From: Chlorobium sp.
GTDB lineage: Bacteria > Bacteroidota > Chlorobiia > Chlorobiales > Chlorobiaceae
DNA length: 64,000 nucleotides
Assembly (NCBI GenBank): GCA_005862225.1
Contig: SZXV01000010.1
Location: 124,001-188,000, forward strand
Direction: 5' to 3'
Part shown: piece by piece, positions 1 through 64,000 of the stretch
Layout: each line of letters starts with the position of its first letter
Position numbering within the stretch: position 1 is the first letter of the stretch
The notes under the pieces: generated by a model
Databases searched by the model: none
Seen by the model: the letters and a program-made list of their open reading frames with translations, nothing else
Told to the model about the DNA's origin: nothing
Program-made: the position numbers and the translations under genes

Positions 1-837
1 TTTGGTGGTATAACCGGTCTTGATACCTACCGCATAGGGATATTTATCAAGAAGCTTGTTGTGAGTTCTCAGAACATAAACCTTGTGGGTCGTCTGTTCC
101 ATGAATATAGCTTTCTCAAGACGTGCAACATGGTTAAACATCGGATTCCTGACAGCGTATTCTGTAAGACGCAACAAATCTCCTGCTGTAGATATATTCC
201 CAGTATAGATACCTTTATCAAAACCGGCAGGATTGGTAAACCATGAATTTTTCATGCCGATCATTTTGGCCTTGTAGTTCATGGAAGCAACAAATGAATC
301 AACACTACCAGAAAGATAAATCGCTATGGCAAATGCTGCATCATTGCTTGAATTCACCATAGCAGCCTTAACCAGATCAAGAAGCTTGATTTTATCACCT
401 TGCCTGAAACCTGCTTTAGACGGCTCAACCATGGTCGATTCTTTGGTAATAAGGACGTCCTGATCAAGTCTGCCACTTTCGATGGCAATAATACAGGTCA
501 GTATCTTTGTGAGGCTGGCCGGAGAAACTGGTCTGTCGACATCCTTGGCCATCAAGACTTTAGAACTCCCAATCTCCTTAAGAATGTAGGAGTTTATGCA
601 GCCTTGAGAGAAGAGTGAATCATCTATTTTTTGAGCTCTCAATGAAAGAGGCATGGTCATGACCGTGATAACGATAACAAAAAAGGCAACAAGGTATTGC
701 AGTATCAAGAAAGAAAGCCTCCTCTGTGTACGGAAAGACTGTTTCCATGAAAGAAACATCGGGAATTTCAGGAGCTGAAATAGCATTGATGGAATAAATT
801 GTTCTTTTTTAATGCGAATGCGAGAAGGTAATAACAT
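1..837 (-). CDS. D-alanyl-D-alanine carboxypeptidase (peptidase S11), 3' end outside window
   Basis: Penicillin-binding-protein-type serine peptidase that trims the terminal D-Ala from peptidoglycan stem peptides in the periplasm. Translating the minus strand from an ATG at 837 gives 279 residues open to the left edge. An N-terminal membrane segment lies at about residues 42-66. The three S11 motifs are all present: S-L-T-K (Ser108-Lys111), S-S-N (163-165) and K-T-G (273-275). A good ribosome site (GAGGGTG) precedes the ATG. The cytoplasmic stretch before the membrane segment is about 40 residues, longer than usual for DacA-type enzymes, so anchoring is likely by this N-terminal helix. The C-terminal domain is outside the window. 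The family call is firm; which PBP5/6-type paralogue it is cannot be told. Confidence 0.93.
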   Translation of the reverse strand, partial: MLLPSRIRIKKEQFIPSMLFQLLKFPMFLSWKQSFRTQRRLSFLILQYLVAFFVIVITVMTMPLSLRAQKIDDSLFSQGCINSYILKEIGSSKVLMAKDVDRPVSPASLTKILTCIIAIESGRLDQDVLITKESTMVEPSKAGFRQGDKIKLLDLVKAAMVNSSNDAAFAIAIYLSGSVDSFVASMNYKAKMIGMKNSWFTNPAGFDKGIYTGNISTAGDLLRLTEYAVRNPMFNHVARLEKAIFMEQTTHKVYVLRTHNKLLDKYPYAVGIKTGYTTK

Positions 838-940
838 ATTTCACCCTCAATAAAGTAAAGCAAAGGGATAAAATGCAAACGGGTTAATACCTTTTTTTAA
901 AAAAAATTGCTCCCCGGGTTATAATGCGGAAATTTATCTA

Positions 941-1567
941 TTAGCGTTCCGAAACAGCAAGTTTTACAGCAAGACTGACAAACACTACGGCAGCGATCCT
1001 GTTGAGAGCTTTCTGAGCGAGCACGGAGTTGCGAAACCTCTCTCCAAGACTACCTGCAAAATAACTGATAAGACCAAAAACAAGTAACGTCGCCGTAAGG
1101 AAAACACCACCAAGCTGAAAAAACTGCAAAATCATGGAGCCACGATGCGGATCAGCGAATTGCGGCAAAAATGCCATAAAAAAAAATGAAACTTTGGGAT
1201 TGGTCAGATTCATTACAATACCCCTCAGATACAGGCGCCCGTTGGAGAGCGCCTGAACGGGTGTTTGTTGATGTGTGATAGCTGTTGCCTTAAGTGCCTG
1301 CCAGGCAAGATAGACAAGATATGCGGCACCAATAAATTTCAAGGTACCAAAAGCAAGAGATGATGAGCGCAAAAGAGCGGAAAGTCCAAACGCAACAGCA
1401 GCAGTATGTCCAAAAAGACCTGTGGCAAGGCCAAGTGTCACATAGATTCCTGCTTTCCGTCCGTTCTGGGCTGACTGCGCCAGGACAAAAAGGTTGTCAG
1501 GGCCGGGAGACAATGCAAGAATAAGTGATGTCGAAAAAAATGCAAGCAGCACATTACTGTCAATCAT
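941..1567 (-). CDS. LysE/RhtB family amino-acid exporter
   Basis: A 208-residue inner-membrane protein of the LysE/RhtB translocator family, which exports amino acids or their derivatives. The N-terminal family signature (A-L-S-P-G-P-D-N-L-F-V-L, residues 18-29) is clear, followed by about six hydrophobic segments and the K-F-I-G-A-A-Y-L-V-Y-L motif near residue 75. Length is standard for the family. It lies 103 bp upstream of the carboxypeptidase on the same strand, but nothing suggests a functional link. The substrate cannot be predicted from sequence. Confidence 0.9.
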   Translation of the reverse strand: MIDSNVLLAFFSTSLILALSPGPDNLFVLAQSAQNGRKAGIYVTLGLATGLFGHTAAVAFGLSALLRSSSLAFGTLKFIGAAYLVYLAWQALKATAITHQQTPVQALSNGRLYLRGIVMNLTNPKVSFFFMAFLPQFADPHRGSMILQFFQLGGVFLTATLLVFGLISYFAGSLGERFRNSVLAQKALNRIAAVVFVSLAVKLAVSER

Positions 1568-1722
1568 AACCGCATGTTGTCTTCGTTATATTTTATTGAC
1601 CGCATCGAAAACCTGCCTTCAGATTCAAGCGTGTATTCTCTTAACAATAACAATAATCATTAGATTCCGAACAATCAAATATCACTTGGCTGAGGTACCC
1701 ATTATTGATATATTTGTTTATT

Positions 1723-2052
1723 ATGATAAAGTTATGGACTACAATAGCAATCTTTGCCACTTTGGATTTCACCTGTTTAACGGGATGTATCATGGCTGTT
1801 GAGAAAAATTCATTATCACGGCCACAAACTTTTGTGTTGTGTGGAAAAATCGTAACCGGCGGGGTGATTTGTCCACTTTTACTTTGTGAAGACGGAGAAA
1901 CAATTGCACTTGATGGGGTAAGGCCTGGGCAGTTTGAAACAGACACCCGACTCAAACTTGAAGGCATTAAAGTAAATTATTCCCCATGCCAACAAGGAAA
2001 AGAAGCGTTTCGCGTTGATCGGATTCTGTCTGTAAATGGTCTATCGCAATGA
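1723..2052 (+). CDS. small putative lipoprotein, unknown function
   Basis: A 109-residue protein with a hydrophobic N-terminus and a lipobox-like L-T-G-C at residues 17-20 (counted from the ATG at 1723), so probably a lipoprotein. A TTG six codons upstream is an alternative start, but the ATG puts the signal peptide at the correct place. The mature part has paired cysteines (V-L-C-G and V-I-C-P-L-L-L-C) and a beta-rich pattern suggestive of a small OB-like barrel; this is inference. I do not recognise the family. It ends 60 bp before the subtilase gene on the same strand and may be co-transcribed with it. Confidence 0.6.
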   Translation: MIKLWTTIAIFATLDFTCLTGCIMAVEKNSLSRPQTFVLCGKIVTGGVICPLLLCEDGETIALDGVRPGQFETDTRLKLEGIKVNYSPCQQGKEAFRVDRILSVNGLSQ

Positions 2053-2112
2053 CGCGTCACACATGCTTTCGCATGCGACAAGCATTATGAAATTTAAGCA
2101 GAGAATAAGATC

Positions 2113-5100
2113 ATGCCAAATTCATTCAAACCAGACGATCCGCTGTACTCAAGCCAATGGCATCTCGGGATGATTGGCCAATTGGGTTATGGCGCAGACA
2201 GCTCGGCCTTTTCAGGGCTTGAACGGGTCTGGGCTGACTACCGGGGGCAAGGGGTAACCGTTGGTATATGGGATACAGGTGTACAGCAAACCCACTGGGA
2301 TCTGGATGCCAATTACAATGCGAGCCGTCAGGTAACAATTTCCGGAACACTCAATAACGGCCAGCCATTAACCTCGTCAGACGGCCATGGAACATCCGTT
2401 GCGGGGCTTATTGCTGCTGAAAATAACGGACTTGGCGGTATTGGCATTGCTTTTAAGTCTCAGATTACCGCAATCCGGATCTTTGGTGGACAGGATGACA
2501 TCAACTCTGCGTGGGCGCGATATCTCCTCACACTTGACAGCCTTGGCAATTTTGATGTTACGAATCACAGTTACGGTAAATACCCCAACTTCACTGTAGC
2601 CGGTGATGTTGCCAAGTTTGCCAATGCTTCGGCTTACGGCCGTCATGGACTTGGCACTATCAATATAAAATCAGCAGGCAATAACAATATTGATGGTAAC
2701 GGAGATGCTCTGGATGCCTCCCGTCATACGATTACGGTGGCGGCCATTGATTCCACTGGCATAGTAGCCCAATATTCAACATACGGAGCACATATTCTTG
2801 TTTCCGCACCAGCAGGTGCAGTGACTACCGACCTGCTTGGCACAGGAACTGGCTATGACGGCCTTTTGAATGGTGATTACACCAATCAGTTCGGTGGAAC
2901 CTCTGCTGCAGGGCCTGTGACCGTTGGCGTCGTAACATTGATGCTCAGCGCCAACAAATCTCTCGGCTGGCGCGATGTGCAAAATATTCTTGCATACTCA
3001 TCACTCGGTGCCGGAAGCCTTTACGGAGGAGCTAAAACAAACGAAAACTTGTCATGGAAGTGGAACGGCGCCGACAACTGGAACGGTGGCGGACTGCATT
3101 ACAGTGAAGACTACGGATACGGAATAGTTAACGCATTTAACGCCGTCAGAATGGCTGAGGTGTGGAGCATCATGTATCCGACTGCCGCAACATCGCTCAC
3201 TGAGGCTGTTGCAACAACAGGTACTATCACTTTCCCTGCAAAGACCATTGCCGACCTGGCAACGTCAACCTTTACATTCAACGTATCTGAAATTGTCAGC
3301 CTTGAGCACGTTGACCTCACGATTAATCTGACACATTCAAATTTCACCAACCTCCGGATAAGCCTGATATCGCCTGAAGGCACGACAATGAGTCTTTATA
3401 ACGGCAGCACCGGAAATGCTTCAACCAGTGATTATGGATTGACGTATACTTTTGGAATAGATGGTCTGCGAGGAGAGTCAAGCCTGGGCGACTGGAAGTT
3501 GCTGATTCGGGATGCCGTAAAAAATGATTCTGGAACATTGAATTCTATTGCTTTTACAGGTTATGGTTCAACGGCGAACACCAACGATGTTTATCACTAC
3601 ACTGATGAAGTCCTTACCGCACTTGCGGCCACAGGACAATCAGCGCGTCTGACACTTTCCGACACTGATGGGGGAACCGACTGGATTGATGCCGCAGCAA
3701 TGTATCGTGATCTTGAGCTTGATCTGAGAGAAAATTCAACCTCTACACTGGCAGGCAATAATTTTCTCACCATTGCAGCAGGTTCAAAAATTGAGAACGC
3801 CATCGCTGGCGATGGCAACGATAAACTGACTGGCAATGCTTTAGACAATGTGCTTTACGGGATGAGAGGGAACGACTCCATCTATGGACTGGCGGGTAAC
3901 GATACCATGGACGGAGGCAGCGGCACTGACACTGCCTGTTTTTCGGGAAATTACTCATCCTACATCATCACTCATGAAAACGGTGTGACAACGGTATCAG
4001 GGCCAGAGGGTACTGACACACTGATCAACTTTGAATACCTGCAATTCGCCGATCATACAATTTCCGACCCATCTGCAGTGCCAAACGACACAATTCATCC
4101 TTTACTCCTGAGCTCCTCACCAACTGACAATGCAACTGCCGTTGCTTCAGGCGCGAACATTGTTTTAACCTTCAACGAGTCAGTGCAAGCAGGTACAGGC
4201 TCATTTGTTATCTACAACGCAGGAGGAACGGTATGGAAATCGATCAGCGCTACAGACTCCTCACAGGTTTATATATCTTTTGAAACAGTCACGATTAACC
4301 CTGTTGACAATCTTGCTCCCGGCAGCAAATACTATGTACTGATCGAAAATACTGCTCTGAAGGATTTTGCGGGCAACAATTTCGATGGAATATCTGTTTC
4401 AACGGTATTCAATTTTGAGACCGATTTGAACTACAACACCATTACGGGAACAAACGCTGCAAATATTTTGAATGGAACTGACGGTGATGACCGTATTTTC
4501 GGCCTGCTTGGCAATGACTCGCTCTACGGAAACGCAGGAAATGACCTGCTCGATGGAGGAGGGGGCAGCGACCGAATGGCTGGCGGCTCAGGAAATGATA
4601 TCTATATTGTTGATAATTCAGGTGATACTGTTATTGAAAACGCAAACGCTGGAACCGATACGGTACGTACATCACTGCCCTCTTATACGCTCGGGTCAAA
4701 TGTTGAGAACCTTGAATACACTGGCACCCAAGTTTTTACTGGAACAGGCAATACTCTCGCTAACTCTATCACGGGAAATACGGGAAACGACCTGTTAAAC
4801 GGAAAAGAAGGTAACGACAGGCTCACCGGTGGGAGTGGTTCCGATATTTTCCGTTTTGACACTCTCCTGAATGCCTCAACAAATGTTGATACTCTTGTTG
4901 ATTTCACATCGAACCTCGATAAAATTCAACTTGAAAACTCGATTTTCAAAAAACTAATCGCAACTGGTGCGCTGTTACCTGCTAACCTGGTATCAAGTTC
5001 CGACGGGAAAGCTCTTGATGCAAACGACTATATCCTTTTCAACTCCACAACCCACGCTCTCTCTTATGATGCCGACGGAAGCGGTAGTGGTGCGGCTATA

Positions 5101-5160
5101 CAGTTTGCGACATTGATTGGAGTCACATCGGTTACAGCATCAGATTTTGTCGTAACCTGA
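2113..5160 (+). CDS. secreted subtilisin-like serine protease with P-domain and RTX repeats
   Basis: A 1015-residue S8 (kexin-like) protease. The catalytic triad is visible: Asp54 (I-W-D-T-G), His92 (D-G-H-G-T) and Ser264 (G-G-T-S-A-A-G-P). A proprotein-convertase P-domain follows at about 360-490. A first block of calcium-binding RTX nonapeptides (G-N-D-x-L/I-x-G type) lies at about 560-615, an SbsA-type Ig-like domain (Big_5) at about 660-770, and a second RTX block at about 785-910. The C-terminus resembles an uncleaved type I secretion signal. There is no Sec signal peptide and no propeptide before the catalytic domain, consistent with export by a type I (HlyBD-TolC) system. No such transporter is adjacent; the nearby RND operon is not one. 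A role in extracellular proteolysis or cell contact is inferred. Confidence 0.92.
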   Translation: MPNSFKPDDPLYSSQWHLGMIGQLGYGADSSAFSGLERVWADYRGQGVTVGIWDTGVQQTHWDLDANYNASRQVTISGTLNNGQPLTSSDGHGTSVAGLIAAENNGLGGIGIAFKSQITAIRIFGGQDDINSAWARYLLTLDSLGNFDVTNHSYGKYPNFTVAGDVAKFANASAYGRHGLGTINIKSAGNNNIDGNGDALDASRHTITVAAIDSTGIVAQYSTYGAHILVSAPAGAVTTDLLGTGTGYDGLLNGDYTNQFGGTSAAGPVTVGVVTLMLSANKSLGWRDVQNILAYSSLGAGSLYGGAKTNENLSWKWNGADNWNGGGLHYSEDYGYGIVNAFNAVRMAEVWSIMYPTAATSLTEAVATTGTITFPAKTIADLATSTFTFNVSEIVSLEHVDLTINLTHSNFTNLRISLISPEGTTMSLYNGSTGNASTSDYGLTYTFGIDGLRGESSLGDWKLLIRDAVKNDSGTLNSIAFTGYGSTANTNDVYHYTDEVLTALAATGQSARLTLSDTDGGTDWIDAAAMYRDLELDLRENSTSTLAGNNFLTIAAGSKIENAIAGDGNDKLTGNALDNVLYGMRGNDSIYGLAGNDTMDGGSGTDTACFSGNYSSYIITHENGVTTVSGPEGTDTLINFEYLQFADHTISDPSAVPNDTIHPLLLSSSPTDNATAVASGANIVLTFNESVQAGTGSFVIYNAGGTVWKSISATDSSQVYISFETVTINPVDNLAPGSKYYVLIENTALKDFAGNNFDGISVSTVFNFETDLNYNTITGTNAANILNGTDGDDRIFGLLGNDSLYGNAGNDLLDGGGGSDRMAGGSGNDIYIVDNSGDTVIENANAGTDTVRTSLPSYTLGSNVENLEYTGTQVFTGTGNTLANSITGNTGNDLLNGKEGNDRLTGGSGSDIFRFDTLLNASTNVDTLVDFTSNLDKIQLENSIFKKLIATGALLPANLVSSSDGKALDANDYILFNSTTHALSYDADGSGSGAAIQFATLIGVTSVTASDFVVT

Positions 5161-5191
5161 CGCAGAGGTTATTCAACATAAGCAAATAAGG

Positions 5192-6190
5192 GTGAGTGAT
5201 TTTCGTTTCATCAAGGATTCAGAACAACTTCCTGATAATGGAGAGTTCAAAACTCCATTAAATGTCCGTAAGCTTGTTCATGCCAGACCGATGCCACCCG
5301 AAAATCTCTCAAGGCTGGCACTGGTTATAAGATTTCTCAAACCGGTTACCTGGATTCCGGTGATATGGAGTTTTCTTTGTGGAGCCGTGGCCAGTGGTGC
5401 GTTTGGATGGAGTGATGTGTTGGGGGTAAAATTTATTCTTGGCCTGATGCTTACCGGCCCCCTTGCAAGTGGAACCTGCCAGATGCTGAACGACTATTTT
5501 GACCGCGATCTTGATGAGATCAATGAGCCGAACCGACCAATACCCGGTGGTGCAATATCATTAAAAAATGCTACTATCCTGATTGCACTCTGGTCTGTTC
5601 TCTCAGTCATCGCCGGCTATCTGATTCATCCTCTGATCGGCTTTTACGTTGTCATCGGCATTGTCAATGCCCACCTCTACAGTGCCAACCCCATCAAGTT
5701 AAAAAAACGACTCTGGGCCGGAAATATCATTGTTGCTGTCTCCTACCTTGTGATTCCATGGATTGCTGGTGAAATTGCCTATAACCCAAGCTTTACGATC
5801 TTGTCATTGCAACCCTCACTGATTGTTGCCGCTCTTTTTACCCTTTCCAGCACTGGCACAATGACTATTAATGACTTTAAATCAATTGAGGGGGACCGAC
5901 AGGTTGGCATCAGAACCCTCCCTGTGGTATTCGGAGAGACCAATGCGGCCAAAATTGCTGCGGCACTGATCAATATTGGCCAGATTCTTGCTGCTGTTTA
6001 TATGTTTATGATCGGTCAATACACTTATGGCATTGTTGTTGCCGCTCTTGTTATCCCTCAATTCATATTGCAGTTTTATCTGGTGAAGTCACCATCGACA
6101 ATGGACGTCCGCTACAATGCCATTGCTCAAAACTTTCTGGTTGCAGGAATGCTTGTCTGTGCTTTCGCCATCAGAGCCGCAAGACCATGA
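5192..6190 (+). CDS. (bacterio)chlorophyll synthase, UbiA prenyltransferase family
   Basis: A 332-residue polytopic membrane prenyltransferase that esterifies (bacterio)chlorophyllide with a prenyl alcohol diphosphate, the last step of (bacterio)chlorophyll synthesis. The first Asp-rich motif N-D-Y-F-D-R-D-L-D-E-I-N-E-P-N-R-P-I-P-G (about 114-133) is diagnostic for the ChlG/BchG/BchK branch. The second (N-D-F-K-S-I-E-G-D-R, about 230-240) is also intact. The start is GTG, 31 bp after the protease. Green sulfur bacteria carry three paralogues (BchG, BchK, ChlG for BChl a, BChl c and Chl a), and I cannot say which this is from sequence alone, so no symbol is given. Its stop overlaps the start of the glycosyltransferase (ATGA), so the two are translationally coupled. 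Confidence 0.9.
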   Translation: MSDFRFIKDSEQLPDNGEFKTPLNVRKLVHARPMPPENLSRLALVIRFLKPVTWIPVIWSFLCGAVASGAFGWSDVLGVKFILGLMLTGPLASGTCQMLNDYFDRDLDEINEPNRPIPGGAISLKNATILIALWSVLSVIAGYLIHPLIGFYVVIGIVNAHLYSANPIKLKKRLWAGNIIVAVSYLVIPWIAGEIAYNPSFTILSLQPSLIVAALFTLSSTGTMTINDFKSIEGDRQVGIRTLPVVFGETNAAKIAAALINIGQILAAVYMFMIGQYTYGIVVAALVIPQFILQFYLVKSPSTMDVRYNAIAQNFLVAGMLVCAFAIRAARP

Positions 6191-6825
6191 GATTCAGCTA
6201 CAACCCTGATATTTCAGTCATCATGGCTACATTTAACAGGGAACATTATCTTGAAAAAGCTGTGAAAAGCGTTATCTCCCAGTCGTTCACAAACTGGGAA
6301 CTTCTTATTGTTGATGACGGAAGCAAAGACAACACCTTCAAAACACTGGACCCGTTCCTGTGCGATTTCCCGAACATCCGCTACATGAAACACCGGAACC
6401 GTAAAGCGGCTCTCTCCCGCAACGCGGGCATTCAGGCATCGTTTGGCCGATATATCACCTTTCTTGACAGTGACGACCATTATCTGGACAACCATCTTGA
6501 AAGCAGAATAACACAGATCGAAGAACTGCGAGAAGTCGCGCTGCTTTCAGGAGGATTTCAGTGCGATAAAAACACCATGGTCAAAGACTTTTACAACACC
6601 GACAAGCTTATCAACGTCCGGGAATGTATTCTTGGCGGAACCTTTTTTGGAAAAAGAGAGCTGTTTTTCGACATCAACGGGTTCAGAGACATGGAATACG
6701 GCGAGGATACCGATCTTTGGGAACGGGCATCCAAACTTTTTGCCGTTAAAAAGATAGAGAATCCTGAAACCTATGTCTACGAACGGGCCAAAGACAGTAT
6801 CTCACTCAATTATTCAGCGGGGTGA
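6187..6825 (+). CDS. family 2 glycosyltransferase (GT-A fold)
   Basis: A 212-residue GT2 enzyme. The N-terminus shows the nucleotide-sugar fold (S-V-I-M-A-T-F-N-R at about 10-18), the V-D-D-G-S motif (about 41-45), the D-S-D-D metal-binding DxD (about 95-98) and a late E-D-T-D-L-W (about 178-183) at the usual catalytic-base position. Length is short but complete for a single-domain GT2. The start codon overlaps the chlorophyll synthase stop by 4 bp. Coupling to a pigment gene is unusual; the simplest reading is chance operon linkage, but glycosylation of a carotenoid or pigment-associated lipid is possible. Acceptor and sugar are unknown. Confidence 0.88.
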   Translation: MRFSYNPDISVIMATFNREHYLEKAVKSVISQSFTNWELLIVDDGSKDNTFKTLDPFLCDFPNIRYMKHRNRKAALSRNAGIQASFGRYITFLDSDDHYLDNHLESRITQIEELREVALLSGGFQCDKNTMVKDFYNTDKLINVRECILGGTFFGKRELFFDINGFRDMEYGEDTDLWERASKLFAVKKIENPETYVYERAKDSISLNYSAG

Positions 6826-7161
6826 AGCTGATTTCAACTTTTCGACCCAAAACATAATCAGCCGCATTCGTCTCTTTTTCTTTCGGGCATAGGGAAACGC
6901 TTCCTGAAGGGCCTGAATGACAAGAAGCATTGCCGGTTCATGCCATCTCCCCGGATGATCCTCAAGCCACTTACCAACGACAGCACAAACCTGTCCCTGC
7001 GTTGTTCCCTCAGGAGTTGTAAATAACCAGAGGTTACACACATCACACACCCCTGCCACATATCCCCTGTAATCACCAACATTAAGATCCGATACCGCCT
7101 GCCCTGTCTCCAGCTTCCTGTACTCACGCCAAACAGCAACTAAATCATATCCGCTTATCAT
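6814..7161 (-). CDS. Rap1a/Tai-like immunity-family protein, probably 5'-broken
   Basis: A 115-residue protein with the Rap1a/Tai pattern: Y-R-G-Y-V-A-G-V-C-D followed by a second Cys, then C-A-V-V-G-K-W-L and H-P-G-R-W-H-E-P-A, then A-L-Q-E-A-F-P. Members are normally periplasmic with a signal peptide and protect against T6SS amidase-type effectors (family knowledge). No signal peptide is present in this frame. A hydrophobic signal-like peptide begins at an ATG at about 7253 in another frame and runs into stop codons at about 7165, just before this ORF, so a single frameshift has probably separated the two. The gene converges on the glycosyltransferase with a 12-bp overlap. No effector gene is adjacent. 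Confidence 0.55.
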   Translation of the reverse strand: MISGYDLVAVWREYRKLETGQAVSDLNVGDYRGYVAGVCDVCNLWLFTTPEGTTQGQVCAVVGKWLEDHPGRWHEPAMLLVIQALQEAFPYARKKKRRMRLIMFWVEKLKSASPR

Positions 7162-7308
7162 AATAAAACGTCAGAGGGACTCAGGATTTGTTGCACTGAC
7201 ACAACAGAACATATCCAAATCTGTATTAAGCCAAGCACCCTTAACACAGCCATGACTTACATTTTTCCCTGTTAAAACAATATCCTTGAGCATCAGCTTC
7301 ATCGAAAA

Positions 7309-8208
7309 CTAAAACCTCTTTTGATAGATATGGCAGTATGGCTGATGACCTGTTTTTTGGTAATAGTCCTGATGATAATCCTCGGCAGCCCAGAACGTAC
7401 CTGCTTTCTCAAGAGTTGTCACAACATGATATCCTTTACGCTTCAACTCTCCAATCAGCTTTTCGGCGACCCTCTTCTGCTCTTCATCGGTATAAAAAAT
7501 GGCAGAACGATACTGTGTGCCCATATCAGGCCCCTGCCGGTTCATCTGTGTGGGATCATGTATCTCAAAAAATAGCTTGGCAAGCGTCTCATAGCTGACA
7601 AGAGAAGCATCGAACTCGATCTCAACCGCTTCAGCATGTCCTGTCTTGCCAGTGCAAACCTGCTTGTAGGTTGGATGCTCAACGAGCCCTCCCGTATAAC
7701 CCGATGTAGCGGAGAGCACACCCTTTATTTTATTGAAATGGTACTCAACTCCCCAGAAACATCCGCCTGCAAAAATCGCCTTTTGCGTCACGGCGGGAGA
7801 CTTCTTCTGCGGCAAAAAACTCAGCGAGAGTGAATTAACACAATGACGAACATTCTTTTCCGTCAGTCCTTCCCTGAAAAACACATGACCAAGATGAGCA
7901 CCACACTTGGCACAAACAATCTCCGTCCTCCGTCCATCGGCATCAGGAATCTGCCTGACAGCCCCATCAATGGCGTCATCAAAGCTTGGCCAGCCAGAAC
8001 CTGAATCGAATTTATCAGAAGAGCTGAAAAGAGGTGCATCGCACTGACGACAGAGATAGAGGCCAGCTTCCTTATTGAGATAATATTTACCACTACCGGG
8101 CATTTCAGTGCCTTTATGCAGAATTACCCTCTTTTCGTCAGGTGTCAATTGATTATATCCCATAGCATTACATGATAAAATGAGAAACAGCACAGCGCAA
8201 TGCAACAT
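7309..8208 (-). CDS. msrBA: fused peptide methionine sulfoxide reductase MsrB-MsrA, exported
   Basis: A bifunctional enzyme that reduces both R- (MsrB) and S- (MsrA) methionine sulfoxide in damaged proteins. The N-terminal MsrB domain has two zinc-binding C-x-x-C pairs (C-R-Q-C and C-A-K-C) and the catalytic R-H-C-V-N-S. The C-terminal MsrA domain has G-C-F-W-G and the conserved Y-H-Q-D-Y near the end. The order B then A is the reverse of the Neisseria PilB order but common elsewhere. From the ATG at 8208 the first 15 residues are hydrophobic and contain L-I-L-S-C, so it is exported and may be lipidated; an ATG 13 codons upstream is less likely. No operon partner. Confidence 0.93.
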   Translation of the reverse strand: MLHCAVLFLILSCNAMGYNQLTPDEKRVILHKGTEMPGSGKYYLNKEAGLYLCRQCDAPLFSSSDKFDSGSGWPSFDDAIDGAVRQIPDADGRRTEIVCAKCGAHLGHVFFREGLTEKNVRHCVNSLSLSFLPQKKSPAVTQKAIFAGGCFWGVEYHFNKIKGVLSATSGYTGGLVEHPTYKQVCTGKTGHAEAVEIEFDASLVSYETLAKLFFEIHDPTQMNRQGPDMGTQYRSAIFYTDEEQKRVAEKLIGELKRKGYHVVTTLEKAGTFWAAEDYHQDYYQKTGHQPYCHIYQKRF

Positions 8209-8538
8209 GCTTGCAAAAAGTGGCTGAAAAAAAATACTGCCATACATGTGAAAAAGTCATCCCGTACAATGAAGTGGCAACTTCGGGTTGCATAAGCCAA
8301 TCATTATACTGCTTTGTGAAAAATTACCGCACACGCAACCACATCCCAAGTATAGTGTCGTTTGGATTCTTCCCGGCTCTATCCTGCAAATGAAGCCGCA
8401 ACATAAGCATGAAAACCATAATTCCATCCATAACGTTCACGGATTTTCCACATCCACAATATCACTCAATATTAAAAAATAACGCTGGCAAACTTTGCAA
8501 AAATGGCTCTCAAATCCTATACTATGGCTGAAAATTAT

Positions 8539-8612
8539 GGACAATTAGCTCAGTTGGTTAGAGCGTTCGCTTCACACGCGAAAGGTCATCGGTTCGAATC
8601 CGCTATTGTCCA
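8539..8612 (+). tRNA. tRNA-Val (anticodon CAC)
   Basis: A complete cloverleaf can be drawn. The acceptor stem is GGACAAT paired with ATTGTCC. The D arm is GCTC...GAGC with the GGTT loop. The anticodon stem TTCGC/GCGAA encloses loop TTCACAC with anticodon CAC at 8573-8575, reading GUG Val. The TTCGAAT T-loop closes a five-base stem with one mismatch. The 3' discriminator A is followed by CACC, and CCA is not cleanly encoded. Confidence 0.95.
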
Positions 8613-8681
8613 CACCACACCACAACCCAAGCCTGTTGCCCCTAAATCAACACGATTACACAGCAACTGAGCTGGCCTGTA

Positions 8682-9479
8682 TCAGAACTCCTCGACATAC
8701 AGCTCTCCCGGCTCATCAGGATGATGACGTGTATAACCAAAACCAAGGAGCCACTCTGAAACATGACTGACCATTTCCGGTTTTCCACTGACAAAAAAGT
8801 GGGTGCGTTCAGGATCAGGTGAGATGTTGAACTCGTTTTGCAGGGTATCATTTCTCAACAAATCCTCGATACATAATCGATACCCGTCCCAGCGCTCATC
8901 CGCATCTGTCAGTGTCGGTACGTAAAAAAAGTTTGCATAGGTTTTTTCGAGAAAGGTCAACTCACTGGAATAGCCAAGATCCCAACGATGGGCCGCGCCC
9001 TGTATGACGACCATTTTACTTTCAGGCCTCTCAACAATATGGGAGCGTAAAAAACTGATATAGGGCGCGATACCGGTTCCAGTTGCCACCATGACGATAT
9101 CAGTTCCATCCGGTGTTTCATCAAGACGAAAAAGTCCGCTTATCCTGGTGCCGACATACAATCTGTCTCCAGTATCAAGATTGAACAACCTGGAGGTTAA
9201 CTGACCTGACTTGACCTGTGAAATATAAAACTCCATCTGCCTGGTCTCACTCTTTGCCGAAGCAATCGAGTACGGCCTCTGGATAAGTTTGTTTGCTTCA
9301 GCAGGTACCAACTCTGGTTCTGAATTGGAAGATCGCGTCTCATAGCCGAAAAGGCCAAGTAATATATTCTGCCCGGCTTCAAATTCTGCTCTTGCCTCAT
9401 CAGTATTGATTTTGAAGATCATGATGTCGGGTGTAACCATGATTTTATCGATCACAGTAGCATTATATTGAGTATCCAT
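8682..9479 (-). CDS. ferredoxin/flavodoxin--NADP+ reductase (FNR family)
   Basis: A 265-residue flavoprotein of the bacterial FNR family, transferring electrons between NAD(P)H and ferredoxin or flavodoxin in the cytoplasm. It shows the FAD-binding R-P-Y-S-I-A-S motif (about 68-74) and the NADP-binding G-T-G-I-A-P (about 134-139). The C-terminus ends in aromatic-containing E-E-F, as in Azotobacter-type FNRs. Length matches subclass I bacterial FNR. The usual Chlorobium FNR is of the thioredoxin-reductase type, so this is an additional enzyme. It stands alone, divergent from the tRNA and tail-to-tail with nothing obvious. Whether it supplies electrons to the nitrogenase-like system 11 kb away is speculation. 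Confidence 0.88.
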   Translation of the reverse strand: MDTQYNATVIDKIMVTPDIMIFKINTDEARAEFEAGQNILLGLFGYETRSSNSEPELVPAEANKLIQRPYSIASAKSETRQMEFYISQVKSGQLTSRLFNLDTGDRLYVGTRISGLFRLDETPDGTDIVMVATGTGIAPYISFLRSHIVERPESKMVVIQGAAHRWDLGYSSELTFLEKTYANFFYVPTLTDADERWDGYRLCIEDLLRNDTLQNEFNISPDPERTHFFVSGKPEMVSHVSEWLLGFGYTRHHPDEPGELYVEEF

Positions 9480-9614
9480 AAATGATCCGGCTTTTTTGCG
9501 CTGCGATTACAACAGGCGATTATAGGGGAAGAAAATAATAATTGGTATCAATACAAGATGTTATGGAAAAAATAGTGGTGCCATGAATATTTTCAATGCA
9601 GATACCCGATTTTT

Positions 9615-11039
9615 TCACAAAACCTGACGCCACCCGCCACCCAATGAACGGTAAAGTTCTGCCATAGAAGCAAGATGTTGACGACGTATATCAGCAAGAT
9701 TGAGTTCCGCAGAAAGCTCATTGTTCTGCACAACAATAACCTCAAGATAAGTGGCCATTCCACTTTGAAAAAGCATTCCTGCATTCGACACCGCTTTTTT
9801 TAATGTTACAACACGCCCTTCAGCAATAACTTCCTGCTCTTTTATCTTTTCAAGTCGTACAAGCGCATCAGAAACTTCCGCTACGGCTTTCAGGACAGCC
9901 TGCTTAAAGGCAAGTTCGGCCTGATCCCTTTTGATTGTTGACTTCTCATAGTCGGCCTTCAACTGACCACGTTGAAACAATGGCTGCAAGAGCGTTCCCT
10001 GTACCATGCCAAAAATGGAGCCGGGAAATAAAAACCAGTCACTTGCATGCAGCGCACTGACACCTCCCTGAGCCGTCACCGTCAACGAGGGATAGAACGC
10101 GGCCCCGGCTTGATCCACATCGGCATTTGCCCCTCGGACTGCAAGTTCAGCAGCACGAACGTCAGGTCTGTTCTGAAGCATGGCAGCAGGAATACCTACA
10201 GGAAGATTATCAGCCACTTTTGCATTAAAAAAAGACTGGCTTCTCAAAACAGGGCCTGGCATCCTTCCACAAAGAATACTTAATGCGTTTTCCTGCACAA
10301 CAATATTTTGCTCAATAAGAGGAATTGACCCGGCTATCGACTGTTTTGACGCCTCCTGCTGCTTTACAGCAAGATCATTGACCTGACCAGCCGCATACTG
10401 AATCTGGATCATCTTCAGCGTCGTATCAGCAAGAGCGAGGCTTTTTCTTGACGTTGCAAGCTGCGCATCAAGCATCTGGAGATTATAATAGCCCTCTGCG
10501 ACATCTGCCACAAGTCTTGTACGTACAGCATTAGCAGCTTCGTGCGTTTTCAGATATGAAGCAAGTTCAGATTTTTTTTTGCTTCGAATTTTTCCCCAGA
10601 TATCAACTTCCCAGGAGGCAGAGAGTGACGCAATATACTCTTGAGGGGTTTTTCTTGCGCCATTATCAGAGGAATAATTTCGAATATCATCAACTTTGAC
10701 ATTCAGGGCTGGTAATATTCCAAGCTTTGAGGCATCAAGCGTTTGCCGCGCATAATCAATATTTTTAAGCGCGACCTGCAAGTCAATATTTTTAACAATA
10801 GCACTGTCAATCAGCACACACAAGGTCTGATCTGCAAAAAAACGTCTATACGGAAGCTTTGCAATAACCGTATCAGCAGCCACACCTGAAACAGCCGGAA
10901 CCGAACCCCGATAATTCGCGGGAAATAATCCATCCATTGATGTTGATTCACGAGTGCCGCTGCACGCAATCATTCCGCAACCGACCAGGGTGAGCATTAT
11001 GGCCTGTAACAAACCATGTATCCGTATTTTCATAAACAC
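9615..11039 (-). CDS. RND efflux outer-membrane lipoprotein (OprM/NodT family)
   Basis: A 474-residue TolC-like outer-membrane channel lipoprotein and last gene of the RND operon. The signal peptide carries a lipobox-like sequence (M-I-A-C-S-G near residue 25). Two OEP repeats follow, with the long helical stretches (about 120-240 and 310-450) and the conserved L-Q-N-R-P-D-V-R-A-A-E motif near residue 290. It starts 11 bp after the pump gene, so it is in one transcript with the pump and adaptor. It would form the exit duct for the tripartite pump. Substrate is unknown. Confidence 0.92.
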   Translation of the reverse strand: MFMKIRIHGLLQAIMLTLVGCGMIACSGTRESTSMDGLFPANYRGSVPAVSGVAADTVIAKLPYRRFFADQTLCVLIDSAIVKNIDLQVALKNIDYARQTLDASKLGILPALNVKVDDIRNYSSDNGARKTPQEYIASLSASWEVDIWGKIRSKKKSELASYLKTHEAANAVRTRLVADVAEGYYNLQMLDAQLATSRKSLALADTTLKMIQIQYAAGQVNDLAVKQQEASKQSIAGSIPLIEQNIVVQENALSILCGRMPGPVLRSQSFFNAKVADNLPVGIPAAMLQNRPDVRAAELAVRGANADVDQAGAAFYPSLTVTAQGGVSALHASDWFLFPGSIFGMVQGTLLQPLFQRGQLKADYEKSTIKRDQAELAFKQAVLKAVAEVSDALVRLEKIKEQEVIAEGRVVTLKKAVSNAGMLFQSGMATYLEVIVVQNNELSAELNLADIRRQHLASMAELYRSLGGGWRQVL

Positions 11040-11050
11040 TTTATTTCACA

Positions 11051-14000
11051 TCATGATAATTGACGAGAGCGCTCTTTCTCTTTTTTCACGACCTCATCAA
11101 GAAGCTCCCCTGCTTCAACTATTGGAGAAGCAACCCCGGTAATGCGTTCCTGCAAATGTTGAAAGGTGATAAAAAGCACAGGCACAATAAAGATACCAAG
11201 CACCATACCAACAAACATTCCGCCAATAGCTGCCGCTCCAATAGAGTGATTTCCCTGAGCTGCTGGTCCCGAGACAAAAAGAAGAGGCAGAAGACCGGCA
11301 ATAAAGGCAAGCGATGTCATAAGAATAGGCCGGAGCCTTGCTTTTGCGCCTTCAAGAGCAGCCGCAGAGAGTGTACTTCCGGCAACCCTGCGCTGAAGTG
11401 CAAATTCGACAATAAGAATCGCATTTTTAGCCAACAGCCCGATGAGCATAATCACTGCAACCTGTACATAGATATTATTCTCAATCCCGGCAAGTTTGAT
11501 ACCAAGAAAAACGCCAAGCAGACCTGTCGGAATGGAGAGCATCACTGCAAGAGGGAGCAAATAGCTTTCGTAAAGTGCCGCAAGAAGAAAATAGACAAAC
11601 AACACCGAGAGCATAAAAATAAAGAGCAATCCACCTGTCGATTCAATCTCTTCACGGCTTTGACCCTTCCAGTCATAAGTGTAACCCGCTGGAAGGCTGC
11701 CCTGCGAAACCTCCTCAACGGCTTTAATTGCCTGACCTGTACTGAACCCGGGCTTAACAACGGCATTAATCGAAATGGCATTGAAAAGATTGAAATGGTC
11801 TACCGATTCTGTGCCATAAACCCTCTTCAGGGTGATCACCGACGAAACAGGCACCATATCTCCATTGGAGTTTTTGACAAAAATCCCGTTCAGTGACGAA
11901 GGCTCAGTGCGATCCAAAGGCTCTGCCTGCATCACCACACGATAATATTTACCAAAGCGGTTGAAATCCGAGGCTTGCATACTGCCATAATAAGCCTGCA
12001 AAACGGTCAGAAGCTCTTTGACGTTCACCCCAAGCTGGGCAGCCTTGATATTATCCACCTCAAGCTCATACTGCGGATAGGTGGCTTTGAAGTTGGTAAA
12101 GGCAAACCCTATTTCAGGGCGCTTCATCAATGCGTCAAGAAACCCCTTTGATATCCCGCTGAACTTGTCGATCGAGCCCCCACTGCGATCCTGCAGCACA
12201 AATTCAAGACCACCAACCGTACTGAAGCCTGGCACTGTGGGCTGCGCAAGGGCAAAGAATGAGCCATCCCTGTTGCTCAACTTCTTCGACATCGTACCAA
12301 GAATCTTCTTGATATCCCCTTCGGCACCCCGATCCTGATGATCTCGAAGTTGCACAAAAAGCAGACCGGAGGAGGGAGAAGAGCTTCTGGTAAGAATATT
12401 AATGCCAGCCACAGCAATCACCTTGCGCACAGATGGCATGGAGTGCAGCGTCGTAGTGGCGTTGTCGAGCGTCTTCTGGGTACGCTGCAACGAAGCGCCC
12501 GGCGGCATGGTGACGGAGACAATCACAAAGCCGTTATCTTCATCAGGAATAAATCCTGTCGGCATAATTTTGAAGAGCCAGAACGAAAGTGCAATCACCA
12601 CGCCAAGAGCGCCAAAAGTGATGCGCTTGTTGCGGATGAGAAAAACAAGAGCGCCAAGATATTTACGCTTCATCGCCTCAAAACTGACGTTAAAGCTGGT
12701 GAAAAAGCGCTGTCCGAAGCCGCCAAATCTTTTGAGATTGTTATGGTAGCCAGCACCACGATCAAAATCGTGCAGATTGGTCAAAAAGAGGGCGCAAAGC
12801 GCGGGACTCAGCGTCAGGGCGTTGACGGCTGAGATCAGAATGGCGATGGCCAGCGTAAAGGCAAACTGCCGATAAAAGACACCTGTCGAGCCTTCGAGAA
12901 AACCGACCGGTAAAAACACGGACGACATCACCAGCGTAATGGTGACAATGGCTTTCGTAATCTCGCGCATCGCCGAGACTGTGGCAACTTTGGCGGGGTA
13001 ACGCTTCTGTTCCATTTTGGCATGAACCGCCTCAACAACCACAATCGCATCATCCACCACAATCCCGATTGCCAGCACAAGACCGAAAAGAGTCAGGACG
13101 TTGATGGAAAAACCAAAAAGGTTCATAAAGAAAAAGGTGCCAATAATGGCGACCGGAACAGCAATAGCTGGTATAAGAGTAGAACGCAAATCCTGCAGGA
13201 AGATAAATACCACCAGAAAGACCAGTAAAAAAGCTTCAATGAGCGTATGAATCACCTGATTAATTGACTCATCAACCACCTTTTTGGAACTATAAGGAAT
13301 GGAATATGTGATGCCTGCCGGGAAGGAGACTGAGACCTTCTCAAGCGCCTTGCGAAGACCGATTTCAACCTTGTTGGCATTTGAACCCGGAGCCTGAAAA
13401 ACCGCAAGAACCACTGCAGGATCGCCATTGGCTTTGGTGTTGACCGTATAGCGGTATGCGCCAAACTCTACACGGGCAATATCGCCAAGTTTGAGCAGTG
13501 AACCGTCAGGATTTGAGCGAATCACCATATTTTCATACTCGCCGGGATAGCGATTTTTCCCCTTGTACTTCATCACATACTGCAAGGCCTGGCTGCTGTT
13601 CTCGCCAAATGATCCGGGAGCAGCCTCAAGATTCTGGCTCTGAATAGCCGCTGCAACCTCTTGCGGAGTCACCTTGTAGGCCGCCATCTGGTTCGGTCTC
13701 AGCCAGATACGCATGGAATAGTCAAGATTGCCATAGACCGAAACCTGTCCAACGCCCGGCACCCTCGACAAATCATCAACAATATTGATTTTGGCATAGT
13801 TCTGCAGGAATATTGTATCGTACTGCGGAATCTTGCTCGCCAGATTGATGAGCATAATCTGACTGTTCTGGCGCTTGACGGTCGTCACGCCAATCTGGTT
13901 CACCTCGGCGGGCAAGCGGCTGGTCGCCTGCGACACCCGGTTCTGCACATTTACCGCAGCCTGGTCGGGGTTGGTGCCCTGCTTGAAAAAGACAGTAATA

Positions 14001-14266
14001 GAGAGAGAACCATCATTGGCGGAGGTGGAGGTCATGTAGGTCATGTTTTCAACCCCATTGATCGCCTCTTCGAGAGGAGGAGCAACAGAACGACCAACAG
14101 TTTCAGCGCTGGCACCGGGGTAACTGGCCGTAACCGAGACACTCGGAGGTGCAATGTCAGGAAATCGGGTGATTGACAACTGATTCATGCCAACCACGCC
14201 AAGAATAACCAGAATCACCGAGATAACTGTAGCAAGGACTGGTCTTGAAATAAATCTTTCAAACAT
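11051..14266 (-). CDS. RND multidrug efflux pump (HAE1 / AcrB-like)
   Basis: A 1071-residue proton-driven inner-membrane transporter of the hydrophobe/amphiphile efflux family. It has twelve predicted membrane helices with two large periplasmic loops. The TM4 proton-relay motif G-I-V-V-D-D-A-I-V-V-V-E carries the two essential aspartates (about 405-412). The F-I-P-D-E-D-N-G-F sequence opens the second periplasmic half. The N-terminal F-I-x-R-P-V-L-A signature fits HAE1 rather than heavy-metal HME pumps. It lies between the adaptor and the outer-membrane channel in the standard order. Confidence 0.95.
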   Translation of the reverse strand: MFERFISRPVLATVISVILVILGVVGMNQLSITRFPDIAPPSVSVTASYPGASAETVGRSVAPPLEEAINGVENMTYMTSTSANDGSLSITVFFKQGTNPDQAAVNVQNRVSQATSRLPAEVNQIGVTTVKRQNSQIMLINLASKIPQYDTIFLQNYAKINIVDDLSRVPGVGQVSVYGNLDYSMRIWLRPNQMAAYKVTPQEVAAAIQSQNLEAAPGSFGENSSQALQYVMKYKGKNRYPGEYENMVIRSNPDGSLLKLGDIARVEFGAYRYTVNTKANGDPAVVLAVFQAPGSNANKVEIGLRKALEKVSVSFPAGITYSIPYSSKKVVDESINQVIHTLIEAFLLVFLVVFIFLQDLRSTLIPAIAVPVAIIGTFFFMNLFGFSINVLTLFGLVLAIGIVVDDAIVVVEAVHAKMEQKRYPAKVATVSAMREITKAIVTITLVMSSVFLPVGFLEGSTGVFYRQFAFTLAIAILISAVNALTLSPALCALFLTNLHDFDRGAGYHNNLKRFGGFGQRFFTSFNVSFEAMKRKYLGALVFLIRNKRITFGALGVVIALSFWLFKIMPTGFIPDEDNGFVIVSVTMPPGASLQRTQKTLDNATTTLHSMPSVRKVIAVAGINILTRSSSPSSGLLFVQLRDHQDRGAEGDIKKILGTMSKKLSNRDGSFFALAQPTVPGFSTVGGLEFVLQDRSGGSIDKFSGISKGFLDALMKRPEIGFAFTNFKATYPQYELEVDNIKAAQLGVNVKELLTVLQAYYGSMQASDFNRFGKYYRVVMQAEPLDRTEPSSLNGIFVKNSNGDMVPVSSVITLKRVYGTESVDHFNLFNAISINAVVKPGFSTGQAIKAVEEVSQGSLPAGYTYDWKGQSREEIESTGGLLFIFMLSVLFVYFLLAALYESYLLPLAVMLSIPTGLLGVFLGIKLAGIENNIYVQVAVIMLIGLLAKNAILIVEFALQRRVAGSTLSAAALEGAKARLRPILMTSLAFIAGLLPLLFVSGPAAQGNHSIGAAAIGGMFVGMVLGIFIVPVLFITFQHLQERITGVASPIVEAGELLDEVVKKEKERSRQLS

Positions 14267-14323
14267 GAATAAATACGTTTAGCTCACCCAATCGTTGCAC
14301 GAACAGACTCAACCACATGACCA

Positions 14324-15493
14324 TCATTGCCCAGTATTCGATGCCGCAGGAACGTTCCTGACTGGAGTAATAACAGCGCCATCCTGCAATTTATCGACTC
14401 CAACCACCACAATGGTATCGCCCTGCTGCAATCCTGAATTCACGAGATAATTATTACCACTTTTTGCAAGCACTGAAATAACCTGTTTTTTGACCTTGTT
14501 ACCCTTCTTGAGGAGAAAAACAAAAACCTTGTCCTGCAACTCAACTGTCGATGCCTGTGGAACCAGCAAAACATCATGATAGACGGATTCAATCTCCACC
14601 TGGCCACTATTTCCGGCACGTAACACGCCCTGATGATTCGGAAAGAGCGCCCTTAACCTGACGGAGCCGGTTGACTGATCAAACTGACCACTTATTGTCG
14701 CCAGACGGCCTTTTTCACTAAACCTGCTGCCATCAGCCATAATCAGTGAAACCGGAGCGACACGCTGAAGCATTAGCTGCATGGATGCTCCTGCATATTG
14801 CTGCCTGAAAAGGATATAATCCAGTTCACTCATACTGAAACTGGCACACACCTCGCTGACATCACTCAGCAGTGTCAGCCATTGACTCTGATTTTTACTG
14901 ACAAGACTTCCAAGGCGCAACGGTATTTTTCCAATATAGCCACTGACCGGAGCCTTGATGACGGTATAACCAAGACTAACACGCGCGGAGTTTGCGCCAG
15001 CGGTCCCCTGCTCAACAGACGCGAGAGTCGCATTATAATTAGCCTGAGCTATTTTAAGCTGGATATCAGAAACAACGTTGTTCTGCACCAGCGGAACAAG
15101 CTTGTCCACATCAAGTTTAGCTACAGCTAACCTCGCCTCTGCCGCATGTTGAGCCGCCAATGCACTGTGATACTGCTCTCGATACATCCTGTCGTCAATT
15201 TTAAAAAGCGGCTGCCCTGCCTTGACAAAAGAGCCCTCTTCAACATAAATTTTCTGGAGTGTTCCATCAACCTGTGGACGAATTTCCACATTGACTTTTC
15301 CCTCAAGCAGAGCCGAATACTCTGAAGTAACCCTGGCATCTGAGCGAGTAACTGTCATCACCGATAAAACTGGCTGCTCCTTTTTTTGAGCATTTTTACT
15401 TCCCGCTCCAACGCCACAACCAGTGAAAAGCAACAGGAACAACATTCCGATAACAACCGGAATCCTGAAAAAAATATGTTTCAAATTTTGCAT
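14324..15493 (-). CDS. RND efflux periplasmic adaptor lipoprotein (AcrA-like MFP)
   Basis: A 389-residue membrane-fusion protein, first gene of the efflux operon. The signal peptide ends in a lipobox (L-L-F-T-G-C, about residues 21-26). The lipoyl half-motifs (V-E-I-R-P-Q-V-D-G and V-I-K-A-P-V-S-G-Y-I-G) flank an alpha-hairpin at about 105-165, followed by the beta-barrel domain. It bridges the inner-membrane pump and the outer-membrane channel. The pump gene begins 57 bp downstream. No regulator (TetR/MarR) is adjacent; the next gene upstream belongs to a sigma factor pair. Confidence 0.93.
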   Translation of the reverse strand: MQNLKHIFFRIPVVIGMLFLLLFTGCGVGAGSKNAQKKEQPVLSVMTVTRSDARVTSEYSALLEGKVNVEIRPQVDGTLQKIYVEEGSFVKAGQPLFKIDDRMYREQYHSALAAQHAAEARLAVAKLDVDKLVPLVQNNVVSDIQLKIAQANYNATLASVEQGTAGANSARVSLGYTVIKAPVSGYIGKIPLRLGSLVSKNQSQWLTLLSDVSEVCASFSMSELDYILFRQQYAGASMQLMLQRVAPVSLIMADGSRFSEKGRLATISGQFDQSTGSVRLRALFPNHQGVLRAGNSGQVEIESVYHDVLLVPQASTVELQDKVFVFLLKKGNKVKKQVISVLAKSGNNYLVNSGLQQGDTIVVVGVDKLQDGAVITPVRNVPAASNTGQ

Positions 15494-15681
15494 GGAAATA
15501 TGGGAGGGGGACGTTGGTGACTATTGACACGTTCTTCTTTTATACAAAAAACAAGTTCATTCGCTGCGCTTGCTCAAAACAACACCGTCTGTTCTGTTCT
15601 ATTTCGGCTAGTTGCCATGAATTTAATCAGTCTCGGTATGAATGTCAAACCCGAGGAACCTTACACCGCCACAGTACCATA

Positions 15682-16452
15682 TTAAAGGGTTTTGACTGGC
15701 GTAACGGTTGGCGGCAAAGGCTTCCGTTTGTGATACTTCTTTTCCCAGGCCTGAATGGAATGCGCCTCAAAAGTCCGTCGGCCAGTTTTTATCCCGGTAA
15801 TTTTCAGATACCTGCCTGGCACGAGCTGTGTTTTCTGTCGCACCTCTGCATTTTTGATGTCAACACGCCATAGCCCTTTCCTGAAATCTCTCAGCACAAG
15901 CGAATGGTTAATAGTGTCTGTCTGAATGACCTTTCCTCCAAGCAAACCATGTTGTGAATTGGTCCAGCGCTGTTCATTGGCTATGATCAAATTATTATAA
16001 ACATGAACGTTTTCAATAAGATAACGATGAATATAACCGCCAACATCAACAGTATTCAGACCAACACTGAGGAAAAGACTTGCAAAAATGGAGGCTGCAA
16101 TAACCTTCGTCGCAGAGTATCGGTAACCTTTTTTTGTGTGCCGAAACCCAAAAAATGCAACCAGTGTAAACAGGCCAAGAGCTGCAAGCCAAATATAGGG
16201 GATACTTGATATGACATCAGCAACGAAGGGTCGTTCAATAAAAAAACGGTTGATATAATCTTGATCCTCTATAAAATCGTTGTCAAGAAAAACATAAAGA
16301 GCCGTTGCCATCGATAACCCGCCGGTTAAAACCGAAATTGAGGCAAGCAACCAAAAACCGAACCGCTTCAGAAGAAAACGCCACCGTGGAATCTGCTCCA
16401 CATGCCTTTTTTCAATTTCTTCCAGAATACATTCTGATCTGTTCTTTTGCAT
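15682..16452 (-). CDS. membrane protein encoded with an ECF sigma factor, possible anti-sigma factor
   Basis: A 256-residue protein of no family I recognise. It has a soluble N-terminus of about 30 residues, three hydrophobic segments (about 30-52, 82-104, 115-137), and then a C-terminal extracytoplasmic region (about 145-256) that looks beta-rich and OB-like. It starts 12 bp after the sigma-factor stop codon, so the two are co-transcribed. ECF sigma factors are normally encoded next to their membrane anti-sigma factors, which makes that role the first guess. The cytoplasmic part contains no zinc-binding H-x3-C-x2-C of the ZAS type. It could instead be a target of the sigma factor. Confidence 0.6.
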   Translation of the reverse strand: MQKNRSECILEEIEKRHVEQIPRWRFLLKRFGFWLLASISVLTGGLSMATALYVFLDNDFIEDQDYINRFFIERPFVADVISSIPYIWLAALGLFTLVAFFGFRHTKKGYRYSATKVIAASIFASLFLSVGLNTVDVGGYIHRYLIENVHVYNNLIIANEQRWTNSQHGLLGGKVIQTDTINHSLVLRDFRKGLWRVDIKNAEVRQKTQLVPGRYLKITGIKTGRRTFEAHSIQAWEKKYHKRKPLPPTVTPVKTL

Positions 16453-16464
16453 AAGACCACACCA

Positions 16465-17046
16465 CTAAACCTTTTCTAATAAATATTTGATTTTTTTCTT
16501 GGCACGATTAACCAGTGTCGCAACTGTCCCTTGAGGTATCTGTAAAATATCAGATATCTCTTCATAGCTTTTTTCTTCAAAAAATTTCAGCACAATGACC
16601 TCTCGATACCTTGTCTCGATCCGGTTCACCGCTTCCTGAATTTCCTTTACGGTGTGCCTTTGACCTGCAAACTCAGTCAAGCCTGCGTCTGCTGCAATAT
16701 TTTCAAAAAAGCCATCACTCTCCCCCTTTATTAAAACGCTTGGGCGACTCCGTTCCTTTCGAAAATAACTTACTATTTCGTTATGGGCGATTCTGTAGAT
16801 CCAGGATGAAAACTGGAGTGAAGAATCGTAATCATTAAGATGAACAAACGTTTTGATGAATACTTCCTGAAGCAAATCCTCGGCTGCGGAATAATCCTTA
16901 CACCCCAAACGGACGATATATCTCAAAAGAGGTGCCTCATAGCGATGAACAATGGCGGCAAAAGCCCGTTTATTTTCAATCGCTCTGGCAACCAGCTCCT
17001 GATCAGTGTCGTGTAACTGTTCTCGACGTGTGGAAGTATGGGCCAT
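16465..17046 (-). CDS. RNA polymerase sigma factor, ECF (sigma-70 region 2 and 4)
   Basis: A 193-residue RpoE-type sigma factor. Region 2 is visible at about 25-100 (Y-S-A-A-E-D-L-L-Q-E-V-F-I-K and the -10-binding F-S-S-W-I-Y-R-I-A-H-N). Region 4 lies at about 130-190 (E-V-I-V-L-K-F-F-E-E-K-S-Y-E-E-I, then the helix-turn-helix I-P-Q-G-T-V-A-T-L-V-N-R-A-K). Regions 1 and 3 are absent, as expected for ECF. It heads a two-gene unit with the membrane protein. It lies 158 bp downstream of the last nitrogenase-like gene on the same strand; whether it belongs to that transcript is not clear. Confidence 0.92.
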   Translation of the reverse strand: MAHTSTRREQLHDTDQELVARAIENKRAFAAIVHRYEAPLLRYIVRLGCKDYSAAEDLLQEVFIKTFVHLNDYDSSLQFSSWIYRIAHNEIVSYFRKERSRPSVLIKGESDGFFENIAADAGLTEFAGQRHTVKEIQEAVNRIETRYREVIVLKFFEEKSYEEISDILQIPQGTVATLVNRAKKKIKYLLEKV

Positions 17047-17204
17047 ATATTGTGAAAACTCTTGAAGTCTCTTCTGTTATTGTCTTTCAAACGTTACCAC
17101 ATCTCCCGGCATGACTGTGTCCAACGTGAATTCGGTGTGCTTAATATATGACATAAGGAAATGTTCCGCCAAATATTATCAGCACGGGGTTTTCCCTTCG
17201 CTCA

Positions 17205-18527
17205 TTATGCCTCCTGAATCCTGTGACCTGATGCTGCAAGAAGTGCACTTCCAACATCTTCCAGCAGAGTTATTGCGCCACGATAACCAACCGTGCAACG
17301 GTTCAGTACCACCCTCTCTACCAAAGGAAATGAAAGCTCTAAAAACGGCACCCCCATCTCAAAAGCCACCTCTTTTTCAAGAGCACTGCCAAGCACCAGC
17401 TCAGCGCTGCTGGAACGCAGCCGATCAGTAATCTCACCGTGATCTTCGCTGAAAAACAGCTCAGTACCATAACCTTCCACAAAACTTGTCACGTATGAAT
17501 AAAGCGTCTCTCTTGCATGATCAGGCGGATTATCCGTCATAATTAACAGACGAGGAATCATACCGAGAGTTCCGGCTAAAAACTCACTGAAGCCAGCCAC
17601 CTGGGCGCTCTCTCCAACAAGAGCAAATTCACGCTGAAACCCTGAGCGATAATAAGTATCAGCAAGAGCTGCAAGATGATTTGTTAAACGATTCTCTTCG
17701 TCCTGAATAACTCTTTCAGCTCTTCTGGTGTCGAGATGAAGCCGTTCAGTGACAGCTTGCAGCATTCTTCCACTTGCACGACCTACAGGAAGAGCATCGA
17801 GCACAAGAGCCGGGGTTCCATAACGCTCTTCCAGAAGCTGAGCTGGAGTTTCACCCCAAACAGAAACAACAAGGTTCAGAACCGCCTCCGGAACCTGCTG
17901 CCACGCAGCAAGGCCCTGTCCATTGCCAAAAAGAAGATTTGGTTTAAGACCGACAGTTTCCAGCAAACGACCAATCTCCTCCAGATTTCCAAACCAGAAT
18001 GGATCCTGTTGAGGAACAATTCCCCAGATATTGACGATACTGTCCGATACCGGTTCTGCGACCTTCCCAAGTTTTGGTAATTGTTCAATCAGTGCCTTTA
18101 TGGTCAACTGATATCCTTGATGAACATCTCCCCGAAAACCGGGAGTATTGGCATAGATCACCGGGAAATCCTGTTCACGACCTTCTTTTGTCATGGCAGG
18201 GATATCGTCACCCACCATTTCAGTCGAGCACCCGGTTACAATGACATAGAGTTCTCCCTGAATAATTTTGACCGTGTTTTTGAGCTGTTCACGTAAACGG
18301 GATCCTCCACCGAAAACGATGTGCTTTTGACTGATATTACTCGATGAAACCGATGGGCCACCGAAAGTATCGTTGCCCGCATTCAAACGGGTAATGCCCA
18401 GATGATGCTGCATCCCACATCCCGCAGTGCTGTGTATAACTGGAACCGCCCCTTCAATTGCGCCGATAACCTGAAGTGCACCATGCAGGGCACAGGAATT
18501 GCGTGATCCCTCAATATGATGGGCCAT
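17205..18527 (-). CDS. nitrogenase-like catalytic subunit, NifK-type (three cluster cysteines)
   Basis: A 440-residue member of the nitrogenase component 1 / DPOR-COR superfamily. The three cysteines that hold the interface cluster in NifK align well: Cys12 (S-C-A-L-H-G), Cys37 (A-G-C-G-M-Q) and Cys100 (T-G-C-S-T-E-M-V-G-D-D). The intervening H-I-V-F-G-G-G and N-T-P-G-F-R-G motifs are also typical. It starts one base after the stop of the D-like gene, so the two are probably made in equal amounts and form a complex. It is not BchZ or BchB by pattern, and green sulfur bacteria keep bch genes elsewhere. It lacks the N-terminal extension of true NifK. Last gene of the operon. The reaction is unknown; reductive cleavage of an organosulfur compound is inferred from operon context. 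Confidence 0.85.
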   Translation of the reverse strand: MAHHIEGSRNSCALHGALQVIGAIEGAVPVIHSTAGCGMQHHLGITRLNAGNDTFGGPSVSSSNISQKHIVFGGGSRLREQLKNTVKIIQGELYVIVTGCSTEMVGDDIPAMTKEGREQDFPVIYANTPGFRGDVHQGYQLTIKALIEQLPKLGKVAEPVSDSIVNIWGIVPQQDPFWFGNLEEIGRLLETVGLKPNLLFGNGQGLAAWQQVPEAVLNLVVSVWGETPAQLLEERYGTPALVLDALPVGRASGRMLQAVTERLHLDTRRAERVIQDEENRLTNHLAALADTYYRSGFQREFALVGESAQVAGFSEFLAGTLGMIPRLLIMTDNPPDHARETLYSYVTSFVEGYGTELFFSEDHGEITDRLRSSSAELVLGSALEKEVAFEMGVPFLELSFPLVERVVLNRCTVGYRGAITLLEDVGSALLAASGHRIQEA

Positions 18528-18528
18528 G

Positions 18529-19944
18529 CTACTTTACCTCCATTTTGATATGCCAATTGGCACTGCGTCGAAGCCAGGCATTCTGATAGACTGAAGGTGA
18601 ACGGGCAATTGCTGACGCAAAGGAGCGGTTGCGCAATGCAGCGGCAAATCGTCGTGCTGCAAAGATTAATCCGTTGTATCCAAGAATCGGACTCTCCTCA
18701 AGTGAAACGACCGGAATACCGAGGCGTCCAATCTGACTGAGGTGCGCTGCGTCGCCAAGATAAAGATCCGGAGATAATCGTTTTATAATATTCACCTCCT
18801 CAAATGGCTGACCATCTGCAACATGTATCGGCAACGCTGGATGCATCAGGGCAAGTTCATGCAGCCGGTGCTTATACCGGTGGTCAATGTAGCGGAACGT
18901 TATACCAATAACTTCGCCTCCCAGTTCCTCAACAAGATCCAGCACACTGAACAGTGTTGCTGCTGAAAGACCAAGATAAACCCGTACTCCCTTGAGAGTA
19001 AAATTCCCCAGTGATTGTTTGACTTTTTTACACTCCTGTTCATGAAACGTTTGAGCGGCTTCTTCAAGACCAAGTTCCTTGCCTGCGGCTGCAAGCCAGC
19101 GTCCTGTGGCGCCAAGACCAATCGGCCGTGGTGCTTCAACATAGGGCACTCCATACTCGTCATGCAGGCAGATTCCTATATAATTACTGCTGTCATCATC
19201 AAGTGAGATGGATAGCCTGGCTCTCTGAGCCTGACGGAATGTTTTTGCTGAGGCTCCATCTGGAAGAGTGTTCAACTCAAGACCAAACACAGACAGAAGA
19301 CGTTCAGCCTCCCGTTGATCATCGTTGTGCCCGGCAACCGAAAGCAAATTGATCCTGTTCTCGTGTTGATGTTCATCACTTCGTTTTCCGCCAAGATACT
19401 TAAGCAATGCGTGCAGCGCTATATCATAACCGGTCACAGCATGGTGAGAGGCAAAACCAGTAACATAGAGCGGAATAATATCCACGTCAAGCGCTTCGTG
19501 CAACTCGTCAACAACAGACTGGATATCATCATTATTAATCGCCACAACAGGAGTAGCCACAATAAAGATCAATTCCGGCTTATAACGCTTATATGCCTCA
19601 GTGACGGCTTTGCGCAGCTTCAGGTCAGCCCCCATAATGGTATCTCTTTCGTCGAGATTGGTTACAATCCAGCACCCGGCAGCAACGGTCAAATGATAAA
19701 AAAGACCGGCAGCAGCACATCCCCGTGAACCATGGATGACGATGACACTCTCCCGGATACTTGCCAGAAGCCGAAGAGCATGAAGAAGATCATCATGGCT
19801 GCTTTGTGAAAAAGTACGAGTTCGCTTGACGGGCTCTTTTGTGGAAAATTCTCTCTCAAGAGAGTCCACCGTTCCCTGCAACGCATTCAAGGTGTCAAGC
19901 CGCTTCTCTCGTGTAAGGGAGGATTTGGCTTTCAAAAGAGACAT
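18529..19944 (-). CDS. nitrogenase-like catalytic subunit, NifD-type, lacking FeMo-co ligands
   Basis: A 471-residue superfamily member that aligns with NifD through H-G-S-R-G-C (Cys76, equal to NifD Cys88) and N-N-D-D-I (139-141), then the segment with N-Y-I (254-256) and E-Y-G-V-P-Y, and finally G-Y-N-G-L-I-F-A-A-R near 422-431. Two of the three P-cluster cysteines are missing: the first position is in F-S-Q-S-S-H and the third is A-T-P near 130-132. Counting back from N-Y-I, the residue at the FeMo-co ligand Cys275 is Asp249, and the His442 position is Leu421. Only one cysteine is therefore available for an interface cluster, complementing three in the partner. The gene lies 31 bp after the H-like gene. 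The active-site content is unknown. Confidence 0.85.
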   Translation of the reverse strand: MSLLKAKSSLTREKRLDTLNALQGTVDSLEREFSTKEPVKRTRTFSQSSHDDLLHALRLLASIRESVIVIHGSRGCAAAGLFYHLTVAAGCWIVTNLDERDTIMGADLKLRKAVTEAYKRYKPELIFIVATPVVAINNDDIQSVVDELHEALDVDIIPLYVTGFASHHAVTGYDIALHALLKYLGGKRSDEHQHENRINLLSVAGHNDDQREAERLLSVFGLELNTLPDGASAKTFRQAQRARLSISLDDDSSNYIGICLHDEYGVPYVEAPRPIGLGATGRWLAAAGKELGLEEAAQTFHEQECKKVKQSLGNFTLKGVRVYLGLSAATLFSVLDLVEELGGEVIGITFRYIDHRYKHRLHELALMHPALPIHVADGQPFEEVNIIKRLSPDLYLGDAAHLSQIGRLGIPVVSLEESPILGYNGLIFAARRFAAALRNRSFASAIARSPSVYQNAWLRRSANWHIKMEVK

Positions 19945-19975
19945 AGGCTAAAATCTATTATGTTAACATTTACGT

Positions 19976-20854
19976 TTAAATTGACGCCATATTATGAACA
20001 ACCCCGGACTCAACTTCAAATATTCTGTCGCCCCATGACCTTGCCCAGCGCTTTAATTCCGGAGCATTGAGAGGCTTTGGAATAACCGACTCCTCATTTT
20101 CATCAATATATCGAGCAAGATTGCGATAGACCTGAGCCTGCCCGGATTCAGGAAGCGCCTCAATGACCGTCTTGCCATAAAGTTCACTTTGTGCAACAGT
20201 GATGGATCTTGGCACATACCCCACGACGGTCGTCCCTGTTTGATCGGTAAAATCATCGATCAATGATTTGGCATAGGCCGCCTGAATACTGTTTGCTATT
20301 ACTCCTCCCAGTCGTGCGCCTCCCGATGGAGCGTATTTGTTTACGGCCTTGAAAAGATTGTTTGCTGCAAAAACCGCCATAAAATCCGATGACGTCACCA
20401 CAAAAACCCTGTCCGCAATACCATCCCGGATTGGAACCGCAAAACCCCCGCACACCACATCTCCCAAAACATCATAAAGCACAAAATCAGGCTTGTATTC
20501 TTCGAAGAGCTTCAATTCCTGCAAGAGTTCAACAGCCGCATTGATACCTCTTCCAGCACAACCAACTCCTGGAACAGGCCCCCCTGCTTCAATGCAAAGC
20601 ACACCACCAAAACCAACGGCGGAGACATCCTCGATCCTGACTTTACTCTGTTCACGCAGTGTGTCGAGTACGGTAGGCAGGTCATTTCCTCCACGCAGAA
20701 TCGTCGTTGAATCGCTTTTAGGATCGCATCCTATCTGAATAACCCTGTAACCTGCCTCGGCAAGCGCAGCACTGATATTGGAAGTCGTCGTGGATTTACC
20801 GATTCCCCCTTTGCCGTAAATCGCAACATGCTTGCCTTGTTTTTTTTCACTCAT
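19976..20854 (-). CDS. nitrogenase-like iron protein (NifH/BchX-type ATP-dependent reductase)
   Basis: A 292-residue homodimeric Fe protein that would pass electrons, driven by ATP, to the D/K-like complex. The P-loop G-K-G-G-I-G-K-S-T is at 14-22. The two [4Fe-4S] ligands are Cys99 (G-V-G-C-A-G-R-G) and Cys135 (D-V-V-C-G-G-F). Switch I (G-C-D-P-K-S-D-S-T) and the Arg102 that is ADP-ribosylated in NifH are present. The reading frame is open 45 codons further upstream, but the ATG at 20854 is preceded by AAGGAGT at ideal spacing and starts at the conserved family N-terminus. It is closer to NifH-like group IV and BchX proteins than to true NifH by eye; this needs a tree. Confidence 0.93.
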
Positions 20855-20885
20855 CTCAATACTCCTTTTTCTTGATTCTATATTG

Positions 20886-21686
20886 TCAGGCAATCCCCGC
20901 TTGACGCAGACCCGGCCAGGCTGATCCGCCGAGAGTGAACCCACCGCCCGAGATATCCAGCCGTGCACCTGAAATAAAAGATGCCTCATCAGAAAGAAGC
21001 CAGATGATGGGTTTGGCTATCTCTTCAACAAAGCCAGGACGACCTATCGGAATGGTTGAGGAGATCTCTTCAAGGATTTGCTGATCGGCCGCATAGACAG
21101 CAGTCATCTCTGTAAGGGTAAAACCGGGTCGCACAGACACTGCTCGTATTCCCTCTGAAGCTACTTCCTTCGCCAGGCCAACAGTAAAAGCATCAACCGC
21201 ACCTTTGGTGGCGGCATAAAAAGAGGCGCCCGGACGCCCTCCTATGGTTGAAGCCATCGACGAGATATTGATGATGACCCCACCCTGCCCCCCATGAACC
21301 GTAGACATCCGACGCACGGCCTCCTTTGTTGAAAGAATCAGGCCGACGACATTGATTTGAAACAGATGCTGCAGCCGGGCAGCATCAGCAGCATCAACAC
21401 GCGTGGGACCAGTACCCATACCAGCGCTGTTGACAAGCGCCGTAACCGTTCCAAGTTTTTCATCAACCTCCCTGTAGAGCCGCTCAATATCCTCTGGCCT
21501 TGCAATGTCTGCATATACCGCTATTGCTCGAACACCTCTCTCTTTCAATTTTTCAACAAGACGATTGGCCTCCTGTTCTCTGGTACGATAGTTGACAGCT
21601 ATCGAGTATCCTTTTTCCGCAGCGAGTCTGGCTGTTGCCGCACCAATCCCGCTGGCCCCTCCTGTAATGACCAATACTTTCGACAT
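20886..21686 (-). CDS. short-chain dehydrogenase/reductase (SDR)
   Basis: A 266-residue NAD(P)-dependent oxidoreductase of the classical SDR type. It shows T-G-G-A-S-G-I-G (about 8-15), N-S-A-G (about 88-91, usually N-N-A-G), the catalytic Ser (I-N-I-S-S-M, about 143) and Y-A-A-T-K (about 158-162), with P-G-F following. FabG-like, including R-P-G-F-T-L-T-E-M. The start chosen is the ATG at 21686, where [10 protein letters not shown] begins. It sits between a radical SAM gene and the Fe-protein gene, 31 bp before the latter, so it is part of the nitrogenase-like operon and may act on the same substrate or its carbonyl/alcohol product. Substrate unknown. Confidence 0.9.
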
Positions 21687-21724
21687 ATACTCTTTTCGTA
21701 TAAACTCCCTTTGAAAATGCCACA

Positions 21725-21761
21725 CAAGCCCCCTTATACAATAATTAAAAGAGGGGGCTTG
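21725..21761 (-). other. strong intercistronic hairpin inside the nitrogenase-like operon
   Basis: A 10-bp GC-rich stem (21725-21734 with 21752-21761, around AAGCCCCCT/AGGGGGCTT) lies 39 bp before the SDR start. No U-tract follows on the minus strand, so it is not a terminator. It may separate two mRNA segments, for example by protecting or processing the H/D/K part. Confidence 0.65.
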
Positions 21762-21783
21762 CCTTTTTCTTTGCTGCCAACAT

Positions 21784-21909
21784 GCCGCCCCTCCGGGGCT
21801 TGAATTCAAAATATGACGTTGCCACCCCCTTATTTCTTCAATGCCGTAAGCATGACATATTGGTAGAATGCAGCGTAACCCGTCGCCACCCTTCGGGGCT
21901 TGAAATCAA
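21784..21909. repeat. two REP-like palindromic repeats
   Basis: Two copies of a 25-26-bp unit, GCCNCCC(C)TNCGGGGCTTGAA followed by A/T-TCAA, at 21784-21809 and 21885-21909, in the same orientation 75 bp apart. Each contains a short CCCC/GGGG hairpin. They fill the 225-bp gap between the radical SAM and SDR genes and look like dispersed REP-type elements. Whether other copies exist in the genome cannot be seen here. Confidence 0.6.
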
Positions 21910-21911
21910 TG

Positions 21912-23105
21912 TCATGCCACCAGGCCCTTGAAAACCGGCAGCATTTCATCTTCAATCCGATAAATATCATGGATTATCGTTATTGGGGCTGCATAGCAAT
22001 CATAGATCTCCTCGTAGGTAAAACCGTACTTTCTGTAGATAGCCGCTATTTTCTTGTAAAGATCAAAATGCCAGGCTGGTTCTGGTGAACGATGTCCCTC
22101 AAAAGCAGAGCCCGGATTCGGATTCCAGCTTGTCGCAAAACAGATAACACCCTTGGATGCCAGATATTCAATACCTTCAAGTGTTGACTCCTTCGGTTCA
22201 AGGCCTGCCACGATGTTTGAACGCACCTTGCCCCGGCCAAAGACCTCCACTTCATACTCCAAAGCCTTGACCCAATGCTCCCAGCCACCACACTGCAGCT
22301 CCTTTCCGGGGCAGATCGCCTTAAACATATTTCTGTCCCAGACCTCAATATTGGTCGCAATGGTGCGATACCCGGCTTCCTTGTACTTGTCAATGATATT
22401 CAGGTCATGAGGAGCACCGACACAGGCCGTGCCGTTAAAATCATCCAGTCCGGTATGTTCCTTGATGGCATCTGCCACATCCAGGTAATACTCCACTTCA
22501 CGACGCTCAGCCACAAAACCGCCTGTTATGGTGAGATGACGCGCCCCATCCCGGTATGCCGCACCAACCGTTTCTCCGATCTGCTTTGGATATTTCCAGC
22601 CGATACCCTCTGCTTCGCCATAGGTATCTTTCGTCGCATTGATGTTGCAGAATTTGCAGTCCTGGCCTTTATCTTTCAGGGCACATTCGTTGCTGTAAGG
22701 AATAAGCAGCACTCCATCCTGAACATAGAGCGCCAGATTGGCCATGCTTGTTCCATCCGAAGTTTTCAGTTTGTAATAGTTTGGCCGCTCAAGAAATTCA
22801 ACCGGAAATATGATTTCTCCATGATGGGCCAGATAGTAGGTCCCCTTTTCATAGATAAATGAGTATGAAGAGCGGCGATCCCACTTGACGGTATAGACCA
22901 GACCGTGTGGAGAGCGGTAACCTGCCGGAAACTTGATTCCAACATGAGTCTCATGGTCTCCCTCGAAAAGACAGTGAACTTCCTCCTGAAAGCGTCCACC
23001 AAGGTCAAGGTGTTTAAAAATATGAGGATCAAAGTTGATGCCTTCAACCCCTGTTAATATTTTTAATTCCAGTTCCCGATACAATGTTTCTTTAAGATTA
23101 CTCAT
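21912..23105 (-). CDS. radical SAM protein with CX8CX2C cluster motif (paralogue 1)
   Basis: A 397-residue protein whose only cysteine cluster fitting a radical SAM site is Cys141-Cys150-Cys153 (C-A-L-K-D-K-G-Q-D-C-K-F-C), a CX8CX2C spacing in place of the canonical CX3CX2C. A glycine-rich T-I-T-G-G follows near residue 198, at the place of the SAM-binding GGE motif. The region N-I-E-V-W-D-R-N-M-F (about 249-258) is shared with the second radical SAM protein of this operon. The N-terminal 130 residues are a separate beta-rich domain. It could assemble or modify the cofactor of the nitrogenase-like enzyme, or act on the substrate. It is not NifB by motif. Position: between the ABC ATPase and SDR genes. 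Confidence 0.82.
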   Translation of the reverse strand: MSNLKETLYRELELKILTGVEGINFDPHIFKHLDLGGRFQEEVHCLFEGDHETHVGIKFPAGYRSPHGLVYTVKWDRRSSYSFIYEKGTYYLAHHGEIIFPVEFLERPNYYKLKTSDGTSMANLALYVQDGVLLIPYSNECALKDKGQDCKFCNINATKDTYGEAEGIGWKYPKQIGETVGAAYRDGARHLTITGGFVAERREVEYYLDVADAIKEHTGLDDFNGTACVGAPHDLNIIDKYKEAGYRTIATNIEVWDRNMFKAICPGKELQCGGWEHWVKALEYEVEVFGRGKVRSNIVAGLEPKESTLEGIEYLASKGVICFATSWNPNPGSAFEGHRSPEPAWHFDLYKKIAAIYRKYGFTYEEIYDCYAAPITIIHDIYRIEDEMLPVFKGLVA

Positions 23106-23158
23106 ACGTCTTTTCTCCCTGATTTTGAATTTATTGAGACTATTGAACTACTCTTTAA

Positions 23159-23935
23159 TTATATCGTATAGGTGAAATGAGGCTCGGTGTGCAGCATAAA
23201 CTCCTCAAGCACTTTTTCTTTCATTTCAGCAAACTCAACACTTGCCCGATCCCGTGGCCGTGCAAGTGGAACAGGAATAATTTTCTGTAATTTTCCTGGC
23301 CGTGCAGACATCACAACAATTTTATCCGAAAGATAAAGGGCCTCTTCAACATCATGAGTGACCATGATCATGGTTATATTTTCTTTCTTCCATATCCGCT
23401 CAAGCTCCTTGTGCATATACATTCTTGTTAAAGCATCAAGCGCACCAAGCGGCTCATCCAAAAGCAATATTTCAGGTTGATTGACAAGAGACCTTGCTAT
23501 TGCAGCTCGTTGTGACATTCCGCCGGACAATTGATATGGATAACTTTTTTCAAAGCCTTTCAATCCTACCAGTTCAATATGGTTGTTGACTATTTCCTTT
23601 TTCTCTGTGTCACTTTTACCGACAATGCCAAGCCCTATATTTTTTTCAACCGTCAGCCATGGAAAAAGGCGATGATCCTGAAACACAATTCCCCTGTCAA
23701 GACTTGGTCCGTTAAGTTTTCGCCCATCAAGAAGAATATCACCTTCATAGTCAGATTCTAACCCGACAATAAGTCGCAAAAGTGTTGTTTTTCCGCAACC
23801 GCTCAAACCAATAATGCTTATAAACTCTCCTGCCTTGACTGATAAGTTGATATTATCGAGAACATGAATTTCATTATTATTAACACGAAATTTTTTACTC
23901 ACATTCGTTACTGAAAGTGTTCCTGTACTTTTCAT
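23159..23935 (-). CDS. ABC transporter ATPase, nitrate/sulfonate/taurine type
   Basis: A 258-residue ATP-binding subunit of the SsuB/TauB/NrtD class, energising uptake of an oxyanion-like solute. It shows Walker A (G-L-S-G-C-G-K-T-T, about 43-51), the Q-loop (V-F-Q-D-H-R-L-F), signature L-S-G-G-M-S-Q-R, Walker B ([11 protein letters not shown]) and H-loop (V-T-H-D-V-E-E-A). It ends 53 bp before the radical SAM gene and begins 4 bp after the second permease, and partners the two permeases and the binding protein of this operon. The family imports sulfonates, sulfate esters, taurine, nitrate or thiamine precursors. The sulfur-linked leader favours a sulfur compound. Confidence 0.92.
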
Positions 23936-23939
23936 TGAT

Positions 23940-24737
23940 TTATCTTGATTGTTTCAATGTCAGTCTCCAGAAAGAGAAAAACATTTCCATTTTTTGCATA
24001 AAAAAATTCATTGTAAATCCAACTAATGCGATTGCAATAATACAGACAACAACCAGATCCATTCTGGAATATTCTCTGCACGCCCACATCATTTCACCAA
24101 TACCGCCTCCAGAGGTCATAAATATTTCAGCAGCAACAACCAGCATCCACGAAATACTCAAACTGAGTCGTAGTCCGGTCAGCGTTGAAGGAAAACTTGA
24201 CGGCAGAATAATTTTAAAAAAACGTTGAACTCTGTTGAACTTGAATACCTTTCCAACTTCGACATAATCGTTTCTGACATTTTTTACCCCTTCGAACGTA
24301 TTCAGAACAACAGGATAACAGGCTCCAATTGCGATAAAAAGCACACGGGACATTTCACCAAGACTGACCAGAACCAATAACGGAGCCCATGCGGGCAAGG
24401 GCACCTGCCGGATTGCATTAAAAATCGGAGTTATCAATTTTTCCAGAAACCTCGACATTCCGAGAGTTATTCCTATAACAAACCCGACTGTCGAACCAAG
24501 AAGAAAACCTTTCAATACCCTGATGACACTCATACCAAGATTATCAAGAAAACTTCCATCATTCAGGACTTCATGAAAGCCATTCACGACATCTCCAGGA
24601 GAGGGAAAAAAATCTTTTGATAGAATATTGAGCCTTGAACAGATCAGCCAGATAACAAAAATCGTTCCCGGAAGAAGAGTGCCTTCAAGCACTTTAATGG
24701 GCAAATATTTATTCCCCCTCACAGACAAAAAACTCAT
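23940..24737 (-). CDS. ABC transporter permease (SsuC-like) 2
   Basis: Inner-membrane permease of about 265 residues with six hydrophobic segments and the BPD_transp_1 EAA-type loop (the E-V-G-K-V-F-K-F-N region followed by I-L-P-S-S-F-P near residue 170). It is homologous to the first permease gene, so the transporter is a heterodimer. The start at 24737 (M-S-F-L-S-V-R-G) is preferred over an upstream ATG that would overlap the preceding gene by 53 bp. Two different permeases are less usual in this class, where a homodimer of one SsuC is normal. Confidence 0.88.
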
Positions 24738-24741
24738 GATT

Positions 24742-25524
24742 TTATTTTTTTGAGAGTGGACGATGCCAGCTAATAAGAGAAACTTCGAGAGCATTAAGTG
24801 TCAGAAACATCAGATATCCGATAGATCCAACGACTGCAATCCCCACAAAAACAATATCCATTTGAAACAACTGTCGCCCCCAGACAATAAGGTATCCGAC
24901 TCCCTCACCTGCCGCAACAAGTTCAGCTCCGACAACAAGCATCCACGACATGCCAAGTGCCAGTTTGATTCCTGTAAAAAGAGAAGGCAAGGCCGCAGGC
25001 AAAAGCACTTTATGAAGCAGCTTGGCTGAACTGAATTCAAAAGCACGGGCGACCTCAAGGTATGATCTGGGAACCCCGTGGATTCCTTCAAAGGTGTTGA
25101 TCAACATCGGGAAAAAAGCCCCAAATGCTATAAAAACAACTTTGAAGGTCTCTCCTATTCCAAACCAGAGCATCAACAGAGGAATCCAGCCGAAAAGCGG
25201 CACCTGACTCAAGGCGCTGAGCAACGGCGCTATAATACGTTCCGACCTTGGTGAAAGAGCCATCACCGTGCCAAAAATAAAACCAAGGGTGGCACCGAGA
25301 ACAAATCCAGTCAACACCCGATACATGCTGATCCGAAGATGCTCCAGCAATTCTCCTGTACTGATCAAGTCAAAAAAAGTAATCAGTACCTTGTGCGGAG
25401 CCACAACAATCTGTGATGGGAAAATTTCAAGCTTGCAGATTATTTCCAGGCCAATAACGAGCAGAACAGGAACGATAAACCCGATAAGAATTGTCTTGAC
25501 CTGTGTTTCTCCCTTAGTGTTCAT
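24742..25524 (-). CDS. ABC transporter permease (SsuC-like) 1
   Basis: A 260-residue inner-membrane permease with six hydrophobic segments and the family loop (E-V-A-R-A-F-E-F then V-L-L-P-A-A-L-P). The start at 25524 (M-N-T-K-G-E-T) overlaps the MFS gene by 11 bp, showing tight coupling. An upstream in-frame ATG would extend it deep into the MFS gene and is unlikely. Together with permease 2 it forms the membrane channel for the SsuABC-like importer. Confidence 0.88.
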   Translation of the reverse strand: MNTKGETQVKTILIGFIVPVLLVIGLEIICKLEIFPSQIVVAPHKVLITFFDLISTGELLEHLRISMYRVLTGFVLGATLGFIFGTVMALSPRSERIIAPLLSALSQVPLFGWIPLLMLWFGIGETFKVVFIAFGAFFPMLINTFEGIHGVPRSYLEVARAFEFSSAKLLHKVLLPAALPSLFTGIKLALGMSWMLVVGAELVAAGEGVGYLIVWGRQLFQMDIVFVGIAVVGSIGYLMFLTLNALEVSLISWHRPLSKK

Positions 25525-26737
25525 TGCTATACTCCTTGTTGAATGGCTGAACCAATAACGCGTCATCCACAACAGCGGCAGGGGCATTGTGACGCAGATA
25601 AAGTCTGACCGAGAGTGCCAGATAAAGAGGTATAAAAATCAGAAACACAGACCTTGCTCCGAAGAGCTCTCCTGCAAATCCTCCAACGACCGGTCCAATA
25701 ATTGAACCGGCTATAGTAAACATGGCAAACATACCCGCAGTCCTTCCTTTATCAACATTGGCGTATGCGATACGAGTCACATTAACCAGATTGAACATGC
25801 CAAGTCCGATTCCGACAAATACAGTGCCGATAACAAGGAAGAGTGGATGCCATAAACTGGAGAGAAATATCAGACCTGTAACGACAAAGGCAATACTTGT
25901 CAGATAAAAGCGACGTTCCCCGAGCCTGTCAAGCAGACGCCAGAGGGTAAACAGTGTTGCAATAAAAACCAGACCCTCTAATGACACAAACAATGACGCG
26001 ACCTGTGCCGAGATATGAAAAACACGAATCGCAAGAACAATGATAAAAGCATTGAAACATGAGAAGGTAGCCAGCGCCAACGCTTCTGCACTGGATGCCT
26101 CAAGGATATTGTGATCATGAAAAAGCTCCTTGACATGCCTCCATCTTTCAACAAGCGTACTTGCTCCGGAAGCTTTGGCATTAGGGAAAATGGCAAGCGC
26201 ACCAACGATCAGAAGAAGGACAGATACACTGACAGCATAAAAAGTGGCATTAAACCCCCAGTATTTACTCATGAACGCTCCGGACAATGGGCCAAGAAAT
26301 ACCATCCCGAATGAATGTGATCCCCTCTGCCAACCAGCCTTGTCACTGCCAATTGTCTTCACAAACTCCAGAAAAACGCTGCTCATCGGAATAAACCTGA
26401 ATGCAGAAAAAAAACCGACGATCGCAACGAAGTAGCAAAGAGTCTGTGATGAGTTCGCAAAGGGAAAAAGGAGATACAGAAGTGCCGTTGCCACAGCTCC
26501 AAAAATAAACACTTTCCTTGGGCCAACATGATCAACCAGAAAACCAATCGGCAACACCGTCAAAAGCAGACCAATTCCCTGCGCACCGCCGATCAATCCA
26601 ATCTGGGAGCTTGTCGCTCCAAGCTGTACGGCATAAAGTGTTATTGCAATCTGTGCAATCCCCATCCCCATTCCACCAAGAACAGAGAGAAACATAAACT
26701 GCACAAGCAGCTTGTTTTGACTTATTGACTCTGTCAT
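25514..26737 (-). CDS. major facilitator superfamily transporter
   Basis: A 407-residue MFS protein with about twelve hydrophobic segments and the loop-2 signature G-F-L-V-D-H-V-G-P-R-K (about 61-71), which resembles the canonical G-x-x-x-D-R-x-G-R-R/K. It starts 3 bp before the end of the FMN-barrel gene region and overlaps the next permease. Its place inside the operon suggests it moves a product out (for example the desulfurised residue) or a second substrate in. Specificity cannot be read from sequence. Confidence 0.88.
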   Translation of the reverse strand: MTESISQNKLLVQFMFLSVLGGMGMGIAQIAITLYAVQLGATSSQIGLIGGAQGIGLLLTVLPIGFLVDHVGPRKVFIFGAVATALLYLLFPFANSSQTLCYFVAIVGFFSAFRFIPMSSVFLEFVKTIGSDKAGWQRGSHSFGMVFLGPLSGAFMSKYWGFNATFYAVSVSVLLLIVGALAIFPNAKASGASTLVERWRHVKELFHDHNILEASSAEALALATFSCFNAFIIVLAIRVFHISAQVASLFVSLEGLVFIATLFTLWRLLDRLGERRFYLTSIAFVVTGLIFLSSLWHPLFLVIGTVFVGIGLGMFNLVNVTRIAYANVDKGRTAGMFAMFTIAGSIIGPVVGGFAGELFGARSVFLIFIPLYLALSVRLYLRHNAPAAVVDDALLVQPFNKEYSNEH

Positions 26738-26739
26738 GA

Positions 26740-27204
26740 CTATTGCCTCAATAAATCCAGATGGCTGTGAAACAAGCCTCTCTCTTCCTTTGCAAGAGAG
26801 CTTCGGTAGGCAGGAGATTCGTTTCGAATCTCTTCAGGCGTAATGACCCAGACACCCGCAATATCAGCCTCGGGGCCTCTTCTTTCCCGAGCCCGTTCAA
26901 GCATCTGCCTGAAAATGGCACCAGTAATCAAGTATTTGTAGGGATAACCCTTTATTTGATAACTGATAAGGCCCTTTGTAATATTAATGGCAACTTTTTT
27001 GTCGAACCAGATACTCCTGACCAGATTTTTATTACTGATCGAACTCTCGACCCCTTCCGCAAAAACAATTGTTTCATCATCAAGAGTGGTCAACGAGCCC
27101 TTGAAAACAACGTGAGGCACGCCATCACCATCAATGGTTGCGACCACTTTAACACTCCCCGTATCCTTAAGCAGACCAAGCAGCTCTTCCGGTAGTTTAC
27201 TCAT
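26740..27204 (-). CDS. pyridoxamine 5'-phosphate oxidase-like FMN-binding split-barrel protein
   Basis: A 154-residue flavin-type split-barrel protein. The N-terminal half has the pattern V-A-T-I-D-G-D-G-V-P-H-V-V (about 20-32), typical of PNPOx-like domains, followed by strand V-A-I-N-I-T-K and Y-P-Y-K-Y-L-I-T-G-A. The PLP-synthesis residues of true PdxH are not apparent. Such proteins often bind FMN, F420 or heme and reduce small organics. It has only one methionine after the start and no cysteine. It lies 17 bp after the second radical SAM gene. Role in the pathway unknown; a flavin-dependent step on the imported compound is plausible. Confidence 0.8.
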   Translation of the reverse strand: MSKLPEELLGLLKDTGSVKVVATIDGDGVPHVVFKGSLTTLDDETIVFAEGVESSISNKNLVRSIWFDKKVAINITKGLISYQIKGYPYKYLITGAIFRQMLERARERRGPEADIAGVWVITPEEIRNESPAYRSSLAKEERGLFHSHLDLLRQ

Positions 27205-27221
27205 CAGCGTTCCTCTCTTTA

Positions 27222-28475
27222 TTAGTTTAAGCGTTCCAGATCACTGTCGCCATGATTGCCGCAGTGTTTGAAATCATCGTTATCAGATGCAAGACCATAG
27301 CTTTTGCGAATCTCAACCAGTCCTTTAATCAATCGTACATAGTATTCGAGCGGTGGCTGCTCTTGCCCAGCCAACCCGGTGCTTTTCCAGGGCGTCCAGA
27401 CAAGACTCAGATAGATCACGCCATTTTTTGCGAAATACTCGCAAGCCTCAAAGTTAGAATCAAGCGCCTGCTCAATGCTTGTGAACCCATGGGGCTTCGC
27501 AAATTCGACACCTGCCACGAAATTGGTATAGACATTGCCTTTGCCAAATATTTCAACCGCATCAAGAGCACTCTTGATCCAGTAATCGCGGCCAAACCAC
27601 TTCTCCTTGCCACTGCAGATCCACTTAAAAAGATCCTTATCCCACACCTCAATATCCGGGCAGTAAGAAGAAAGACCCGTTTCATCATGAAGCCTTTTAA
27701 CTTGCTGCTTTGTATATGCAGGAGCAATTAACTGGCTGGGAAATCTTCTTGTTTTGAAGTTTCTTCCGATCGCCTGAAGCACCTCGATGTATCGTTCCAC
27801 CTCTTTATCGAATGGCACTTCGCCGGAATAATCCGTTCCTGCGGTCAAATTAATCTGGGAATATCGACCAGGCTCCTTCAGTGCTTCATGAACCGTCTCA
27901 TAAATATCTTCGGGATGAATGACCTTCTCATAGTTGTCACCAGCCGCCTGTTTCTGCTGTTTCAAATCGGTAAAAAATGCGCAGAATTTGCATTGATCCC
28001 TTGTGTCCCAGTAATGGCAGTATCGGTATGGAATAATGTCAAGGCGCTGAGGGCGAGACCAGGCAATTGATTCCATTGGAACACCGCGACTTGTCAACTT
28101 CCCATAAAAATCCGGTCTTGGTGAAAAATCAACCTCGTCAATCACCTGGCCTTTATCAAGTACGTAAAATTTGCCATCAACATGATCAATGGTGTACGGA
28201 TCAGAAAATTGGTTTTTCACCGGAGAAGCCAGCACGCTTGTGCCATCACGAAGAAGCAGTGGGCCGGGAAAAGGACGTTCCTGTTTTGCGCCTCCTGAAA
28301 ATGCTGTCTGTGCCGGACCTCGATAGTAAGGAGCATAGGTGGCTTCTGTCGTCGCATCAGTAAACGCTATCCCCCGTCTTTGCAAATCAAGTTTCAGAAT
28401 GACCGACTTTGGAACATCAGCATATTTTTCACTGAGGGCGGCAACACCAGGATTATTATTAATTGTCATTTTCAT
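27222..28475 (-). CDS. radical SAM protein with CX8CX2C cluster motif (paralogue 2)
   Basis: A 417-residue paralogue of the 397-residue radical SAM protein of the same operon. The cluster cysteines are Cys153-Cys162-Cys165 (C-H-Y-W-D-T-R-D-Q-C-K-F-C), again CX8CX2C. The shared block I-E-V-W-D-K-D-L-F-K-W-I-C-S-G-K-E-K and the later V-E-I-F-G-K-G-N-V show common ancestry. Having two such enzymes in one operon with a nitrogenase-like trio suggests two maturation steps or a heteromeric enzyme. It begins 69 bp after the binding-protein gene, with a hairpin in the gap. I do not know a characterised member with this cysteine spacing. Confidence 0.82.
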   Translation of the reverse strand: MKMTINNNPGVAALSEKYADVPKSVILKLDLQRRGIAFTDATTEATYAPYYRGPAQTAFSGGAKQERPFPGPLLLRDGTSVLASPVKNQFSDPYTIDHVDGKFYVLDKGQVIDEVDFSPRPDFYGKLTSRGVPMESIAWSRPQRLDIIPYRYCHYWDTRDQCKFCAFFTDLKQQKQAAGDNYEKVIHPEDIYETVHEALKEPGRYSQINLTAGTDYSGEVPFDKEVERYIEVLQAIGRNFKTRRFPSQLIAPAYTKQQVKRLHDETGLSSYCPDIEVWDKDLFKWICSGKEKWFGRDYWIKSALDAVEIFGKGNVYTNFVAGVEFAKPHGFTSIEQALDSNFEACEYFAKNGVIYLSLVWTPWKSTGLAGQEQPPLEYYVRLIKGLVEIRKSYGLASDNDDFKHCGNHGDSDLERLN

Positions 28476-28497
28476 TCTCTGTTTGATAGTTTATAGC

Positions 28498-28530
28498 CAG
28501 GAACCCACTTCGTCAGATAGTGGATTCCTG
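28498..28530 (-). other. intercistronic hairpin after the binding-protein gene
   Basis: An 11-bp stem with one mismatch (28498-28509 with 28519-28530; CAGGAA...TTCCTG and CCACT...AGTGG) fills the short gap between the binding-protein and radical SAM genes. There is no U-tract on the minus strand. This is the usual position of a stabilising hairpin that raises expression of a periplasmic binding protein above the rest of the operon. Confidence 0.65.
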
Positions 28531-28544
28531 ACAAACGAGTTATT

Positions 28545-29582
28545 TCAGTTCCAGAAATTTTCAAGCTTCAGCTCTTTTAATGCTGCATCCAAATAACTTC
28601 TGTCGATCCATGTGTTGACGTCAAACGTATTTCTTATCAGTCCCTTTTCTTTTGCGAAGACAATGCCGCCTGCATAATGATTTACATAGTCTTTATCAAA
28701 CAGAACATCATTAACATCCTTCAGGGTACGACCTTCGATTTCTTCAAGTGCTACAGCACGAGGCGTGCCTCCTTTGACAGCGATGTCCAGATATTCATTC
28801 CGATTTTTCTCATCAGATGCCCATTTAGCCGCCTCAACATACACTTTGACGATGCGCCTTGTTATATCAGGATATTCTTTTGCAAACTTTTCTGTCACAT
28901 AGAATCCACCTGTATTGCGCCAGTCACGCGGGCTCTGTTTTGTTGAATAAATAATTTTTGCATTACCCTGACTGCGAAGCAGCAATAGATTTGTCCAGGA
29001 AACAGATGCATCAATATTTTTTGTTTTCAATGCTGCATCAAGATCTGCAATACCGAGATTGTAAATTTTCAGATCACTCTCTTTCAAATTATTTGCCTCA
29101 AGAATGCGGGATAATGTCAGATGCGCATTTGTTCCCTTGAAAAGACCAACCCTCTTGCCTTTCAGATCTTTTATCGAGGTTATTTTCGAATCGTTTGGCA
29201 CGCCAACATAGACATTGGTATACTTGGAACCTCCTGCGATGAACTTTGTTTTCAGTCCGCCAGCTCTGCCAACAATTGCAGGAAGATCACCGATGTAAGC
29301 AAAATCAATTGCATGGTTTGCAAGCGATTCATTGGTTGCGGGCCCCGCACCTTTGAAAAAAGCCCAGTCAAATTTTATTCCGTCATTTTTAAACTCCTCT
29401 TCGAGAAGACCTTTGGCATGCACAATACCGATGATACCGGCGCCATACGGTTTTCCATAACCAGCAGAATATGCTGACCCGATACGAACAATATTTGGTT
29501 TGTTTTGAGCCGCCTGCGATGAAGTCCCGCCAAAAACAATGACAGTAATCAGGGCGACAATGATTGCGAATGTATGTTTCAT
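28545..29582 (-). CDS. periplasmic substrate-binding protein, SsuA/TauA/NMT1-like, free of Cys and internal Met
   Basis: A 345-residue periplasmic binding protein for the SsuABC-like importer. The signal peptide (about 1-25) ends at S-S-Q-A-A. The mature part has the NMT1/SsuA-type order: I-V-H-A-K-G-L-L-E-E-E-F, then I-D-F-A-Y-I-G-D-L-P-A-I, L-K-G-K-R-V-G-L-F-K-G-T, and D-A-S-V-S-W. I read no cysteine and no methionine after the initiator in the whole protein, a sulfur-sparing composition known from sulfur-starvation proteins. A GGAGAG ribosome site precedes the ATG. It follows the porin gene by 33 bp. Confidence 0.92.
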   Translation of the reverse strand: MKHTFAIIVALITVIVFGGTSSQAAQNKPNIVRIGSAYSAGYGKPYGAGIIGIVHAKGLLEEEFKNDGIKFDWAFFKGAGPATNESLANHAIDFAYIGDLPAIVGRAGGLKTKFIAGGSKYTNVYVGVPNDSKITSIKDLKGKRVGLFKGTNAHLTLSRILEANNLKESDLKIYNLGIADLDAALKTKNIDASVSWTNLLLLRSQGNAKIIYSTKQSPRDWRNTGGFYVTEKFAKEYPDITRRIVKVYVEAAKWASDEKNRNEYLDIAVKGGTPRAVALEEIEGRTLKDVNDVLFDKDYVNHYAGGIVFAKEKGLIRNTFDVNTWIDRSYLDAALKELKLENFWN

Positions 29583-29615
29583 GATGATACTCTCCAGAGA
29601 AATGAAATTGATTGA

Positions 29616-30935
29616 TTAAAAGGTGTACTGAAGCTGAGCAAGAAACTCATTGTTGGCAACCTGGTTGCTCTCCTCAGTTATGATGTTGTAATTGATCTGC
29701 AGCTTGGTGGTCTGGGCAAAAAACCAGTTAAGTCCGATGGTGGTGATATCTTTCCGGTTGCCATTGACGCTCGTATCCGGATCCCAGCGATCAAACCTCA
29801 CGAAAGGCTGAAAAGTGGTTGGATACCAGTCATCATAGCGATCCTGGGCTTTATAACCACTGACGAATTGTTCACCCTGGTTGTAAAAAACGGTAACCGT
29901 ATGCCCACTCTTTTTGATCGTCCCATCCTCTCCTCTTGCATACTCAATGGTGAAGCCAACAGGAGTATTGACATAAGAGAGATCAAAACCGCTCCTGTTT
30001 TTTTCCACATTACCCAGGGAGCCACTCTTGCCAGAGTAATAAGAGGCTCCAAACGATAAGCCGCGAAAGACTGACGAATAGTCAACAGGAGCATTGAGCA
30101 CAATCCTGCCCGAAATATCTTTATGTTTATTGTCGTCGGAAAGCGTGGAATAGCCATACGCGTCAGAACCTCTGCCGTTAAGAATGCCTACTGAGTATTC
30201 GATGGCAGGAACGCGATAGCGAAATCCGGGGTCAAATTGTGGAAATAAATCTCCTTTAATGACAATTCCGAGATCACGCGCATCAAGATCAATCCCTGTG
30301 CCAGCTCTTGCAGATTGTGCAAGTTTGATCGTCGGTTTTTTATCTTCTCCGGCAAGAGCTTCAAGACCAAAAGGTTTTTTCTGCTTTCCAGCAGTGATAC
30401 TTAAAAGCGGATCTTCAGGATTCAGAGAAGGCAGAATAAAGGCCGTGATATAGGCATCAAGAGGACTTACCCTGAAATCCGTGGTGCCATCTGCATTTGC
30501 TCCACTTGGAGATGCAAGACTGAACAGATAGTTGACATTACGTCCCTGTTCGTAATCTCGCTTGAGACTTCCCTGAAAATTGAGCACAAGCGCATTCAGG
30601 TCAAAACCATTCCTGGTCGCATTGTGCTGTGTCGAGTATCTGAGTTGGGCGATGCCTGTAAAAATAAGAGAACGCTGCGTGCGCGCTGTATTGTTTTCAA
30701 GCGTCCTCTGCCACAACTCCTGTAATGTTGCAACCTCGCCCCTGACGCCCTCGAGTTCCTCTCTGGTAACCGGCGTCTCTGCCTTTACCGGTTCATCGAC
30801 CGCAACAACTTCAGCATTACCCGGACGAGATGCAGCGACCTTCGTATCAACTGTACTCTTGTCAGCAGCTTGCAGATTGGCATTACCAATCAAAAAGCTT
30901 CCGATAAGAAATATTCCAATTTTAATTTTACTCAT
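29616..30935 (-). CDS. outer-membrane porin (phosphate-selective porin O/P-like), free of Cys and internal Met
   Basis: A 439-residue outer-membrane beta-barrel protein, first structural gene of the operon. The signal peptide is about 1-23 (ending L-Q-A-A-D). A short coiled-coil segment follows (E-E-L-E-G-V-R-G-E-V-A-T-L-Q-E-L-W, about 58-74), then alternating beta strands and a C-terminal Phe (L-A-Q-L-Q-Y-T-F), the normal barrel insertion signal. From the ATG at 30935 there is no cysteine and no further methionine. An ATG 13 codons upstream lies close to the terminator hairpin and is less likely. It would let the substrate through the outer membrane. Confidence 0.88.
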   Translation of the reverse strand: MSKIKIGIFLIGSFLIGNANLQAADKSTVDTKVAASRPGNAEVVAVDEPVKAETPVTREELEGVRGEVATLQELWQRTLENNTARTQRSLIFTGIAQLRYSTQHNATRNGFDLNALVLNFQGSLKRDYEQGRNVNYLFSLASPSGANADGTTDFRVSPLDAYITAFILPSLNPEDPLLSITAGKQKKPFGLEALAGEDKKPTIKLAQSARAGTGIDLDARDLGIVIKGDLFPQFDPGFRYRVPAIEYSVGILNGRGSDAYGYSTLSDDNKHKDISGRIVLNAPVDYSSVFRGLSFGASYYSGKSGSLGNVEKNRSGFDLSYVNTPVGFTIEYARGEDGTIKKSGHTVTVFYNQGEQFVSGYKAQDRYDDWYPTTFQPFVRFDRWDPDTSVNGNRKDITTIGLNWFFAQTTKLQINYNIITEESNQVANNEFLAQLQYTF

Positions 30936-30957
30936 GATGATGTGATTCAAATTATTT

Positions 30958-30996
30958 AAAAAAAAAGCCGACACTTTGACATTAAGAATCGGCTTT
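30958..30996 (-). terminator. intrinsic terminator between leader ORF and first operon gene (attenuator)
   Basis: On the minus strand an 8-bp stem (AAAGCCGA with TCGGCTTT; 30989-30996 and 30964-30971) with a 17-nt loop is followed by a run of nine T (the stem's last three included) at 30966-30958. It lies 28 nt after the leader stop codon and 22 nt before the porin start, so transcription must pass it to enter the operon. This is the layout of a transcription attenuator. A further AU hairpin (31004-31023, 8-bp stem) lies just upstream. Confidence 0.85.
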
Positions 30997-31024
30997 CGTA
31001 TAAACTTTTTTCTATAAAAAAGTA

Positions 31025-31108
31025 TTATTCGATAGCAATAAATTTAATGCTCAGATATTGTTGTAACCAACAACAACAGCAAAAAAATAATACAGGAGTT
31101 ATTTTCAT
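31025..31108 (-). CDS. 27-residue leader peptide with four consecutive cysteines
   Basis: A 28-codon ORF including TAA, starting at the ATG at 31108 and reading M-K-I-T-P-V-L-F-F, then Cys-Cys-Cys-Cys (TGC TGT TGT TGT, 31081-31070), then W-L-Q-Q-Y-L-S-I-K-F, ending in A-I-E. It lies about 85 nt downstream of the predicted transcription start and directly before an intrinsic terminator. This is the arrangement of ribosome-mediated attenuation, with stalling at Cys codons when charged tRNA-Cys is scarce. The Cys codons overlap a possible hairpin (31058-31063 with 31068-31073 or 31071-31076). There is no clear Shine-Dalgarno site. The ORF is read directly; the regulation is inferred. Confidence 0.82.
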   Translation of the reverse strand: MKITPVLFFCCCCWLQQYLSIKFIAIE

Positions 31109-31179
31109 AACATTGATTGAATTAAAATATTGTTCTTTATTTCTTGTCATCAAGATCAGCAATAAATAAAAACTTTCAA

Positions 31180-31197
31180 ATCCCGTTTAAACGGGAT
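31180..31197. promoter_or_regulatory. 18-bp perfect palindrome at the predicted transcription start
   Basis: ATCCCGTTTAAACGGGAT is a perfect inverted repeat located 3 bp downstream of the -10 box, covering the predicted start site on the minus strand. This is a typical place for a repressor operator. It would also form a hairpin at the 5' end of the mRNA. The regulator is unknown. Confidence 0.7.
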
Positions 31198-31199
31198 AT

Positions 31200-31227
31200 T
31201 GTATACCATAAACGAGTTATTTTTCAA
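31200..31227 (-). promoter_or_regulatory. sigma-70-type promoter of the nitrogenase-like operon
   Basis: On the minus strand TTGAAA (31227-31222), a 16-bp spacer, then TATACA (31205-31200) followed by AT. The nonamer TATGGTATA occurs twice, at 31210-31202 (overlapping the -10) and 31244-31236 (just upstream of the -35), 34 bp apart, and may be an activator or repressor site. The 330 bp further upstream to the divergent DUF4293 gene hold nothing I can name. Confidence 0.65.
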
Positions 31228-31559
31228 GAAAATTATATACCATATAACATACCTCCGGATACATTGATATTGAATCTATGCTGAGTCGCCTTACAATCAA
31301 CACCGTTTTAAACCTTAAATAATTTTATTGCCGACATGAGCTGACCGTAAATAATCATACAATGAAACCATATCTTTCATGCTAATATCTCACTTGTATT
31401 ACTCTTGAAAAATCACATGAAAAAGGTATTTTTCATGCCCTAAAGAGGTGAGATGGGCCGCATATTTATCATAAGAGCATTTTTCCTTCAAGACTCTTTT
31501 CTCCTGATTGTGTATATTGTTGGCAACCGTTTCAATGAAATCTTAACCGCACAACAACC

Positions 31560-32024
31560 ATGGTAGCCAGAATTCAAAATCTTTACCTGTTCCTTGCCGG
31601 TTTGCTTGCTCTCTTGAGCATGTTTTTCCCCTTCTGGAGTTTCAGCGCCGGAAACATCTTTCTCATCTCCGATGTTGGCTCTTCAACAATTCCTGATTTG
31701 GTCTTTTCTGTCGCAACTCATGCCGGGCTCATCTTTTCACCGCTGACTGCCTTAATTTCGGTTACTGCTATTTTTTTCTTTAAAAACCGGGCATTGCAGA
31801 GCAAGCTTATTTTGCTGGCCATCCTTCTCTTCCTTGGCGATCTCTTCTCGGGACTTACGGCTGCACACGTGATGAACCAACATTTACAAACCATTGGAGC
31901 TGCCATAACACACAAACCCGAAGCAGGATTTTTTATACTTCTGCCAGAACCAGTGCTGCTTCTGCTTGCTTTGAAAGGAGTTAAAACGGACGATAAAATC
32001 GCCAACGCATACAAAAGGCTCTGA
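31560..32024 (+). CDS. DUF4293 family membrane protein
   Basis: A 154-residue protein with four hydrophobic segments. It begins M-V-A-R-I-Q-N-L-Y-L-F-L-A, the hallmark of DUF4293, a family largely confined to Bacteroidetes and Chlorobi. Function is not known. It lies 2 bp before pdxA on the same strand, with ftsE-like next, so the three are probably one operon. It is divergent from the nitrogenase-like operon, sharing the 620-bp regulatory region. Confidence 0.8.
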   Translation: MVARIQNLYLFLAGLLALLSMFFPFWSFSAGNIFLISDVGSSTIPDLVFSVATHAGLIFSPLTALISVTAIFFFKNRALQSKLILLAILLFLGDLFSGLTAAHVMNQHLQTIGAAITHKPEAGFFILLPEPVLLLLALKGVKTDDKIANAYKRL

Positions 32025-32026
32025 AG

Positions 32027-33028
32027 ATGCGCATTGTCTGGTCAATCGGTGATCCGCACGGCATCGGGCCGGAAATTATCCTGAAAAGCTTTCTGAAGCT
32101 GGCGCATTCAAACCATTCATTTCTTGTGGCAGGCTCTTTTACTGTGCTTGATTATTACAGAAAAGCGCTTGATCTGCCGATCAGGCTGGAGCTTGTCAAG
32201 AGCGCAACGACCAGAGTCGATGAAGGTGTACTGCCAGTCCTCAGTATCGCCGAACCCGAAACCATCAAGCCGGGCACGATTTCGAAAGAAGCCGGACGAA
32301 TTGCCATTGAGTCCGTCAAGGCTGCGGCCGATCTCTGCGGCAACGGCCTGTGCGACGCTCTGGTTACTGCTCCAATCCACAAGGAAGCTATTGCAATGGC
32401 GGGATGTGATGATACTGGCCACACCGGTTTGCTTGGCCGAATCTTCGGGATACCTTCACCGATCATGATGTTTTTTGATCCCGTTCTGGAACTCAGGGTA
32501 GCACTGGCCACCATACATGAACCTCTTGCAAAAGTTCCAGGAATTATCCGTTCGATGAATCTTGACTCTTTTTTTTCTGCTCTCAACAGTTCGCTTAAAA
32601 CTGATTTTGCCATTTCCTCTCCCCGCATAGCGGTTCTTGGAGTCAACCCTCACGCTTCCGACGGCGGGATCATGGGCAATGAGGAGCAGGAGATTATCCG
32701 TCCCTGTATCGACAGACTCTCATCGCGCCTCAAAGTCGAAGGACCATTTCCGGCAGACGGCTTTTTTGGCTCAAAAATGTACCGGAATTACGATATTGTC
32801 GTAGCAATGTATCACGACCAGGGGCTTTTGCCATTCAAGGTGCTCGCTTTCGACACCGGGGTAAACGTCACTCTCGGGCTCCCGATCGTGCGGACATCAC
32901 CCGATCATGGCACCGGTTTTGATATAGCGGGAAAAGGCGTCGCCTCTGAAAGAAGTTGTTATGAAGCAACACTCCTTGCCATAACAATTGCAGAGCACAG
33001 AATCAAACAAACCAAACAAACATTATGA
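32027..33028 (+). CDS. pdxA: 4-hydroxythreonine-4-phosphate dehydrogenase PdxA
   Basis: A 333-residue cytoplasmic NAD-dependent enzyme of the DXP-dependent pyridoxal phosphate pathway, making the amino-ketone used by PdxJ. The N-terminus I-G-D-P-H-G-I-G-P-E-I (about 6-16) and the substrate motif A-P-I-H-K-E-A (about 115-121) are typical. The metal ligands are in H-T-G-L-L (about 135), N-P-H-A-S-D-G-G (about 209) and M-Y-H-D-Q-G-L (about 263). Length is standard. The stop overlaps the next start by 4 bp. Confidence 0.96.
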   Translation: MRIVWSIGDPHGIGPEIILKSFLKLAHSNHSFLVAGSFTVLDYYRKALDLPIRLELVKSATTRVDEGVLPVLSIAEPETIKPGTISKEAGRIAIESVKAAADLCGNGLCDALVTAPIHKEAIAMAGCDDTGHTGLLGRIFGIPSPIMMFFDPVLELRVALATIHEPLAKVPGIIRSMNLDSFFSALNSSLKTDFAISSPRIAVLGVNPHASDGGIMGNEEQEIIRPCIDRLSSRLKVEGPFPADGFFGSKMYRNYDIVVAMYHDQGLLPFKVLAFDTGVNVTLGLPIVRTSPDHGTGFDIAGKGVASERSCYEATLLAITIAEHRIKQTKQTL

Positions 33029-33741
33029 TCTCATTTACCAACGTTGACCTTGAGCTTGATAAAAAAACAATTTTCACCAATCTGAACCTTACCATTCAGC
33101 CCGGTGAGCTTGTCTATATTGTCGGAAAAAGCGGCACGGGCAAATCAACGCTGCTCAAGTCGCTCTACATGGATGTGTTTCCGAAAAAAGGTGAGATAAC
33201 AATTGCAGGTTACAGTTCGCGGACAATAAAAAAAGGACAGATACCGCTCCTGCGCAGAAAGCTCGGCATTGTCTTTCAGGATTTTCGACTTCTCGAAGAC
33301 CGCAATGTGTATGAAAACCTGGCTTTTGTGCTGAAAGTGACTGGAACAAAAGAAGAACTCGTCAAAGAAAAGGTCATGCACGCGCTCGAAAGGGTGGGCC
33401 TTGAACATGCCGCAAAACTGATGCCCCTTCGTCTCTCAGGCGGGGAACAGCAGAGAATTTCCATTGCCCGTGCGCTGGTGCGCGAGCCGCTCGTCATCCT
33501 CGCCGACGAGCCAACCGGCAACCTTGACCCCGATACATCGCTTGAAATTCTTGACTATCTGAAGCGAATCAACCAGAAGGGAATCATCGTGGTCATAGGA
33601 ACCCACGACTATGAGCTGGTGCGGCACTCCCCTTTCAGAACCCTGCAAATCAGTGGACAGAATCTTGTGGAGACCACCATGGAAACATCAGCGACCGGAT
33701 TTCGGCCAGTGGCATCAGGCTCGCCAGGTTTGCTCTCCTGA
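33025..33741 (+). CDS. ftsE: FtsE-like ABC transporter ATPase
   Basis: A 238-residue ATPase. Walker A is G-K-S-G-T-G-K-S-T (about 34-42), the Q-loop V-F-Q-D-F-R-L-L (about 86-93), signature L-S-G-G-E-Q-Q-R, Walker [13 protein letters not shown], and H-loop G-T-H-D-Y-E-L-V. The Q-D-F-R-L-L and D-E-P-T-G-N-L-D blocks are characteristic of FtsE, the cell-division partner of FtsX that activates peptidoglycan hydrolases. No ftsX lies next to it in this window; it is coupled to pdxA by a 4-bp overlap. The last 25 residues are extra and poorly conserved in appearance. Confidence 0.82.
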
Positions 33742-33759
33742 ACGCCACTCGTATGCTCT

Positions 33760-34551
33760 TCAGCCGATGCGAACAGATAACATGGAGAGCGAGCCGCCCT
33801 CAATTCCCTCAACCGGAAAACTCACCTGTTCATGCTCTCTCCGCAGGCCAAGCACATAGAGCAGGGGAAGAAAATGATCGGGCGAAGGCGCGGAAAGTCG
33901 TGCATCCTCTCCAAGAGTTCCGTATGCGACAAGTTCACGATCTTTTCCTTCAAGCATGAGTTTTTTTGCCGCAGATTCAAATCGAAGTGCCCAGTCGAAT
34001 GGTGGTATATTGTCATTTCTCCAGGCATAGGCACGAAGGTTATGAACAATATTGCCGCTTCCAACGATCAGCACTCCCTCATCCCGAAGCGGCTGGAGAA
34101 GCCGACCAATCTCATAATGAAACTCAGGAGGCTTCCTGTCATCAATGCTGAGCTGAACGACTGGAATATCGGCGTTCGGAAAAACATGGCAAAGCACAGC
34201 CCATGTGCCGTGATCAAGACCTCGCTGTTTATCGAAACGAACGTCAAGCGGCTGAAGAAGTTTTTGTATCCGTTTTGCAAGTTCAGGACTCCCCGGAGCT
34301 GGCCAGGTAACCTCGAAAAGTTCTTGAGGAAACCCGTAGAAATCGTGTACTGTTTCTGGGAAGAGACTTCCCGATACCGCAGTTTCAGGCCCAAACCAGT
34401 GGGCTGATATGGCAAGTATCGCTTTTGGTCGCGGGATGCTTTGCCCAAACCTGCGCCAGCTTTCGGTGTATGCATTCGACTGAATCGCATTCATCGGATT
34501 ACCATGCCCTAAAAAAACAGCCGGCATTACCTCTCCCATGACAGTGCTCAT
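33760..34551 (-). CDS. DODA-type extradiol ring-cleavage dioxygenase (YgiD-like)
   Basis: A 263-residue class III extradiol dioxygenase related to 4,5-DOPA dioxygenase. The zinc/iron histidines are visible: F-L-G-H-G-N-P-M-N-A near residue 11, A-I-S-A-H-W-F near 50, and D-H-G-T-W near 120, with a further His in N-I-V-H-N-L-R. Several ATGs are available near 34551. The one at 34551 (M-S-T-V-M-G) is chosen because it matches the family N-terminus, and a start eight codons later (M-P-A-V-F-L-G-H-G) is possible. YceI is encoded 13 bp upstream on the same strand. Confidence 0.87.
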   Translation of the reverse strand: MSTVMGEVMPAVFLGHGNPMNAIQSNAYTESWRRFGQSIPRPKAILAISAHWFGPETAVSGSLFPETVHDFYGFPQELFEVTWPAPGSPELAKRIQKLLQPLDVRFDKQRGLDHGTWAVLCHVFPNADIPVVQLSIDDRKPPEFHYEIGRLLQPLRDEGVLIVGSGNIVHNLRAYAWRNDNIPPFDWALRFESAAKKLMLEGKDRELVAYGTLGEDARLSAPSPDHFLPLLYVLGLRREHEQVSFPVEGIEGGSLSMLSVRIG

Positions 34552-34564
34552 GTACAGATTTTCA

Positions 34565-35167
34565 TTATTGTTGCTGCGACTTAACAAGTTCAACATCCAA
34601 CGAAATAGTAACCTCTTCGCCAACAGCTACTCCGCCCGCTTCCAGCGCCTGGTTCCAGACAAGCCCATAATCCTTGCGGTTGATGGTTGCAGTTGCCGAG
34701 GTTCCGCGTCTTGTGTTACCCCATGGATCTTTGATTTCTTTGGAGAACGGTGCCACATTGAGCACGACCGTTTTGGTGATACCATGAATCGTAAGATCTC
34801 CCGTAACCTTCAGCCCTCCTTTACCGGCCTTTGTCCATTTTTTTGAGACAAAGGTCAAGGTCGGGTATTTGGTGACATCAAAAAAATCCGCGCTCCGCAG
34901 ATGCTCATCCCGTTTCTCAACGTTCGTGTTGATGGATGCGGCATCAATAGTGACATTGACCGTAGATTTCGCGATCTCTTTGTCATTAATATCAACAACC
35001 CCTGCATATTTATTGAAGTTGCCCCTGACGTGTGACACCATAAGGTGACTGACACTGAATCCTACATTTGAATGATCGGAATCAATAGTCCATGGGGTTG
35101 CGGTAGCCCATGCCGGAACGGCCATGATTGCCACGGTGAGCATTGCCCTGGTGATGTTTTTTCTCAT
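34565..35167 (-). CDS. YceI family periplasmic lipid-binding protein
   Basis: A 200-residue periplasmic protein that begins at the ATG at 35167 with a signal peptide (about 1-23, ending A-W-A-T-A). The mature part is a typical YceI lipocalin-like barrel that binds polyisoprenoids: W-T-I-D-S-D-H-S-N-V-G-F-S-V (about 26-39), S-A-D-F-F-D-V-T-K-Y-P and L-T-I-H-G-I-T-K. The open frame upstream of the ATG overlaps the restriction enzyme on the same strand and is not real. It is probably co-transcribed with the dioxygenase. Confidence 0.93.
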   Translation of the reverse strand: MRKNITRAMLTVAIMAVPAWATATPWTIDSDHSNVGFSVSHLMVSHVRGNFNKYAGVVDINDKEIAKSTVNVTIDAASINTNVEKRDEHLRSADFFDVTKYPTLTFVSKKWTKAGKGGLKVTGDLTIHGITKTVVLNVAPFSKEIKDPWGNTRRGTSATATINRKDYGLVWNQALEAGGVAVGEEVTISLDVELVKSQQQ

Positions 35168-35276
35168 GATCGTTCTCTTTAATTTGTTAATGAATGCTAT
35201 AGTTGCGTCTGAGTTGTCAGAGAGCGGCGCATCTGCCGATCGCTGAGTAGGCCGAAGGCCGTATCGAAGCGCCGAA

Positions 35277-38063
35277 TCACGACTGTTTCGCCTGCCGCGA
35301 ACGTTTTGGCTTTTGCTCCATCGCCTGCACGAGCGGCTGGGTGTAGCGGCTGTAAAGCTGAAAAAGAAACTCCAGACGTTCAAGCTCGTTTTGGAACGAT
35401 GCCCGCCGGTAGCAACCGTCAACCGCCTCATCCAGTTCGCGGTGGGCAGTGAGCAACTCTTTCGGCATGGAAAGCGGATCGTAGAGATCGGCAAGCGTGG
35501 CACCCGGAAAGCGCTCACGTGCGGCAAGCACCGCCTGCGCCTTCTCCTCAACCTTTGTCCGCTGCTTGTCGGTCACGTCGTTTGGGAAAGGGAAGTTGTT
35601 GTACACCAAATTGTTAGAGTAACGGTAATCGCTTTTCAGCCTGCCACACACTGCCCGCATCCACGCCATGTGCATCGTGCTTGTCAATATTCCAAAATTA
35701 TACCGCGTTGCGTTTGGAATAATCAAACAAAGATTGCTTGCAATCACATCCTTTGACATAAAACCAATTGGAATATATTTCCTCTTCTCAGATGAAACTG
35801 ATGGAATAATTATATAATCAGTCTCGGGATGACTAATCCAACCAAACAGATAAGCTATTTGAGATAATTTTCTGGTCGCCTCACGTGAGCTTTCAAGTCT
35901 ATATTTCTTTACAGCTTCAACACATTTCAATACTTCCGGCAAGCTTCTCCATTCACTTGGTGAAACATCTTTGAGCCATAAACACCATCGAATTTGACCA
36001 TTGATAAACTCTTGCGCGCCGATAAACTTTCGGATAAACTTTGCCGATTTTGGTTCTTTTATTACAAACTGATTTTTTGCTTCGTCTGTGAATAAAAGGT
36101 TGCCTCCATCGTTTGGCTGATTACCAAACTTTATTTCCGGCACGTTGCACAGCGGCTTATTGCGTGATGGCACAACAACATCCGGCGCATCTATGAGATA
36201 CGGATTGATCGTCGTGGCTCGAATCTCGTGCGCCTCGCTTTGCGGCGTGGCGTAATCGAAAAGCCGCTTCGCCTCGCTGCTGCTTTCGCAAGAAAAGCCA
36301 ACAATCACGCAAAATACCTGCGCATTGCCTCGCGCCTCATTCGACCATTTGAAGGTGCGGTGCGCAAAGAAAATCTTGATCCCTCGCAACAGCAAAAACT
36401 GCCACAGCGCCGCAACCTGCTCGCCCTGGGTGATGCTGTTGGTTGACACAAACGCCACCTTGACGCTGCTTTTCTCTATAAACAACGCAGCCTTGATGTA
36501 CCAGAGCGCCACATAATCGAGAATGCCGTAATTCGGAAGTCCTTTTGTTTTGAGCGGCTGGCAGACCGCATCCATATCAGCCATCTGCTGCGCATTGCGG
36601 TTTTGCTTGCCAATAAAGGGAGGATTGCCAAGAATGGAGAGCCTCTCTTTTGAGGGAACGAGATCCTCCCACGCCATACGCAGCGCGTTGCCGCAAACAA
36701 TATTGGGCGAATGCTTCAGCGGCAGCCGCACAAAGGTTCGCCCGAATGCTTGCGACAGGCGCATGTTCATCTGGTGGTCGGTCAGCCAGAGCGCCACCTG
36801 CGCAATTCGCGCCGGAAACTCCTCAAGCTCAATGCCGTAGAGGTTATCAACATCGATTCGCGAAATGTCTGTCACATCAAAATCGAGCCAGGTTTTGCCG
36901 GTCAGCGTCTGCTGCTGAAGCAACACCTCAATCTCAAGCTGGCGAAGTTCGCGATAGGTGATAACCAGAAAGTTGCCGCAGCCACACGCCGGATCGAAAA
37001 AACGCATGGCAGCAAGCTTTTGATGGAACGCCGCAAGTTTGCGGGTGTCGTGCCGGATTGCCCCAAACTCGCGGTGCAGGTCGTCGAGAAAAAGGCCGTG
37101 AATAACCTTGAGAATATTCTTTTCGGAGGTGTAATGTGCACCAAGATTGCGCCGCCGAGTCTTGTCCATCACGCTCTGGAACAGCGAGCCGAAAATTGCG
37201 GGCGACACCTTGCTCCAGTCGAAGAGGCAGCACTCCAAGAGCAGCTCACGCATGGCACGGTCAAAGGTTGGAATGCGCAACGTTTCACGGAACAATTCGC
37301 CATTGACGTAGGGAAAGTGGACAAGATCGCCATCAACAATTCGCTGCCGTTTTTCAGGCGAAGTATCCAGCAACTGAAACATTTCAGCAATTGCACGACC
37401 TGTATCGGAGCCGTCATCGTTGGTCTTTTCGCGAAGAAAATACTCAAAATCACCTTTGGCATCGAAAATACCGGTATCATCCGCAAAAAGGCAATAGACA
37501 AGCCGGACAAGCAAAACCTCCAGATCGTGACCATCGTAGCCGGAGTTGAGCAGCGCATCATGAAGCAACCCCATCTTCTCCGCTACACGAATATTGACCT
37601 CATCCTCATCCTTGTAGGTGCGCTTCTGGTAGCCGGAGATAAAGCCAAAGAGATCAACATGTTGCGGCAACTCTTTGATCTTGAACTCATGCGTCGTCTG
37701 TTCGTCGAGATCATACAGGCGGAACCGAGCAAAATCCGACACCAGCACATACTTGGGCAGCTCCTCTTCCTTCAGGCCATGAAAATAGTCAACCGCCTGG
37801 CTGTACGCCATATCAAGATCGCGCCCTCGCGACTTTTGTTCCACCACCAGCGTCCCCTTCCAGAACAGGTCAATCGAACCCCGTTTGCTGCCCAGCTTTT
37901 TCACCGGCTCCTCAAACGACGCCACCCGCCGCCGAGAAATCCCGAAAATCATAAAAAACTCATTCCAGAACGACTGCGCCTCAGCACACTCTCGGACAAC
38001 ATCCGCCCACGAACAGGAAAACAGCAGGGCATTGTCACGTATCTCTTTCGGGCTTAATGGCAT
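35277..38063 (-). CDS. MmeI-like (type IIL/IIG) single-chain restriction-modification enzyme
   Basis: A 928-residue protein joining nuclease, methyltransferase and target recognition, close in size to MmeI (919 aa). The N-terminal PD-ExK-like site is I-D-L-F-W-K-G-T-L-V-V-E-Q-K-S (about 70-84). A helical region follows, then the methyltransferase: motif I D-P-A-C-G-C-G-N-F (about 361-369) and motif IV G-N-P-P-F (about 482-486), typical of gamma-class N6-adenine methylases. The target-recognition domain lies at about 620-830. Such enzymes methylate one strand of their site and cut about 20 bp away (family knowledge). It follows the TPR-protein gene by 12 bp, so the pair is one transcript. Recognition sequence unknown. 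Confidence 0.9.
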   Translation of the reverse strand: MPLSPKEIRDNALLFSCSWADVVRECAEAQSFWNEFFMIFGISRRRVASFEEPVKKLGSKRGSIDLFWKGTLVVEQKSRGRDLDMAYSQAVDYFHGLKEEELPKYVLVSDFARFRLYDLDEQTTHEFKIKELPQHVDLFGFISGYQKRTYKDEDEVNIRVAEKMGLLHDALLNSGYDGHDLEVLLVRLVYCLFADDTGIFDAKGDFEYFLREKTNDDGSDTGRAIAEMFQLLDTSPEKRQRIVDGDLVHFPYVNGELFRETLRIPTFDRAMRELLLECCLFDWSKVSPAIFGSLFQSVMDKTRRRNLGAHYTSEKNILKVIHGLFLDDLHREFGAIRHDTRKLAAFHQKLAAMRFFDPACGCGNFLVITYRELRQLEIEVLLQQQTLTGKTWLDFDVTDISRIDVDNLYGIELEEFPARIAQVALWLTDHQMNMRLSQAFGRTFVRLPLKHSPNIVCGNALRMAWEDLVPSKERLSILGNPPFIGKQNRNAQQMADMDAVCQPLKTKGLPNYGILDYVALWYIKAALFIEKSSVKVAFVSTNSITQGEQVAALWQFLLLRGIKIFFAHRTFKWSNEARGNAQVFCVIVGFSCESSSEAKRLFDYATPQSEAHEIRATTINPYLIDAPDVVVPSRNKPLCNVPEIKFGNQPNDGGNLLFTDEAKNQFVIKEPKSAKFIRKFIGAQEFINGQIRWCLWLKDVSPSEWRSLPEVLKCVEAVKKYRLESSREATRKLSQIAYLFGWISHPETDYIIIPSVSSEKRKYIPIGFMSKDVIASNLCLIIPNATRYNFGILTSTMHMAWMRAVCGRLKSDYRYSNNLVYNNFPFPNDVTDKQRTKVEEKAQAVLAARERFPGATLADLYDPLSMPKELLTAHRELDEAVDGCYRRASFQNELERLEFLFQLYSRYTQPLVQAMEQKPKRSRQAKQS

Positions 38064-38075
38064 AGAAGGATATTG

Positions 38076-39164
38076 TTATTCGTGCATAGCCAACTGCTTG
38101 ACGAACTCTTCAGGGTCAATGCCCCACGCCTTGAGAAGTTTGAAAGTTGATTCTGCATACGATTGTGTGTAAGGCAGTTTCTCAACCAAAGGCAGTATGA
38201 TGCGTAAAGCCTCTGAAACACTTTCAAGCGATTTCTGCTTGTCAAGCACTGCGTCGTGGTAAAACCACCCAACATTAATGAGCGTCATGGCTACATCCGG
38301 CAGATAGGTCTGCGGGTTCGTTTTGGCAAGGTCGCGATAACTGTTTAGAGCTTTTTCATATAAACCAAATGCCTTTCCAATCTCACCAACATACTTGAAC
38401 GCCTTGGCAAGAATCACAGCGTTTGCAGATTTTTCGAGATCAATGAACCCGTTATAGCGCTCCATCATCTGCCGTATCAACTGCACTGTCCCCGGAATCT
38501 GAGCATAGATCGACAGAAGATCAAGCACAATTTCATTGGCAATAACAACCGGATCACGATGCTGTTGCTCGGCCTCATCAAGCTGCTGCTGCAAGAGCTT
38601 CATGCGCGCTTCCAAGTAGCTGATGCTTACATTAGAGTGCACCGTATCCTGCGCCACATAACGAGAAACAGCGTTATCATGGTCGATAGTTTCAGCCGCT
38701 TGCTCAAAATAGAGATTCGCACCAACCCGCTGGTTATAGAGATCAATCGCTTCGTTGCTGATACGCTGCAAGGTGCGAGTACTAAGCCAAAAGAGTATGG
38801 GAAGACCGAGCTCAGAAAGTACCTCTCGACCAAAATTAAGCTGTACAAGAAGATAGGGGTTCTGAAAAAGAGCCGAATCAAGACCGGAAAGAATAAAACC
38901 ACCAAGGTTATCAATGCTTTGTTTCAGACGGCGCAACTGTTCCAGCGGGGGAACATCCTTATCTGCCTTTTGAAAGATGTGGACATGCAATGTGTTGCCT
39001 TTTCCCTGCGACAGGAATTGCAGCGTACTGTTCACCTCTCTCTGAACAAGCTCATCATTGCACACTGCAAACAGAAAACCACTTCGAGAAGTCTTTAAAA
39101 AAAAACGCTCGGCAATTTTAAGGTTATCGGCATACTCATCAGAAGCAGAATCTATTCCGGTCAT
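38076..39164 (-). CDS. TPR-containing protein with STAND-like N-terminal domain, co-transcribed with restriction enzyme
   Basis: A 362-residue protein. The start at 39164 is set by a strong GGAGG eight bases upstream; the longer frame has no such site. Residues 25-150 (F-L-F-A-V-C-N-D-E-L to L-P-I-L-F-W-L-S) resemble the non-catalytic domain found at the start of some TPR/STAND proteins, where a nucleotide-binding fold has lost its P-loop. A coiled coil follows (L-E-A-R-M-K-L-L-Q-Q-Q-L-D-E-A-E-Q-Q, about 188-205). TPR-like repeats fill about 250-345 (K-A-F-G-L-Y-E-K-A-L-N-S-Y). Function unknown; linkage to a restriction enzyme suggests a defence role. Confidence 0.65.
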   Translation of the reverse strand: MTGIDSASDEYADNLKIAERFFLKTSRSGFLFAVCNDELVQREVNSTLQFLSQGKGNTLHVHIFQKADKDVPPLEQLRRLKQSIDNLGGFILSGLDSALFQNPYLLVQLNFGREVLSELGLPILFWLSTRTLQRISNEAIDLYNQRVGANLYFEQAAETIDHDNAVSRYVAQDTVHSNVSISYLEARMKLLQQQLDEAEQQHRDPVVIANEIVLDLLSIYAQIPGTVQLIRQMMERYNGFIDLEKSANAVILAKAFKYVGEIGKAFGLYEKALNSYRDLAKTNPQTYLPDVAMTLINVGWFYHDAVLDKQKSLESVSEALRIILPLVEKLPYTQSYAESTFKLLKAWGIDPEEFVKQLAMHE

Positions 39165-39503
39165 AATTATGCCTCCAACATCAGGAGCATTACCCTTGAG
39201 CAAAACGTTCACATAAAATGGTACGTGCAAATGAATTGACGTAATAGCGTTGCAGATCGTCGCCCTGCAGCGGTTCCGGCGACAAACGGTCATAGATTTC
39301 AGCTATGGAGACCATGGCATACTTGTTGGCTGATTCTCAAGAAGATCATATTCAGAACAAGTATAAGAAATCAAAGCCTTCTTTCAAGCCACAATACCGA
39401 AAAAGGGGTGAAGAGCTACGATGCTTTCGACTCAATCACCTCTTTTGCCAATTTCGATAACACCAAATCTGCGTTATAAATATCAACCATCACCACTTCC
39501 TCT

Positions 39504-42500
39504 TCACGAGCACCCCGTTGTCATGCCGCAATCATCGCACACTTTGCAGGTGCCATTCTGCTTCACGCGCATGGAACCGCAGTTTTCGCACTGCTCTCCG
39601 GTGTAACCCTGAACTTTAGCCTGATAAACCTGACTTTGGCGTGTTGCCGTGTGCGCAGGCTGCTCAACATGCACGGCCAGTGACGGTTCAACAACAGGAG
39701 CATGACCATTTTCACCATTGCTTTCCAGCAATTCGTCAACCGCCTTCACGTGCACAAAATCCTTGCGCCCGAGATAGTCGAAGCCGATAGAACGGAAAAC
39801 GTAGTCAAGGATGGAGGTTGAATTCTTGATGGCGTTGTGGCCCTGCACTGCACCCGCTGGTTCAAACCGGGTAAAGGTAAAGCTGTCAACCAGCTCTTCA
39901 AGCGGCATACCGTATTGCAGCGCCTTGGATGCAAGCACTGCAAAACAGTTCAGCAGCCCCTTGAATGACGCGCCCTCCTTGTACATGTCGATAAAAACTT
40001 CACCGAGAGAACCATCTTCATACTCACCTGTTCTGAGAAACACCTTGTGGCCGCCAACATAGGCTTCGCGGATATAGCCTTTTCTCCGTTTCGGCAGCAT
40101 CCTGCGCTCGGAACGATGATAGACCTTCTCGACAATCCGCTCCTGAACCTCTTTTGGCCCTTTGGTTTCATCAAGGTTCTCTTCTGTTCCAAGCATGATG
40201 ACCTCATCAAGATCCTGATAGCTTGAAATATTGAGCGGCTGGGAGAGTTTTGAGCCATCCCGATAGATCGCGACCGCTTTGACCATCAGCAGCCATGCCG
40301 ACTGGTACACCTCGCCAATGTCATGAGTCGTGGCGGTCCCTGGCATATTGACCGTTTTGGAAATCGCCCCTGAAATAAAGGGCTGAACCGCCGACATCAT
40401 AGAAACATGGGCATGATGCCTGATGTAGCGAAGCCCTTTTCTGCCGCACTTGCTGGCACAGTCAAAAACCGGCAAATGTTCAATCTTCAGATGAGGAGCG
40501 CCCTCAATAGTCATGGTTCCACAGACATAGTCGTTGGTTGCCTCTGAATCTGCTTCCGTTGCGCCAAGAGCCTGTAGCATATCAAAGTCAGGGTCGTCAA
40601 GCTGCTCATTGGTAAACCCAAGGGTTGCACAAAAATCCTCACCAAGAATCCACTTGTTGAAAGCAAAGCGAATATCAAAAACCGTTTCAAGCTGCGATTC
40701 GACCACATCAATCTTCTCGTCGGTAAATCCACGGCTCTTCAGCCACTGCCGATTGATTGAGGGAGAACCGGCAAGCGTGCCATGACCCTTGCAGTAGTGT
40801 TCGATGGCATCAATCTGTACACTGCTATAACCGAGTCGTTCAAGGGCTTTATGCACCGACTGGTTGACAATCTTGAAATAGCCGCCCCCGGCAAGCTTCT
40901 TGAATTTCACAATCGCAAACTCCGGCTCAATACCAGTGGTATCGCAATCCATCACAAGCCCGATCGTGCCGGTTGGCGCAATAACGCTCACCTGGGCATT
41001 TCGGAAGCCATATTTTTCGCCCTTCTGTAACGCTTTATCCCAGACCTTTGCGGCTGCCTCAAACATCTCTTTCGGACAATACTCGGAATCAATTCCACGA
41101 GGCTTGACCGTCAATCCCTCATACTCATCTTCCGACAGGTTCCGCGCCGCCCTGCGATGGTTGCGAATCACTCGAAGCATCTCATTGGCATTTGCCGCAT
41201 ATCCGCTGAAAGCGCCAAGATCGTGGGCCATATCAGCCGAAGTGACGTAGGCCTGGCCTGTCATCACTGCCGAAATTGCTCCAGCAAGGGCAAGCGCCTT
41301 CGGTGAATCGTAAGGAATCCCGAGCACCATCAGCGCCGTGCCAAGGTTTGCAAAACCGAGACCAAGTGTTCGGAACTCATAGCTCAGGCGAGCAATATCT
41401 TTTGAAGGAAAATGGGCCATCAGCACCGATATTTCCAGCACCACCGTCCATAACGCTGAGGCGTGCTGCAGCTCCTTCACCTTCATGGTACCCGATGCCT
41501 CATCGACAAAATGGATCAGGTTGAGACTGGCAAGGTTACAGGCTGTATCGTCAAGAAACATGTACTCCGAGCAGGGGTTGCTGGCATTGATGCGGCCGCT
41601 CTTCGGGCAGGTGTGCCATTCGTTGATGGTGGTATCGAACTGCAATCCGGGATCGGCACACTTCCATGCGCTGAGCAGAATTTTTTCCCAAAGATCAAGA
41701 GCCTTGACAACTTTTGCCGTCTGGCCTGTTGTGCGCTGGCGAAGATGCCAGACATCATCATTCTCAACCGCCTTCATGAACTCGTTGGTCACCCGGACAG
41801 TATTGTTGGAGTTCTGCCCGCCTACCGTCGAGTAGGCTTCCGATTCATAATTGGAGTTGTACTCTGCAAAATCAAGTGTGGTGTACCCCTGCTCAACCAG
41901 AGCGAGAACACGAATAATGTAGCTCATCGGCACCGCCCTGCTCAGCGCATTCTGGATCAACTGATGCAGCCGGGGATTCGTCTTTCGATCCACGCCATTG
42001 GCAAGCGCCTCTTCAACAATCGCCTGGAGAAAACGGGAACAGATTCTCGAACCGGCCACCAGCGAGGCCACCTTGTCCTCCTCTTTCGCCTTCCACTCGA
42101 TAAATTTCTCGACATCAGGATGGTTGATATCAACAATCACCATCTTGGCCGCACGACGTGTGGTGCCGCCCGATTTTATAGCGCCAGCCGCTGAATCAAA
42201 AATTTTCAGAAAGCTCATCAACCCCGAAGAGCTTCCCCCGCCACTCAGCTTTTCCCCGCCCGAACGAAGGTTTGAGTAGTTCGTGCCCGAGCCGCTGCCG
42301 AACTTGAAGACCCTCGCCTCACGCATCGCCAGATCAAAAATACCGCCATCGTTGACAAGGTCATCATTGACCGACTGGATAAAACAGGCATGGGCCTGCG
42401 GCCGGGAATAGGCATCCTCCGACTCTTTTACCTCGCCACTTGCAGGATCAACATAGTAATGACCCTGTGCAGGCCCGGTTGTCCCGTACGCAAAATTCAG

Positions 42501-42932
42501 CCCCGTATTGAACCACTGCGGTGAATTTGGAGCGCCCAACTGCCCGAGAATCATGAAAGCCACCTCATCATAAAAAGCCTGGGCGTCATCGGGCGTATCA
42601 AAATATCCGTTCTTTTCACCCCACTCGCGCCAGCAGCCCGCCATACGATGCACAACCTGCCGAATCGAATTTTCGCTGCCTGTCACCGGCTTACCGTCAC
42701 TGTCAGTTATCACATTCCCCTGCTCATCGCGCTGGGGAATACCAGTTTTGCGAAAATACTTTTGCGCAAGAATATCGGCTGCAACCTGCGACCACTGTTT
42801 TGGCACCTCAATATTCGTCATTTCAAAAACCTTCGATCCATCAGGATTGCGAAGCACTGAGGTTCTGAGAGAATACTCGAAACAATCGTAAACATTTTCA
42901 CCAGAAGTGGTGAACATACGGGAAATTTTCAT
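39504..42932 (-). CDS. nrdJ: class II (adenosylcobalamin-dependent) ribonucleoside-diphosphate reductase
   Basis: A 1142-residue B12-dependent ribonucleotide reductase that makes deoxynucleotides without oxygen dependence. The start at 42932 has GGAG upstream. Motifs include Q-W-F-N-T-G-L-N (about 136), A-C-F-I-Q-S-V-N-D-D, F-K-F-G-S-G-S-G-T-N-Y-S, and the radical-site motif N-P-C-S-E (near 450). The C-terminal tail carries a zinc-ribbon-like C-E-N-C ... C-K-V-C-D-D-C and a final C-x-x-G-C-S, used for re-reduction of the active site. There is no intein. A cobalamin riboswitch lies directly upstream. Confidence 0.95.
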   Translation of the reverse strand: MKISRMFTTSGENVYDCFEYSLRTSVLRNPDGSKVFEMTNIEVPKQWSQVAADILAQKYFRKTGIPQRDEQGNVITDSDGKPVTGSENSIRQVVHRMAGCWREWGEKNGYFDTPDDAQAFYDEVAFMILGQLGAPNSPQWFNTGLNFAYGTTGPAQGHYYVDPASGEVKESEDAYSRPQAHACFIQSVNDDLVNDGGIFDLAMREARVFKFGSGSGTNYSNLRSGGEKLSGGGSSSGLMSFLKIFDSAAGAIKSGGTTRRAAKMVIVDINHPDVEKFIEWKAKEEDKVASLVAGSRICSRFLQAIVEEALANGVDRKTNPRLHQLIQNALSRAVPMSYIIRVLALVEQGYTTLDFAEYNSNYESEAYSTVGGQNSNNTVRVTNEFMKAVENDDVWHLRQRTTGQTAKVVKALDLWEKILLSAWKCADPGLQFDTTINEWHTCPKSGRINASNPCSEYMFLDDTACNLASLNLIHFVDEASGTMKVKELQHASALWTVVLEISVLMAHFPSKDIARLSYEFRTLGLGFANLGTALMVLGIPYDSPKALALAGAISAVMTGQAYVTSADMAHDLGAFSGYAANANEMLRVIRNHRRAARNLSEDEYEGLTVKPRGIDSEYCPKEMFEAAAKVWDKALQKGEKYGFRNAQVSVIAPTGTIGLVMDCDTTGIEPEFAIVKFKKLAGGGYFKIVNQSVHKALERLGYSSVQIDAIEHYCKGHGTLAGSPSINRQWLKSRGFTDEKIDVVESQLETVFDIRFAFNKWILGEDFCATLGFTNEQLDDPDFDMLQALGATEADSEATNDYVCGTMTIEGAPHLKIEHLPVFDCASKCGRKGLRYIRHHAHVSMMSAVQPFISGAISKTVNMPGTATTHDIGEVYQSAWLLMVKAVAIYRDGSKLSQPLNISSYQDLDEVIMLGTEENLDETKGPKEVQERIVEKVYHRSERRMLPKRRKGYIREAYVGGHKVFLRTGEYEDGSLGEVFIDMYKEGASFKGLLNCFAVLASKALQYGMPLEELVDSFTFTRFEPAGAVQGHNAIKNSTSILDYVFRSIGFDYLGRKDFVHVKAVDELLESNGENGHAPVVEPSLAVHVEQPAHTATRQSQVYQAKVQGYTGEQCENCGSMRVKQNGTCKVCDDCGMTTGCS

Positions 42933-43035
42933 GAGAACTCCGGAGTCAAATATGGAACAAGTTGTAACAATCTTCTGAAGCTGTTCGATACGCTTGCCCG
43001 GCTCTCTTCCCGAAGCCAATGGGCAACAATTTTTC

Positions 43036-43290
43036 GGCAGGTTTCCTGACTTTCAACGGTTAGCGTTCCCAAAAACGCCCTTTTTTGTGGCGGCATCCTT
43101 CCCTTGCCTTCCCCCGTGGTACTACATGAGGCGAACAAAGTGGCTGCAACCTGCCGGCACTAAAACGAAAAACAGAGCTGCCTTTCGTCATCACCGGCCA
43201 TACCGTTACACAGTTGCGGGTACAGTGTACGCTTTTCACGTACTTCCCTATTATCCGGACGTTGAATGCCCGGCACCGAAAAAAACTTAT
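43036..43290 (-). ncRNA. cobalamin riboswitch
   Basis: On the minus strand the conserved order of the cobalamin aptamer is present: CGGTGCC (43278-43272), ATAGGGAAG, then CTGTACCCGCAACTGT, GGGAAGG, and the B12 box AGTCAGGAAACCTGCC at 43052-43037. It lies about 105 nt before the class II ribonucleotide reductase start, with a strong hairpin (about 43025-42993) but no U-tract in between, so control may be at translation. Confidence 0.93.
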
Positions 43291-43292
43291 GA

Positions 43293-43321
43293 AGTGTAAC
43301 GATTTTTCCCAAACCTTTCAA
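43293..43321 (-). promoter_or_regulatory. promoter in front of the cobalamin riboswitch
   Basis: TTGAAA (43321-43316), a 17-bp spacer and TACACT (43298-43293) on the minus strand put the start about 10 nt before the aptamer. It begins immediately after the terminator of the tail-collar gene, so the riboswitch and nrdJ form their own unit. Confidence 0.6.
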
Positions 43322-43357
43322 TAAAAAAACCGCACGATTTTTTAATCTCGTGCGGTT
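43321..43357 (-). terminator. intrinsic terminator of the tail-collar gene
   Basis: A 10-bp stem (AACCGCACGA at 43328-43337 with TCGTGCGGTT at 43348-43357) is followed by a T-run on the minus strand. It ends the upstream minus-strand gene and insulates the nrdJ riboswitch promoter. Confidence 0.85.
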
Positions 43358-43425
43358 GCGCTTTTTTTACTGACATCACTTCAATAAGAAGCTGTGGTCA
43401 AATCCCCCAGACCGAAACTGAAGCA

Positions 43426-43692
43426 TCAATCACGCATCGGATAAATACCTTGTACACAAATAATAGAACGAGGTTCATCCTCATTCCATGCACGTTTTTG
43501 ACCATTTTCATCAACAGGACGCAAATCCGGAAGCTGGAAATTCTGCATGCCATCGCCACCATAAGTAGTTCCCAATAAGCTGAACAACGCCTCGTTTGCC
43601 CTGATTGGAAGAACACTGCCATCGCACGCCATAAAACCTTTTGGCACAAAATTACCGGCAAACTGCTTGATCATCGCCAAAAATTCATCCAT
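43426..43692 (-). CDS. phage tail-collar domain protein (microcystin-dependent-protein-like)
   Basis: An 88-residue protein with a Collar (tail fibre) domain: G-N-F-V-P-K-G-F-M-A-C-D-G-S-V-L-P-I (about 14-31), F-S-L-L-G-T-T-Y-G-G-D-G (about 37-48), and F-Q-L-P-D-L-R (about 52-58). These are the family's conserved positions. It is about half the usual length, ending with a shortened I-C-V-Q-G-I-Y-P, and lacks the long variable tail region. The start at 43692 has AAAGGAG upstream. Such small collar proteins are common as standalone genes in Chlorobi/Bacteroidetes. No other phage tail genes are adjacent. Confidence 0.8.
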   Translation of the reverse strand: MDEFLAMIKQFAGNFVPKGFMACDGSVLPIRANEALFSLLGTTYGGDGMQNFQLPDLRPVDENGQKRAWNEDEPRSIICVQGIYPMRD

Positions 43693-43812
43693 AATCCACA
43701 CTCCTTTATTTTTCTTTAGAAACCATCGAACACCGATAAAACCAAAAATCGTTGGACGTTTACCTTGTTGCAAACTGCCCGATTGTCACTCCAAACAATG
43801 TGAGAGAATCAT

Positions 43813-45282
43813 CTATCTTGTCAGAACAGCGGGTATATTCGCAAGTACTTCAACAAGAAAATCCCAAAACTTCTGGACAGAAGCAATTTCAACCTTTTCA
43901 GCCGGAGAGTGAGGAAAACAAATGGAAGGACCAAAAGAGATCATCTCCAGACCGGGATAGGTGCCACCAAGAATCCCGCACTCAAGACCGGCATGAATAG
44001 CCTTTACCTCGGGATTTTTTCCAAATTTTGCAGCATATATCTCAATCATCTTTTGCAGCATCAGGGAGTCGGGATTGAGTTTCCAGCCCGGATAACCTTC
44101 ATCAAATAGAGACTCTGCCCCAGCCAGATCAAAAACACTTTTTATCATGACCTGAAGATCAGCTTTGGCCGAATCAACAGAACTTCTCAGCAGACAGTCA
44201 ACGGTAATAACCCCATTTCCCGATGTTACAATGGCCAGATTATTGGAAGTTTCCACAACATCATCCATTCCGTCACTCATACGCATCACGCCATTCGGAC
44301 AGGCGTAGATGGCTTTCATCAAATGAGTAAAGGTCATTTGATCAATAAACGTTCCCGGCACGTCGGCGACAACTGCTTCGACTCTGAAGGCAGGCTCAAC
44401 CAACGAGAGTTCTTGTTTTATGGTGCTGGTCAACAGAGAAAGATCGTCAAGAAAATCATGCGCCTTTGCGGATGGAATTGCTACATGAGCAGATGATTCC
44501 CTGGGAATGGCATTGCTGAGACTGCCTCCATCAATGGCGGCCAATCGCAGCCCGTATTGCAGGTGCCCTTGATAAAGGATCCTGTTCATGATTTTGTTGG
44601 CATTGCCGCGCCCCAAATGAATATCAAGACCACTGTGACCACCCTGCAATCCTGAGACATTGATCCTGAAACCCGCGCAATCATCCCACAGAGCTTCTTC
44701 CTTATAACGAAAGGTCATCTGCCCACTGGTACCACCAGCACATCCGATAAAAAGAGTCCCCTCATCTTCCGAATCAAGGTTGATGAGAATCTGACCCTTG
44801 AGCACACCTAGTTTCAATCCGGCAGCTCCCGTCATGCCTGCCTCCTCATTGCTGGTAAAGAGCGCTTCTATCGGGCCATGCTGCATCCTGTCCGATTCAA
44901 GCACGGCCATGGCGGCAGCCACACCCATACCATTATCGGCGCCAAGAGTGGTTCCATTTGCTCTCACCCACTCGCCATCTACAACAGTTTCGATCGGATC
45001 ATTGTCAAAATCATGAACTTTGCCGCTGTTTTTCTGCGGCACCATATCGAGATGCGCTTGCAGGATAACTTTTTGACGATTCTCCATGCCGGAGGTGGCT
45101 GGCTTTCGGATGATCACATTGCCAACATCGTCAACAAGAGTTTCGAGGCCAAGGTTTTTGCCGAAATCAGAGATGAACGCCCTGATTTGCTCCTCTTTCC
45201 CGGATGGACGGGGAATGCGGGTCAGGCTGTAAAAATGTTTCCACACCGACGGTGGATTGAGCTGGAGAATATTCTTGATCAT
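43813..45282 (-). CDS. pepD: aminoacyl-histidine dipeptidase (PepD, M20 family)
   Basis: A 489-residue cytosolic zinc dipeptidase with broad specificity for Xaa-His and similar dipeptides. Zinc-binding and catalytic positions are visible: L-Q-A-H-L-D-M-V-P (about 73-81), T-L-G-A-D-N-G-M-G (about 114-122), and S-N-E-E-A-G-M (about 147). The lid-domain motif G-L-Q-G-G-H-S-G-L-D-I-H is near 212, and a late E-C-G-I-L-G near 432. Length is normal. Monocistronic. Confidence 0.93.
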   Translation of the reverse strand: MIKNILQLNPPSVWKHFYSLTRIPRPSGKEEQIRAFISDFGKNLGLETLVDDVGNVIIRKPATSGMENRQKVILQAHLDMVPQKNSGKVHDFDNDPIETVVDGEWVRANGTTLGADNGMGVAAAMAVLESDRMQHGPIEALFTSNEEAGMTGAAGLKLGVLKGQILINLDSEDEGTLFIGCAGGTSGQMTFRYKEEALWDDCAGFRINVSGLQGGHSGLDIHLGRGNANKIMNRILYQGHLQYGLRLAAIDGGSLSNAIPRESSAHVAIPSAKAHDFLDDLSLLTSTIKQELSLVEPAFRVEAVVADVPGTFIDQMTFTHLMKAIYACPNGVMRMSDGMDDVVETSNNLAIVTSGNGVITVDCLLRSSVDSAKADLQVMIKSVFDLAGAESLFDEGYPGWKLNPDSLMLQKMIEIYAAKFGKNPEVKAIHAGLECGILGGTYPGLEMISFGPSICFPHSPAEKVEIASVQKFWDFLVEVLANIPAVLTR

Positions 45283-45596
45283 GCGTAATGCTTGTTATTT
45301 CTTGTTTTTTTCCGGAAGCGTTAACAGGTTTTGTTTACTGCCTGTCAGCAAAGGGTAAACCACAAAGAATGAGGCTTTGGACTATTTCCGAGGCTTTTTT
45401 TGCCGGTTATAGTAGTTCCCTCCATTTTTCAAAGTCGTAGAGATCCTGCACCAACGCAACCTTGTCGCTAATATAATCGTAATATCTGAGTTTGCCTTGC
45501 TTTTGCGCTTAACCACCCATGCCGAAGCAAGAGGCAGCAGACGGCACTGAGCAAAGTGATACTGCTCCACGCCCCGAAACTGTATGGCTAACGCTG
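45283..45596 (-). pseudogene. 314-bp gap with the 3' remnant of an unidentified minus-strand gene
   Basis: No intact gene. On the minus strand a frame ending at a TAA near 45415 reads Y-Y-D-Y-I-S-D-K-V-A-L-V-Q-D-L-Y-D-F-E-K and then W-R-E-L-L, which looks like a real C-terminus, but the frame is broken a few codons upstream. It abuts the left edge of the 896-bp duplication at 45597, so insertion of that segment may have destroyed the gene. Identity unknown. Confidence 0.4.
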
Positions 45597-45925
45597 GGGG
45601 CCCAACCGATATCACGCGCGGAGCGCTGCCATTTGTTTTAGCGAACTCTGCCCTTCAGGCTGGCGATACGGTAATGATAATGTTATTCCATGATGCGGTT
45701 ACTATCGCGCTTGACGGTGCCCACCCCAAAATGATTCCGTTCGGCCCGCCTTCTCGATTTGAGGAGATTTTCTCTAACCCCAGAGCCCAAGTCATCGTAT
45801 GCAAGCCCTGCGCCGAGATTCGAGGTATTGAGGAACACATGCTGGTAAAGAATGCCTCTTTCGGAGGCATGAACGATCTTCATGCGCATGCATCGCGCCC
45901 TGACGCAAAACTGATCAGTTTCTAA
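45584..45925 (+). pseudogene. DsrE-like gene, copy 1, 5'-truncated by duplication
   Basis: This copy encodes the same DsrE-type protein as the intact gene at 47926-48279, but its first codons and ribosome site are missing. The homology begins at G-P-T-D-I-T-R-G, and the upstream codons (M-A-N-A-G) come from unrelated sequence, with no Shine-Dalgarno site. Only three substitutions separate it from the other copy, one changing Phe to Leu. It retains the C-K-P-C motif. It is probably not translated, unless by read-in. Confidence 0.7.
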
Positions 45926-46492
45926 CTGTAGGTGCAACAGACGTACTGTACGTTTTGCGAATCATTCCATTAATTGTTTGCTTTACCTGTAATGCCTTCT
46001 CAGGTAAATTTGACTCATAAAACAAGAAGGCTCAAAGGAAAATGATTAAATGGGAAATACAACGATAACGGAACGTGGTGTAAAAATTGATACCTCAAAA
46101 TTAACTCCTGTTGTAACGGTTGAACTGTTTGGCCACGTTACACTCGTTGAGGGTTACGCACTGACAAACTTTTCCGGTTGCCACGCTCTTATTGCGTTGC
46201 GTGATCAACCAGGAAAGACAGTAGCTGTACTGACGACGCAACACGTATTGCAAACTCTTTTGGAGACGGCGCTGTCAACTGGCAATCTCATTGCGTTCTG
46301 GGGGCAGAAACTCACGAATCCACCAACACCAAGAGGGGGAACGTGGAGTGTGGATGTTTACAACACTGATGGTGTAATTCTTTATTCGATGAAGTAGATT
46401 TTTCCAAAACTTATTCTACAATACCATCCAGTAGTGTTTCTGCCTTTGCTTTGCTCCGGCAGAAGCACTGTTGGTCAAAAGCCAGGATTACT
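45597..46492. repeat. 896-bp direct duplication, copy 1
   Basis: Matches 47951-48846 without gaps at a constant offset of 2354 bp. I count 8 differences in 896 bp (about 99 percent). Three lie in the first 80 bp and five in the last 120 bp; the roughly 690 bp between appear identical. It covers the truncated DsrE gene, a conserved intergenic region with an 8-bp-stem hairpin (45982-46008) and an ACGTAC-T-GTACGT palindrome (45944-45956), and the 115-aa gene. Confidence 0.93.
46050..46397 (+). CDS. 115-residue protein of unknown function, duplicate copy 1
   Basis: A 115-residue cytosolic-looking protein, identical to the product of 48404-48751. I do not recognise a family. There is no signal peptide or membrane segment. 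The pattern is alternating beta strands (V-V-T-V-E-L-F-G-H-V-T-L-V-E-G-Y) with one Cys (F-S-G-C-H-A) and a short helix (T-T-Q-H-V-L-Q-T-L-L-E-T). It follows the DsrE-like gene by 124 bp in both copies, so the two may work together. The preceding bases contain AAAGG but no strong ribosome site. This copy differs from the other only in a silent third-position change and the stop codon (TAG versus TAA). Confidence 0.65.
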   Translation: MGNTTITERGVKIDTSKLTPVVTVELFGHVTLVEGYALTNFSGCHALIALRDQPGKTVAVLTTQHVLQTLLETALSTGNLIAFWGQKLTNPPTPRGGTWSVDVYNTDGVILYSMK

Positions 46493-46639
46493 TAGCAAGT
46501 TATCCCCCTGAATCAGCATGTTACCGGTATTCGGGTCGCCATAACTGTATTCAGGCTGCTCTATGAGAATTCTCGGTTCCAGTTTTGGTTCTTGCCCTTT
46601 GCCTATCCAGGTCATCTCTAATTTTTGATTTGGTTTCAT
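46493..46639 (-). pseudogene. type III restriction-modification methylase (Mod), 5' fragment
   Basis: From the ATG at 46639 the frame reads M-K-P-N-Q-K-L-E-M-T-W-I-G-K-G-Q, then L-E-P-R-I-L-I-E, then N-M-L-I-Q-G-D-N-L-L. This is the start of a type III DNA methyltransferase (family motif T-W-I-G-K ... L-E-P-R-I-L ... G-D-N-L-L-A-L). It breaks off at 46493, exactly at the edge of the duplicated segment, after 49 codons, losing the methylase motifs. No downstream part or res gene is present. A disabled restriction system. Confidence 0.75.
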
Positions 46640-46916
46640 TACTCCCGGTTTCAACCCTTCAGCTCAACAACTTTATACAACTTTTTTATCAGTTACACTC
46701 AATACGACCACAACAACGCTTCGCGCTCTGACAACAGTGCTTCAATTAACTTACAATCCTTTGCCACAAATAGAGGAAATAGCAAAAGAGTAGATTATTT
46801 ATTATCTAAAAGAGCAAGATAAGAGGTCAAAATGACCAAGACGTCAAAAAATTCTAAAATAATCAGATAGAAACCACTATCCTGCAAAAAAAATATCTTA
46901 CTGAATAACGATTGTG
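46640..46916. other. intergenic region before the PIN toxin
   Basis: An AT-rich 277-bp stretch between the Mod fragment (minus) and the PIN gene (plus). It should hold their divergent promoters. I see no further gene; a run of 65 codons on the plus strand lacks coding character. Confidence 0.4.
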
Positions 46917-47399
46917 ATGAAACGCAAAGTTTACATTGAAACATCCGTTATCAGCTACCTGACGGCTCGTCCAAGCAAAACGATTCTCGGAGCGGCTCAC
47001 CAACAGCTTACGCAGTCGTGGTGGGAAAAGCGCTTTGAATACGATCTTTGTGTTTCTCAATCCGTATGGCAAGAGTGCGCAGCAGGCAATCCTGATGCTG
47101 CGGAAAGACGACTGGCAGCACTTGAAGGGTTGGATATATTGATTGTAACTGAAGAGATGATTGCTCTTGCTGAAGCACTGATCAGCGAAAAACTCATTCC
47201 AGCTAAAGCAATTGAAGATTCTCTGCACATTGCTATTGCCACCTTGCACCATGTTGATTTTTTGCTTACATGGAATTGCCGGCATATAGCCAATCCGGTG
47301 ATTCAGGAAGGAATTGCAGAATATCTTGAACAGCGGACATTATTTTTACCGATTATCTGTACACCAGAAGAACTTATAGGAGGAAGTAACGATGAATGA
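46917..47399 (+). CDS. PIN-domain toxin (VapC-like ribonuclease)
   Basis: A 160-residue PIN nuclease. The N-terminal Y-I-E-T-S-V-I-S-Y-L (about 6-15, acidic Glu instead of the usual Asp), the central E in V-W-Q-E-C (about 61) and A-I-E-D-S-L-H-I-A-I-A (about 100-110) supply the acidic cluster. The late L-T-W-N-C-R-H-I-A-N (about 117-126) is typical of this sub-branch. The ATG at 46917 is chosen over an in-frame GTG just before it. It overlaps the antitoxin-like gene by 8 bp, with toxin first. Probably a toxin-antitoxin module, located between the two copies of the 896-bp repeat. Confidence 0.82.
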   Translation: MKRKVYIETSVISYLTARPSKTILGAAHQQLTQSWWEKRFEYDLCVSQSVWQECAAGNPDAAERRLAALEGLDILIVTEEMIALAEALISEKLIPAKAIEDSLHIAIATLHHVDFLLTWNCRHIANPVIQEGIAEYLEQRTLFLPIICTPEELIGGSNDE

Positions 47400-47622
47400 T
47401 GAAATCATTGATGAAGTACGAGCTATCAAAGAGGCAATCGGCGCAAAGTTCAATTACGACCTTCGCGCACTCTTTGTAGAGATCAAGCGTGGTGAAGCTG
47501 AATGCCAAGCAAAAGGAATGAATTTGGTTCCACCATCAACCAATGCTGCGAGTTTATCGAGTTCGGCATTACAGCGGGGAAAAGTAAGGAGGATCAGCTC
47601 TCGTTACCACACTCCAGTTTGA
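47392..47622 (+). CDS. small antitoxin-like partner of the PIN toxin
   Basis: A 76-residue protein starting M-N-D-E-I-I-D-E-V-R-A-I-K-E-A-I and F-N-Y-D-L-R-A-L-F. This pattern (E-E-V-R-x-I-R-E ... F-N-Y-D-L-x-A-I) recurs in short proteins encoded directly after PIN toxins. It overlaps the toxin stop by 8 bp. The last 30 residues are Ser/Arg-rich and look less conserved, so a late frameshift is possible. No DNA-binding motif is obvious. Confidence 0.6.
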   Translation: MNDEIIDEVRAIKEAIGAKFNYDLRALFVEIKRGEAECQAKGMNLVPPSTNAASLSSSALQRGKVRRISSRYHTPV

Positions 47623-47925
47623 TGAGTTTGATGAGTCTGATGTGTTTTGAAGCTGCTGGCAGCGGAGACGATGAAGCAAGGCGGCTGATGCGGGCCAGTT
47701 GCGGCGACAGTGCGTGCCTGAGCGAAGGCGGTACTTCCGCTTTCGCGGAAATTCAACTATAACCGTATCTTACGTTAAGGTTGTATATGATGTTGCTCAG
47801 GATATGTTGAACAAGTGTTCAACAGAAAGAAACAATCTATTTTTTCTGTATTAGGCAGATCAGGCTAAACAATGTTTGAAATTGATGTTTTCACCGAACG
47901 TAGTTAAATTACTGAGGAGATTAAA
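47623..47925. other. 303-bp intergenic region
   Basis: No gene is apparent. It begins with short TTTGATGAG-type repeats at about 47616-47640 and should contain the promoter of the intact DsrE-like gene. A CGGTACTTCCG-like stretch near 47730 is not part of a convincing terminator. Confidence 0.4.
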
Positions 47926-48279
47926 GTGCATTACGTCATTCCCACAACCTGGGGCCCAACCGATATTACGCGCGGAGCGCTGCCATTTGTTTTCGCGAAC
48001 TCTGCCCTTCAGGCTGGCGATACAGTAATGATAATGTTATTCCATGATGCGGTTACTATCGCGCTTGACGGTGCCCACCCCAAAATGATTCCGTTCGGCC
48101 CGCCTTCTCGATTTGAGGAGATTTTCTCTAACCCCAGAGCCCAAGTCATCGTATGCAAGCCCTGCGCCGAGATTCGAGGTATTGAGGAACACATGCTGGT
48201 AAAGAATGCCTCTTTCGGAGGCATGAACGATCTTCATGCGCATGCATCGCGCCCTGACGCAAAACTGATCAGTTTCTAA
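47926..48279 (+). CDS. DsrE family protein, intact copy 2
   Basis: A 117-residue protein starting at GTG 47926 after a clear GAGGAG site. The fold pattern is DsrE-like: D-I-T-R-G-A-L-P-F-V-F-A-N-S-A-L-Q-A-G-D-T-V-M-I-M-L-F (about 13-39), then a central D-G-A-H-P-K and V-I-V-C-K-P-C-A-E (about 75-83) with a C-x-x-C. DsrE proteins are small sulfur-carrier or sulfurtransferase-like proteins; many green sulfur bacteria have dsrEFH for sulfur oxidation, but this is an orphan outside such a cluster. The gene body is duplicated at 45597, where the start is lost. Confidence 0.82.
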   Translation: MHYVIPTTWGPTDITRGALPFVFANSALQAGDTVMIMLFHDAVTIALDGAHPKMIPFGPPSRFEEIFSNPRAQVIVCKPCAEIRGIEEHMLVKNASFGGMNDLHAHASRPDAKLISF

Positions 48280-48846
48280 CTGTAGGTGCAACAGACGTAC
48301 TGTACGTTTTGCGAATCATTCCATTAATTGTTTGCTTTACCTGTAATGCCTTCTCAGGTAAATTTGACTCATAAAACAAGAAGGCTCAAAGGAAAATGAT
48401 TAAATGGGAAATACAACGATAACGGAACGTGGTGTAAAAATTGATACCTCAAAATTAACTCCTGTTGTAACGGTTGAACTGTTTGGCCACGTTACACTCG
48501 TTGAGGGTTACGCACTGACAAACTTTTCCGGTTGCCACGCTCTTATTGCGTTGCGTGATCAACCAGGAAAGACAGTAGCTGTACTGACGACGCAACACGT
48601 ATTGCAAACTCTTTTGGAGACGGCGCTGTCAACTGGCAATCTCATTGCGTTCTGGGGGCAGAAACTCACGAATCCACCAACACCAAGAGGGGGAACGTGG
48701 AGTGTGGATGTTTACAACACTGATGGTGTAATTCTCTATTCGATGAAGTAAATTTTTCCAAAACTTATTCTACAGTACCATCCAGTAGTGTTTCTGCCTT
48801 TGCTTTGCTCCGGCAGAAGCACGCTTGGTCAAAAGCCAGGATTACT
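47951..48846. repeat. 896-bp direct duplication, copy 2 (likely source)
   Basis: Partner of 45597-46492. This copy preserves the start codon and ribosome site of the DsrE-like gene just outside its left edge, so it is the likelier original. The right edge at 48846 lies in noncoding sequence between the 115-aa gene and the convergent lysozyme gene. Confidence 0.93.
48404..48751 (+). CDS. 115-residue protein of unknown function, duplicate copy 2
   Basis: Encodes the same 115-residue protein as 46050-46397, with TAA as stop codon. It follows the intact DsrE-like gene by 124 bp, including an 8-bp hairpin (48336-48362). Retention of an unchanged protein in both copies fits a recent duplication, a gene-conversion event or selection. 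The family is not recognised; beta-rich, no signal peptide. Confidence 0.65.
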   Translation: MGNTTITERGVKIDTSKLTPVVTVELFGHVTLVEGYALTNFSGCHALIALRDQPGKTVAVLTTQHVLQTLLETALSTGNLIAFWGQKLTNPPTPRGGTWSVDVYNTDGVILYSMK

Positions 48847-48873
48847 CAAAAAATTACAGGGCGCGGCGCATCA

Positions 48874-49305
48874 TCATGATAAAAACAACTCACGCTCGCC
48901 TGAACGACGTGCAGTCAATCCATCAAGTACTTTTCCCTGAGCCTTGTTCCATTTAAGGAACTCATCAGCCGCACCCTGTTTGTCATTTGCATTGAGTTTG
49001 GCAAGCAAGGTTGAACTTTTGAGAGAACCTGCCCCAAGATTAAAGGCAAAACAGACCAGTGCATCAAACATTCCCTGCGTCATCGGCACATCAACCAACT
49101 CATTGACCGATTTTTCAAACCGCTCTAAATCCTTGCGCAACAAAGCGTCTGCTTTATTTTCGTCAATTTTCATTCCCGACTTTACATCATCACCGGTATG
49201 ACCATAACCGATAGTCAACTTTCCGCCAGGGCAAACATAAGCCACCAAACGTAATCCCTCATGTTTACGAATAAGATCAAGTCCATTTTCACCGATTTTC
49301 ATCAT
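48874..49305 (-). CDS. GH24 lysozyme (phage endolysin type)
   Basis: A 143-residue T4-like muramidase that cuts peptidoglycan. The catalytic triad pattern is E-G-L-R-L-V-A-Y (Glu about 16), Y-G-H-T-G-D-D-V (Asp about 40, Thr about 37) and the C-terminal G-L-T-A-R-R-S-G-E-R-E-L (about 129-140), conserved in RrrD/P1-type endolysins. It has no signal peptide or SAR helix and no holin gene nearby. The T6SS tube protein Hcp is encoded 174 bp upstream on the same strand, so it could be a secreted effector instead of a phage relic. Confidence 0.88.
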   Translation of the reverse strand: MMKIGENGLDLIRKHEGLRLVAYVCPGGKLTIGYGHTGDDVKSGMKIDENKADALLRKDLERFEKSVNELVDVPMTQGMFDALVCFAFNLGAGSLKSSTLLAKLNANDKQGAADEFLKWNKAQGKVLDGLTARRSGERELFLS

Positions 49306-49479
49306 CGAAGTAAAAGTTTATTATTAATGAGGCAAACAAAACAACATACACTCATGCCTGCCATCACGTACAAGAAAAAGCGGAATCAGCCAAGATTTCA
49401 ACTGTTCATATAATAGTGATTTTAGTACCGTAAATGAAGTGTAACAACACGCAAGTGCAGAATATCACCTACGTCCCTC

Positions 49480-49965
49480 TTACACTCGTTCGGACCAGTC
49501 ATCCATAGAGGTTAGTGCGCCATCTTCATAAGTCCAGGTAATTCTTTGATAGGTAAATGAGATATGCTCACGCTCTTTATGGTTCATGTTTTCAGGGTAT
49601 GTGTTGTCCAGCATCTCCATCCTGATGTCAGAGATGTTCGCATTAATCAGTTGAATAGTAAAAAACTGTTTGTCAATACCGGAGGGTGTAGGGCGCCAGA
49701 ACCGCAACTCCCATTTTTTCAGGTTCTCATTCGTCACCAGGGCGTTCATCAACAAAGGAGTTGAACGGTCAATTTCCTTCGTAATCGTCAAAACTTTATG
49801 CTGGCGCTGGCCTGTTGGCAAACCTGTTGAAGCATCTCTGGGTGATAACACTTCATGGTTAAAAGCAATCACCATGATTGAGTCCTCACGACCTTTCTGG
49901 ACTACTGAGCCCTTTATTACTCCCTGTTTTTGACCTTCAAGCCTCAAATAAGCATTTAATGCCAT
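49480..49965 (-). CDS. hcp: Hcp, type VI secretion tube protein (orphan)
   Basis: A 161-residue Hcp1-family protein. The pattern A-Y-L-R-L-E-G-Q-K-Q-G-V-I-K-G-S-V (about 4-20) is the family N-terminus, followed by I-M-V-I-A-F-N-H-E-V (about 30-39), and the late F-T-Y-Q-R-I-T-W-T-Y-E-D-G near 136-148 is also conserved. Hcp hexamers form the inner tube of the T6SS and carry effectors. No other T6SS gene (TssB, TssC, VgrG, ClpV) is in the window, so it is an orphan. Upstream is a plausible ribosome site (GGAGGC). The lysozyme gene follows. Confidence 0.9.
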   Translation of the reverse strand: MALNAYLRLEGQKQGVIKGSVVQKGREDSIMVIAFNHEVLSPRDASTGLPTGQRQHKVLTITKEIDRSTPLLMNALVTNENLKKWELRFWRPTPSGIDKQFFTIQLINANISDIRMEMLDNTYPENMNHKEREHISFTYQRITWTYEDGALTSMDDWSERV

Positions 49966-50263
49966 AATAAGCCTCCGTAAAGATTAGAAATTTAAAATTG
50001 TCATGAGTACATAACCTTCAAGAGATTTGCCGCAACAGAAAATTTCTTTTTTTCGCCAGCTTCATGCAACTCTATAGATTAGTAAAATATACAGTATTTG
50101 AAGAGATTATCGCCATTCTATAAACAGGTGACCGGTTTATATCTTCAGCTTTATACCACAGTTCAACAAGTTCTTCTTGCATGAATTCTGAAAATATCTT
50201 ATAATAGACAAAATTAATCCTGTTTAAAGAATATTACCTCATAACCAAAAAAGATAAAATACC

Positions 50264-50854
50264 ATGAGTGTACTTGTAGGACGTAAAGCGCCTGATTTTG
50301 ATGTTGCCGCCGTTGTTAACGGCTCGCAGTTTGTTGATTCATGCAAGCTTTCTGATTTCAGGGGAAAGTATGTGGTGCTGTTTTTTTATCCGCTTGATTT
50401 TACTTTTGTCTGCCCCACAGAGCTTCATGCGTTTCAGGAAAAACTTGAGGCTTTCCGTGAAAGAAATGTTGAGCTGATTGGCTGTTCGGTGGATTCAAAG
50501 TTTTCTCACTACGCATGGCTGCGCACTCCGAGAAGTCAGGGTGGTATCGAGGGTGTAACCTATACACTGCTGTCTGATCTCAACAAAACGGTTTCAGCCG
50601 ATTATGATGTGCTGATTGAGGGTGCCGGAATTGCGCTGAGAGGATTGTTCCTGATTGACAAGGCGGGTGTTGTTCAACATCAGGTGGTTAATAACCTGCC
50701 GCTTGGCCGCAATGTTGATGAGGCGCTTCGTCTTGTTGATGCTCTTCAGTTTACCGAGGAGTTTGGGGAGGTGTGTCCGGCAAACTGGAACAAAGGCGAC
50801 AAATCGATGAAGCCAGATGAAGAGGGCTTGAAAGAGTTTTTCAAAGAGACCTGA
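50264..50854 (+). CDS. peroxiredoxin (typical 2-Cys, AhpC/Prx1)
   Basis: A 196-residue thiol peroxidase that reduces H2O2 and organic hydroperoxides. The peroxidatic Cys is in F-Y-P-L-D-F-T-F-V-C-P-T-E (Cys about 51) and the resolving Cys in E-V-C-P-A-N-W (about 171), as in typical 2-Cys Prx. Length and the R-G-L-F-L-I-D motif (about 127-133) match. It is monocistronic. The 298 bp upstream, back to hcp, hold its promoter and no other gene. Confidence 0.95.
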   Translation: MSVLVGRKAPDFDVAAVVNGSQFVDSCKLSDFRGKYVVLFFYPLDFTFVCPTELHAFQEKLEAFRERNVELIGCSVDSKFSHYAWLRTPRSQGGIEGVTYTLLSDLNKTVSADYDVLIEGAGIALRGLFLIDKAGVVQHQVVNNLPLGRNVDEALRLVDALQFTEEFGEVCPANWNKGDKSMKPDEEGLKEFFKET

Positions 50855-50876
50855 TATCTCTCTTGCCAACAACATG

Positions 50877-50900
50877 CCCCTCCTTTATTTCCGGGAGGGG
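50877..50900. terminator. hairpin between convergent peroxiredoxin and proS genes
   Basis: CCCCTCC (50877-50883) pairs with GGAGGGG (50894-50900) around a 10-nt loop. It lies in the 61-bp space between two convergent genes. U-tracts are short on both sides, so its strength as a terminator is uncertain. Confidence 0.5.
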
Positions 50901-50915
50901 ACATGGACTTTTACA

Positions 50916-52361
50916 TCAGTAGGCTTTCGCAAACACCACTTTACGCGCCGCCGGTTTTCCTGAATAGATACAGGAACCGGGCTCATCAAGACGATACTGG
51001 GCAATATAGTCCGCCTCTTCAGGAATCACCCTGATGGTCGCCTTGGTCTCTTCCTTGATTTTCGCTTCTGTTTCTGCTGTACCATCCCAGTGGGCAATCA
51101 CAAATCCCTTTTCAACAGCTTTTTTGAATTCTTCATAATTTGAAACTTCAACGGTGTTGTCATTACGGAACTGCAACGCCTTGTCGAACATGCTCTGCTG
51201 AATATCGTTGAGAATTTCACTGATGTGCTGCGCCAGCAAATCGTCAAGGGCAACCTCTGTTTTCTCCAGTGTGTCACGGCGTGCAGCAATGCAGATACTT
51301 TTTTCAATATCTCTTGGCCCAAGTTCAATTCGGATCGGAATGCCCTGGAGTTCATATTCGGCAAACTTCCATCCGGGAGAGTTCTGTTCGCTGCTGTCGA
51401 CAAATGCGGAGATGCCACTCCGGTTGAGTGTTTCAGCAAGAGCATTGGCCCGTTCAATGACGGCGGCTTTATCACCCCTGAGGATCGGGATAATGACCAC
51501 CTGACGAGTGGCAAGTTTCGGAGGAAGCACCAGACCGCGATCATCCGAGTGTGCCATAATGAGGGCGCCGATCAGCCTTGTCGAAACACCCCAGCTTGTT
51601 GCCCAGACATAGTCAAGTATTCCCTCTTTTGTCTGGAACTGGCAATCGAAAGCCTTCGCAAAATTCTGTCCGAGGTTGTGCGAGGTGCCAGCCTGAAGCG
51701 CTTTGGTATCCTGCATCATCGCCTCAATGCAGTAGGTTTCAACCGCGCCTGCAAACTTTTCACTGTCGCTCTTTTTGCCCATAATCACCGGCATGGCCAT
51801 ATACTCTTCGGCAAAGGTCTTGTAAACATTGATCATGCGAAGTACCTCCTCCTGCGACTCTTCAGGTGTCGCATGGGCAGTATGACCCTCCTGCCAGAGG
51901 AATTCAGTCGTTCTCAGAAAGAGACGGGTTCTCATCTCCCAGCGCACTACATTGGCCCACTGGTTGATCAGTAAAGGAAGATCCCTGTAAGATTGTATCC
52001 ACTTTTTATAGGATGACCAGATAATGGTTTCCGACGTTGGCCGAACATAAAGCTTCTCGGCCAGCTCCTGCCCTCCACCGTGAGTCACCACGGCACATTC
52101 AGGAGCAAACCCTTCGATATGTTCAGCCTCCTTTGCAATAAAGCTTTCTGGAATAAAAAGCGGGAAATAGGCGTTGACATGGCCAGTCTCCTTGAACATG
52201 CGGTCGAGGGCAGCCTGCATCTTTTCCCATATTGCATAGCCGTTTGGACGGATGACCATGCAGCCCTTGACATCGGCATAATCGGCCAGTTTTGCCGAGC
52301 GCACGAGGTCAATGTACCACTGGGAATAGTCCTCGCTTCGTGAAGTTATCTTGTCTGCCAC
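50916..52361 (-). CDS. proS: prolyl-tRNA synthetase (ProS, archaeal/eukaryote-like type)
   Basis: A 481-residue class II aminoacyl-tRNA synthetase charging tRNA-Pro. Motif 2 ([11 protein letters not shown], about 149-159), the T-S-H-N-L-G proline site (about 229) and motif 3 ([10 protein letters not shown], about 272) are clear. Lack of the bacterial editing insertion and the short C-terminal domain ending in aromatic Tyr identify the ProS3 form found in Chlorobi and Bacteroidetes. It is an essential housekeeping gene inside the otherwise accessory region. Confidence 0.96.
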
Positions 52362-53092
52362 GTTACTTGTAAATTTAGATGGTGTTAGGAGGAGAGTTCT
52401 GTTTTATAATTGGTTACGGATTATCTGTCACAAAAAGATTACGGAAAGGCAGAAAAACCTGTCAACAAACATACAAAAAAAGCTCATTCATGGAGGCAAA
52501 AAAAGCTGGGAATAAACCAATATTGGCATTACGGTTGTTACTGGTGGCAAATGGCTGAGCTGGATTGAGTAGTTGCTGTTTTTGTCTGTTAGATAAGTCA
52601 TCTTGCCATTGCTGCATGGTCATCTGGATTAATGCACATCTTTCTCCAGACAGTTCAAGAAATCCTGCTTCAAGGTCACTGCCACCACAGTACACCAGCT
52701 TCCCATCATTAAACGGCACCTTGTTGTCATGCCTCACCTTCTTTGCCCTCGCTGTTGAAGCATAAAATAAAGAGAGCATCCTTGCCACTATCTCGAAAAA
52801 ATATAGAGCCATTACCTATATTATACTTTTGTTTTCGGTTATAGTCACGGTCATCTCGCACTGTGGAAGCAAACAGTACTGAGAATCGGGAGAGAGGTAC
52901 TGCAATGAAGGGGAGTCACCACTCTTTCATTTTAGGTCAGCCGGTATCAAAGGAAGTGATTGCGCTGTTATCTGCTCTTAGAGCAAGAAGTAAGAGAGTC
53001 TCTGTGTAATGTTCCCAAAGGATTGAAAGCGTTACCCCGCCTTGATACTATTTTAATGAGTAGTAAGTGTTCATAATTTTATTAAATTATTG
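52362..53092. other. 731-bp region without a recognisable gene
   Basis: A 116-codon minus-strand ORF (52462-52812) has no family resemblance I can name and no ribosome site. A 34-codon plus-strand ORF near 52904 (M-K-G-S-H-H-S-F-I-L-G-Q-P-V-S) may be a remnant. The rest is AT-rich. It borders the HigB-type toxin and may be decayed mobile DNA. Confidence 0.4.
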
Positions 53093-53434
53093 ATGGACAT
53101 TTCATTTAAGAGTAAAGATCTGAGGAAATACGCACATGATGATCGTTTGGCGGTACGTAAGCTTGGGTCGCGAAGGGCCGAGTTATTCAAGCAACGGCTC
53201 GATGATCTGAGAGCAGCAGAAACTCTTGAAGATGTCCGCCACCTCCCGGGGCATTACCATGAACTTATTGAGGATCGTAAAGGCCAATGGTCGTGTAATC
53301 TTGATCACCCTTATCGGCTGATTTTTGTGCCTCATGAGAACCCGATTCCCATGAACGAGCATGCTCAATACATCTGGCTTGAAATTAAGGGCGTAGAAAT
53401 TGTTGAAATCGTGAACTATCACAAAGAGGGCTGA
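53093..53434 (+). CDS. HigB/RelE-type toxin
   Basis: A 113-residue RelE-superfamily mRNA interferase. The family features are F-K-Q-R-L-D-D-L-R-A-A (about 36-46), L-P-G-H-Y-H-E-L (about 57-64), the W-S-C-N-L-D-H-P-Y-R-L-I-F strand (about 73-85) and a final V-E-I-V-E-I-V-N-Y-H. This last is typical of HigB-type toxins that cut mRNA on the ribosome. It precedes its antitoxin by 2 bp (toxin first, the hig order). The ATG at 53093 is preferred over a TTG just before it. Confidence 0.88.
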   Translation: MDISFKSKDLRKYAHDDRLAVRKLGSRRAELFKQRLDDLRAAETLEDVRHLPGHYHELIEDRKGQWSCNLDHPYRLIFVPHENPIPMNEHAQYIWLEIKGVEIVEIVNYHKEG

Positions 53435-53436
53435 AC

Positions 53437-54528
53437 ATGACGAAGCGTAATGAATATATCCCGCAAACGATTAGCCATCCAGGTCTTACATTACGGGAAA
53501 AGCTGGTAGAACTGGGCATGAGCCAGAAAGAGTTTGCGGTGCGTACCGGCAAACCAGAGCAGACCATTGTTAAAGTGATCAATGGAGAAAGCTCCCTTAC
53601 TCCCGATATGGCGGTGCAGTTTGAATCAGTACTTGGAATCCCAGCGAATTTCTGGCTGAAGAGGCAGCAGAACTACGATGAAGCAGTTGCTCGGGCAAAG
53701 CGCCGAGATGTATTGCTCTCTGGAAGAGATTGGGCACGTTCATTTCCCTGCGCAAAAATGACTCAACTGGGTTGGTTGCCAAAAACAGAAGACAGCGAGC
53801 AACAAGTTGAGGTACTCTTATGTTTCTTTGGAATTTCCGGCCATCAGGCTTGGGATGACTTTTATTGTGGCCTCAAGCTGAAGGTGAGCTTTCGAATATC
53901 ATTGGCTCATTCTCGTGAGCCTTATGCCATTTCCGCATGGCTTCGTCAAGGTGAGTTGGAGGCCGCGAAGCTTGTTGCCCCTTCGTTTAGTGCAAAAACG
54001 TTTAAAACAAATCTTGAAGGCATCAAAAAAGTCATGGCAGGGCATCCTGAGGATTTTTTCCCGCTTATTCAGCAGTTATGTTTAGAGGCAGGGGTCAAGG
54101 TTGTCTCTACACCTTGTCTTCCGAAAGCTCCGATTCACGGTTCAACCCGCTGGATAAACGATAGCACACCGTTGATTCAACTGTCAGCTCGATATAAACA
54201 GAATGATCGCTTCTGGTTTACCTTTTTTCATGAAGCTGGTCATATTCTGCTTCATGGTAAAAAATATATATCATTGGAAGACGATTGTTTCGAGGCAGAG
54301 GACAAGGTTAAAGAGGCCGAAGCTGATGCTTTTGCAGTCCGATGGACTTTTTCGGAAGAGGAGGAACGGGCAGTCATTGAGTCTGGAGCATTGACGGAAA
54401 GCGATATCATCGATTTCGCTCAAAAATTCGGCACCCATCCAGCCATGATTATTGGACGATTCCATCATAAAAAACTGCTTCCTTACCATATTGGCCGTCA
54501 GTTTATTCAGCCTGTTCATTTTGACTGA
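53437..54528 (+). CDS. HigA-type antitoxin fused to an ImmA/IrrE metalloprotease domain
   Basis: A 363-residue two-domain protein. The N-terminal XRE helix-turn-helix (L-G-M-S-Q-K-E-F-A-V-R-T-G-K, about 27-40, then L-G-I-P-A-N-F-W) is HigA-like. The C-terminal half is an ImmA/IrrE (COG2856) domain with zinc site H-E-A-G-H (about 267-271) and downstream E-A-E-A-D-A-F-A (about 292-299). It should repress its own operon and neutralise the toxin encoded 2 bp upstream; the protease part may let the pair respond to stress. The last codons run into a decayed radC sequence, so the C-terminus may be chimeric. Confidence 0.88.
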   Translation: MTKRNEYIPQTISHPGLTLREKLVELGMSQKEFAVRTGKPEQTIVKVINGESSLTPDMAVQFESVLGIPANFWLKRQQNYDEAVARAKRRDVLLSGRDWARSFPCAKMTQLGWLPKTEDSEQQVEVLLCFFGISGHQAWDDFYCGLKLKVSFRISLAHSREPYAISAWLRQGELEAAKLVAPSFSAKTFKTNLEGIKKVMAGHPEDFFPLIQQLCLEAGVKVVSTPCLPKAPIHGSTRWINDSTPLIQLSARYKQNDRFWFTFFHEAGHILLHGKKYISLEDDCFEAEDKVKEAEADAFAVRWTFSEEEERAVIESGALTESDIIDFAQKFGTHPAMIIGRFHHKKLLPYHIGRQFIQPVHFD

Positions 54529-54777
54529 CAGTTTCAACGCCTCACTCGTCCACACCCCCGCGAAGTCTACAAAGGCGCACTCCTCGCCAACGCAAACTCC
54601 ATCATGGTCGTCCACAACCAACTATCAGGCAACCCCGAACCAAGCAGAGCCGACAAAGAAGTAACCACCAAACTCATCGAAGCAGGCAATATCCTCGAAA
54701 TCAACCTCCTCGATCACCTCATCATCGGCAACAACCAACACTTCAGCTTCTTCTCACACGGCCTCATTCCCAAATAA
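54520..54777 (+). pseudogene. RadC C-terminal fragment, frameshifted and degenerate
   Basis: Overlapping the end of the previous gene, one frame reads D-S-F-N-A-S-L-V-H, and a second, after a frameshift near 54555, reads R-E-V-Y-K-G-A-L-L-A-N-A-N-S-I-M-V-V-H-N, then L-S-G-N-P-E-P-S-R-A-D, ending in F-F-S-H-G-L-I-P-K. This is the JAB1/MPN domain of RadC. The metal-binding H-N-H-P-S-G has become H-N-Q-L-S-G, so it would be inactive even in frame. radC fragments often mark mobile elements. Confidence 0.8.
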
Positions 54778-55128
54778 CCAGCACACATAGGGGCACAACC
54801 CAAAAAGGGCATGGAATCATCTGTGCCCAAACCCTCCACCCCCGCCAATGACCCACACCCCCGCAAACCACTGCGCCCCCCATGACGCCCTCCGCTCCAT
54901 CTTCGCTCACCAAATCCAACCCGCTCACTAACCAATAAAAAAATACGCTACCAACAGTGGAATACTCCGATTTCCTGAGTACATTAACTCTTTACGCACC
55001 CACTAACAGATGTGGAAATAAAATGTATTGCGGTTGTGCCTTATATTGGAGTTATAATTCAAGAATTCGTAGATTACGCGGATAACTCTAATTATTCTTA
55101 GTTTTTAGGATTGAATCGGAGGTGATTA
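54778..55128. other. 351-bp intergenic region
   Basis: The first 150 bp are C-rich on the plus strand and the rest AT-rich, a composition change that may mark a junction between segments of different origin. I see no gene. It ends with the promoter region of the AT-rich unknown gene, including a GGAGGTGA ribosome site. Confidence 0.4.
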
Positions 55129-55887
55129 TTGAAAAAAATAGATAATAAATGGATCACATATTCCTATAGAAAAAGTGAAAATGCTGACCTTGAGGTATTG
55201 ATCAATCTTTTTGAAAACTCTATCGGCGGTATAAGAAAACCCTATGGCATGAGGGCTGGTGCAATAGACCTCGTGACCATGTTCGAAATAGTTATTCCCT
55301 TCACAACTGGAATCGCTATCAATACCATATTAAAGAAGTATTTTGAGGGCTTACTTAATGCTGATGAACTTAAAAAGCTGGGGGAAAAACATCGTTCCGA
55401 AATAACTGATTTTTATAAAAAAGTCAGATCACATTTAAAAAAAATTATCTTCCCGATTGTAAATTCTCCAAAAAATATTTTCCCGTGTTATACATTTCAG
55501 GGCGCTGAAAAAGCCGCTGCTATTAGGGTTGAATTTGGCGCAGTAGAATGCTTTATTGTTTTAAATAATACTTCTATAAACAAGGAGTTAATAAATAAAA
55601 TACCTGCAGCTTTAACATCATTAATTCATACTATTATAACTTATGGGCTTCCAGAAGAGACTCATGTGTTGCAATTGTATTATGATAAAGACGAATGGGA
55701 TTGGAGATATCTATTTATGCCTACCGTAAATGGTTTTGGTAACTATATTGATAGGTATGTTGATTTGAAGACAGGAGAACTGGTATACTTAAATAGACCA
55801 GAGGATTTTTTCAATACCTTTTTACCTGATATACAAGATAGATATAAATTTTTAGTAGATCCTTATCGTCATACAGACAAAGATTGA
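55129..55887 (+). CDS. AT-rich gene of unknown function (252 aa)
   Basis: A 252-residue protein starting at TTG 55129, fixed by an excellent CGGAGGTGA site. No family is recognised. Residues 48-70 form one hydrophobic segment (L-V-T-M-F-E-I-V-I-P-F-T-T-G-I-A-I), followed by a Lys-rich charged region (about 70-115). A globular C-terminal part has E-W-D-W-R-Y-L-F-M-P and N-G-F-G-N-Y-I-D-R-Y-V-D. Base composition is clearly more AT-rich than neighbouring genes, suggesting recent transfer. It could be an effector of a defence or toxin system, but nothing in the sequence proves it. Confidence 0.6.
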   Translation: MKKIDNKWITYSYRKSENADLEVLINLFENSIGGIRKPYGMRAGAIDLVTMFEIVIPFTTGIAINTILKKYFEGLLNADELKKLGEKHRSEITDFYKKVRSHLKKIIFPIVNSPKNIFPCYTFQGAEKAAAIRVEFGAVECFIVLNNTSINKELINKIPAALTSLIHTIITYGLPEETHVLQLYYDKDEWDWRYLFMPTVNGFGNYIDRYVDLKTGELVYLNRPEDFFNTFLPDIQDRYKFLVDPYRHTDKD

Positions 55888-56440
55888 AACTAATAATTAG
55901 TCATCGCAAAAAACTGCATGGCTGATTAGCAACGTTTCGGTTCGAAAAAGCAGGATCTATGTGGTTATCTGGGTCATCTTAAGTCATCACTTAAGTGGGG
56001 CGTTTGAAATAGAATCAATGACTCTTGCTCGTTTTATAGCTCATTTTTCTGAGGGCATTTGATGCCAAGCGTTCAACGGCAGATAAAGCTACGCATGGTT
56101 GTATATGTCATTCAATAGTGTAAAATCCCGAAATATCAAACCAACGCCCCTCACCCAATTACCACAACCTCATCCCTTTCCCGATCATCCGCCGGAGGAG
56201 CCTCACGCTTGCCCCAGCGCTCAGGATGCTTCCGCTTTAAAACCACGTCGACGCAAACCAGTTCTTCACCGAAACCGTCTCAATATTTTTCAGGTGAAAC
56301 ACTTCAGCCTTCGCCTCCGCCCGTTCCCTTGCTTATCCTTATCATTCGTTATCTTTCGGACTATTTGTTTGCTTTTATTCTCGAAATAAGATATAATTAT
56401 CTATAAAAGGTAAGCAAAATAATGAATTAAATGTAAATAT
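55888..56440. other. 553-bp region with a possible phage-type gene remnant
   Basis: No intact gene. On the minus strand around 56300-56140 two frames in succession read V-S-V-K-N-W-F-A-S and V-V-L-K-R-K-H-P-E-R-W-G-K-R-E-A-P-P, ending in D-E-V-V-V-I-G and a stop. It resembles the end of a phage terminase-small-subunit-like protein broken by a frameshift. Low certainty. Confidence 0.35.
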
Positions 56441-56836
56441 ATGCCTGTATCAGGGGCGTACACCGACGAAGCAAAACGCCTCAAGGGAGAGATAAAGAAG
56501 AAATTCAAAACCCAGGTGGCACTCTGCCAGGCCATAGGAGCCAAAGACGCCTCCTACATCACCGCCTACGTCACCGGCAAAAACCGCATCGGCAACATCC
56601 TCCGTGAAAAACTCGAAGCCGTCGGCATTGACGTCAACTACATTCTCTACGGGAAAAAAGGAACCCCGGAACTACCACCACCGCCGCCCGATCCGGCCTT
56701 GAGCGTCATGCTTGCCGACTGCACCCAAAAAATCCAGCAGCTCCAAACTGCCGCCATCGACATGAGCAAAGAGCTTCTCGAACTCAACAAACTTGTCGAC
56801 ACCATCAAAAAAAGAGTTTTTACGCACTCATCATAG
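56441..56836 (+). CDS. helix-turn-helix / phage-repressor-like protein
   Basis: A 131-residue protein. Residues 15-65 look like a XRE-type helix-turn-helix (F-K-T-Q-V-A-L-C-Q-A-I-G-A-K-D-A-S-Y-I-T-A-Y), followed by L-E-A-V-G-I-D-V-N-Y-I-L-Y-G, a common sequence after such a domain. A proline-rich linker (P-E-L-P-P-P-P-P-D-P) leads to a C-terminal coiled coil (about 95-128) for oligomerisation. Likely a small DNA-binding regulator from a mobile element. The Nif11-like gene follows 61 bp downstream on the same strand. Confidence 0.65.
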   Translation: MPVSGAYTDEAKRLKGEIKKKFKTQVALCQAIGAKDASYITAYVTGKNRIGNILREKLEAVGIDVNYILYGKKGTPELPPPPPDPALSVMLADCTQKIQQLQTAAIDMSKELLELNKLVDTIKKRVFTHSS

Positions 56837-56897
56837 CAATTATCATGGTTCAATATTTTCCCGTTTTCCATAACATATCAAATCAGGAGTAGCTATC

Positions 56898-57134
56898 ATG
56901 TCCGTAGATCAGGCAAAAGCATTCATTGAAAAAATGAAGTCAGACGTGGCTTTCAGAGAACGTCTCATGGCAATAAAGGATCTCAATGCGCGTATGGCGG
57001 CTGCTAACGGCGAAGGGTTTGCGTGTAGTGCTGACGAGATCAAGCGTGTGCAGGGAGAGTTATCTTTTGTGGAGAGACGAATCGGCCGGGGTGCAGGTAT
57101 ACGGGAGGAGGCAGGGGATAACATAGGGATCTGA
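56898..57134 (+). CDS. Nif11-like leader peptide family protein
   Basis: A 78-residue protein with the Nif11 domain: M-S-V-D-Q-A-K-A-F-I-E-K-M-K-S-D (about 1-16), F-R-E-R-L-M (about 19-24), E-G-F-A-C-S-A-D-E-I-K (about 39-49). This domain serves as leader in many ribosomal peptide natural products. The usual double-glycine cleavage site (A-G-G) is replaced by G-R-G-A-G, followed by only about 12 residues, so a processed core peptide is doubtful. No modification enzyme (LanM, YcaO) is adjacent. A good AGGAG site precedes the ATG. Confidence 0.75.
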   Translation: MSVDQAKAFIEKMKSDVAFRERLMAIKDLNARMAAANGEGFACSADEIKRVQGELSFVERRIGRGAGIREEAGDNIGI

Positions 57135-57206
57135 TTCCGACCATACCTCCACCCTCAAGGCTGTTGACAAGCATCAGGGAAGAGAACGTTGATAAAAGGC
57201 AACCTG

Positions 57207-57947
57207 CTATTCAAACTTCTTCATCTTCTCCATCAGGTTTTTCAGATGCTCCTTCTGCTGACTTCCAAGCGGTTTCTGATTGTTTGCAATTTTCTTGTAG
57301 CCAGCGGGCACACTAAACAGCGACGGGGAGACGGCTTTCTCTGAAATACCGGTGAGTTCCATAATGTAGGGGCCATTATCATCATGCTGAATAATTTTAA
57401 CAGGAAACCCTTCAACTCCTGCTGCACTGAGCGTTTTGGCAAGTTGGGTATTTGAAAGCCGTGGATTCTGTGTCTGCAAAATTCTGAAGGTCGAGAAGTC
57501 CCCCAAATCGCGTGTTACCCAAAGCTCAAGTTTTTCGGTGGTACTGGTGAGAATGATATGTTCGCAGTTATAGCCTTTTATGGTTTGATTCTCTGCCCGG
57601 GCAAGAGTATAGTTACTGTCAAAATCGAGAAAAAGCGCATTTTCGGCTGCCGTTCTGAGATTGACAATGGTATAATTTTTAGCCTGGTGGTTAATGATAT
57701 AGGCAACATCTGGCTGGGCTGCCTTCGTGATAACGGTGGTCTTGAACTGATCAGGAATTTTGTTTATCTGCATGATCATATCCATACGCTGGGTGTTCAC
57801 TCCAAAAAAATAGGTGACTGCTGCCTTGCCATTTGGCATGACAAGTGACATATCCATGGTGCCGGTAAACTTTGATGCGGCTGCCGCACTGCTTGAGCCA
57901 GTGAGAGCGGTAAACAGCAGAAAAAGGAGAAGGAGAACGTTGTTCAT
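57207..57947 (-). CDS. exported DUF4412-type protein
   Basis: A 246-residue protein with a signal peptide (about 1-24, ending A-A-A-A-S). The mature part shows the DUF4412 pattern: M-D-M-S-L-V-M-P-N-G-K, then a repeat of strands with Y-I-I-N-H-Q-A-K-N-Y-T-I-V and G-Y-N-C-E-H-I-I-L-T (about 120-130). Function is unknown; members are periplasmic or outer-membrane-associated and weakly resemble lipoprotein-carrier folds. The start at 57947 is chosen for the signal peptide, and a longer frame to 58016 is less likely. Divergent from prmC. Confidence 0.72.
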   Translation of the reverse strand: MNNVLLLLFLLFTALTGSSSAAAASKFTGTMDMSLVMPNGKAAVTYFFGVNTQRMDMIMQINKIPDQFKTTVITKAAQPDVAYIINHQAKNYTIVNLRTAAENALFLDFDSNYTLARAENQTIKGYNCEHIILTSTTEKLELWVTRDLGDFSTFRILQTQNPRLSNTQLAKTLSAAGVEGFPVKIIQHDDNGPYIMELTGISEKAVSPSLFSVPAGYKKIANNQKPLGSQQKEHLKNLMEKMKKFE

Positions 57948-58139
57948 TGTAAAAGAGATGGTATCGGGTTCTGTTTTTTTGGTGATAGATAGACGGCGCT
58001 TACAGTGAATGTACAATTTGCAAAGTTACTTGACCATGATCTTTTTAAAAAGGTTGATGGGGTGTATATTCGGTCTTATTGCTGCTGAATCAGTGCTATG
58101 TGAAAAATATATGCTTAATTTCTGTTATACCGGAGAGGG

Positions 58140-59030
58140 ATGGAAGAGCTGAAGGAGTGGAATGTCGTCAGCCTCCTCAAAAAAACTGCCGAATATTTTA
58201 TTGCAAAAAATGTTGATGAGCCTCGAATCAGCTCGGAACTTCTGCTGGGACATGTTCTTTCTCTTGGTCGGCTTCAGCTCTATCTGAATCATGACAGGGT
58301 GCTTTCCCAGGATGAGCTTGACCGCTTCAGAACTCTTTGCCGCCAGCGGCTTGGCGGCCGTCCAGTGCAGTATATCACTGGAGAGCAGTATTTTTACGGT
58401 TTGTCGTTTATGGTGGATGAACGAGTACTTATTCCCCGTCCGGAAACTGAACTTCTGGTTGAACATGCCCTTGCATCTCTCGGCATGACAGCGCGCGGTG
58501 GCCAGGCAAGGGCGAACGTTCTGGATATTGGAACAGGTAGCGGCTGTATTGCCGTAACTATTGCTAAACTCTGCCCGTCCCTCAAGGTAACTGCTGTCGA
58601 TTGCTCGCTTGCTGCTCTGGCGGTTGCCCGTGAAAATGCGGCAAGGCATGGTGTGGAATCGCAGGTAACCTTCATTCAAGCCGACATGTTTGATGAAGAG
58701 TTTGCTGCCAGAGTACCAGAGAGCGCTTATGATCTGATTGTCTCCAATCCGCCTTATATTCCCCGTACCGAATGGGAAGGACTTCAGCGGGAGGTGCGAG
58801 AGTACGAACCAGAAATTGCGCTGACGACACAAGAGGGGTTCGAGTGCTACAAGGCAATTACAGAACTGGCTCCGTCACTGCTCGGCCCGGGAGGAAAACT
58901 CTGTCTGGAACTGCATGCTGATGGAGCCACAGCGGTTTCAGAACTCATCGCGCTTCACGGTTTTACCGGAATCACGCTCTCAAAGGACTATTCCGGCCTT
59001 GAAAGGATTATTTCAGGGAATCTTCCCTGA
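58140..59030 (+). CDS. prmC: peptide chain release factor N5-glutamine methyltransferase PrmC (HemK)
   Basis: A 296-residue SAM-dependent methyltransferase that modifies the GGQ glutamine of release factors. An N-terminal helical domain (1-90) is followed by the Rossmann part with [11 protein letters not shown] (motif I, about 122-132) and the substrate motif S-N-P-P-Y-I (about 201-206). The ATG follows GGAGAGGG almost directly. The hrcA gene begins about 106 bp downstream on the same strand. Confidence 0.95.
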
Positions 59031-59136
59031 AAAGGGTGCGTTATATATCATTGGTACAGGGCAGAAACAATTTGTTTTTTTAAATTCCCCTGTGTTGAAC
59101 TTTACGGTTTATGAAAATGAGATATTATGGAAATTG

Positions 59137-60189
59137 ATGGATCCTCGTGAACTCAATGGAAGAGAAAGGCAGGTGCTGGGTATCATTATCCAGGCCTATG
59201 TGGTGACCGCTGCTCCTGTGGGCTCGAGATATATTGCCAAAAATTACAATCTTGGCCTCTCTGATGCAACGATTCGCAATGTCATGGCTGATCTTGAAGA
59301 TGAAGGATATATCAGTCAACCGCACACCTCGGCGGGAAGAATCCCGACTGACAAGGGATATCGTTACTATGTTGATCTCATTATGACTTTTCAATGCCTC
59401 AATGACAGGGAAAAAAAGAGCATTGAGGCAAATATCGGTCAAATCAGTATTGATCGCAAGGGCACATCTTCGGATGTCCTCCTGTCGGCAGTCAAAGTTC
59501 TTGGCACCATTTCACGTCAATTGAGCGTTGTCCTCTCTCCGACCCTTTCAAATGCGATGTTTGAAAAACTCGATATGGTATTGCTGAGTTCAACCCGCAT
59601 GATGGTTATTCTCTCAATTCAGTCGCTGTTTGTCAAGACTATTGTGATGGAACTTGATCTTGAGGTCTCCCGCCAAACCGTGAATGAGGTGGTTGATGTG
59701 CTCAATCAACGGCTTTCAGGACTGACACTTGCCGAAATCCGTCGTTCTATTAACCAACGGCTTTCAGGATGTGATTGCGATTCCGCATTGAAAAATCTTA
59801 TTGTACGTTCAGCGGGAACTCTTTTTGATGAATCACCTGTTTTTGAACGCCTCTTTATATCAGGCGCAGAATACATTGTTGATCAGCCCGAATTCAAACA
59901 GCCTGAAAAAGTTCGGGAGCTTATCACCATGATCGAAGACAAATTCAGTATGGCCAAACTTGTTGAAAATATAGGGCCATCGCGTATGGATATTTCTATC
60001 ACTATTGGAAAAGAGAATTGCGAACGACATGCCGAAGACCTGACAATTGTTTCAACACCCTATTATGTTGGCAACATGGTAGGAAAACTGGGAATTCTGG
60101 GACCAAAAAGAATGGATTATGAACACGCCGTTCGTGTTCTCAATTATATGGCAGACAGCCTTTCAGCAACGCTGTCTGGTGTTAACTAA
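59137..60189 (+). CDS. hrcA: heat-inducible transcription repressor HrcA
   Basis: A 350-residue repressor of class I heat-shock genes, binding CIRCE. The start at 59137 ([14 protein letters not shown]) matches the family; longer readings overlap prmC. The winged helix includes [18 protein letters not shown] (about 42-59) and [14 protein letters not shown] (about 63-76). It heads hrcA-grpE-dnaJ. I do not see a CIRCE inverted repeat (TTAGCACTC-N9-GAGTGCTAA) in the short upstream gap, so autoregulation, if present, acts from elsewhere. Confidence 0.94.
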
Positions 60190-60206
60190 AAAATTGTAAT
60201 GTATTT

Positions 60207-60806
60207 ATGACCAAGAATGAAACAGAGGTAAAGAAAATTCAGGATATTGAAGATGTGAACAACACAACATCACAGCAAGAAGAATGCTCGCAAGAAGAGA
60301 CTTTTCAGGAAATAGACCCTTCTCTCGCAAGAATTGGTGAACTTGAAGCTGAACTGAACAAACAGAAAGAACAGAGCGACAAATATCGCGACGAGTTGTT
60401 GCGCAAAGCTGCCGATTTTGAGAATTTCCGCAAGCAGAAAGAGCGCGAGACCATGATGGCCTCATCAAGAGCGCTAGAAAATATCATCAGAGAACTGCTT
60501 CCAATTGTTGATGATGTCAAAAGACTGCTGCAGCACGCTCCACTCAGTGCTGAAATATCAAACGAAGCCAGACCGTATATTGAAGGAGTAGAACTGGTAA
60601 AGAAAAATCTTGAGAAGTGGCTTGGGGAAAAGGGAGTAAACGCAATCGAATCGAAAGGAATGACGCTTGATGTTAACTTTCATGAAGCCATTTCACAAGT
60701 CGATCATCCTGAAGCAGAACCGGACACTATTATTGAAGAGTATCAGACAGGCTATCTTCTGGGTGAAAAAGTCATCAGGCACGCAAAGGTTATTGTCGCA
60801 AGATAG
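60207..60806 (+). CDS. grpE: nucleotide exchange factor GrpE
   Basis: A 199-residue GrpE, exchanging nucleotide on DnaK. The acidic unstructured N-terminus (about 1-45) leads into the long coiled coil with [19 protein letters not shown] (about 54-72). The beta-domain ends in [18 protein letters not shown] (about 178-195), a signature of the family. It lies 17 bp after hrcA and 35 bp before dnaJ. No dnaK is in the window. Confidence 0.96.
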
Positions 60807-60841
60807 CACAGAACTTTTTTCCATTGAATCGACATCAAAAT

Positions 60842-62029
60842 ATGAAGAAAGAGTACTATGAGGTTCTTGGCGTCAGCAAAACGGCGACCAAGGACGAGAT
60901 AAAGAAGGCATACAGGAAGCTGGCCTTACAGTTCCATCCCGATAAAAATCCTGACAACAAGGATGCGGAAGAGCACTTCAAGGAGGTCAATGAAGCGTAT
61001 GAAGTGCTGAGCAATGATGACAAGAGACGTCGCTATGACCAGTTTGGTCATGCCGGTGTAGGATCTTCGGCATCTTCCGGCGGTGGCGGTCAGTATGGAG
61101 GAGGCGCTGATATCAATGACATTTTCAGCGCTTTCAACGATATGTTTACTGGAGGCCGAAGGGGTGGATCTCCATTTGGTTTTGAAGAGGCCTTCGGTGG
61201 AGGTGGTTCCAGAAGAGGACGCACTCAGGGAGGAATTCCCGGAACAGATCTGAAAATCCGACTCAAACTGACCCTTGAAGAGATTGCCAAAGGGGTTGAA
61301 AAGACGCTGAAAATCAAAAAACAGGTCTCCTGCAAAGAGTGTAACGGCAGCGGTTCCAAGTCGGGAGCAACAGAGAACTGCCAGACCTGCCAGGGCAGCG
61401 GCGAGGTTCGGCAAGTATCAAAAACGATGTTTGGCCAGTTTGTCAATGTTGCCCCATGTCCGACATGCGGCGGTGAAGGGAGGGTTATCAAGGATCGCTG
61501 TCCATCCTGTTACGGCGAAGGAATCAAGCTTGGAGAGGTGACCGTCAAGGTTACGGTTCCTTCAGGTGTCGAAAACGGGAACTACCTGACCCTGCGCGGC
61601 CAGGGCAATGCCGGCCCAAGAGGCGGAACTGCCGGAGACCTGATTGTTGTGCTTGAGGAGATACCCCATGAACTCTTTTCACGGAAAGGAAACGATGTGG
61701 TCTATACCCTTGCCGTCAGTTTCCCGGATCTGGTTCTTGGCACAAAAGTTGAAGTTCCAACGCTGGATGGAGCGGTCAAGCTTACCATTCCTTCTTCGAC
61801 GCAGCCGGAAACCATGCTCCGCATACCAGGTCATGGCATTGGGCATCTGAAAGGATCAGGACGCGGCGACCAGTATGTCAAAGTCAATGTTTATGTTCCA
61901 AAAGATATTTCGCACCAGGACAAAGAGCTTTTAAGGGAGATGCAGAAATCTTCCGGGCTTTCACCCTCTGCCCATAATGACAAGGATGCCAAAAGCTTTT
62001 TTGAAAAAGCCCGCGATATTTTCAGTTAA
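60842..62029 (+). CDS. dnaJ: molecular chaperone DnaJ
   Basis: A 395-residue type I J-protein. The J-domain with H-P-D-K (about 34-37) and the Gly-rich linker (about 75-130) are followed by four zinc-finger C-x-x-C-x-G-x-G repeats ([32 protein letters not shown]). The C-terminal client-binding domains complete it. The ATG at 60842 is the family start. It is the last gene of the heat-shock operon, followed by a strong terminator. Confidence 0.97.
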
Positions 62030-62043
62030 GATCCTGACAAAAG

Positions 62044-62079
62044 AAAAGGCCGGTTTGTTTCCGGCCTTTTTCTTTTTTT
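62044..62079 (+). terminator. intrinsic terminator after dnaJ
   Basis: A 10-bp stem AAAAGGCCGG (62044-62053) with CCGGCCTTTT (62061-62070), a TTTGTTT loop and a T-rich tail to 62079. A textbook rho-independent terminator 14 bp after the dnaJ stop. Confidence 0.95.
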
Positions 62080-62283
62080 CCTGTTCAGTTGGCAATACCT
62101 GCCAGCAGCTCTGCCAGCTCACATGCATCCCCAGTGCAACCTGACTCCCCTTCCGTTTGTGCAATAACGTTGACGATATTGCGCACAACATCTTTCCTGA
62201 CTTCGCCACATTTCGCTTAAATCGTACCCTCCGGAAAATAACTCATTATTTATCATAGGGTTCACTAACTGTATTTTTTCCCT

Positions 62284-62721
62284 ATGCGTGGTGACTTGAC
62301 AATCAGGAAGGTTAAAACCGCTTCAAGGGCAACCGCCGTTCAGGTTGTCCGCAATGAGGGAAAGAAGCGGGCCATCATCAGGCACTTAGGCAGCGCTCAC
62401 AGCGAAAGTGAATGCGATCTCTTGCTGGCTGAGGCTGAATCCTATGCCGAAGCGCATAGCAGACAACCGAACATGTTTGCCGGGATATCGGCGCCGGCCA
62501 TACCCTCATCGCCACTGGATCCATCCCACGCCAAGCTTGTCAGCGTAACGCACCAGTTTTCCCGAAACGTCCTGCTTGCCTGTGCCCGAAAATGCGGCCT
62601 TGGCGGCTTGCCGGAGTTGTATCTGGATCTGGCTCTCATGCGCATCATTGAACCGACTTCAACGATGCGCACCCTGGAGTTGCTATTAGCCCTGCAGTGC
62701 CACTACTATGTTTTTTTTTAA
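62284..62721 (+). pseudogene. IS1634-family transposase, N-terminal fragment
   Basis: A 145-codon reading frame whose N-terminus (I-R-K-V-K-T-A-S-R-A-T-A-V-Q-V-V-R, then H-L-G-S-A-H-S-E-S-E) is the start of an IS1634-type (IS4 superfamily) transposase, normally over 500 residues. It breaks off after M-R-T-L-E-L-L and runs into an A/T homopolymer (about 62711-62727). The DDE catalytic domain is missing, so the copy is dead. I could not identify terminal inverted repeats. Confidence 0.75.
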
Positions 62722-62777
62722 AAAAAATTATAAATTAACAGTGGAAGTATCTTACTCATGGCGTAACATGGTAACTT

Positions 62778-64000
62778 ATGATACCAAAAACAAGTATTAA
62801 AGGTACTGATTTTTGGTACCGTAAAAGTCATGGTTTACGATTAGTTGTGAATGTGAGTTTTGGCTTGGCATTATTATCTGCCATTCCGCCAAGCTCGGCC
62901 ACGACGCTTTTCGCACAAGAGAATCTGCCAGCATTAAGCCGCAATCTTCAGGATTTCTCGAAATCCATGACGGCTGAAGCATTATCCGATCGCCTTCCCG
63001 TATCGGGTTTACCCGGATCAGTTGCCAGCCTCCTTGCCAGTACAGCATCGGGAATGCAGAGAGCCGGAAACACCAGTGACGCATTGAATCAGCAGTTTCT
63101 GCCCAGTGTTGAAGGCATGCTGCCGTCACTTCCTTTGGCTTTTGCCGATGGGGCGGTTTCGGGCACAGTCAGTCCGGGCAGCACGTTACTGCGGTACCAC
63201 GACAAAAAAGTCCTCGGGAGCATAAGCCTTGGTTCAGGGTATCTCAAGCAAGAAAACAGCAGAGCCGGAGTCACAGGAAGAGCTGAGCTTGCAGTGCTTC
63301 CACTCGATAATATTGCCATAGGCTCCACCTTGACCCTGACCGACACTATCCGCAAAGATCTTGTCCTGAACACCGTGTGGCAGCTTCCCGATACCGGAAT
63401 CCGCATGAAGGCAACCGGCGGCCTGCTCAGGGGCAACCAGACCTTCACCTTCCCTTCAGGGCCGGCAAATATTGAACTCGAACAATTCAGCTACGTTGTT
63501 TCGACCCAGTACATTATTCCAAAAACAGATGCCGCCAGCGCTCTTCATTCTGTCGGTCTTTCAGTATGGGGAGCACGTGCCACGCAACTCTCCCATGCTG
63601 ACGGCCCACGCTTTTTTGAAGTGGAGTCTGCAACCGACTATGCGATCTACAGCGATCCACTGTCGCTTTCGGAAGGCCGTCTGTTTGGCGCCTCAGCCGA
63701 TGCGCAAATTGCCCTTCAGTCAAACATTGTTACCAAAGGCTCAATAGGTTACGAACAACTCCGCTATCCCTTTGCTGATGGCAGCAGCGAAACCAGCCGC
63801 TCAGCGTATTACAACCTAAGCATGCTGTGCGAAACACATGCCGGCATAACCATTGGTGCCGGATACAAGTCCGGCGCCGGAGAAAATCGTATAGACCTTT
63901 CTGCTCAAACAGGCAACTGGCAACTTTCGATGTACCAAAACAGCGGCCAGCACGGCGTTGCAGACAACAGGGGCGCTATGCTGACCTTTCAGCTCATGCT
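62778..64000 (+). CDS. outer-membrane beta-barrel protein (inverse-autotransporter/ZirU-like), 3' end outside window
   Basis: From the ATG at 62778 the frame stays open for 407 codons to the right edge. An N-terminal signal-like segment (about 22-45; L-R-L-V-V-N-V-S-F-G-L-A-L-L-S-A) ends near S-A-T-T-L-F-A. The remainder alternates hydrophobic and polar residues, with strands such as L-G-S-I-S-L-G-S-G-Y-L and I-T-I-G-A-G-Y-K-S-G, typical of a beta-barrel. It resembles ZirU/invasin-type outer-membrane proteins by general pattern only. There is no ribosome site of note. Confidence 0.6.
   Translation, partial: MIPKTSIKGTDFWYRKSHGLRLVVNVSFGLALLSAIPPSSATTLFAQENLPALSRNLQDFSKSMTAEALSDRLPVSGLPGSVASLLASTASGMQRAGNTSDALNQQFLPSVEGMLPSLPLAFADGAVSGTVSPGSTLLRYHDKKVLGSISLGSGYLKQENSRAGVTGRAELAVLPLDNIAIGSTLTLTDTIRKDLVLNTVWQLPDTGIRMKATGGLLRGNQTFTFPSGPANIELEQFSYVVSTQYIIPKTDAASALHSVGLSVWGARATQLSHADGPRFFEVESATDYAIYSDPLSLSEGRLFGASADAQIALQSNIVTKGSIGYEQLRYPFADGSSETSRSAYYNLSMLCETHAGITIGAGYKSGAGENRIDLSAQTGNWQLSMYQNSGQHGVADNRGAMLTFQLM

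Follow-up and report, generated by a model that had tools for sequence, protein, structure and literature searches.

A putative cysteine-starvation operon in a green sulfur bacterium that probably draws sulfur from organosulfonates with an Isr-type nitrogenase-like enzyme

Introduction

In R. capsulatus, knock-outs and heterologous expression assigned the supply of sulfur from isethionate to IsrBHDK together with SsuCAB (Morimoto 2024, PMC11423573). In IsrD one P-cluster Cys is left (NifD C88), with Arg and Pro/Ser in place of the others, one radical SAM gene suffices, and a 'major membrane protein I' gene and a further transporter are also found in the 26-kb isr locus; the Isr clade was reported to lie next to that of Mar (PMC11423573). 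MarBHDK has six P-cluster Cys, C270, R428-H429, [Fe8S9C] and a NifB-type MarB (PMC12552129; PDB 9fmg, 9d9u). As for regulation, mycobacterial polycysteine leader ORFs, short upstream ORFs with consecutive Cys codons, control a downstream operon (Canestrari 2020, as presented in PMC9031893).

Here we analyse a nitrogenase-like operon in 64,000 bp of Chlorobium sp. DNA (the window; contig SZXV01000010.1, positions 124,001 to 188,000), from a genome that resembles those of lake-dwelling Chlorobiaceae. A preliminary description had presented it as a candidate for an undescribed system and had named no relative accompanied by importer and radical SAM genes; both points have to be withdrawn, since IsrBHDK with SsuCAB, published in 2024, has such genes (PMC11423573).

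Results

The operon had been described as a single-strand run of 12 genes. Strand, order and gene types proved correct but the count did not, as 13 genes, from the porin to the NifK-like subunit, lie on the minus strand at 17205-30935 (Table 1). They overlap or are separated by 1-69 bp; only the second radical SAM gene and the SDR gene are farther apart, at ~225 bp. The genome-neighbourhood search that had been proposed for the same gene set found H-D-K contiguous in 26/26 homologous loci of the genome collection, with recurrent flanking gene types, and the arrangement is therefore not due to chance. The operon shares with IsrBHDK and SsuCAB the H-D-K genes, a radical SAM gene, an SsuABC-type importer and a phototrophic host, but differs from the R. 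capsulatus system in that a single gene run adds a porin, an SDR, an MFS transporter, an FMN protein and a second radical SAM enzyme.

Table 1. Features of the operon and of its upstream region (positions in the window).
Feature	Position	Strand	Evidence or remark
Sigma-70-like promoter, TTGAAA-18-TACAAT	31198..31227	-	10/12 matches; consensus match alone
Perfect palindrome ATCCCGTTTAAACGGGAT, possible operator	31180..31197	.	Directly past -10
Leader peptide ORF MKITPVLFFCCCCWLQQYLSIKFIAIE	31025..31108	-	4 consecutive Cys codons; design common to related-island leaders
Intrinsic terminator (GAAAGCCGATTCTTAATGTCAAAGTGTCGGCTTTTTTTTT)	30957..30997	-	Immediately before porin
Porin (Porin_O_P), outer membrane	29616..30935	-	Domain match; orthologues 46-97% in 12/13 related genomes
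SsuA-family periplasmic sulfonate-binding protein	28545..29582	-	TIGR01728 169.9 bits, cut-off 163.5
Radical SAM enzyme 1 (rSAM1), NF045502 family	27222..28475	-	217 bits, cut-off 125
Small PNPOx-like FMN split-barrel protein	26740..27204	-	PF01243 22.5 bits, below cut-off
MFS transporter	25514..26737	-	PF07690 138.8 bits
SsuC-type ABC permease 1	24742..25587	-	PRK11365 171 bits, below cut-off 347
SsuC-type ABC permease 2	23940..24794	-	Protein cluster common to permease 1; orthologues 60-84% in L027, L030, L038, L041
SsuB/SaoA-type ABC ATPase	23159..23935	-	Best match NF040729 (SaoA) 262 bits, below cut-off 360
Radical SAM enzyme 2 (rSAM2), proposed IsrB counterpart	21912..23105	-	NF045502 478 bits; CX8CX2C and invariant CPGK Cys265
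Short-chain dehydrogenase (SDR)	20886..21686	-	Profile matches
NifH-like ATP-dependent reductase (IsrH type)	19976..20854	-	TIGR01287 383.5 bits, cut-off 394; Cys99, Cys135
NifD-like subunit (IsrD type)	18529..19944	-	Single cluster Cys76; without FeMoco or Mar ligands
NifK-like subunit (IsrK type)	17205..18527	-	Cys12, Cys37, Cys100

Alignment of 26 D and 27 K homologues showed the cluster Cys to be invariant. In D, C76, the equivalent of IsrD C74, is the only one, and all members of the family have Pro at the NifD C154 column and Arg at the C62 column; in K, Cys12, Cys37 and Cys100 (window numbering; 12, 37 and 99 in IsrK) are conserved in 27/27, giving D and K together four P-cluster Cys versus six in Mar. 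Loss of a P-cluster Cys in K was considered and rejected, C12 and C37 being equivalent to NifK C70 and C95. Cys99 and Cys135 of H (numbering counted from a 13-letter protein stretch) are likewise invariant. Aligned with NifD, window D has none of the FeMoco ligands, with Asp at the C275 column, variable in the family, and Glu at the H442 column, and HDK reach neither the curated Nif/Vnf/Anf equivalog score nor the Bch (DPOR/COR) equivalog cut-offs. One Cys in D, three in K, Cys99/135 with a P-loop in H and no FeMoco ligands make a pattern like that of Isr, as judged by the signature printed in PMC11423573, and we infer that the proteins would cluster with the R. capsulatus Isr sequences.

Mar is the closest solved relative, both structurally and by sequence (266 bits for K, 148 bits for D), and also gave the best match for the D model, but its C270, R428 and H429 correspond in window D to Asp, Asp and Ala. 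Among family D proteins the C270 position is occupied by D, N, C or S, and substrates may therefore differ within the family. The D and K trees placed the family in a clade of its own, as the sister group of MarDK (0.98-1.0 support in the K tree) and outside the Bch clade, in agreement with the expectation that HDK would belong to neither BchXYZ nor MarHDK. D and K probably hold a [4Fe-4S] cluster with four ligands, three from K and one from D, and would reduce the substrate directly. Such a 3+1 cluster would liken them to DPOR BchLNB, from which they differ in clade, in which subunit supplies which ligands, in the accompanying importer genes and in that no pigment role is indicated.

No NifB-type partner was found in the operon, where radical SAM proteins matched NF045502 only; the nearest folds are lipoyl synthase and HydE. 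Searches with rSAM2 gave no sequence matches in the PDB and, among plasmids, MSMEG_0568-family proteins (~25%) as the best. rSAM2 lies upstream of H with the SDR gene in between; in L043, where the order is B-H-D-K, nothing separates the radical SAM gene from H. The pairing of rSAM1 with the FMN protein recurs in L020, L021, L034, L036, L038, L039 and L044.

Ahead of the first gene (MKITPVLFFCCCCW...) stand a poly-cysteine leader peptide and then a terminator, and we therefore tie the operon to cysteine starvation. Slow translation of the four-Cys leader peptide would lead to read-through, the terminator otherwise halting transcription. Related islands contain 19 distinct leaders of this design and 509 kb of reversed sequence none, and the sole genome-wide match of covariance model R1 is the terminator before the porin (E 3.6e-14). 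Terminators of Chlorobiaceae organosulfur islands have a conserved arm, GCCGATTCTT, set at a fixed spacing, and in related genomes leader and terminator also precede porin, HDK, radical-SAM and arylsulfotransferase units. No Rfam family matched the leader at gathering score, and RNA folding predicted a competing antiterminator only in rSAM1-type leaders (L021, L039), not in that of the window. Further upstream, the preliminary end of the operon at 31227 is that of the sigma-70-like site, and the palindrome, present once in the window (0.03 occurrences expected at ≤3 mismatches), also precedes the orthologous porin genes in L080 and L081. The likeness to the mycobacterial ORFs, as these are presented in PMC9031893, lies in a short upstream ORF with consecutive Cys codons before an operon; here, by contrast, an intrinsic terminator with the conserved arm follows and the setting is Chlorobiaceae organosulfur islands. 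PMC11423573 makes no mention of such an attenuator for Isr, and a poly-Cys leader with terminator before this operon and related organosulfur units looks new. It may serve as a regulatory tag for genes of organosulfur scavenging under cysteine starvation, including enzymes without an assigned role.

Isr-type genes occur in Chlorobiota (8/37 genomes of the genus), which PMC11423573 does not list among Isr hosts, and also in Geobacterales, Verrucomicrobiota and one alphaproteobacterium (a Rhodospirillales MAG), a distribution that appears to be new. With it a part of the nitrogenase superfamily that was described recently and has been little studied reaches green sulfur bacteria and three further lineages. 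Sampling at class and phylum level around the Rhodospirillales MAG turned up no other member from the Alphaproteobacteria, and a search with a Rhodobacter-group 16S motif had no matches. A plasmid search returned, besides true nif genes, only Mar-type relatives (Treponema, Chlorohelix) at 35-36%.

Discussion

From what was observed, namely the genes present, the pattern of ligands, the position of the clade, the leader with its terminator and the recurrence in relatives, we propose, with a probability of about 0.74, that this is a cysteine-starvation operon obtaining sulfur from organosulfonates, without oxygen, by means of an Isr-type nitrogenase-like enzyme. Isethionate or other sulfonates form the candidate substrate range. 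They would enter through the porin, be captured by the SsuA-type protein and be imported by the two permeases and the ATPase; HDK with rSAM2 would then cleave the C-S bond, driven by ATP and radical chemistry, to give sulfite, which could pass via sulfide to cysteine through sulfite-reducing enzymes encoded in the genome. Candidate sinks are an adjacent PAPS-reductase-family pair and NIR_SIR on C12 and a NIR_SIR pair on C3. The SDR, rSAM1, the FMN protein and the MFS transporter probably either prepare additional substrates or deal with the carbon product. The earlier suggestion of a full pathway of uptake and ATP-driven reduction acting on a sulfur compound is supported by the Isr precedent, the SsuABC-type genes and the poly-Cys attenuator, and some anoxic phototrophs of lakes may thus subsist on organic sulfur at times of sulfide scarcity. 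Counted against the Isr reading are that IsrB has BciD as its best Swiss-Prot match (PMC11423573), that the SDR gene separates rSAM2 from H, that the family varies at the Mar C270 position of D, that folding predicted a competing antiterminator for the rSAM1-type leaders but not for that of the window, and that nucleoside phosphorylase and purine permease genes replace SsuABC in L025 and L042.

Natural variation in the related islands bears on a question raised by the Isr paper, namely whether the radical SAM protein cleaves the C-S bond or merely activates HDK. Unlike R. capsulatus, relatives of the window operon carry tandem radical SAM arrays, with up to six rSAM2 paralogues per HDK (L021, L022, L023, L039), which looks new. 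Since the nearest counterpart of 21 of the 23 copies is found in another genome, in some cases by a near tie between close genomes, the paralogues appear mostly to have been kept as distinct types. Across Chlorobiaceae H is 86-92% identical versus 53-72% for D, and rSAM1-type enzymes accompany a second type of ATP-driven reductase (BadF/HGD-D) in L020, L021 and L039. It is conceivable, if less than an even chance, that desulfonation is modular, with HDK as the common reductase and the radical SAM paralogues as substrate-specific C-S cleavers or substrate activators, so that many sulfonates or organosulfur compounds are used and not isethionate alone; tandem copies could however serve dosage or act as maturation factors, and R. 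capsulatus does with one such gene. More speculative still is the wider proposal that one reductase and a substrate-specific radical SAM set, all under poly-Cys attenuators, let green sulfur bacteria of lakes mine many organosulfonates. If true, the modular machine would, to our knowledge, be without precedent among relatives of nitrogenase in having radical-enzyme partners that can be exchanged.

That the substrate is a thioether or a methylthio compound, as it is for methylthio-alkane reductase, is unlikely. Such a substrate would suit the kinship with Mar and the PNP/MTA-phosphorylase-family genes after HDK in L025 and L042, in the latter with a SAM-synthetase gene, but a NifB-type partner, the Mar residues C270, R428 and H429 and two of the three P-cluster Cys of D are absent, the importer is of SsuABC type, and ASST lies nearby in relatives. 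Very improbable is a role for HDK in making or repairing a tetrapyrrole or other cofactor, as in DPOR, COR and CfbCD: the DPOR-like economy of clusters, with no large cofactor, and the phototrophic host would fit, but the position outside Bch, the confinement to an accessory island, the uptake genes and the cysteine-responsive leader do not. Least credible is the handling of organometals or toxic compounds, to which the SaoA/SaoP-like scores of the transporter and the RND and MFS pumps nearby might point, for the SaoA match of the ATPase stays below its cut-off, while the SsuA match exceeds its own, the leader is one of cysteine codons and HDK is of Isr type.

A probable isethionate reductase-type core in Chlorobium

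The operon comprises 13 minus-strand genes, from the porin (start 30935) to the NifK-like gene (end 17205), with small gaps or overlaps at every junction but one, where ~225 bp separate the SDR gene from the radical SAM gene nearer to it; the gene order and single-strand run given in the preliminary description were borne out, its count of 12 genes being one too few. The host genome (2.5 Mb, 13 contigs), whose closest relatives are lake Chlorobiaceae MAGs, has ten Oxidored_nitro genes: four nifDKEN on a single contig and four bch, both assigned from position and score, and the pair in the window, which also contains a chlorophyll synthase gene.

Among the NifH-, NifD- and NifK-like proteins (HDK), K matched MarK of methylthio-alkane reductase (Mar) with 266 bits (next-best match, 100) and D matched MarD with 148 (next-best, 74), MarD being also nearest to the predicted D structure (pLDDT 78). 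In trees of D and K, their family was a sister clade to Mar, apart from Nif, NifEN and chlorophyll-pathway Bch proteins, and alignment revealed no Mar ligands C270, R428 and H429 in D, which places the trio outside the BchXYZ and MarHDK clades, as was earlier supposed. Retention of one P-cluster Cys in D and three in K, with the Mar ligands lost, is the pattern reported for Rhodobacter capsulatus IsrD/IsrK of isethionate reductase, Isr (PMC11423573). Arg at the position of NifD C62 is not diagnostic alone, since Mar-type proteins share it, their Cys sitting a few residues further along; what separates the family is the lack of Cys anywhere in the surrounding stretch. In Geobacterales, this ligand test set five Isr-type D proteins apart from Mar-type and other D proteins. 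D and K trees conflict on within-family order (L038 and L040 against L025 and L036), which suggests D-K recombination.

Both isrBHDK and ssuCAB are required for isethionate growth in R. capsulatus and jointly sufficient for it in R. sphaeroides, and islAB can substitute for isrDK (PMC11423573). Judged by its ligand pattern and clade position, the operon core is probably of a kind already published, discovered in 2024, rather than an undescribed system; new here are the host range, larger gene set, radical SAM arrays and probable attenuator. The earlier guess of a sulfur-compound substrate appears right, being supported by the Isr precedent, the SsuABC-type genes and the cysteine leader. Sulfite set free in the cell would enter genome-encoded sinks, namely two PAPS-reductase-family genes adjoining a NIR_SIR gene and a second, DsrAB-like NIR_SIR pair; sulfate assimilation occurs in related photoferrotrophic Chlorobi. 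Broad organosulfur use would fit the genes found nearby in relatives, which encode arylsulfotransferase, flavin reductase, nitroreductase, BadF/HGD-D reductase and NMT1-type binding proteins. In Spartobacteria locus L042 and Geobacter-labelled L025, HDK is followed by PNP/MTA-phosphorylase-family and purine permease genes, with a SAM synthetase gene too in L042, hinting at heavy SAM turnover.

Distribution

A genome scan found K homologues at 26 loci, and at all of these H, D and K were contiguous. Most of the loci are from Chlorobiaceae; two others carry a Geobacter label, and Spartobacteria and Rhodospirillales account for one each. Since 8 of 37 genomes of the genus carry the island, it is accessory. 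Five of 141 Geobacterales genomes were positive at ≥55% identity. Geobacterales genomes also hold up to six group-IV NifK-like genes each, frequently clustered on one contig. Their ligand pattern is either that of Mar (R-H) or a third one, and they make up a big, unstudied set of nitrogenase-like enzymes.

Radical SAM partners

Both radical SAM proteins, rSAM2 (the proposed IsrB counterpart) and rSAM1, belong to NCBIfam NF045502 (478 and 217 bits). The rSAM2 motif is CX8CX2C, and Cys265 is kept in 45/45 radical SAM sequences (CPGK; CSGK in the window's rSAM1). The rSAM2 model (pLDDT 87) had lipoyl synthase and HydE as nearest folds, at a moderate TM-score of ~0.45. Four Chlorobiaceae islands have at least five tandem rSAM2 paralogues against a single HDK, some arrays being truncated at the locus edge. 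Dosage may still explain such copies; nonetheless, for 21 of 23 copies from multi-copy loci the closest copy lay in a different genome, and rSAM2 types are therefore mostly maintained, which would not fit easily with a simple single activase.

At three loci, BadF/BcrA ATPase and HGD-D genes come after those for an rSAM1-type enzyme and FMN protein, L021 and L039 having a nitroreductase gene as well; some of these units are preceded by the Cys leader described below. Gene order suggests a second type of ATP-driven reductase with a radical SAM partner.

A cysteine leader

From promoter to porin, the leader codes for MKITPVLFFCCCCWLQQYLSIKFIAIE, followed by an intrinsic terminator. Leaders of this design, with 112-123 nt from first Cys codon to T-run, precede porin, SDR-HDK, H, rSAM2, rSAM1 and arylsulfotransferase genes of related islands, and none occurred in a 509-kb reversed-sequence control. 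Eight of 19 aligned leaders, picked up via the terminator motif, have just two successive Cys codons. A covariance model found a single copy in the host genome, whereas relatives had as many as five, placed 5' of island genes and, in two cases, of a homologue (63-65%; L099 and L101, in G004 and G015) of the window's RND fusion protein. Folding predicted the terminator as default state and a clear antiterminator in two rSAM1 leaders only. The recurrence of poly-Cys leader and terminator, together with this default state, strongly suggests cysteine-dependent attenuation of the operon, a candidate switch; polycysteine attenuators are known from mycobacteria (Canestrari 2020, as cited in PMC9031893). 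A perfect palindrome, ATCCCGTTTAAACGGGAT, retained in two orthologous leaders, is a possible repressor site.

Coordinates of features in the window and at homologous loci
Feature	Location	Remark
RND fusion protein gene	window 14324-15493	
Palindrome	window 31180-31197	directly past -10 box
rSAM1-type/FMN/BadF-BcrA/HGD-D unit	L020:12069-18021; L021:13448-20235; L039:13102-19670	
Post-HDK gene stretches	L042:11323-14906; L025:5274-7531	
Geobacterales group-IV NifK-like genes (genome:contig)	G883:C50, G825:C155, G843:C43, G865:C1 and others	examples; loci L129-L143
Type IIG restriction-modification gene	window 35277-38063	1239 bits
Cobalamin riboswitch	window 43019-43295	precedes 1171-codon ORF 39504-43019

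Follow-up and report, generated by a model that had tools for sequence, protein, structure and literature searches.

Two distantly related radical-SAM proteins accompany an isethionate-reductase-type enzyme in an operon of Chlorobium sp.

A 13-gene operon of a green sulfur bacterium, located in a 64,000-nucleotide stretch of a Chlorobium sp. contig (SZXV01000010.1; the whole stretch is referred to as the window), combines two distantly related radical-SAM enzymes, denoted rSAM1 and rSAM2, with a nitrogenase-like enzyme (Table 1). As rSAM1 groups with IsrB and the H/D/K genes carry the IsrHDK cysteine pattern, the locus is of the isethionate-reductase (Isr) type, a kind already known since 2024. 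A second module consists of rSAM2, a flavin-fold (PNPOx-like) protein and a sulfonate-type ABC transporter. The copy numbers of rSAM1 around a single reductase suggest that the radical enzymes decide which compound is attacked, and their unevenness opens a direct test of what the radical-SAM component contributes to isethionate reductase, a function called unclear by the discoverers of IsrB (PMC11423573).

Table 1. Features of the operon in the window. The start of the IsrH-type gene was placed downstream of the listed ORF start by homologues, and that of the SDR gene was shifted to the family start.
Feature	Position	Strand	Basis
Porin, OprO/OprP type, first gene of the run	29616..30974	-	PF07396, 46.4 bits
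SsuA-family substrate-binding protein	28545..29582	-	TIGR01728, 169.9 bits (cut-off 163.5)
rSAM2, 417 aa, second ancient clade within the NF045502 family (clade age from the tree)	27222..28475	-	
C153-x8-C162-x2-C165 of rSAM2	27981..28019	-	
C287-S-G-K of rSAM2	27606..27617	-	
PNPOx-like split-barrel (flavin-type) protein, usual rSAM2 neighbour	26740..27204	-	
MFS transporter	25514..26737	-	Search matches
ABC permease, SsuC-like	24742..25587	-	Model match
ABC permease, SsuC/SaoP-like	23940..24794	-	Model match
ABC transporter ATPase, sulfonate/nitrate/taurine type	23159..23935	-	Model match
rSAM1, 397 aa, IsrB-clade radical-SAM protein	21912..23105	-	NF045502
C141-x8-C150-x2-C153 of rSAM1, radical-SAM cluster loop after predicted strand 1	22647..22685	-	
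C265-P-G-K of rSAM1, fourth nearly invariant Cys of the family	22302..22313	-	
Short-chain dehydrogenase (SDR), between rSAM1 and H	20886..21686	-	PF13561/PF00106
NifH-like subunit (IsrH type)	19976..20854	-	PF00142
NifD-like subunit (IsrD type)	18529..19944	-	PF00148
NifK-like subunit (IsrK type)	17205..18527	-	PF00148

Identity of the reductase and its operon

The preliminary description had read both proteins as radical-SAM enzymes that share their operon with a nitrogenase-like H/D/K trio. The two open reading frames were confirmed at their coordinates on the minus strand, and the assignment was borne out by the scores against NF045502 (478 bits for rSAM1 and 217 bits for rSAM2, cut-off 125) and by the PF00142 and PF00148 matches of the trio.

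Release of sulfur from the sulfonate isethionate was recently demonstrated for a nitrogenase-like enzyme of the Isr kind; in Rhodobacter capsulatus a need for isrB, isrH, isrDK and ssuCAB was shown, growth on isethionate is abolished by isrB deletion, and IsrD is reported to be without FeMo-co ligands (PMC11423573). The window locus resembles that of R. capsulatus in grouping a radical-SAM gene with H, D and K, in its SsuABC-type transporter, and in the single conserved Cys of D and the three of K. In the window D subunit this residue is Cys76, with Arg43 and Pro132 at the other two P-cluster positions, where the IsrD pattern has Arg and either Pro or Ser, and one Cys is conserved across eight IsrD sequences; the K subunit has Cys12, Cys37 and Cys100 (12, 37 and 99 in R. 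capsulatus). The H subunit is 72.7% identical to R. capsulatus IsrH, and IsrD only 31.6% identical to its counterpart. Unlike the R. capsulatus locus, the window run adds rSAM2 with its PNPOx-like partner, an SDR, two permeases, an MFS transporter and a porin; relatives of the window have multiplied rSAM1, and the substrate is only putative. The place of the SDR gene is conserved across Chlorobiaceae loci. Scans for promoters and terminators gave more sites than in shuffles but no decisive one, and no Rfam family was found in positions 15000-33000.

Family and fold of the two radical-SAM proteins

Across an alignment of 316 residues, rSAM1 and rSAM2 are 29% identical (E = 3e-38). Both proteins were confirmed to contain CX8CX2C with C-K-F-C in common and IEVWD downstream, as had been noted previously (C141-ALKDKGQD-C150-KF-C153 and NIEVWDRN in rSAM1; C153-HYWDTRDQ-C162-KF-C165 and DIEVWDKD in rSAM2). 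After shuffling of each sequence the motif appeared in 0.37% and 0.16% of cases, and its three Cys columns are conserved in 184, 183 and 184 of 184 family members, so that its presence in both proteins is not due to chance. The motif had been termed unusual, which holds against the canonical CX3CX2C; the spacing is nevertheless a hallmark of the whole family (NF045502; also BciD and the MSMEG_0568 proteins) rather than of the pair. A fourth Cys that had been missed, located in C[P/S]GK (C265 and C287), is present in 177 of the 184 members. In the predicted barrel, IEVWD falls on beta-strand 4 (strand 246-250), the place of the ribose-binding motif in radical-SAM enzymes, and this stretch is thus part of the shared fold and no separate coincidence.

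The predicted models (pLDDT 82.2 and 84.7) exhibit a partial (beta/alpha)6 barrel with the three-Cys loop after strand 1; in rSAM1 the loop follows predicted strand 132-136 and is itself of low confidence. This topology would fit a convergence of the three cysteines in the barrel, the lack of which the preliminary description had named as counter-evidence. The best fold matches are to lipoyl synthase (Z 17.5 and 18.2), with NifB also among the matches (Z 13.7 and 16.3). By sequence, both proteins belong to the radical-SAM superfamily, with SAM cleavage predicted. In a tree of family members rSAM1 falls in the same clade as R. capsulatus IsrB (support 0.999) and is 47.5-49% identical to the radical-SAM protein encoded directly upstream of HDK in that species (49% for SP108), whereas rSAM2 forms a separate clade outside it (support 1.0). 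The tree indicates two ancient clades that split before the phyla did, and a recent tandem duplication is rejected by it. Open frames of 831 aa hinted at a fusion of two radical-SAM proteins, a reading that is rejected because the stop-to-stop ORFs represent separate neighbouring genes.

Among described relatives, the NF045502 model 'variant_rSAM', in which CX8CX2C occurs throughout, names a domain but no function and spans several subfamilies, IsrB and BciD among them. The BciD protein of brown green sulfur bacteria shares the family and Cys spacing and performs radical chemistry on a small molecule (PMC3613366); unlike the window proteins, to which it is 24.0% and 19.7% identical, it lies outside both clades and adjoins neither transporter nor HDK, the BciD sequences used here being assigned by score and presence pattern and not by name. 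The MSMEG_0568 proteins (TIGR04043) have CX8CX2C and a related fold, but the window proteins reach only 117.5 and 55.6 bits, far under the cut-off of 303.7. No relative turned up among solved structures when these were searched by sequence, a plasmid search gave only distant matches (mostly MSMEG_0568-type, ~25% identity), and no CX8CX2C radical-SAM family was found in the open-access literature.

Co-occurrence, copy number and gene neighbourhood

An IsrD gene is present in 54 of 55 rSAM1 genomes, window included (22/22 Chlorobiaceae and 32/33 others), the sole exception being Cereibacter ovatus, in which the locus is decayed with H truncated and D absent. Wide occurrence without a nitrogenase-like gene, which the preliminary description had named as counter-evidence, is thus not seen for rSAM1; it is seen for rSAM2 with regard to the Isr genes, as the rSAM2 module is also found in genomes without Isr. 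With two exceptions, the rSAM1 genomes have one IsrD copy, whereas rSAM1 paralogues number one to seven per locus, with two to six copies in 18 of the 33 non-Chlorobi genomes and six or seven around one HDK in single Chlorobiaceae loci. The copies within such arrays are orthologous between species and not local duplicates. An ABC transporter gene was found at a distance of no more than 4 kb for 95 of 134 rSAM1 and 23 of 34 rSAM2 genes, as opposed to none of 16 other family members including BciD, in a scan that covered homologues of the transporter proteins encoded in the window, under a score limit and with this small control group; the 39 rSAM1 genes without such a transporter include some at which the contig ends. 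The multiplication of rSAM1 beside transporters, with HDK remaining single, fits a role in substrate specificity and is not expected of a maturase. The paralogues could also be activase versions that differ in regulation.

A PNPOx-like gene adjoins rSAM2 in 28 of 34 cases, versus 0 of 134 for rSAM1; the window protein matches PF01243 at 22.5 bits, under the curated cut-off of 28.1.

Proposed scheme and alternative explanations

Family, clades, gene neighbourhood, co-occurrence and the IsrHDK cysteine pattern were established here from sequence; we infer that the target of the operon is a sulfonate, that the radical attacks the substrate and that substrates vary between the paralogues. We think it probable, with some reserve, that the locus is an Isr operon joined by a second radical-SAM module, in which the radical is directed at a small molecule, rSAM1 works with H/D/K and the paralogues are substrate-specific. 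An organosulfonate or similar anion would be imported by the porin, the SsuA-like binding protein, the two permeases and the ATPase. With a [4Fe-4S] cluster bound through C-x8-C-x2-C, rSAM1 and rSAM2 would each cleave SAM, and the resulting 5'-deoxyadenosyl radical would attack the small molecule itself. For rSAM1, this would occur in cooperation with the H/D/K reductase, in which the H subunit would deliver ATP-driven electrons to a cluster in D/K, and the carbon-sulfur bond would be broken to release sulfite for sulfur assimilation. A different reaction would fall to rSAM2 and its flavin-fold partner, either on this compound or on another one that is taken up, and the multiplied rSAM1 genes of relatives would encode substrate-specific versions around one shared H/D/K. 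Of the earlier proposals, 'two successive steps' or 'substrate activation' is the better half.

The NifB role suggested previously, in which the radical-SAM proteins would supply H/D/K with a metal cluster of the nitrogenase-like kind, is very improbable. NifB and MarB are indeed radical-SAM proteins encoded with nitrogenase-type enzymes, and the isrB deletion phenotype and the NifB fold matches are consistent with such a role, but all radical-SAM barrels are alike and lipoyl synthase matches better. The window proteins, with only four conserved Cys (three cluster Cys plus one) and with CX8CX2C in place of CX3CX2C, belong to another family and have no NifB-family match among their NCBIfam or Pfam hits. 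In MarB, whose target enzyme does carry [Fe8S9C], the NifB motifs are retained (PMC12552129), whereas D has a single conserved Cys and IsrD is reported to lack ligands for a cluster of the FeMo-co kind. Activation of H/D/K in another manner, through a protein radical, a modified residue or a small cofactor, is unlikely but a serious candidate: the co-occurrence of rSAM1 with IsrD is almost perfect, and isethionate lyase IslA is activated by IslB in such a manner (discussed in PMC11423573). This would leave unexplained both the multiplied rSAM1 genes beside transporters with one HDK and the presence of rSAM2 in genomes without Isr, and the characterised family member BciD has a small molecule as its target (PMC3613366).

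A single-step heterodimer of rSAM1 and rSAM2, also proposed previously, would agree with their same order in the operon of several Chlorobiaceae (G181, G189 and L088) and is nonetheless extremely improbable, given that rSAM1 suffices in R. capsulatus, whose genome has one family member, that other genomes likewise have no rSAM2 beside rSAM1, that rSAM2 occurs without rSAM1 in G193, G117, G260 and G537, that G153 has lost rSAM2 and its PNPOx-like neighbour from an otherwise similar operon, and that the split of the clades predates the phyla. It is likewise doubtful that the substrate is no sulfonate and that the locus now serves another imported anion or an aromatic compound in place of isethionate. 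The low identity of IsrD and the extra SDR, MFS, rSAM2 and PNPOx genes would allow this, as would the diverse ligands and anions carried by SsuA/NMT1-type binding proteins; the conserved H subunit and Isr cysteine pattern argue for a sulfonate, as do the binding protein, whose score exceeds the cut-off of the aliphatic-sulfonate family, and the permeases, whose best models are SsuC or SaoP.

In its broader form, which we put forward tentatively, the substrate-specificity scheme describes a modular system of one H/D/K with as many as seven exchangeable radical-SAM proteins, which are often linked to uptake systems, and in which the radical-SAM protein sets which C-S compound is used and rSAM2 with its flavin-fold partner may form a related HDK-independent anaerobic system. 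If the paralogue sets the substrate, nitrogenase-like enzymes would own an add-on specificity system, and many undescribed enzymes would give lake and gut anaerobes access to sulfonate sulfur. The rSAM2-PNPOx module is a defined candidate for a new anaerobic reaction. Expenditure of one SAM per substrate would be costly for a sulfur source, yet the assimilation flux is small.

The two radical-SAM proteins and their operon

The operon comprises 13 genes that all point the same way and are closely spaced or slightly overlapping, the exception being a 225-base gap before the short-chain dehydrogenase (SDR) gene, in the order porin (OprO/P type), SsuA-like binding protein, rSAM2, flavin-fold PNPOx-like protein, MFS transporter, two SsuC-like permeases, ATPase, rSAM1, SDR and the nitrogenase-like H, D and K. 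Both radical-SAM reading frames lie where the preliminary description placed them, and the Cys motif and IEVWD segment it reported are present in each (table).

Coordinates of the features discussed (window positions unless another contig is named)
Feature	Position	Strand	Remarks
rSAM1 (397 aa)	21912-23105	-	C141-x8-C150-x2-C153; IEVWD 112 residues past first Cys
rSAM2 (417 aa)	27222-28475	-	C153-x8-C162-x2-C165; IEVWD 122 residues past first Cys
PNPOx-like gene	26740-27204	-	adjoins rSAM2
ECF sigma factor and uncharacterised 256-aa membrane-type protein	15682-17046		downstream of operon
Radical-SAM gene in an array	G343:C168:11682-12402		interrupted by TGA and TAG codons; an apparent pseudogene

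The two proteins are 29% identical over 316 aligned residues (E = 3e-38), are the sole family members found in the window's genome, and match NCBIfam NF045502 ('variant_rSAM') at 478 bits (rSAM1) and 217 bits (rSAM2; cut-off 125), with TIGR04043 matched by both below cut-off. The three Cys columns are kept in 183 or 184 of 184 relatives and a fourth Cys, within C[P/S]GK, in 177. As BciD-type, MSMEG_0568-type and other subfamilies also carry CX8CX2C, the motif is a family hallmark. Two members (L152, L155) have an additional Cys-rich stretch, CGCVNCNCC, that suggests an extra cluster.

The predicted models (pLDDT 82.2 for rSAM1, 84.7 for rSAM2) both form a radical-SAM barrel in which strand 1 is followed by the Cys loop. 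Each of them matches lipoyl synthase best (rSAM1, Z 17.5, rmsd 4.0 over 257; rSAM2, Z 18.2, rmsd 3.4 over 237), followed by HydE, HydG, MqnE, biotin synthase and NifB, a common fold that says nothing on function.

Relation to isethionate reductase

In Rhodobacter capsulatus, isrB, isrH and isrDK mutants cannot grow anaerobically with isethionate as sole sulfur source, ssuCAB is likewise required, and isrBHDK with ssuCAB confers isethionate growth on R. sphaeroides (PMC11423573). A scan of named genomes located, directly upstream of H, D and K in R. capsulatus SP108, a radical-SAM protein 49% identical to rSAM1; the IsrB-locus protein and rSAM1 form one clade (support 0.999), rSAM2 forms a separate clade (support 1.0), and BciD-type proteins fall outside both. 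The twins therefore split earlier than the phyla carrying them. A Bacillota subclade basal to rSAM1 (L148, L150, L151) carries C-S-H-x6-C-x-F-C, and neither HDK nor any matching transporter gene was found close to it.

IsrD has one conserved Cys, with Arg and Pro/Ser at the remaining positions, and IsrK has Cys12/37/99 (PMC11423573); in window D the Cys is Cys76, accompanied by Arg43 and Pro132, and window K has Cys12, Cys37 and Cys100. Identity to R. capsulatus is 72.7% for H, 31.6% for D and 36.5% for K, the latter two values indicating that the reductase core has diverged. The Isr system is already known, and the window locus is a variant of it that adds a second radical-SAM module.

IsrD accompanies rSAM1 in 54 of 55 genomes: in 22/22 Chlorobiaceae (the window's genome counted) and, as exactly one IsrD-like gene, in 32/33 others, at 469 bits or more, other nitrogenase-like genes scoring 342 bits or less. 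The sole exception, Cereibacter ovatus (L132), keeps isrB and K, has H cut at residue 186 and lacks D, reflecting either a decayed operon or an assembly fault. Conversely, IsrD was present in seven of 392 genomes sampled across the order, and the two of these new to the analysis (G893, G921) both carry rSAM1. In a sample spanning the Bacillota, 17 of 398 genomes exceed the NF045502 cut-off, none of these 17 having IsrD at Isr level, the centre genome excepted; in one (G552) the radical-SAM gene lies at a contig end, close to divergent genes resembling K and D. These counts divide the question of whether such proteins occur widely without a nitrogenase-like gene: the wider family does exist without Isr, and the rSAM1 clade proper does not. 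Clostridial genomes G315, G321 and G712 show a separate expansion of nitrogenase-like D genes (up to about 25 matches per genome, 225-342 bits to the IsrD profile).

Multiplied rSAM1 genes and the role of the radical

Two to six rSAM1 genes accompany a single IsrD in 18/33 non-Chlorobi genomes, including isolates of Clostridium polyendosporum, C. luticellarii and Ruminiclostridium hungatei, and four Chlorobiaceae contigs (G137:C26, G248:C29, G201:C66, G217:C189) carry six or seven around one HDK; G137 and G197 each have two IsrD copies. Paralogues on one contig share 65-87% identity, and almost every G248 copy has a match in another species that equals or beats its own paralogues, so the arrays are older than these species. 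Such arrays were not found in the open-access papers searched. An ABC gene is present no more than 4 kb away from 95/134 rSAM1, 23/34 rSAM2 and 0/16 other family members, these again being counts of related sequences.

The describing paper leaves the role of IsrB open (PMC11423573). Of the two roles offered in the preliminary description, cofactor assembly in the manner of NifB is unlikely, because the proteins belong to the wrong family and IsrD lacks FeMo-co ligands (PMC11423573), in contrast with MarB, a protein with the motifs of NifB whose client is an [Fe8S9C] enzyme (PMC12552129). An activase of another type is possible. Since rSAM1 is multiplied and often near transporters while HDK is single, we favour action of the radical on the substrate, with the range set by the paralogue; reduction at D/K would come then or alongside, and sulfite would be set free following or accompanying it.

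The rSAM2 module

A PNPOx-like gene adjoins rSAM2 in 28/34 cases (one gene classed 'other' being reassigned to rSAM2 by hand) and rSAM1 in 0/134 (Fisher P = 2e-26, P values being a rough guide only because the counted sequences are related). rSAM2 also occurs with ABC genes in genomes without IsrD (G193, G117, G260, G712, G537, G492, G519), and all six members of the window's rSAM2 subclade come from Isr loci or from genomes that have Isr. In G153 the corresponding operon no longer contains this rSAM2 or the PNPOx gene, both having been lost, and G153 retains another, more distant rSAM2 downstream of K. The PNPOx-like proteins beside rSAM2 (L153-L160 and the window's own) score below the Pfam threshold and may represent a subfamily not yet described.

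Follow-up and report, generated by a model that had tools for sequence, protein, structure and literature searches.

Genes and features of the locus

The window analyzed here, i.e., the whole stretch of 64,000 nucleotides from a Chlorobium sp. contig (the closest relatives of the source are named Chlorobiaceae), carries on its reverse strand a short ORF with a run of cysteine (Cys) codons, a hairpin, and an operon that begins with genes for a porin and a substrate-binding protein (SBP):

31025..31108 (-), candidate leader peptide (27 codons, four Cys codons in succession at 31070-31081), predicted from sequence
30958..30996 (-), intrinsic-terminator-like hairpin in the gap between leader and porin, with an 8-bp stem (AAAGCCGA/TCGGCTTT) and a T run
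29616..30935 (-), sulfur-free porin, 439 aa, Porin_O_P (PF07396; C-terminal match only)
28545..29582 (-), sulfur-free SBP, 345 aa, aliphatic-sulfonate (SsuA) subfamily
27222..28475 (-), radical SAM protein 1 (NF045502 variant), Cys kept, methionine (Met)-poor
26740..27204 (-), small PNPOx-like (FMN-binding-type) protein (Pfam 22.5 bits, under the 28.1 cut-off)
25514..26737 (-), major-facilitator (MFS) transporter, not sulfur-depleted
24742..25587 (-), ABC permease 1 (SsuC-like), not sulfur-depleted
23940..24794 (-), ABC permease 2, not sulfur-depleted
23159..23935 (-), ABC ATPase, not sulfur-depleted
21912..23105 (-), radical SAM protein 2 (NF045502), Cys kept, Met-poor
19976..20989 (-), NifH-like reductase (MarH-like), matching from residue 53; the actual start codon probably lies within the ORF
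18529..19944 (-), NifD-like subunit (top PDB match 9fmg chain A, methylthio-alkane reductase, E 2.8e-42)
17205..18527 (-), NifK-like subunit (top PDB match 9d9u/9fmg chain C, E 3.8e-78; next 1e-27)

The porin scored 46.5 bits against PF07396 (gathering cut-off 20.9) over residues 375-439 only, while the SBP scored 169.9 bits against TIGR01728, above the curated cut-off of 163.5, and had SsuA (3uif) as its top PDB match (E 1.9e-48). A sequence-only reading of the window had claimed that both proteins lack Cys and any Met other than the initiator. Both translations bear this out: the porin read from the ATG at 30935 (439 residues) and the SBP read from the ATG at 29582 (345 residues) each contain 0 Cys and a single Met, the initiator. 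An alternative, longer porin ORF from GTG 30974 would include one extra Met; as this GTG falls within the terminator region and the start of most orthologues corresponds to the MSK... codon, the porin probably begins at 30935. Elsewhere in the window, near-identical pairs of small ORFs occur about 2.3 kb apart, at 45584-46397 and 47926-48751.

Cys and Met content within the genome

To put these compositions in context, we used a sample of the same genome (20 stretches plus the window), which supplied 333 ORFs for calculation of the mean composition (Cys 1.04%, Met 2.14%) and 239 ORFs of at least 250 aa. At the proteome mean, 13.9 sulfur residues would be expected in the porin and 10.9 in the SBP, as compared to 0 observed in both (Poisson P(0) = 9e-7 and 2e-5, respectively); chance as the cause of the absence was rejected on these values together with the orthologue set described below. 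Taken alone, the porin is less striking against porin baselines, with P(0) = 9e-4 when paralogous porins are taken at 1.7% and P(0) = 0.017 against the phosphate-linked porin family. Only four of the 239 sampled proteins of at least 250 aa were free of Cys and internal Met, i.e., the operon porin, the operon SBP, the sulfate-binding protein, and a Porin_5 protein encoded beside PstS (the phosphate-linked porin).

The sequence-only reading had proposed a comparison with the other binding proteins and porins of the genome. For binding proteins the expected difference was found, as the other SBPs contained 4.3% (ModA-like), 2.4% (second PstS) and 3.7% (NMT1-type) Cys+Met, the sulfate SBP being the other protein at zero; the PstS of this genome had 8 Cys+Met residues after position 25. 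For porins the difference held only in part, as the general porin had 2 Cys and 1 Met after residue 25 and the phosphate-linked porin had none. The porin contrast within this genome alone is thus weak, and the case for the porin rests on its orthologues and on paralogues elsewhere.

Orthologues across the class

Orthologues were sought among 98 genomes of the class and translated via tblastn, and their composition was counted after residue 25. Porin homologues gave 28 matches in 27 of the 98 genomes, and the porin gene was adjacent to the SBP gene in all 20 of the larger loci fetched. The 28 porin orthologues, with identities down to about 40%, together contained 0 Cys and 8 Met in 12,150 residues (0.07%); each had 0 to 2 internal Met, and 22 had none. 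The SBP set comprised 26 loci (L008-L033), with two fragments (L034, L035), two distant matches (L036, L037), a second copy in genome G036 and weaker rows excluded; these SBPs contained 7 Cys and 10 Met in 8,300 residues (0.2%), and 13 of the 26 had neither. For the sulfate SBP, the phosphate-linked porin and PstS, the sets were the 30 best-scoring loci of longer lists. Sulfate-binding proteins showed 3 Met in 9,208 residues (0.03%; best 30), as compared to 2.80% Cys+Met in PstS (best 30) and 0.99% in phosphate-linked porins (best 30). The orthologue comparison that the sequence-only reading had called for thus separates operon porins (0.07%) from phosphate-linked porins (1.0%, best 30), and depletion tracks sulfur uptake across the class.

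Outside the Chlorobi, 62 relatives of the SBP (one of them a 34-residue fragment) had a mean Cys+Met content of 0.21%, and 38 of them had none. Such depletion across phyla suggests that the SBP trait marks the role of the protein more than this particular operon, and that it is wide and probably old; in the SBP it may thus have been inherited.

Copies of a second porin family with and without a Cys leader

A second porin family was represented by 30 loci and 40 hand-picked stretches, 20 of which were chosen mostly for nearness to a sulfate SBP; one gene occurs twice among them (L189/L263), and L226 and L227 are identical rows from two genomes. The rows with at least 250 nt upstream were grouped by the number of Cys+Met after residue 25, i.e., zero (31 rows), one (4 rows, two of them a single gene fetched twice) and two or more (34 rows). 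An ORF with adjacent Cys codons was present upstream of 26 of the 31 zero rows, 2 of the 4 one rows and 0 of the 34 two-or-more rows; 24, 2 and 0 of these, respectively, also had a terminator behind the leader. The Cys-pair leader was missing upstream of five of the 31 sulfur-free copies. The difference between the zero and two-or-more groups gave P = 1.7e-13 (Fisher's exact test), a value uncorrected for shared ancestry; an independent-pairs test of leader against depletion, corrected for phylogeny, gave 3:0 and was not significant (P = 0.25). On the tree, from which the partial row L178 was omitted, the sulfur-free label needed 5 changes, 4 of which were forced by supported branches. The zero and two-or-more groups differed in Cys (0.0 vs. 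0.5%) and Met (0.0 vs. 1.2%) and were otherwise similar in amino acid make-up.

Many genomes have the sulfur-free copy within about 20 kb of the sulfate SBP gene, and in the source genome the sulfur-free member of this family is the first gene of an operon with sulfite-reductase-like, CysH, CysD and CysN genes. Paralogous porins in the same genomes contain up to 15 Cys+Met. One locus (L237; G039:C6:1900-6500) carries two porins in tandem. Cys and Met are absent after residue 25 from the first, which follows a Cys leader; the second has no leader of its own and contains 3 Cys and 3 Met.

Cys-codon leaders and terminators

Cys-codon leaders were also frequent at the sulfur-uptake genes themselves. 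A Cys-pair leader preceded 24 of the 27 operon porin loci with enough upstream DNA, 18 of them with a terminator as well, and 27 of 28 sulfate SBP loci (among the best 30), 26 with a terminator as well. Among the best-scoring control loci, a leader was found at 4 of 30 phosphate-linked porins and 6 of 29 PstS genes, and a leader with terminator at 0 of 30 and 0 of 29, respectively. In the window, the leader region (30950-31095) folded at -36 kcal/mol (z = -4.84), which was better than 200 of 200 shuffled sequences; a search against Rfam gave no credible match to this region (best E 0.57, under the gathering score). Antiterminator duplexes had mean z values of -1.2 to -1.8 against shuffled sequences in three families, and minimum-energy folds retained the local terminator pairs; these values modestly support an antiterminator pairing. 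A Cys-sensing attenuator at the leader is likely but unproven.

In the source genome, a Cys-rich leader with terminator stands before four units, i.e., the window operon, sulfate uptake (a sulfate SBP with a Cys leader, upstream of CysT/W/A-like genes), sulfate reduction and cysteine synthesis. Scanning the same genome for a pattern of Cys codons with a terminator yielded 47 matches as compared to 21 for the reversed pattern, indicating that the matches are mostly due to chance. Of the 30 scan matches examined as loci, L275 alone combined a poly-Cys leader with a strong terminator. In L284, a 10-codon ORF with two Cys was followed by a strong hairpin, and the three known leader units were among the scan matches outside these 30 loci. 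The scan thereby added the fourth poly-Cys leader of the genome, with five Cys in a row and a strong terminator. In the unit at L306:7-4957 (G000:C2:194006-198956), this leader precedes genes for a DUF4395 protein and two PLP enzymes, one of the Cys/Met-metabolism type and one cysteine-synthase-like.

Cysteine-codon leader peptides have reportedly been described by Canestrari (2020). Cys-codon leaders in Actinobacteria are the subject of passages in PMC1262725, which report no terminators found in Mycobacterium, and a passage of PMC8632094 covers the cysS motif, a Cys-codon leader ending in a terminator. Like the known leaders, those found here are short ORFs that contain runs of Cys codons and lie upstream of cysteine or sulfur genes; they differ in occurring in Chlorobia, ahead of genes for porins, for binding proteins, for the reduction of sulfate and for the synthesis of cysteine.

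Enzymes and transporters of the operon

Depletion did not extend evenly through the operon. Over 3-4 loci each, the permeases (3.8-3.9% Met) and the ATPase (3.3% Met) were not depleted, while the radical SAM proteins (0.2-0.4% Met), the MarD-like (0.3%) and the MarK-like subunit (0.7%) were Met-poor with Cys kept. In the source genome, the MarD/MarK-like domains contained 9 Met in 800 residues, as compared to 93 in 3,235 residues of eight paralogues (P = 0.0035); the difference in Cys between the same domains and paralogues was not significant. This pattern fits a cost that scales with inferred protein abundance, with Cys retained where it may bind metal clusters.

By sequence similarity, the terminal nitrogenase-like enzyme is nearest to methylthio-alkane reductase: the NifD-like subunit scored 148 bits against it as compared to 74 bits against the next group of solved nitrogenase-like proteins, and the NifK-like subunit 266 as compared to 100 bits. 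PDB entry 9FMG is named as methylthio-alkane reductase in a passage of PMC12552129. Unlike methylthio-alkane reductase with its NifB-type MarB, which was not recognized among the operon ORFs scanned, the operon carries two NF045502 radical SAM genes instead.

Nitrogenase-like genes were present in 3 of the 20 fetched porin loci (L066, L067 and L068); a further locus, L085, shares the radical SAM genes with these three and its contig ends ahead of the nitrogenase-like position. In L067 and L068, radical SAM protein 2 occurs in three tandem copies, and an extra radical SAM gene follows the NifK-like gene. A double-cubane-cluster reductase (NF040772, below cut-off) was seen in a porin-SBP operon that has no nitrogenase-like genes (L078:12978-14956), accompanied by an acyl-CoA dehydratase activase-like partner (TIGR00241, above cut-off). 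Both genes were found in L078, L079, L080, L083 and L084 and partly in L075, L081 and L082, between the SBP and the permeases or nearby, and the pair is a candidate alternative for organosulfur reduction. Past the end of the operon lie genes for an ECF sigma factor and a neighboring 256-aa protein (window 15682-17046; L078:100-1435; L079:351-1712). These two are 78-86% identical between loci and flank both the nitrogenase-like and the double-cubane version, an arrangement that suggests one chromosomal slot whose inner genes may have been exchanged.

Explanations for the absence of Cys and Met

One explanation is that beta-barrel porins and periplasmic proteins are generally poor in Cys and Met, so that both sequences would be ordinary for their compartment. 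The phosphate-linked (zero) and general (three Cys+Met after residue 25) porins of the source genome and the single-porin P(0) of 0.017 fit such a bias, and it accounts for part of the own-genome porin signal; it was rejected as a full account given the orthologues and the second porin family, and we regard it as quite improbable, since PstS (2.8%) and phosphate-linked porins (1.0%; best 30 each) of the same compartment, paralogous porins of the same genomes (up to 15 Cys+Met) and other own-genome SBPs (2.4-4.3%) are not depleted alike. Inheritance from old sulfur-free ancestors, with no present-day selection in Chlorobia, is unlikely in our judgment. It would agree with the 38 of 62 SBP relatives outside the Chlorobi that stand at zero (the 62 including the 34-residue fragment) and with PDB 1SBP, the sulfate-binding protein of Salmonella, which has no Cys or Met in residues 5-307. 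However, the operon porins are still nearly Met-free at identities as low as about 40%, the state of the second porin family has changed at least 4 times on supported branches, and the leaderless tandem duplicate in G039 holds both Cys and Met.

Green sulfur bacteria live with sulfide, and Cys and Met might be avoided owing to damage by envelope sulfide, polysulfide or oxidants and not for sulfur economy. We give this little credence: although the strongest depletion is indeed found in envelope proteins, PstS and leaderless porins retain Cys and Met in the same environment, the MarD/MarK-like subunits (expected to be cytoplasmic) and the operon radical SAM proteins are Met-poor, and the link between depletion and sulfur acquisition was found among envelope proteins of one compartment.

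A probable sulfur-starvation role for the operon

We consider it likely that the porin and SBP form the extracellular entry of an operon that scavenges organic sulfur, that their Cys and Met were purged by selection, and that the operon belongs to a starvation regulon attenuated by cysteine. The sequence-only reading, in which the operon serves sulfur-starved cells and spares sulfur, is supported with reservations, as depletion tracks sulfur uptake among orthologues and the sulfur-free copies of the second porin family go with the Cys leader. Composition, conservation, gene order, the leader-terminator layout and the contrast with paralogues without a sulfur role are properties of the sequences themselves. 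High abundance of the proteins and their induction when cysteine runs short are inferred, and so are the substrate and the reaction catalyzed. A role in sulfur acquisition is predicted for the SBP from its family, and for the porin from its constant adjacency to the SBP and the content of the operon.

Under sulfur shortage, low charged Cys-tRNA would stall the ribosome on the run of Cys codons in the leader, so that an antiterminator would form in place of the terminator and the operon would be transcribed. Porin and SBP would then be made in large amounts, for which Cys and Met would have been selected out of them. The porin would let in a sulfonate or other organosulfur compound and the SBP would pass it to the ABC transporter, and the sulfur would be freed by the radical SAM and nitrogenase-like enzymes. 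This enzyme cassette behind the porin and SBP is the least expected part of the locus.

The sulfate-binding protein 1SBP is a homologue of the sulfate SBP of the source genome (E 1.7e-130) and its aligned residues lack Cys and Met; it binds sulfate, whereas the operon SBP falls in the sulfonate (SsuA) family. Unlike the operon SBP, SsuA (3uif) has a few Met in the aligned part, and unlike SsuA, the operon SBP has radical SAM and nitrogenase-like genes as neighbors and a substrate that is only predicted.

That sulfur amino acids are spared under starvation had been put forward as a known phenomenon, and this agrees with a passage of PMC7661421, according to which a lack of Cys and Met in sulfur-acquisition proteins is widespread (citing Mazel and Marliere 1989). 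The proteins described here are, as in that passage, sulfur-acquisition proteins low in Cys and Met; they differ from the known cases in that an outer-membrane porin is included, in Chlorobia, and in the repeated change of state inside one porin family, paired with Cys-codon leaders. Among titles and opening lines of abstracts, with most subscription journals outside the scope of the search, we found no report of sulfur-free porins or cysteine leaders in Chlorobi; sulfate assimilation is mentioned as possible in photoferrotrophic Chlorobi in a passage of PMC5498476.

Overall, sulfur sparing is already known, and the Chlorobia case is a well-controlled and well-supported new example. Arguments for element sparing have usually relied on individual proteins. 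In the present case, paralogous porins of the same genomes with and without a Cys-codon leader differ chiefly in Cys and Met, so that selection on cost is testable within one family. The finding also delineates, in green sulfur bacteria, a group of sulfur-assimilation genes that are probably controlled by cysteine, and it suggests candidate enzymes for anaerobic organosulfur metabolism. More tentatively, and with doubt outweighing confidence, Chlorobia may have one cysteine-attenuated regulon that combines abundant sulfur-free envelope proteins with exchangeable cassettes for anaerobic C-S cleavage, i.e., a nitrogenase-like reductase in some species and a double-cubane reductase with its activase in others. 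If this is true, the double-cubane reductase would gain a physiological role as a reductase of organosulfur compounds, e.g., sulfonates.

Follow-up and report, generated by a model that had tools for sequence, protein, structure and literature searches.

The trp, his and leu attenuators of enterobacteria combine a short leader ORF carrying a run of regulatory codons with mutually exclusive antiterminator and terminator structures, placed ahead of operons for amino-acid supply. For cysteine, predictions in Actinobacteria place leaders with Cys runs, but no terminators, ahead of cys operons (PMC1262725), and mycobacterial poly-Cys ORFs are cysteine-responsive attenuators that are described as acting by translation attenuation (Canestrari et al, 2020, cited in PMC9094748 and PMC13236596). 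In these actinobacterial leaders the Cys run lies near the stop codon, the transcripts are leaderless and there is no conserved terminator. Under limitation, photoferrotrophic Chlorobi carry out assimilatory sulfate reduction; their gene cassette includes sulfate transporter genes, and the main text of that report does not mention cysteine (PMC5498476). None of the literature searched describes cysteine attenuation in Chlorobi.

Here we analysed 64 kb of DNA from a Chlorobium sp. (hereafter the window; all window features given below lie on the minus strand) that contains a poly-Cys leader ORF, an intrinsic terminator and an antiterminator ahead of a porin. Classical attenuation for cysteine with an intrinsic terminator would be new, as would the lineage and the presence of the device in many copies before many operons. 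In contrast to the trp, his and leu attenuators, cysteine is the amino acid that would be sensed, the terminator loop is captured besides the 5′ arm, the antiterminator wraps around a conserved hairpin, there are many copies per genome, some of them in tandem, and the targets include uptake and scavenging operons, a nitrogenase-like enzyme among them. The locus shares with the actinobacterial leaders short ORFs with Cys runs before sulfur-metabolism operons, but here 14 sense codons separate the Cys run from the stop codon of the window leader (few in one subgroup), and both an intrinsic terminator and an antiterminator are present. The mycobacterial parallel drawn by an earlier note on this DNA therefore holds for the Cys-run ORFs before sulfur operons and not for the mechanism: in the published descriptions the mycobacterial ORFs attenuate translation and have no terminator, which makes them an analogy.

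The leader ORF (MKITPVLFFCCCCWLQQYLSIKFIAIE*, 27 aa, 31025-31108) starts with the ATG at 31108 and ends with the TAA at 31027-31025. Its putative sensor, four consecutive Cys codons (TGC TGT TGT TGT), lies at 31070-31081, and clustered Cys is kept in related leaders. When the 624-nt intergenic region was dinucleotide-shuffled 20,000 times, CCCC arose within an ATG ORF in 0.02% of cases (P ~0.0002), CCC in 0.5% and CC in 13%, and the window contains no other ATG ORF of up to 60 aa with CCCC on either strand. These shuffles bear out the earlier note, which had called four adjacent Cys codons by chance very unlikely and whose coordinates for leader, Cys codons and terminator are correct to the base. 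In a closely related sister genome the leader, read from the start equivalent to 31108, is MKFNHVSFFCCCWLQQYLSIKFIAIE*, with one Cys codon lost in-frame. An in-frame ATG further upstream, at 31150, is not conserved, a stop codon standing there in the sister genome, and was for this reason rejected as leader start. The window leader has no clear Shine-Dalgarno sequence; one is present in some related leaders (GGAGGAAAATGCTATG, AAGGAGATGGTATG).

The intrinsic terminator (AAAGCCGAUUCUUAAUGUCAAAGUGUCGGCUUUUUUUUU, 30958-30996) starts 28 nt past the leader stop and, as noted before, has an 8-bp stem (AAAGCCGA/TCGGCTTT, 30996-30989/30971-30964) and a T-run to 30958, still ahead of the first gene. The stem is in fact longer, since a U-G pair, a U.U mismatch, a C-G and two U-A pairs continue into the loop. 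A fixed-parameter terminator scan missed the window terminator, probably because its loop exceeds 8 nt, and RNA folding finds it. In most of the first 21 units the distance from the last Cys codon to the terminator is 73-79 nt, with a maximum of 90. Leader stop and terminator are separated by a post-stop hairpin (ACUUUUUU-AUAG-AAAAAAGU, 31004-31023), also found by folding. The terminator helix is conserved with compensatory changes, and covariation of terminator and post-stop hairpin counted together gave 91.6% paired and 17 double-change cells, with none of 500 shuffles scoring as high.

Although the earlier note could not resolve a clear antiterminator, one exists. Its 5′ strand, region 2 (UGAGCAUUAA....AUUGCU, 31034-31053), was identified from alignment pair counts and from folding of the RNA not covered by a ribosome halted at the Cys codons, ending before the terminator 3′ arm; its 3′ strand, identified by folding and duplex tests, is the terminator 5′ arm plus loop (30977-30996). 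The stalled partial transcript of the window folds at -17 kcal/mol, with 31053-31034 paired to 30996-30977 and the post-stop hairpin enclosed. The antiterminator is the minimum free energy structure of this transcript in 41 of 45 representatives, compared with 29.3 ± 2.3 when region 2 is swapped between units, whereas after ribosome release the terminator folds in all 45. Pairing of region 2 with the cognate terminator is more stable than swapped pairing by 2.3 kcal/mol (Wilcoxon p 1.8e-6 over 44 representatives), and region 2 can be seen by eye to track the loop (UCUGACA/UGUCAGA, CUGAUA/UAUCAG, ACAUAAAA/UUUUAUGU, CUGUUGU/ACAACAG). Covariation of the antiterminator in the alignment is marginal, its score being reached in 33 of 500 shuffles, in part because the units slide in register. 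Shuffle tests of individual antiterminators are weak for single units (Fisher p 0.006), and the cognate/non-cognate and folding tests were therefore used. As the window's own duplex is unexceptional compared with shuffles (p 0.19), support for the antiterminator comes from the family and not from this duplex.

The leader, its Cys run, the terminator, the antiterminator, their conservation and their gene context are read directly from the sequence, and they comprise the features of an attenuator, namely clustered regulatory codons, an intrinsic terminator and an antiterminator that arises just downstream of the Cys codons. Very probably, charged tRNA-Cys is sensed here through ribosome-mediated transcription attenuation of the classical kind, which governs the porin/SsuA-like/methylthio-alkane-reductase-like operon. 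With ample Cys-tRNA, the ribosome would cross the Cys codons and region 2 and depart at the stop codon, after which the GCCGA/UCGGC hairpin would form and halt transcription ahead of the porin. With scarce Cys-tRNA, the ribosome would stall on the Cys run and leave region 2 free to pair, around the post-stop hairpin, with the terminator 5′ arm and loop once these are made, so that read-through would result. We infer that the leader is translated, that ribosomes stall on it, that read-through occurs and that the operon responds to cysteine; the steps that lead from low Cys-tRNA through stalling to read-through follow established attenuation mechanisms.

The operon begins with a porin (Porin_O_P, 29616-30935, ATG at 30935) and an ABC substrate-binding protein of the SsuA family, aliphatic sulfonate type (TIGR01728, 28545-29582). 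These are followed by a radical SAM protein (variant_rSAM NF045502, 27222-28475), a small PNPOx-like flavoprotein whose match lies below the Pfam cut-off (26740-27204), an MFS transporter (25514-26737), two ABC permeases and an ABC ATPase (23159-25587; permease 1 and the ATPase by Pfam, permease 2 by sequence reading and conserved order), a second radical SAM protein (variant_rSAM NF045502, 21912-23105) and an SDR-family oxidoreductase (20886-21689). The last three genes encode an NflH/MarH-like Fe protein (19976-20857; MarH of the methylthio-alkane reductase 9FMG at E 1.9e-119, next 3e-83), an NflD/MarD-like subunit (18529-19944; 9FMG and 9D9U are its only PDB relatives at E ≤1e-20) and an NflK/MarK-like subunit (17205-18527; 266 bits to 9D9U/9FMG, next 100). 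For all three, and for NflH by a wide margin, the closest solved relative is thus the methylthio-alkane reductase of Rhodospirillum rubrum (PDB 9FMG, PMC12552129), and nflHDK are predicted to encode a methylthio-alkane-reductase-like enzyme with C-S reductase activity. Compared with the marBHDK operon of R. rubrum (PMC12552129), a porin, an SsuA-like transporter, two radical SAM genes and the Cys attenuator precede these genes here, and a NifB-type MarB was not recognised among the operon genes scanned. Related genomes keep the gene order of the operon, and a single transcript would reach nflK.

To avoid circularity, loci were picked by protein homology alone and leaders were searched for afterwards. 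All 20 upstream regions of porin/SsuA-like operons contain an ATG ORF with at least two Cys in five codons (4.9 expected from shuffles), and 16 contain one with at least three (0.31 expected); this count excludes a distant locus of another genus (L063), left out because no Cys leader was seen there, and three loci are truncated at contig or locus ends. For DUF4395-metY operons the corresponding numbers are 54 of 73 (10.6 expected) and 45 of 73 (0.58 expected), the metY operons without a Cys leader in some Chlorobiaceae belonging mostly to a second genus, and for sulfate ABC transporter operons, identified by the sulfate-binding protein, 27 of 28 (4.6 expected) and 20 of 28 (0.18 expected). Absence of the Cys run from orthologous operons, which the earlier note had named as evidence against attenuation, was looked for as well: protein homology identified six orthologues of the mar/nfl operon, and a Cys-rich leader precedes every one of them (CCC, CC, CCC, CFIRCR, RCRC and CCWQRC); in the last three the RNA sequence similarity is small and Cys is kept. 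Runs of at least three identical residues among 84 distinct leaders are made of Cys in 54 cases and of any other residue in at most three. The attenuation reading of the earlier note gains from this conservation at paralogous porin/SsuA-like and sulfur-assimilation operons, and from the antiterminator.

A covariance model built from 18 leaders finds, at E ≤3e-4, about 80 matches, by our count, in 26 genomes of the genus. A genome has several of them, and they are often grouped on one contig. An in-frame Cys-Cys ORF closes before the terminator in 76 of 81 extracted units, most of the others having CRC, CYC or similar. Both covariance models contain Cys columns, so that their matches are partly circular, which the protein-homology tests are not, and the model counts are therefore supportive rather than independent. 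The genes behind the matches encode porins, NflH, radical SAM proteins, a BadF/BcrAD-like ATPase, ABC ATPases, an RND adaptor, an SDR protein and a probable arylsulfotransferase, the last few being named from sequence by eye. Weak matches proved to be further classes of leaders: a second before DUF4395-metY, mostly with three to seven Cys codons, a third before another porin, and one before the sulfate transporter. Matches of the R2 model outside the family, viewed as a table, were not accepted, and many of them cover only the terminator part of the model. In Rfam the window leader matches only far below thresholds, and six representative loci gave no leader match.

The window's own genome has at least three Cys leaders, before the mar-like operon, metY and the sulfate transporter. 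The metY leader (MKMSEKNFSMCCCCCRWQHDTDTGISGRRS*, G000:C2:198050-197917) precedes a DUF4395 gene and an O-acetylhomoserine sulfhydrylase gene (TIGR01326), beyond which lie CysK (TIGR01139) and a CysE-like gene, and the other (MRDKKYTPIFSKSICCCSRKTCLDRTIFCLCP*, G000:C12:66553-66664) precedes a sulfate-binding protein (TIGR00971) and a permease; a reversed control pattern had no match in this genome. The leader-bearing operons serve cysteine supply, through O-acetylhomoserine sulfhydrylase with CysK/CysE nearby, a sulfate transporter, and SsuA-like and methylthio-alkane-reductase-like genes. Sulfate transporter genes also belong to the assimilatory sulfate reduction cassette of photoferrotrophic Chlorobi (PMC5498476), and one sulfate transporter here has a Cys leader. 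The tie to sulfur acquisition proposed in the earlier note is stronger than it had claimed, as the same device stands before metY and the sulfate transporter of the same genome.

Since one device guards cysteine-making, sulfate-uptake and sulfur-scavenging operons, a shortage of cysteine probably turns on sulfur acquisition directly in these cells. In several sequence classes, the device would define a Chlorobiaceae regulon of DUF4395-metY, the sulfate transporter, porins and organosulfur gene islands. We favour, with some reserve, a genome-wide cysteine-starvation regulon that needs no dedicated cysteine-sensing protein: its cis-acting poly-Cys attenuators, for which metY and the sulfate transporter are probably the ancestral sites, would have been copied and diversified before the operons of the organosulfur islands, bringing the nitrogenase-like methylthio-alkane reductase under the control of Cys-tRNA charging. 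In relatives, these islands hold up to nine leader copies per genome, some in tandem. If true, this is a cysteine attenuator family in which a poly-Cys leader goes together with an antiterminator and an intrinsic terminator, from a lineage whose cysteine regulation we did not find described, and an example of one cis-switch copied over a gene island to give a regulon without a regulator protein. It makes the inducing signal of a nitrogenase-like C-S reductase directly testable, and the shared switch predicts a part in sulfur scavenging for genes of unknown role (radical SAM proteins, porins, DUF4395 and ATPases).

Control could instead be exerted mainly at the promoter. A candidate sigma-70-type promoter (TTGAAA-N18-TACAAT, 31198-31227, 10/12 in a consensus scan), about 90 nt upstream of the leader ATG, lies within a conserved, promoter-proximal upstream element (GGTATACAATATCCCGTTTAAACGGGATTT, 31179-31208) with an 18-bp perfect palindrome at 31197-31180, which is probably the operator of a regulator and/or a 5′ RNA hairpin. 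Elements of this type recur within 150 nt upstream of 26 of 81 related leaders, where shuffles predict 0.15, and a related palindrome, ATACC-N8-GGTAT, stands ahead of most sulfate-transporter leaders. A transcription factor bound to these palindromes as the main sulfur control, with the leader as a minor fine-tuner, is nevertheless rather unlikely: it leaves Cys runs, terminators and antiterminators unexplained, we saw no such element upstream of the metY leaders read, and the two layers are compatible. A mycobacteria-like control, in which the hairpin is incidental and cysteine affects how the downstream gene is translated, or acts by way of Rho, has precedents in the actinobacterial Cys leaders without terminators (PMC1262725) and in those of M. 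smegmatis described as translational (PMC13236596), and some Chlorobiaceae porins have, directly upstream, a second Cys ORF without an obvious terminator. We consider it improbable, since in the units examined an intrinsic terminator with a T-run follows the leader and is their best conserved part, and since the antiterminator targets this terminator.

Two further explanations do without attenuation. Short conserved ORFs may be functional proteins, and the leader could encode a small protein rich in Cys, such as a metal- or thiol-binding peptide, and lie before the operon by coincidence. No tool result speaks for this, and we give it very little credence, as outside the Cys run the peptides are wholly divergent between classes, whereas the run and its distance to the terminator persist across them. 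Least credible of all, with almost no chance of being correct, is that TGY codons (TGTTG repeats) came to stand in a row by chance, in an AT-rich intergenic region next to an ordinary terminator. TGTTGTTGT is indeed a simple repeat able to slip, and the sister genome has one copy fewer; yet the local P is ~0.0002, Cys is conserved at many independent loci with differing flanks and with both Cys codons in use, and the homology-based tests have already refuted chance. Ribosome-mediated transcription attenuation thus remains the preferred reading.

Some further observations concern the genes and leaders around these units. An RND-type adaptor, a lipoprotein (GCGVGAG), is encoded downstream of nflK (14324-15493); no Cys leader was seen between 15493 and 15720, where we looked for one, and homologues in relatives carry their own (e.g. 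G089:C9). An ecological link through dsrA (photoferrotroph-like genomes) was considered, and as the window genome has dsrA and the island genomes are mixed, no claim is made. In the metY loci read, a DUF4395 gene (L153:7381-7863 and orthologues), probably sulfur-related, lies between the Cys leader and metY. The second variant_rSAM gene of the window (21912-23105) is present in three copies in both L047 and L048. Contigs with organosulfur islands (e.g. G022:C4, G036:C40, G097:C9, G009:C18 and G104:C189) carry several operons, each with its own Cys attenuator, including nflH-like, radical SAM and BadF/BcrAD-like ATPase genes. At five loci (L058, L059, L060, L061 and L064) the second Cys-rich ORF (e.g. 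...LRCCACPCLMYCTQHY*), which is possibly a translational attenuator, lies 12-64 nt before the porin start, with no obvious terminator. At L053 (G090:C47, about 11780-12094), two complete leader and terminator units (MKYYLRSNICCCLQEHYYMKSYGER and MSKKKSYISCCCCQRCYEEIKNFIQN) stand in tandem before one porin.
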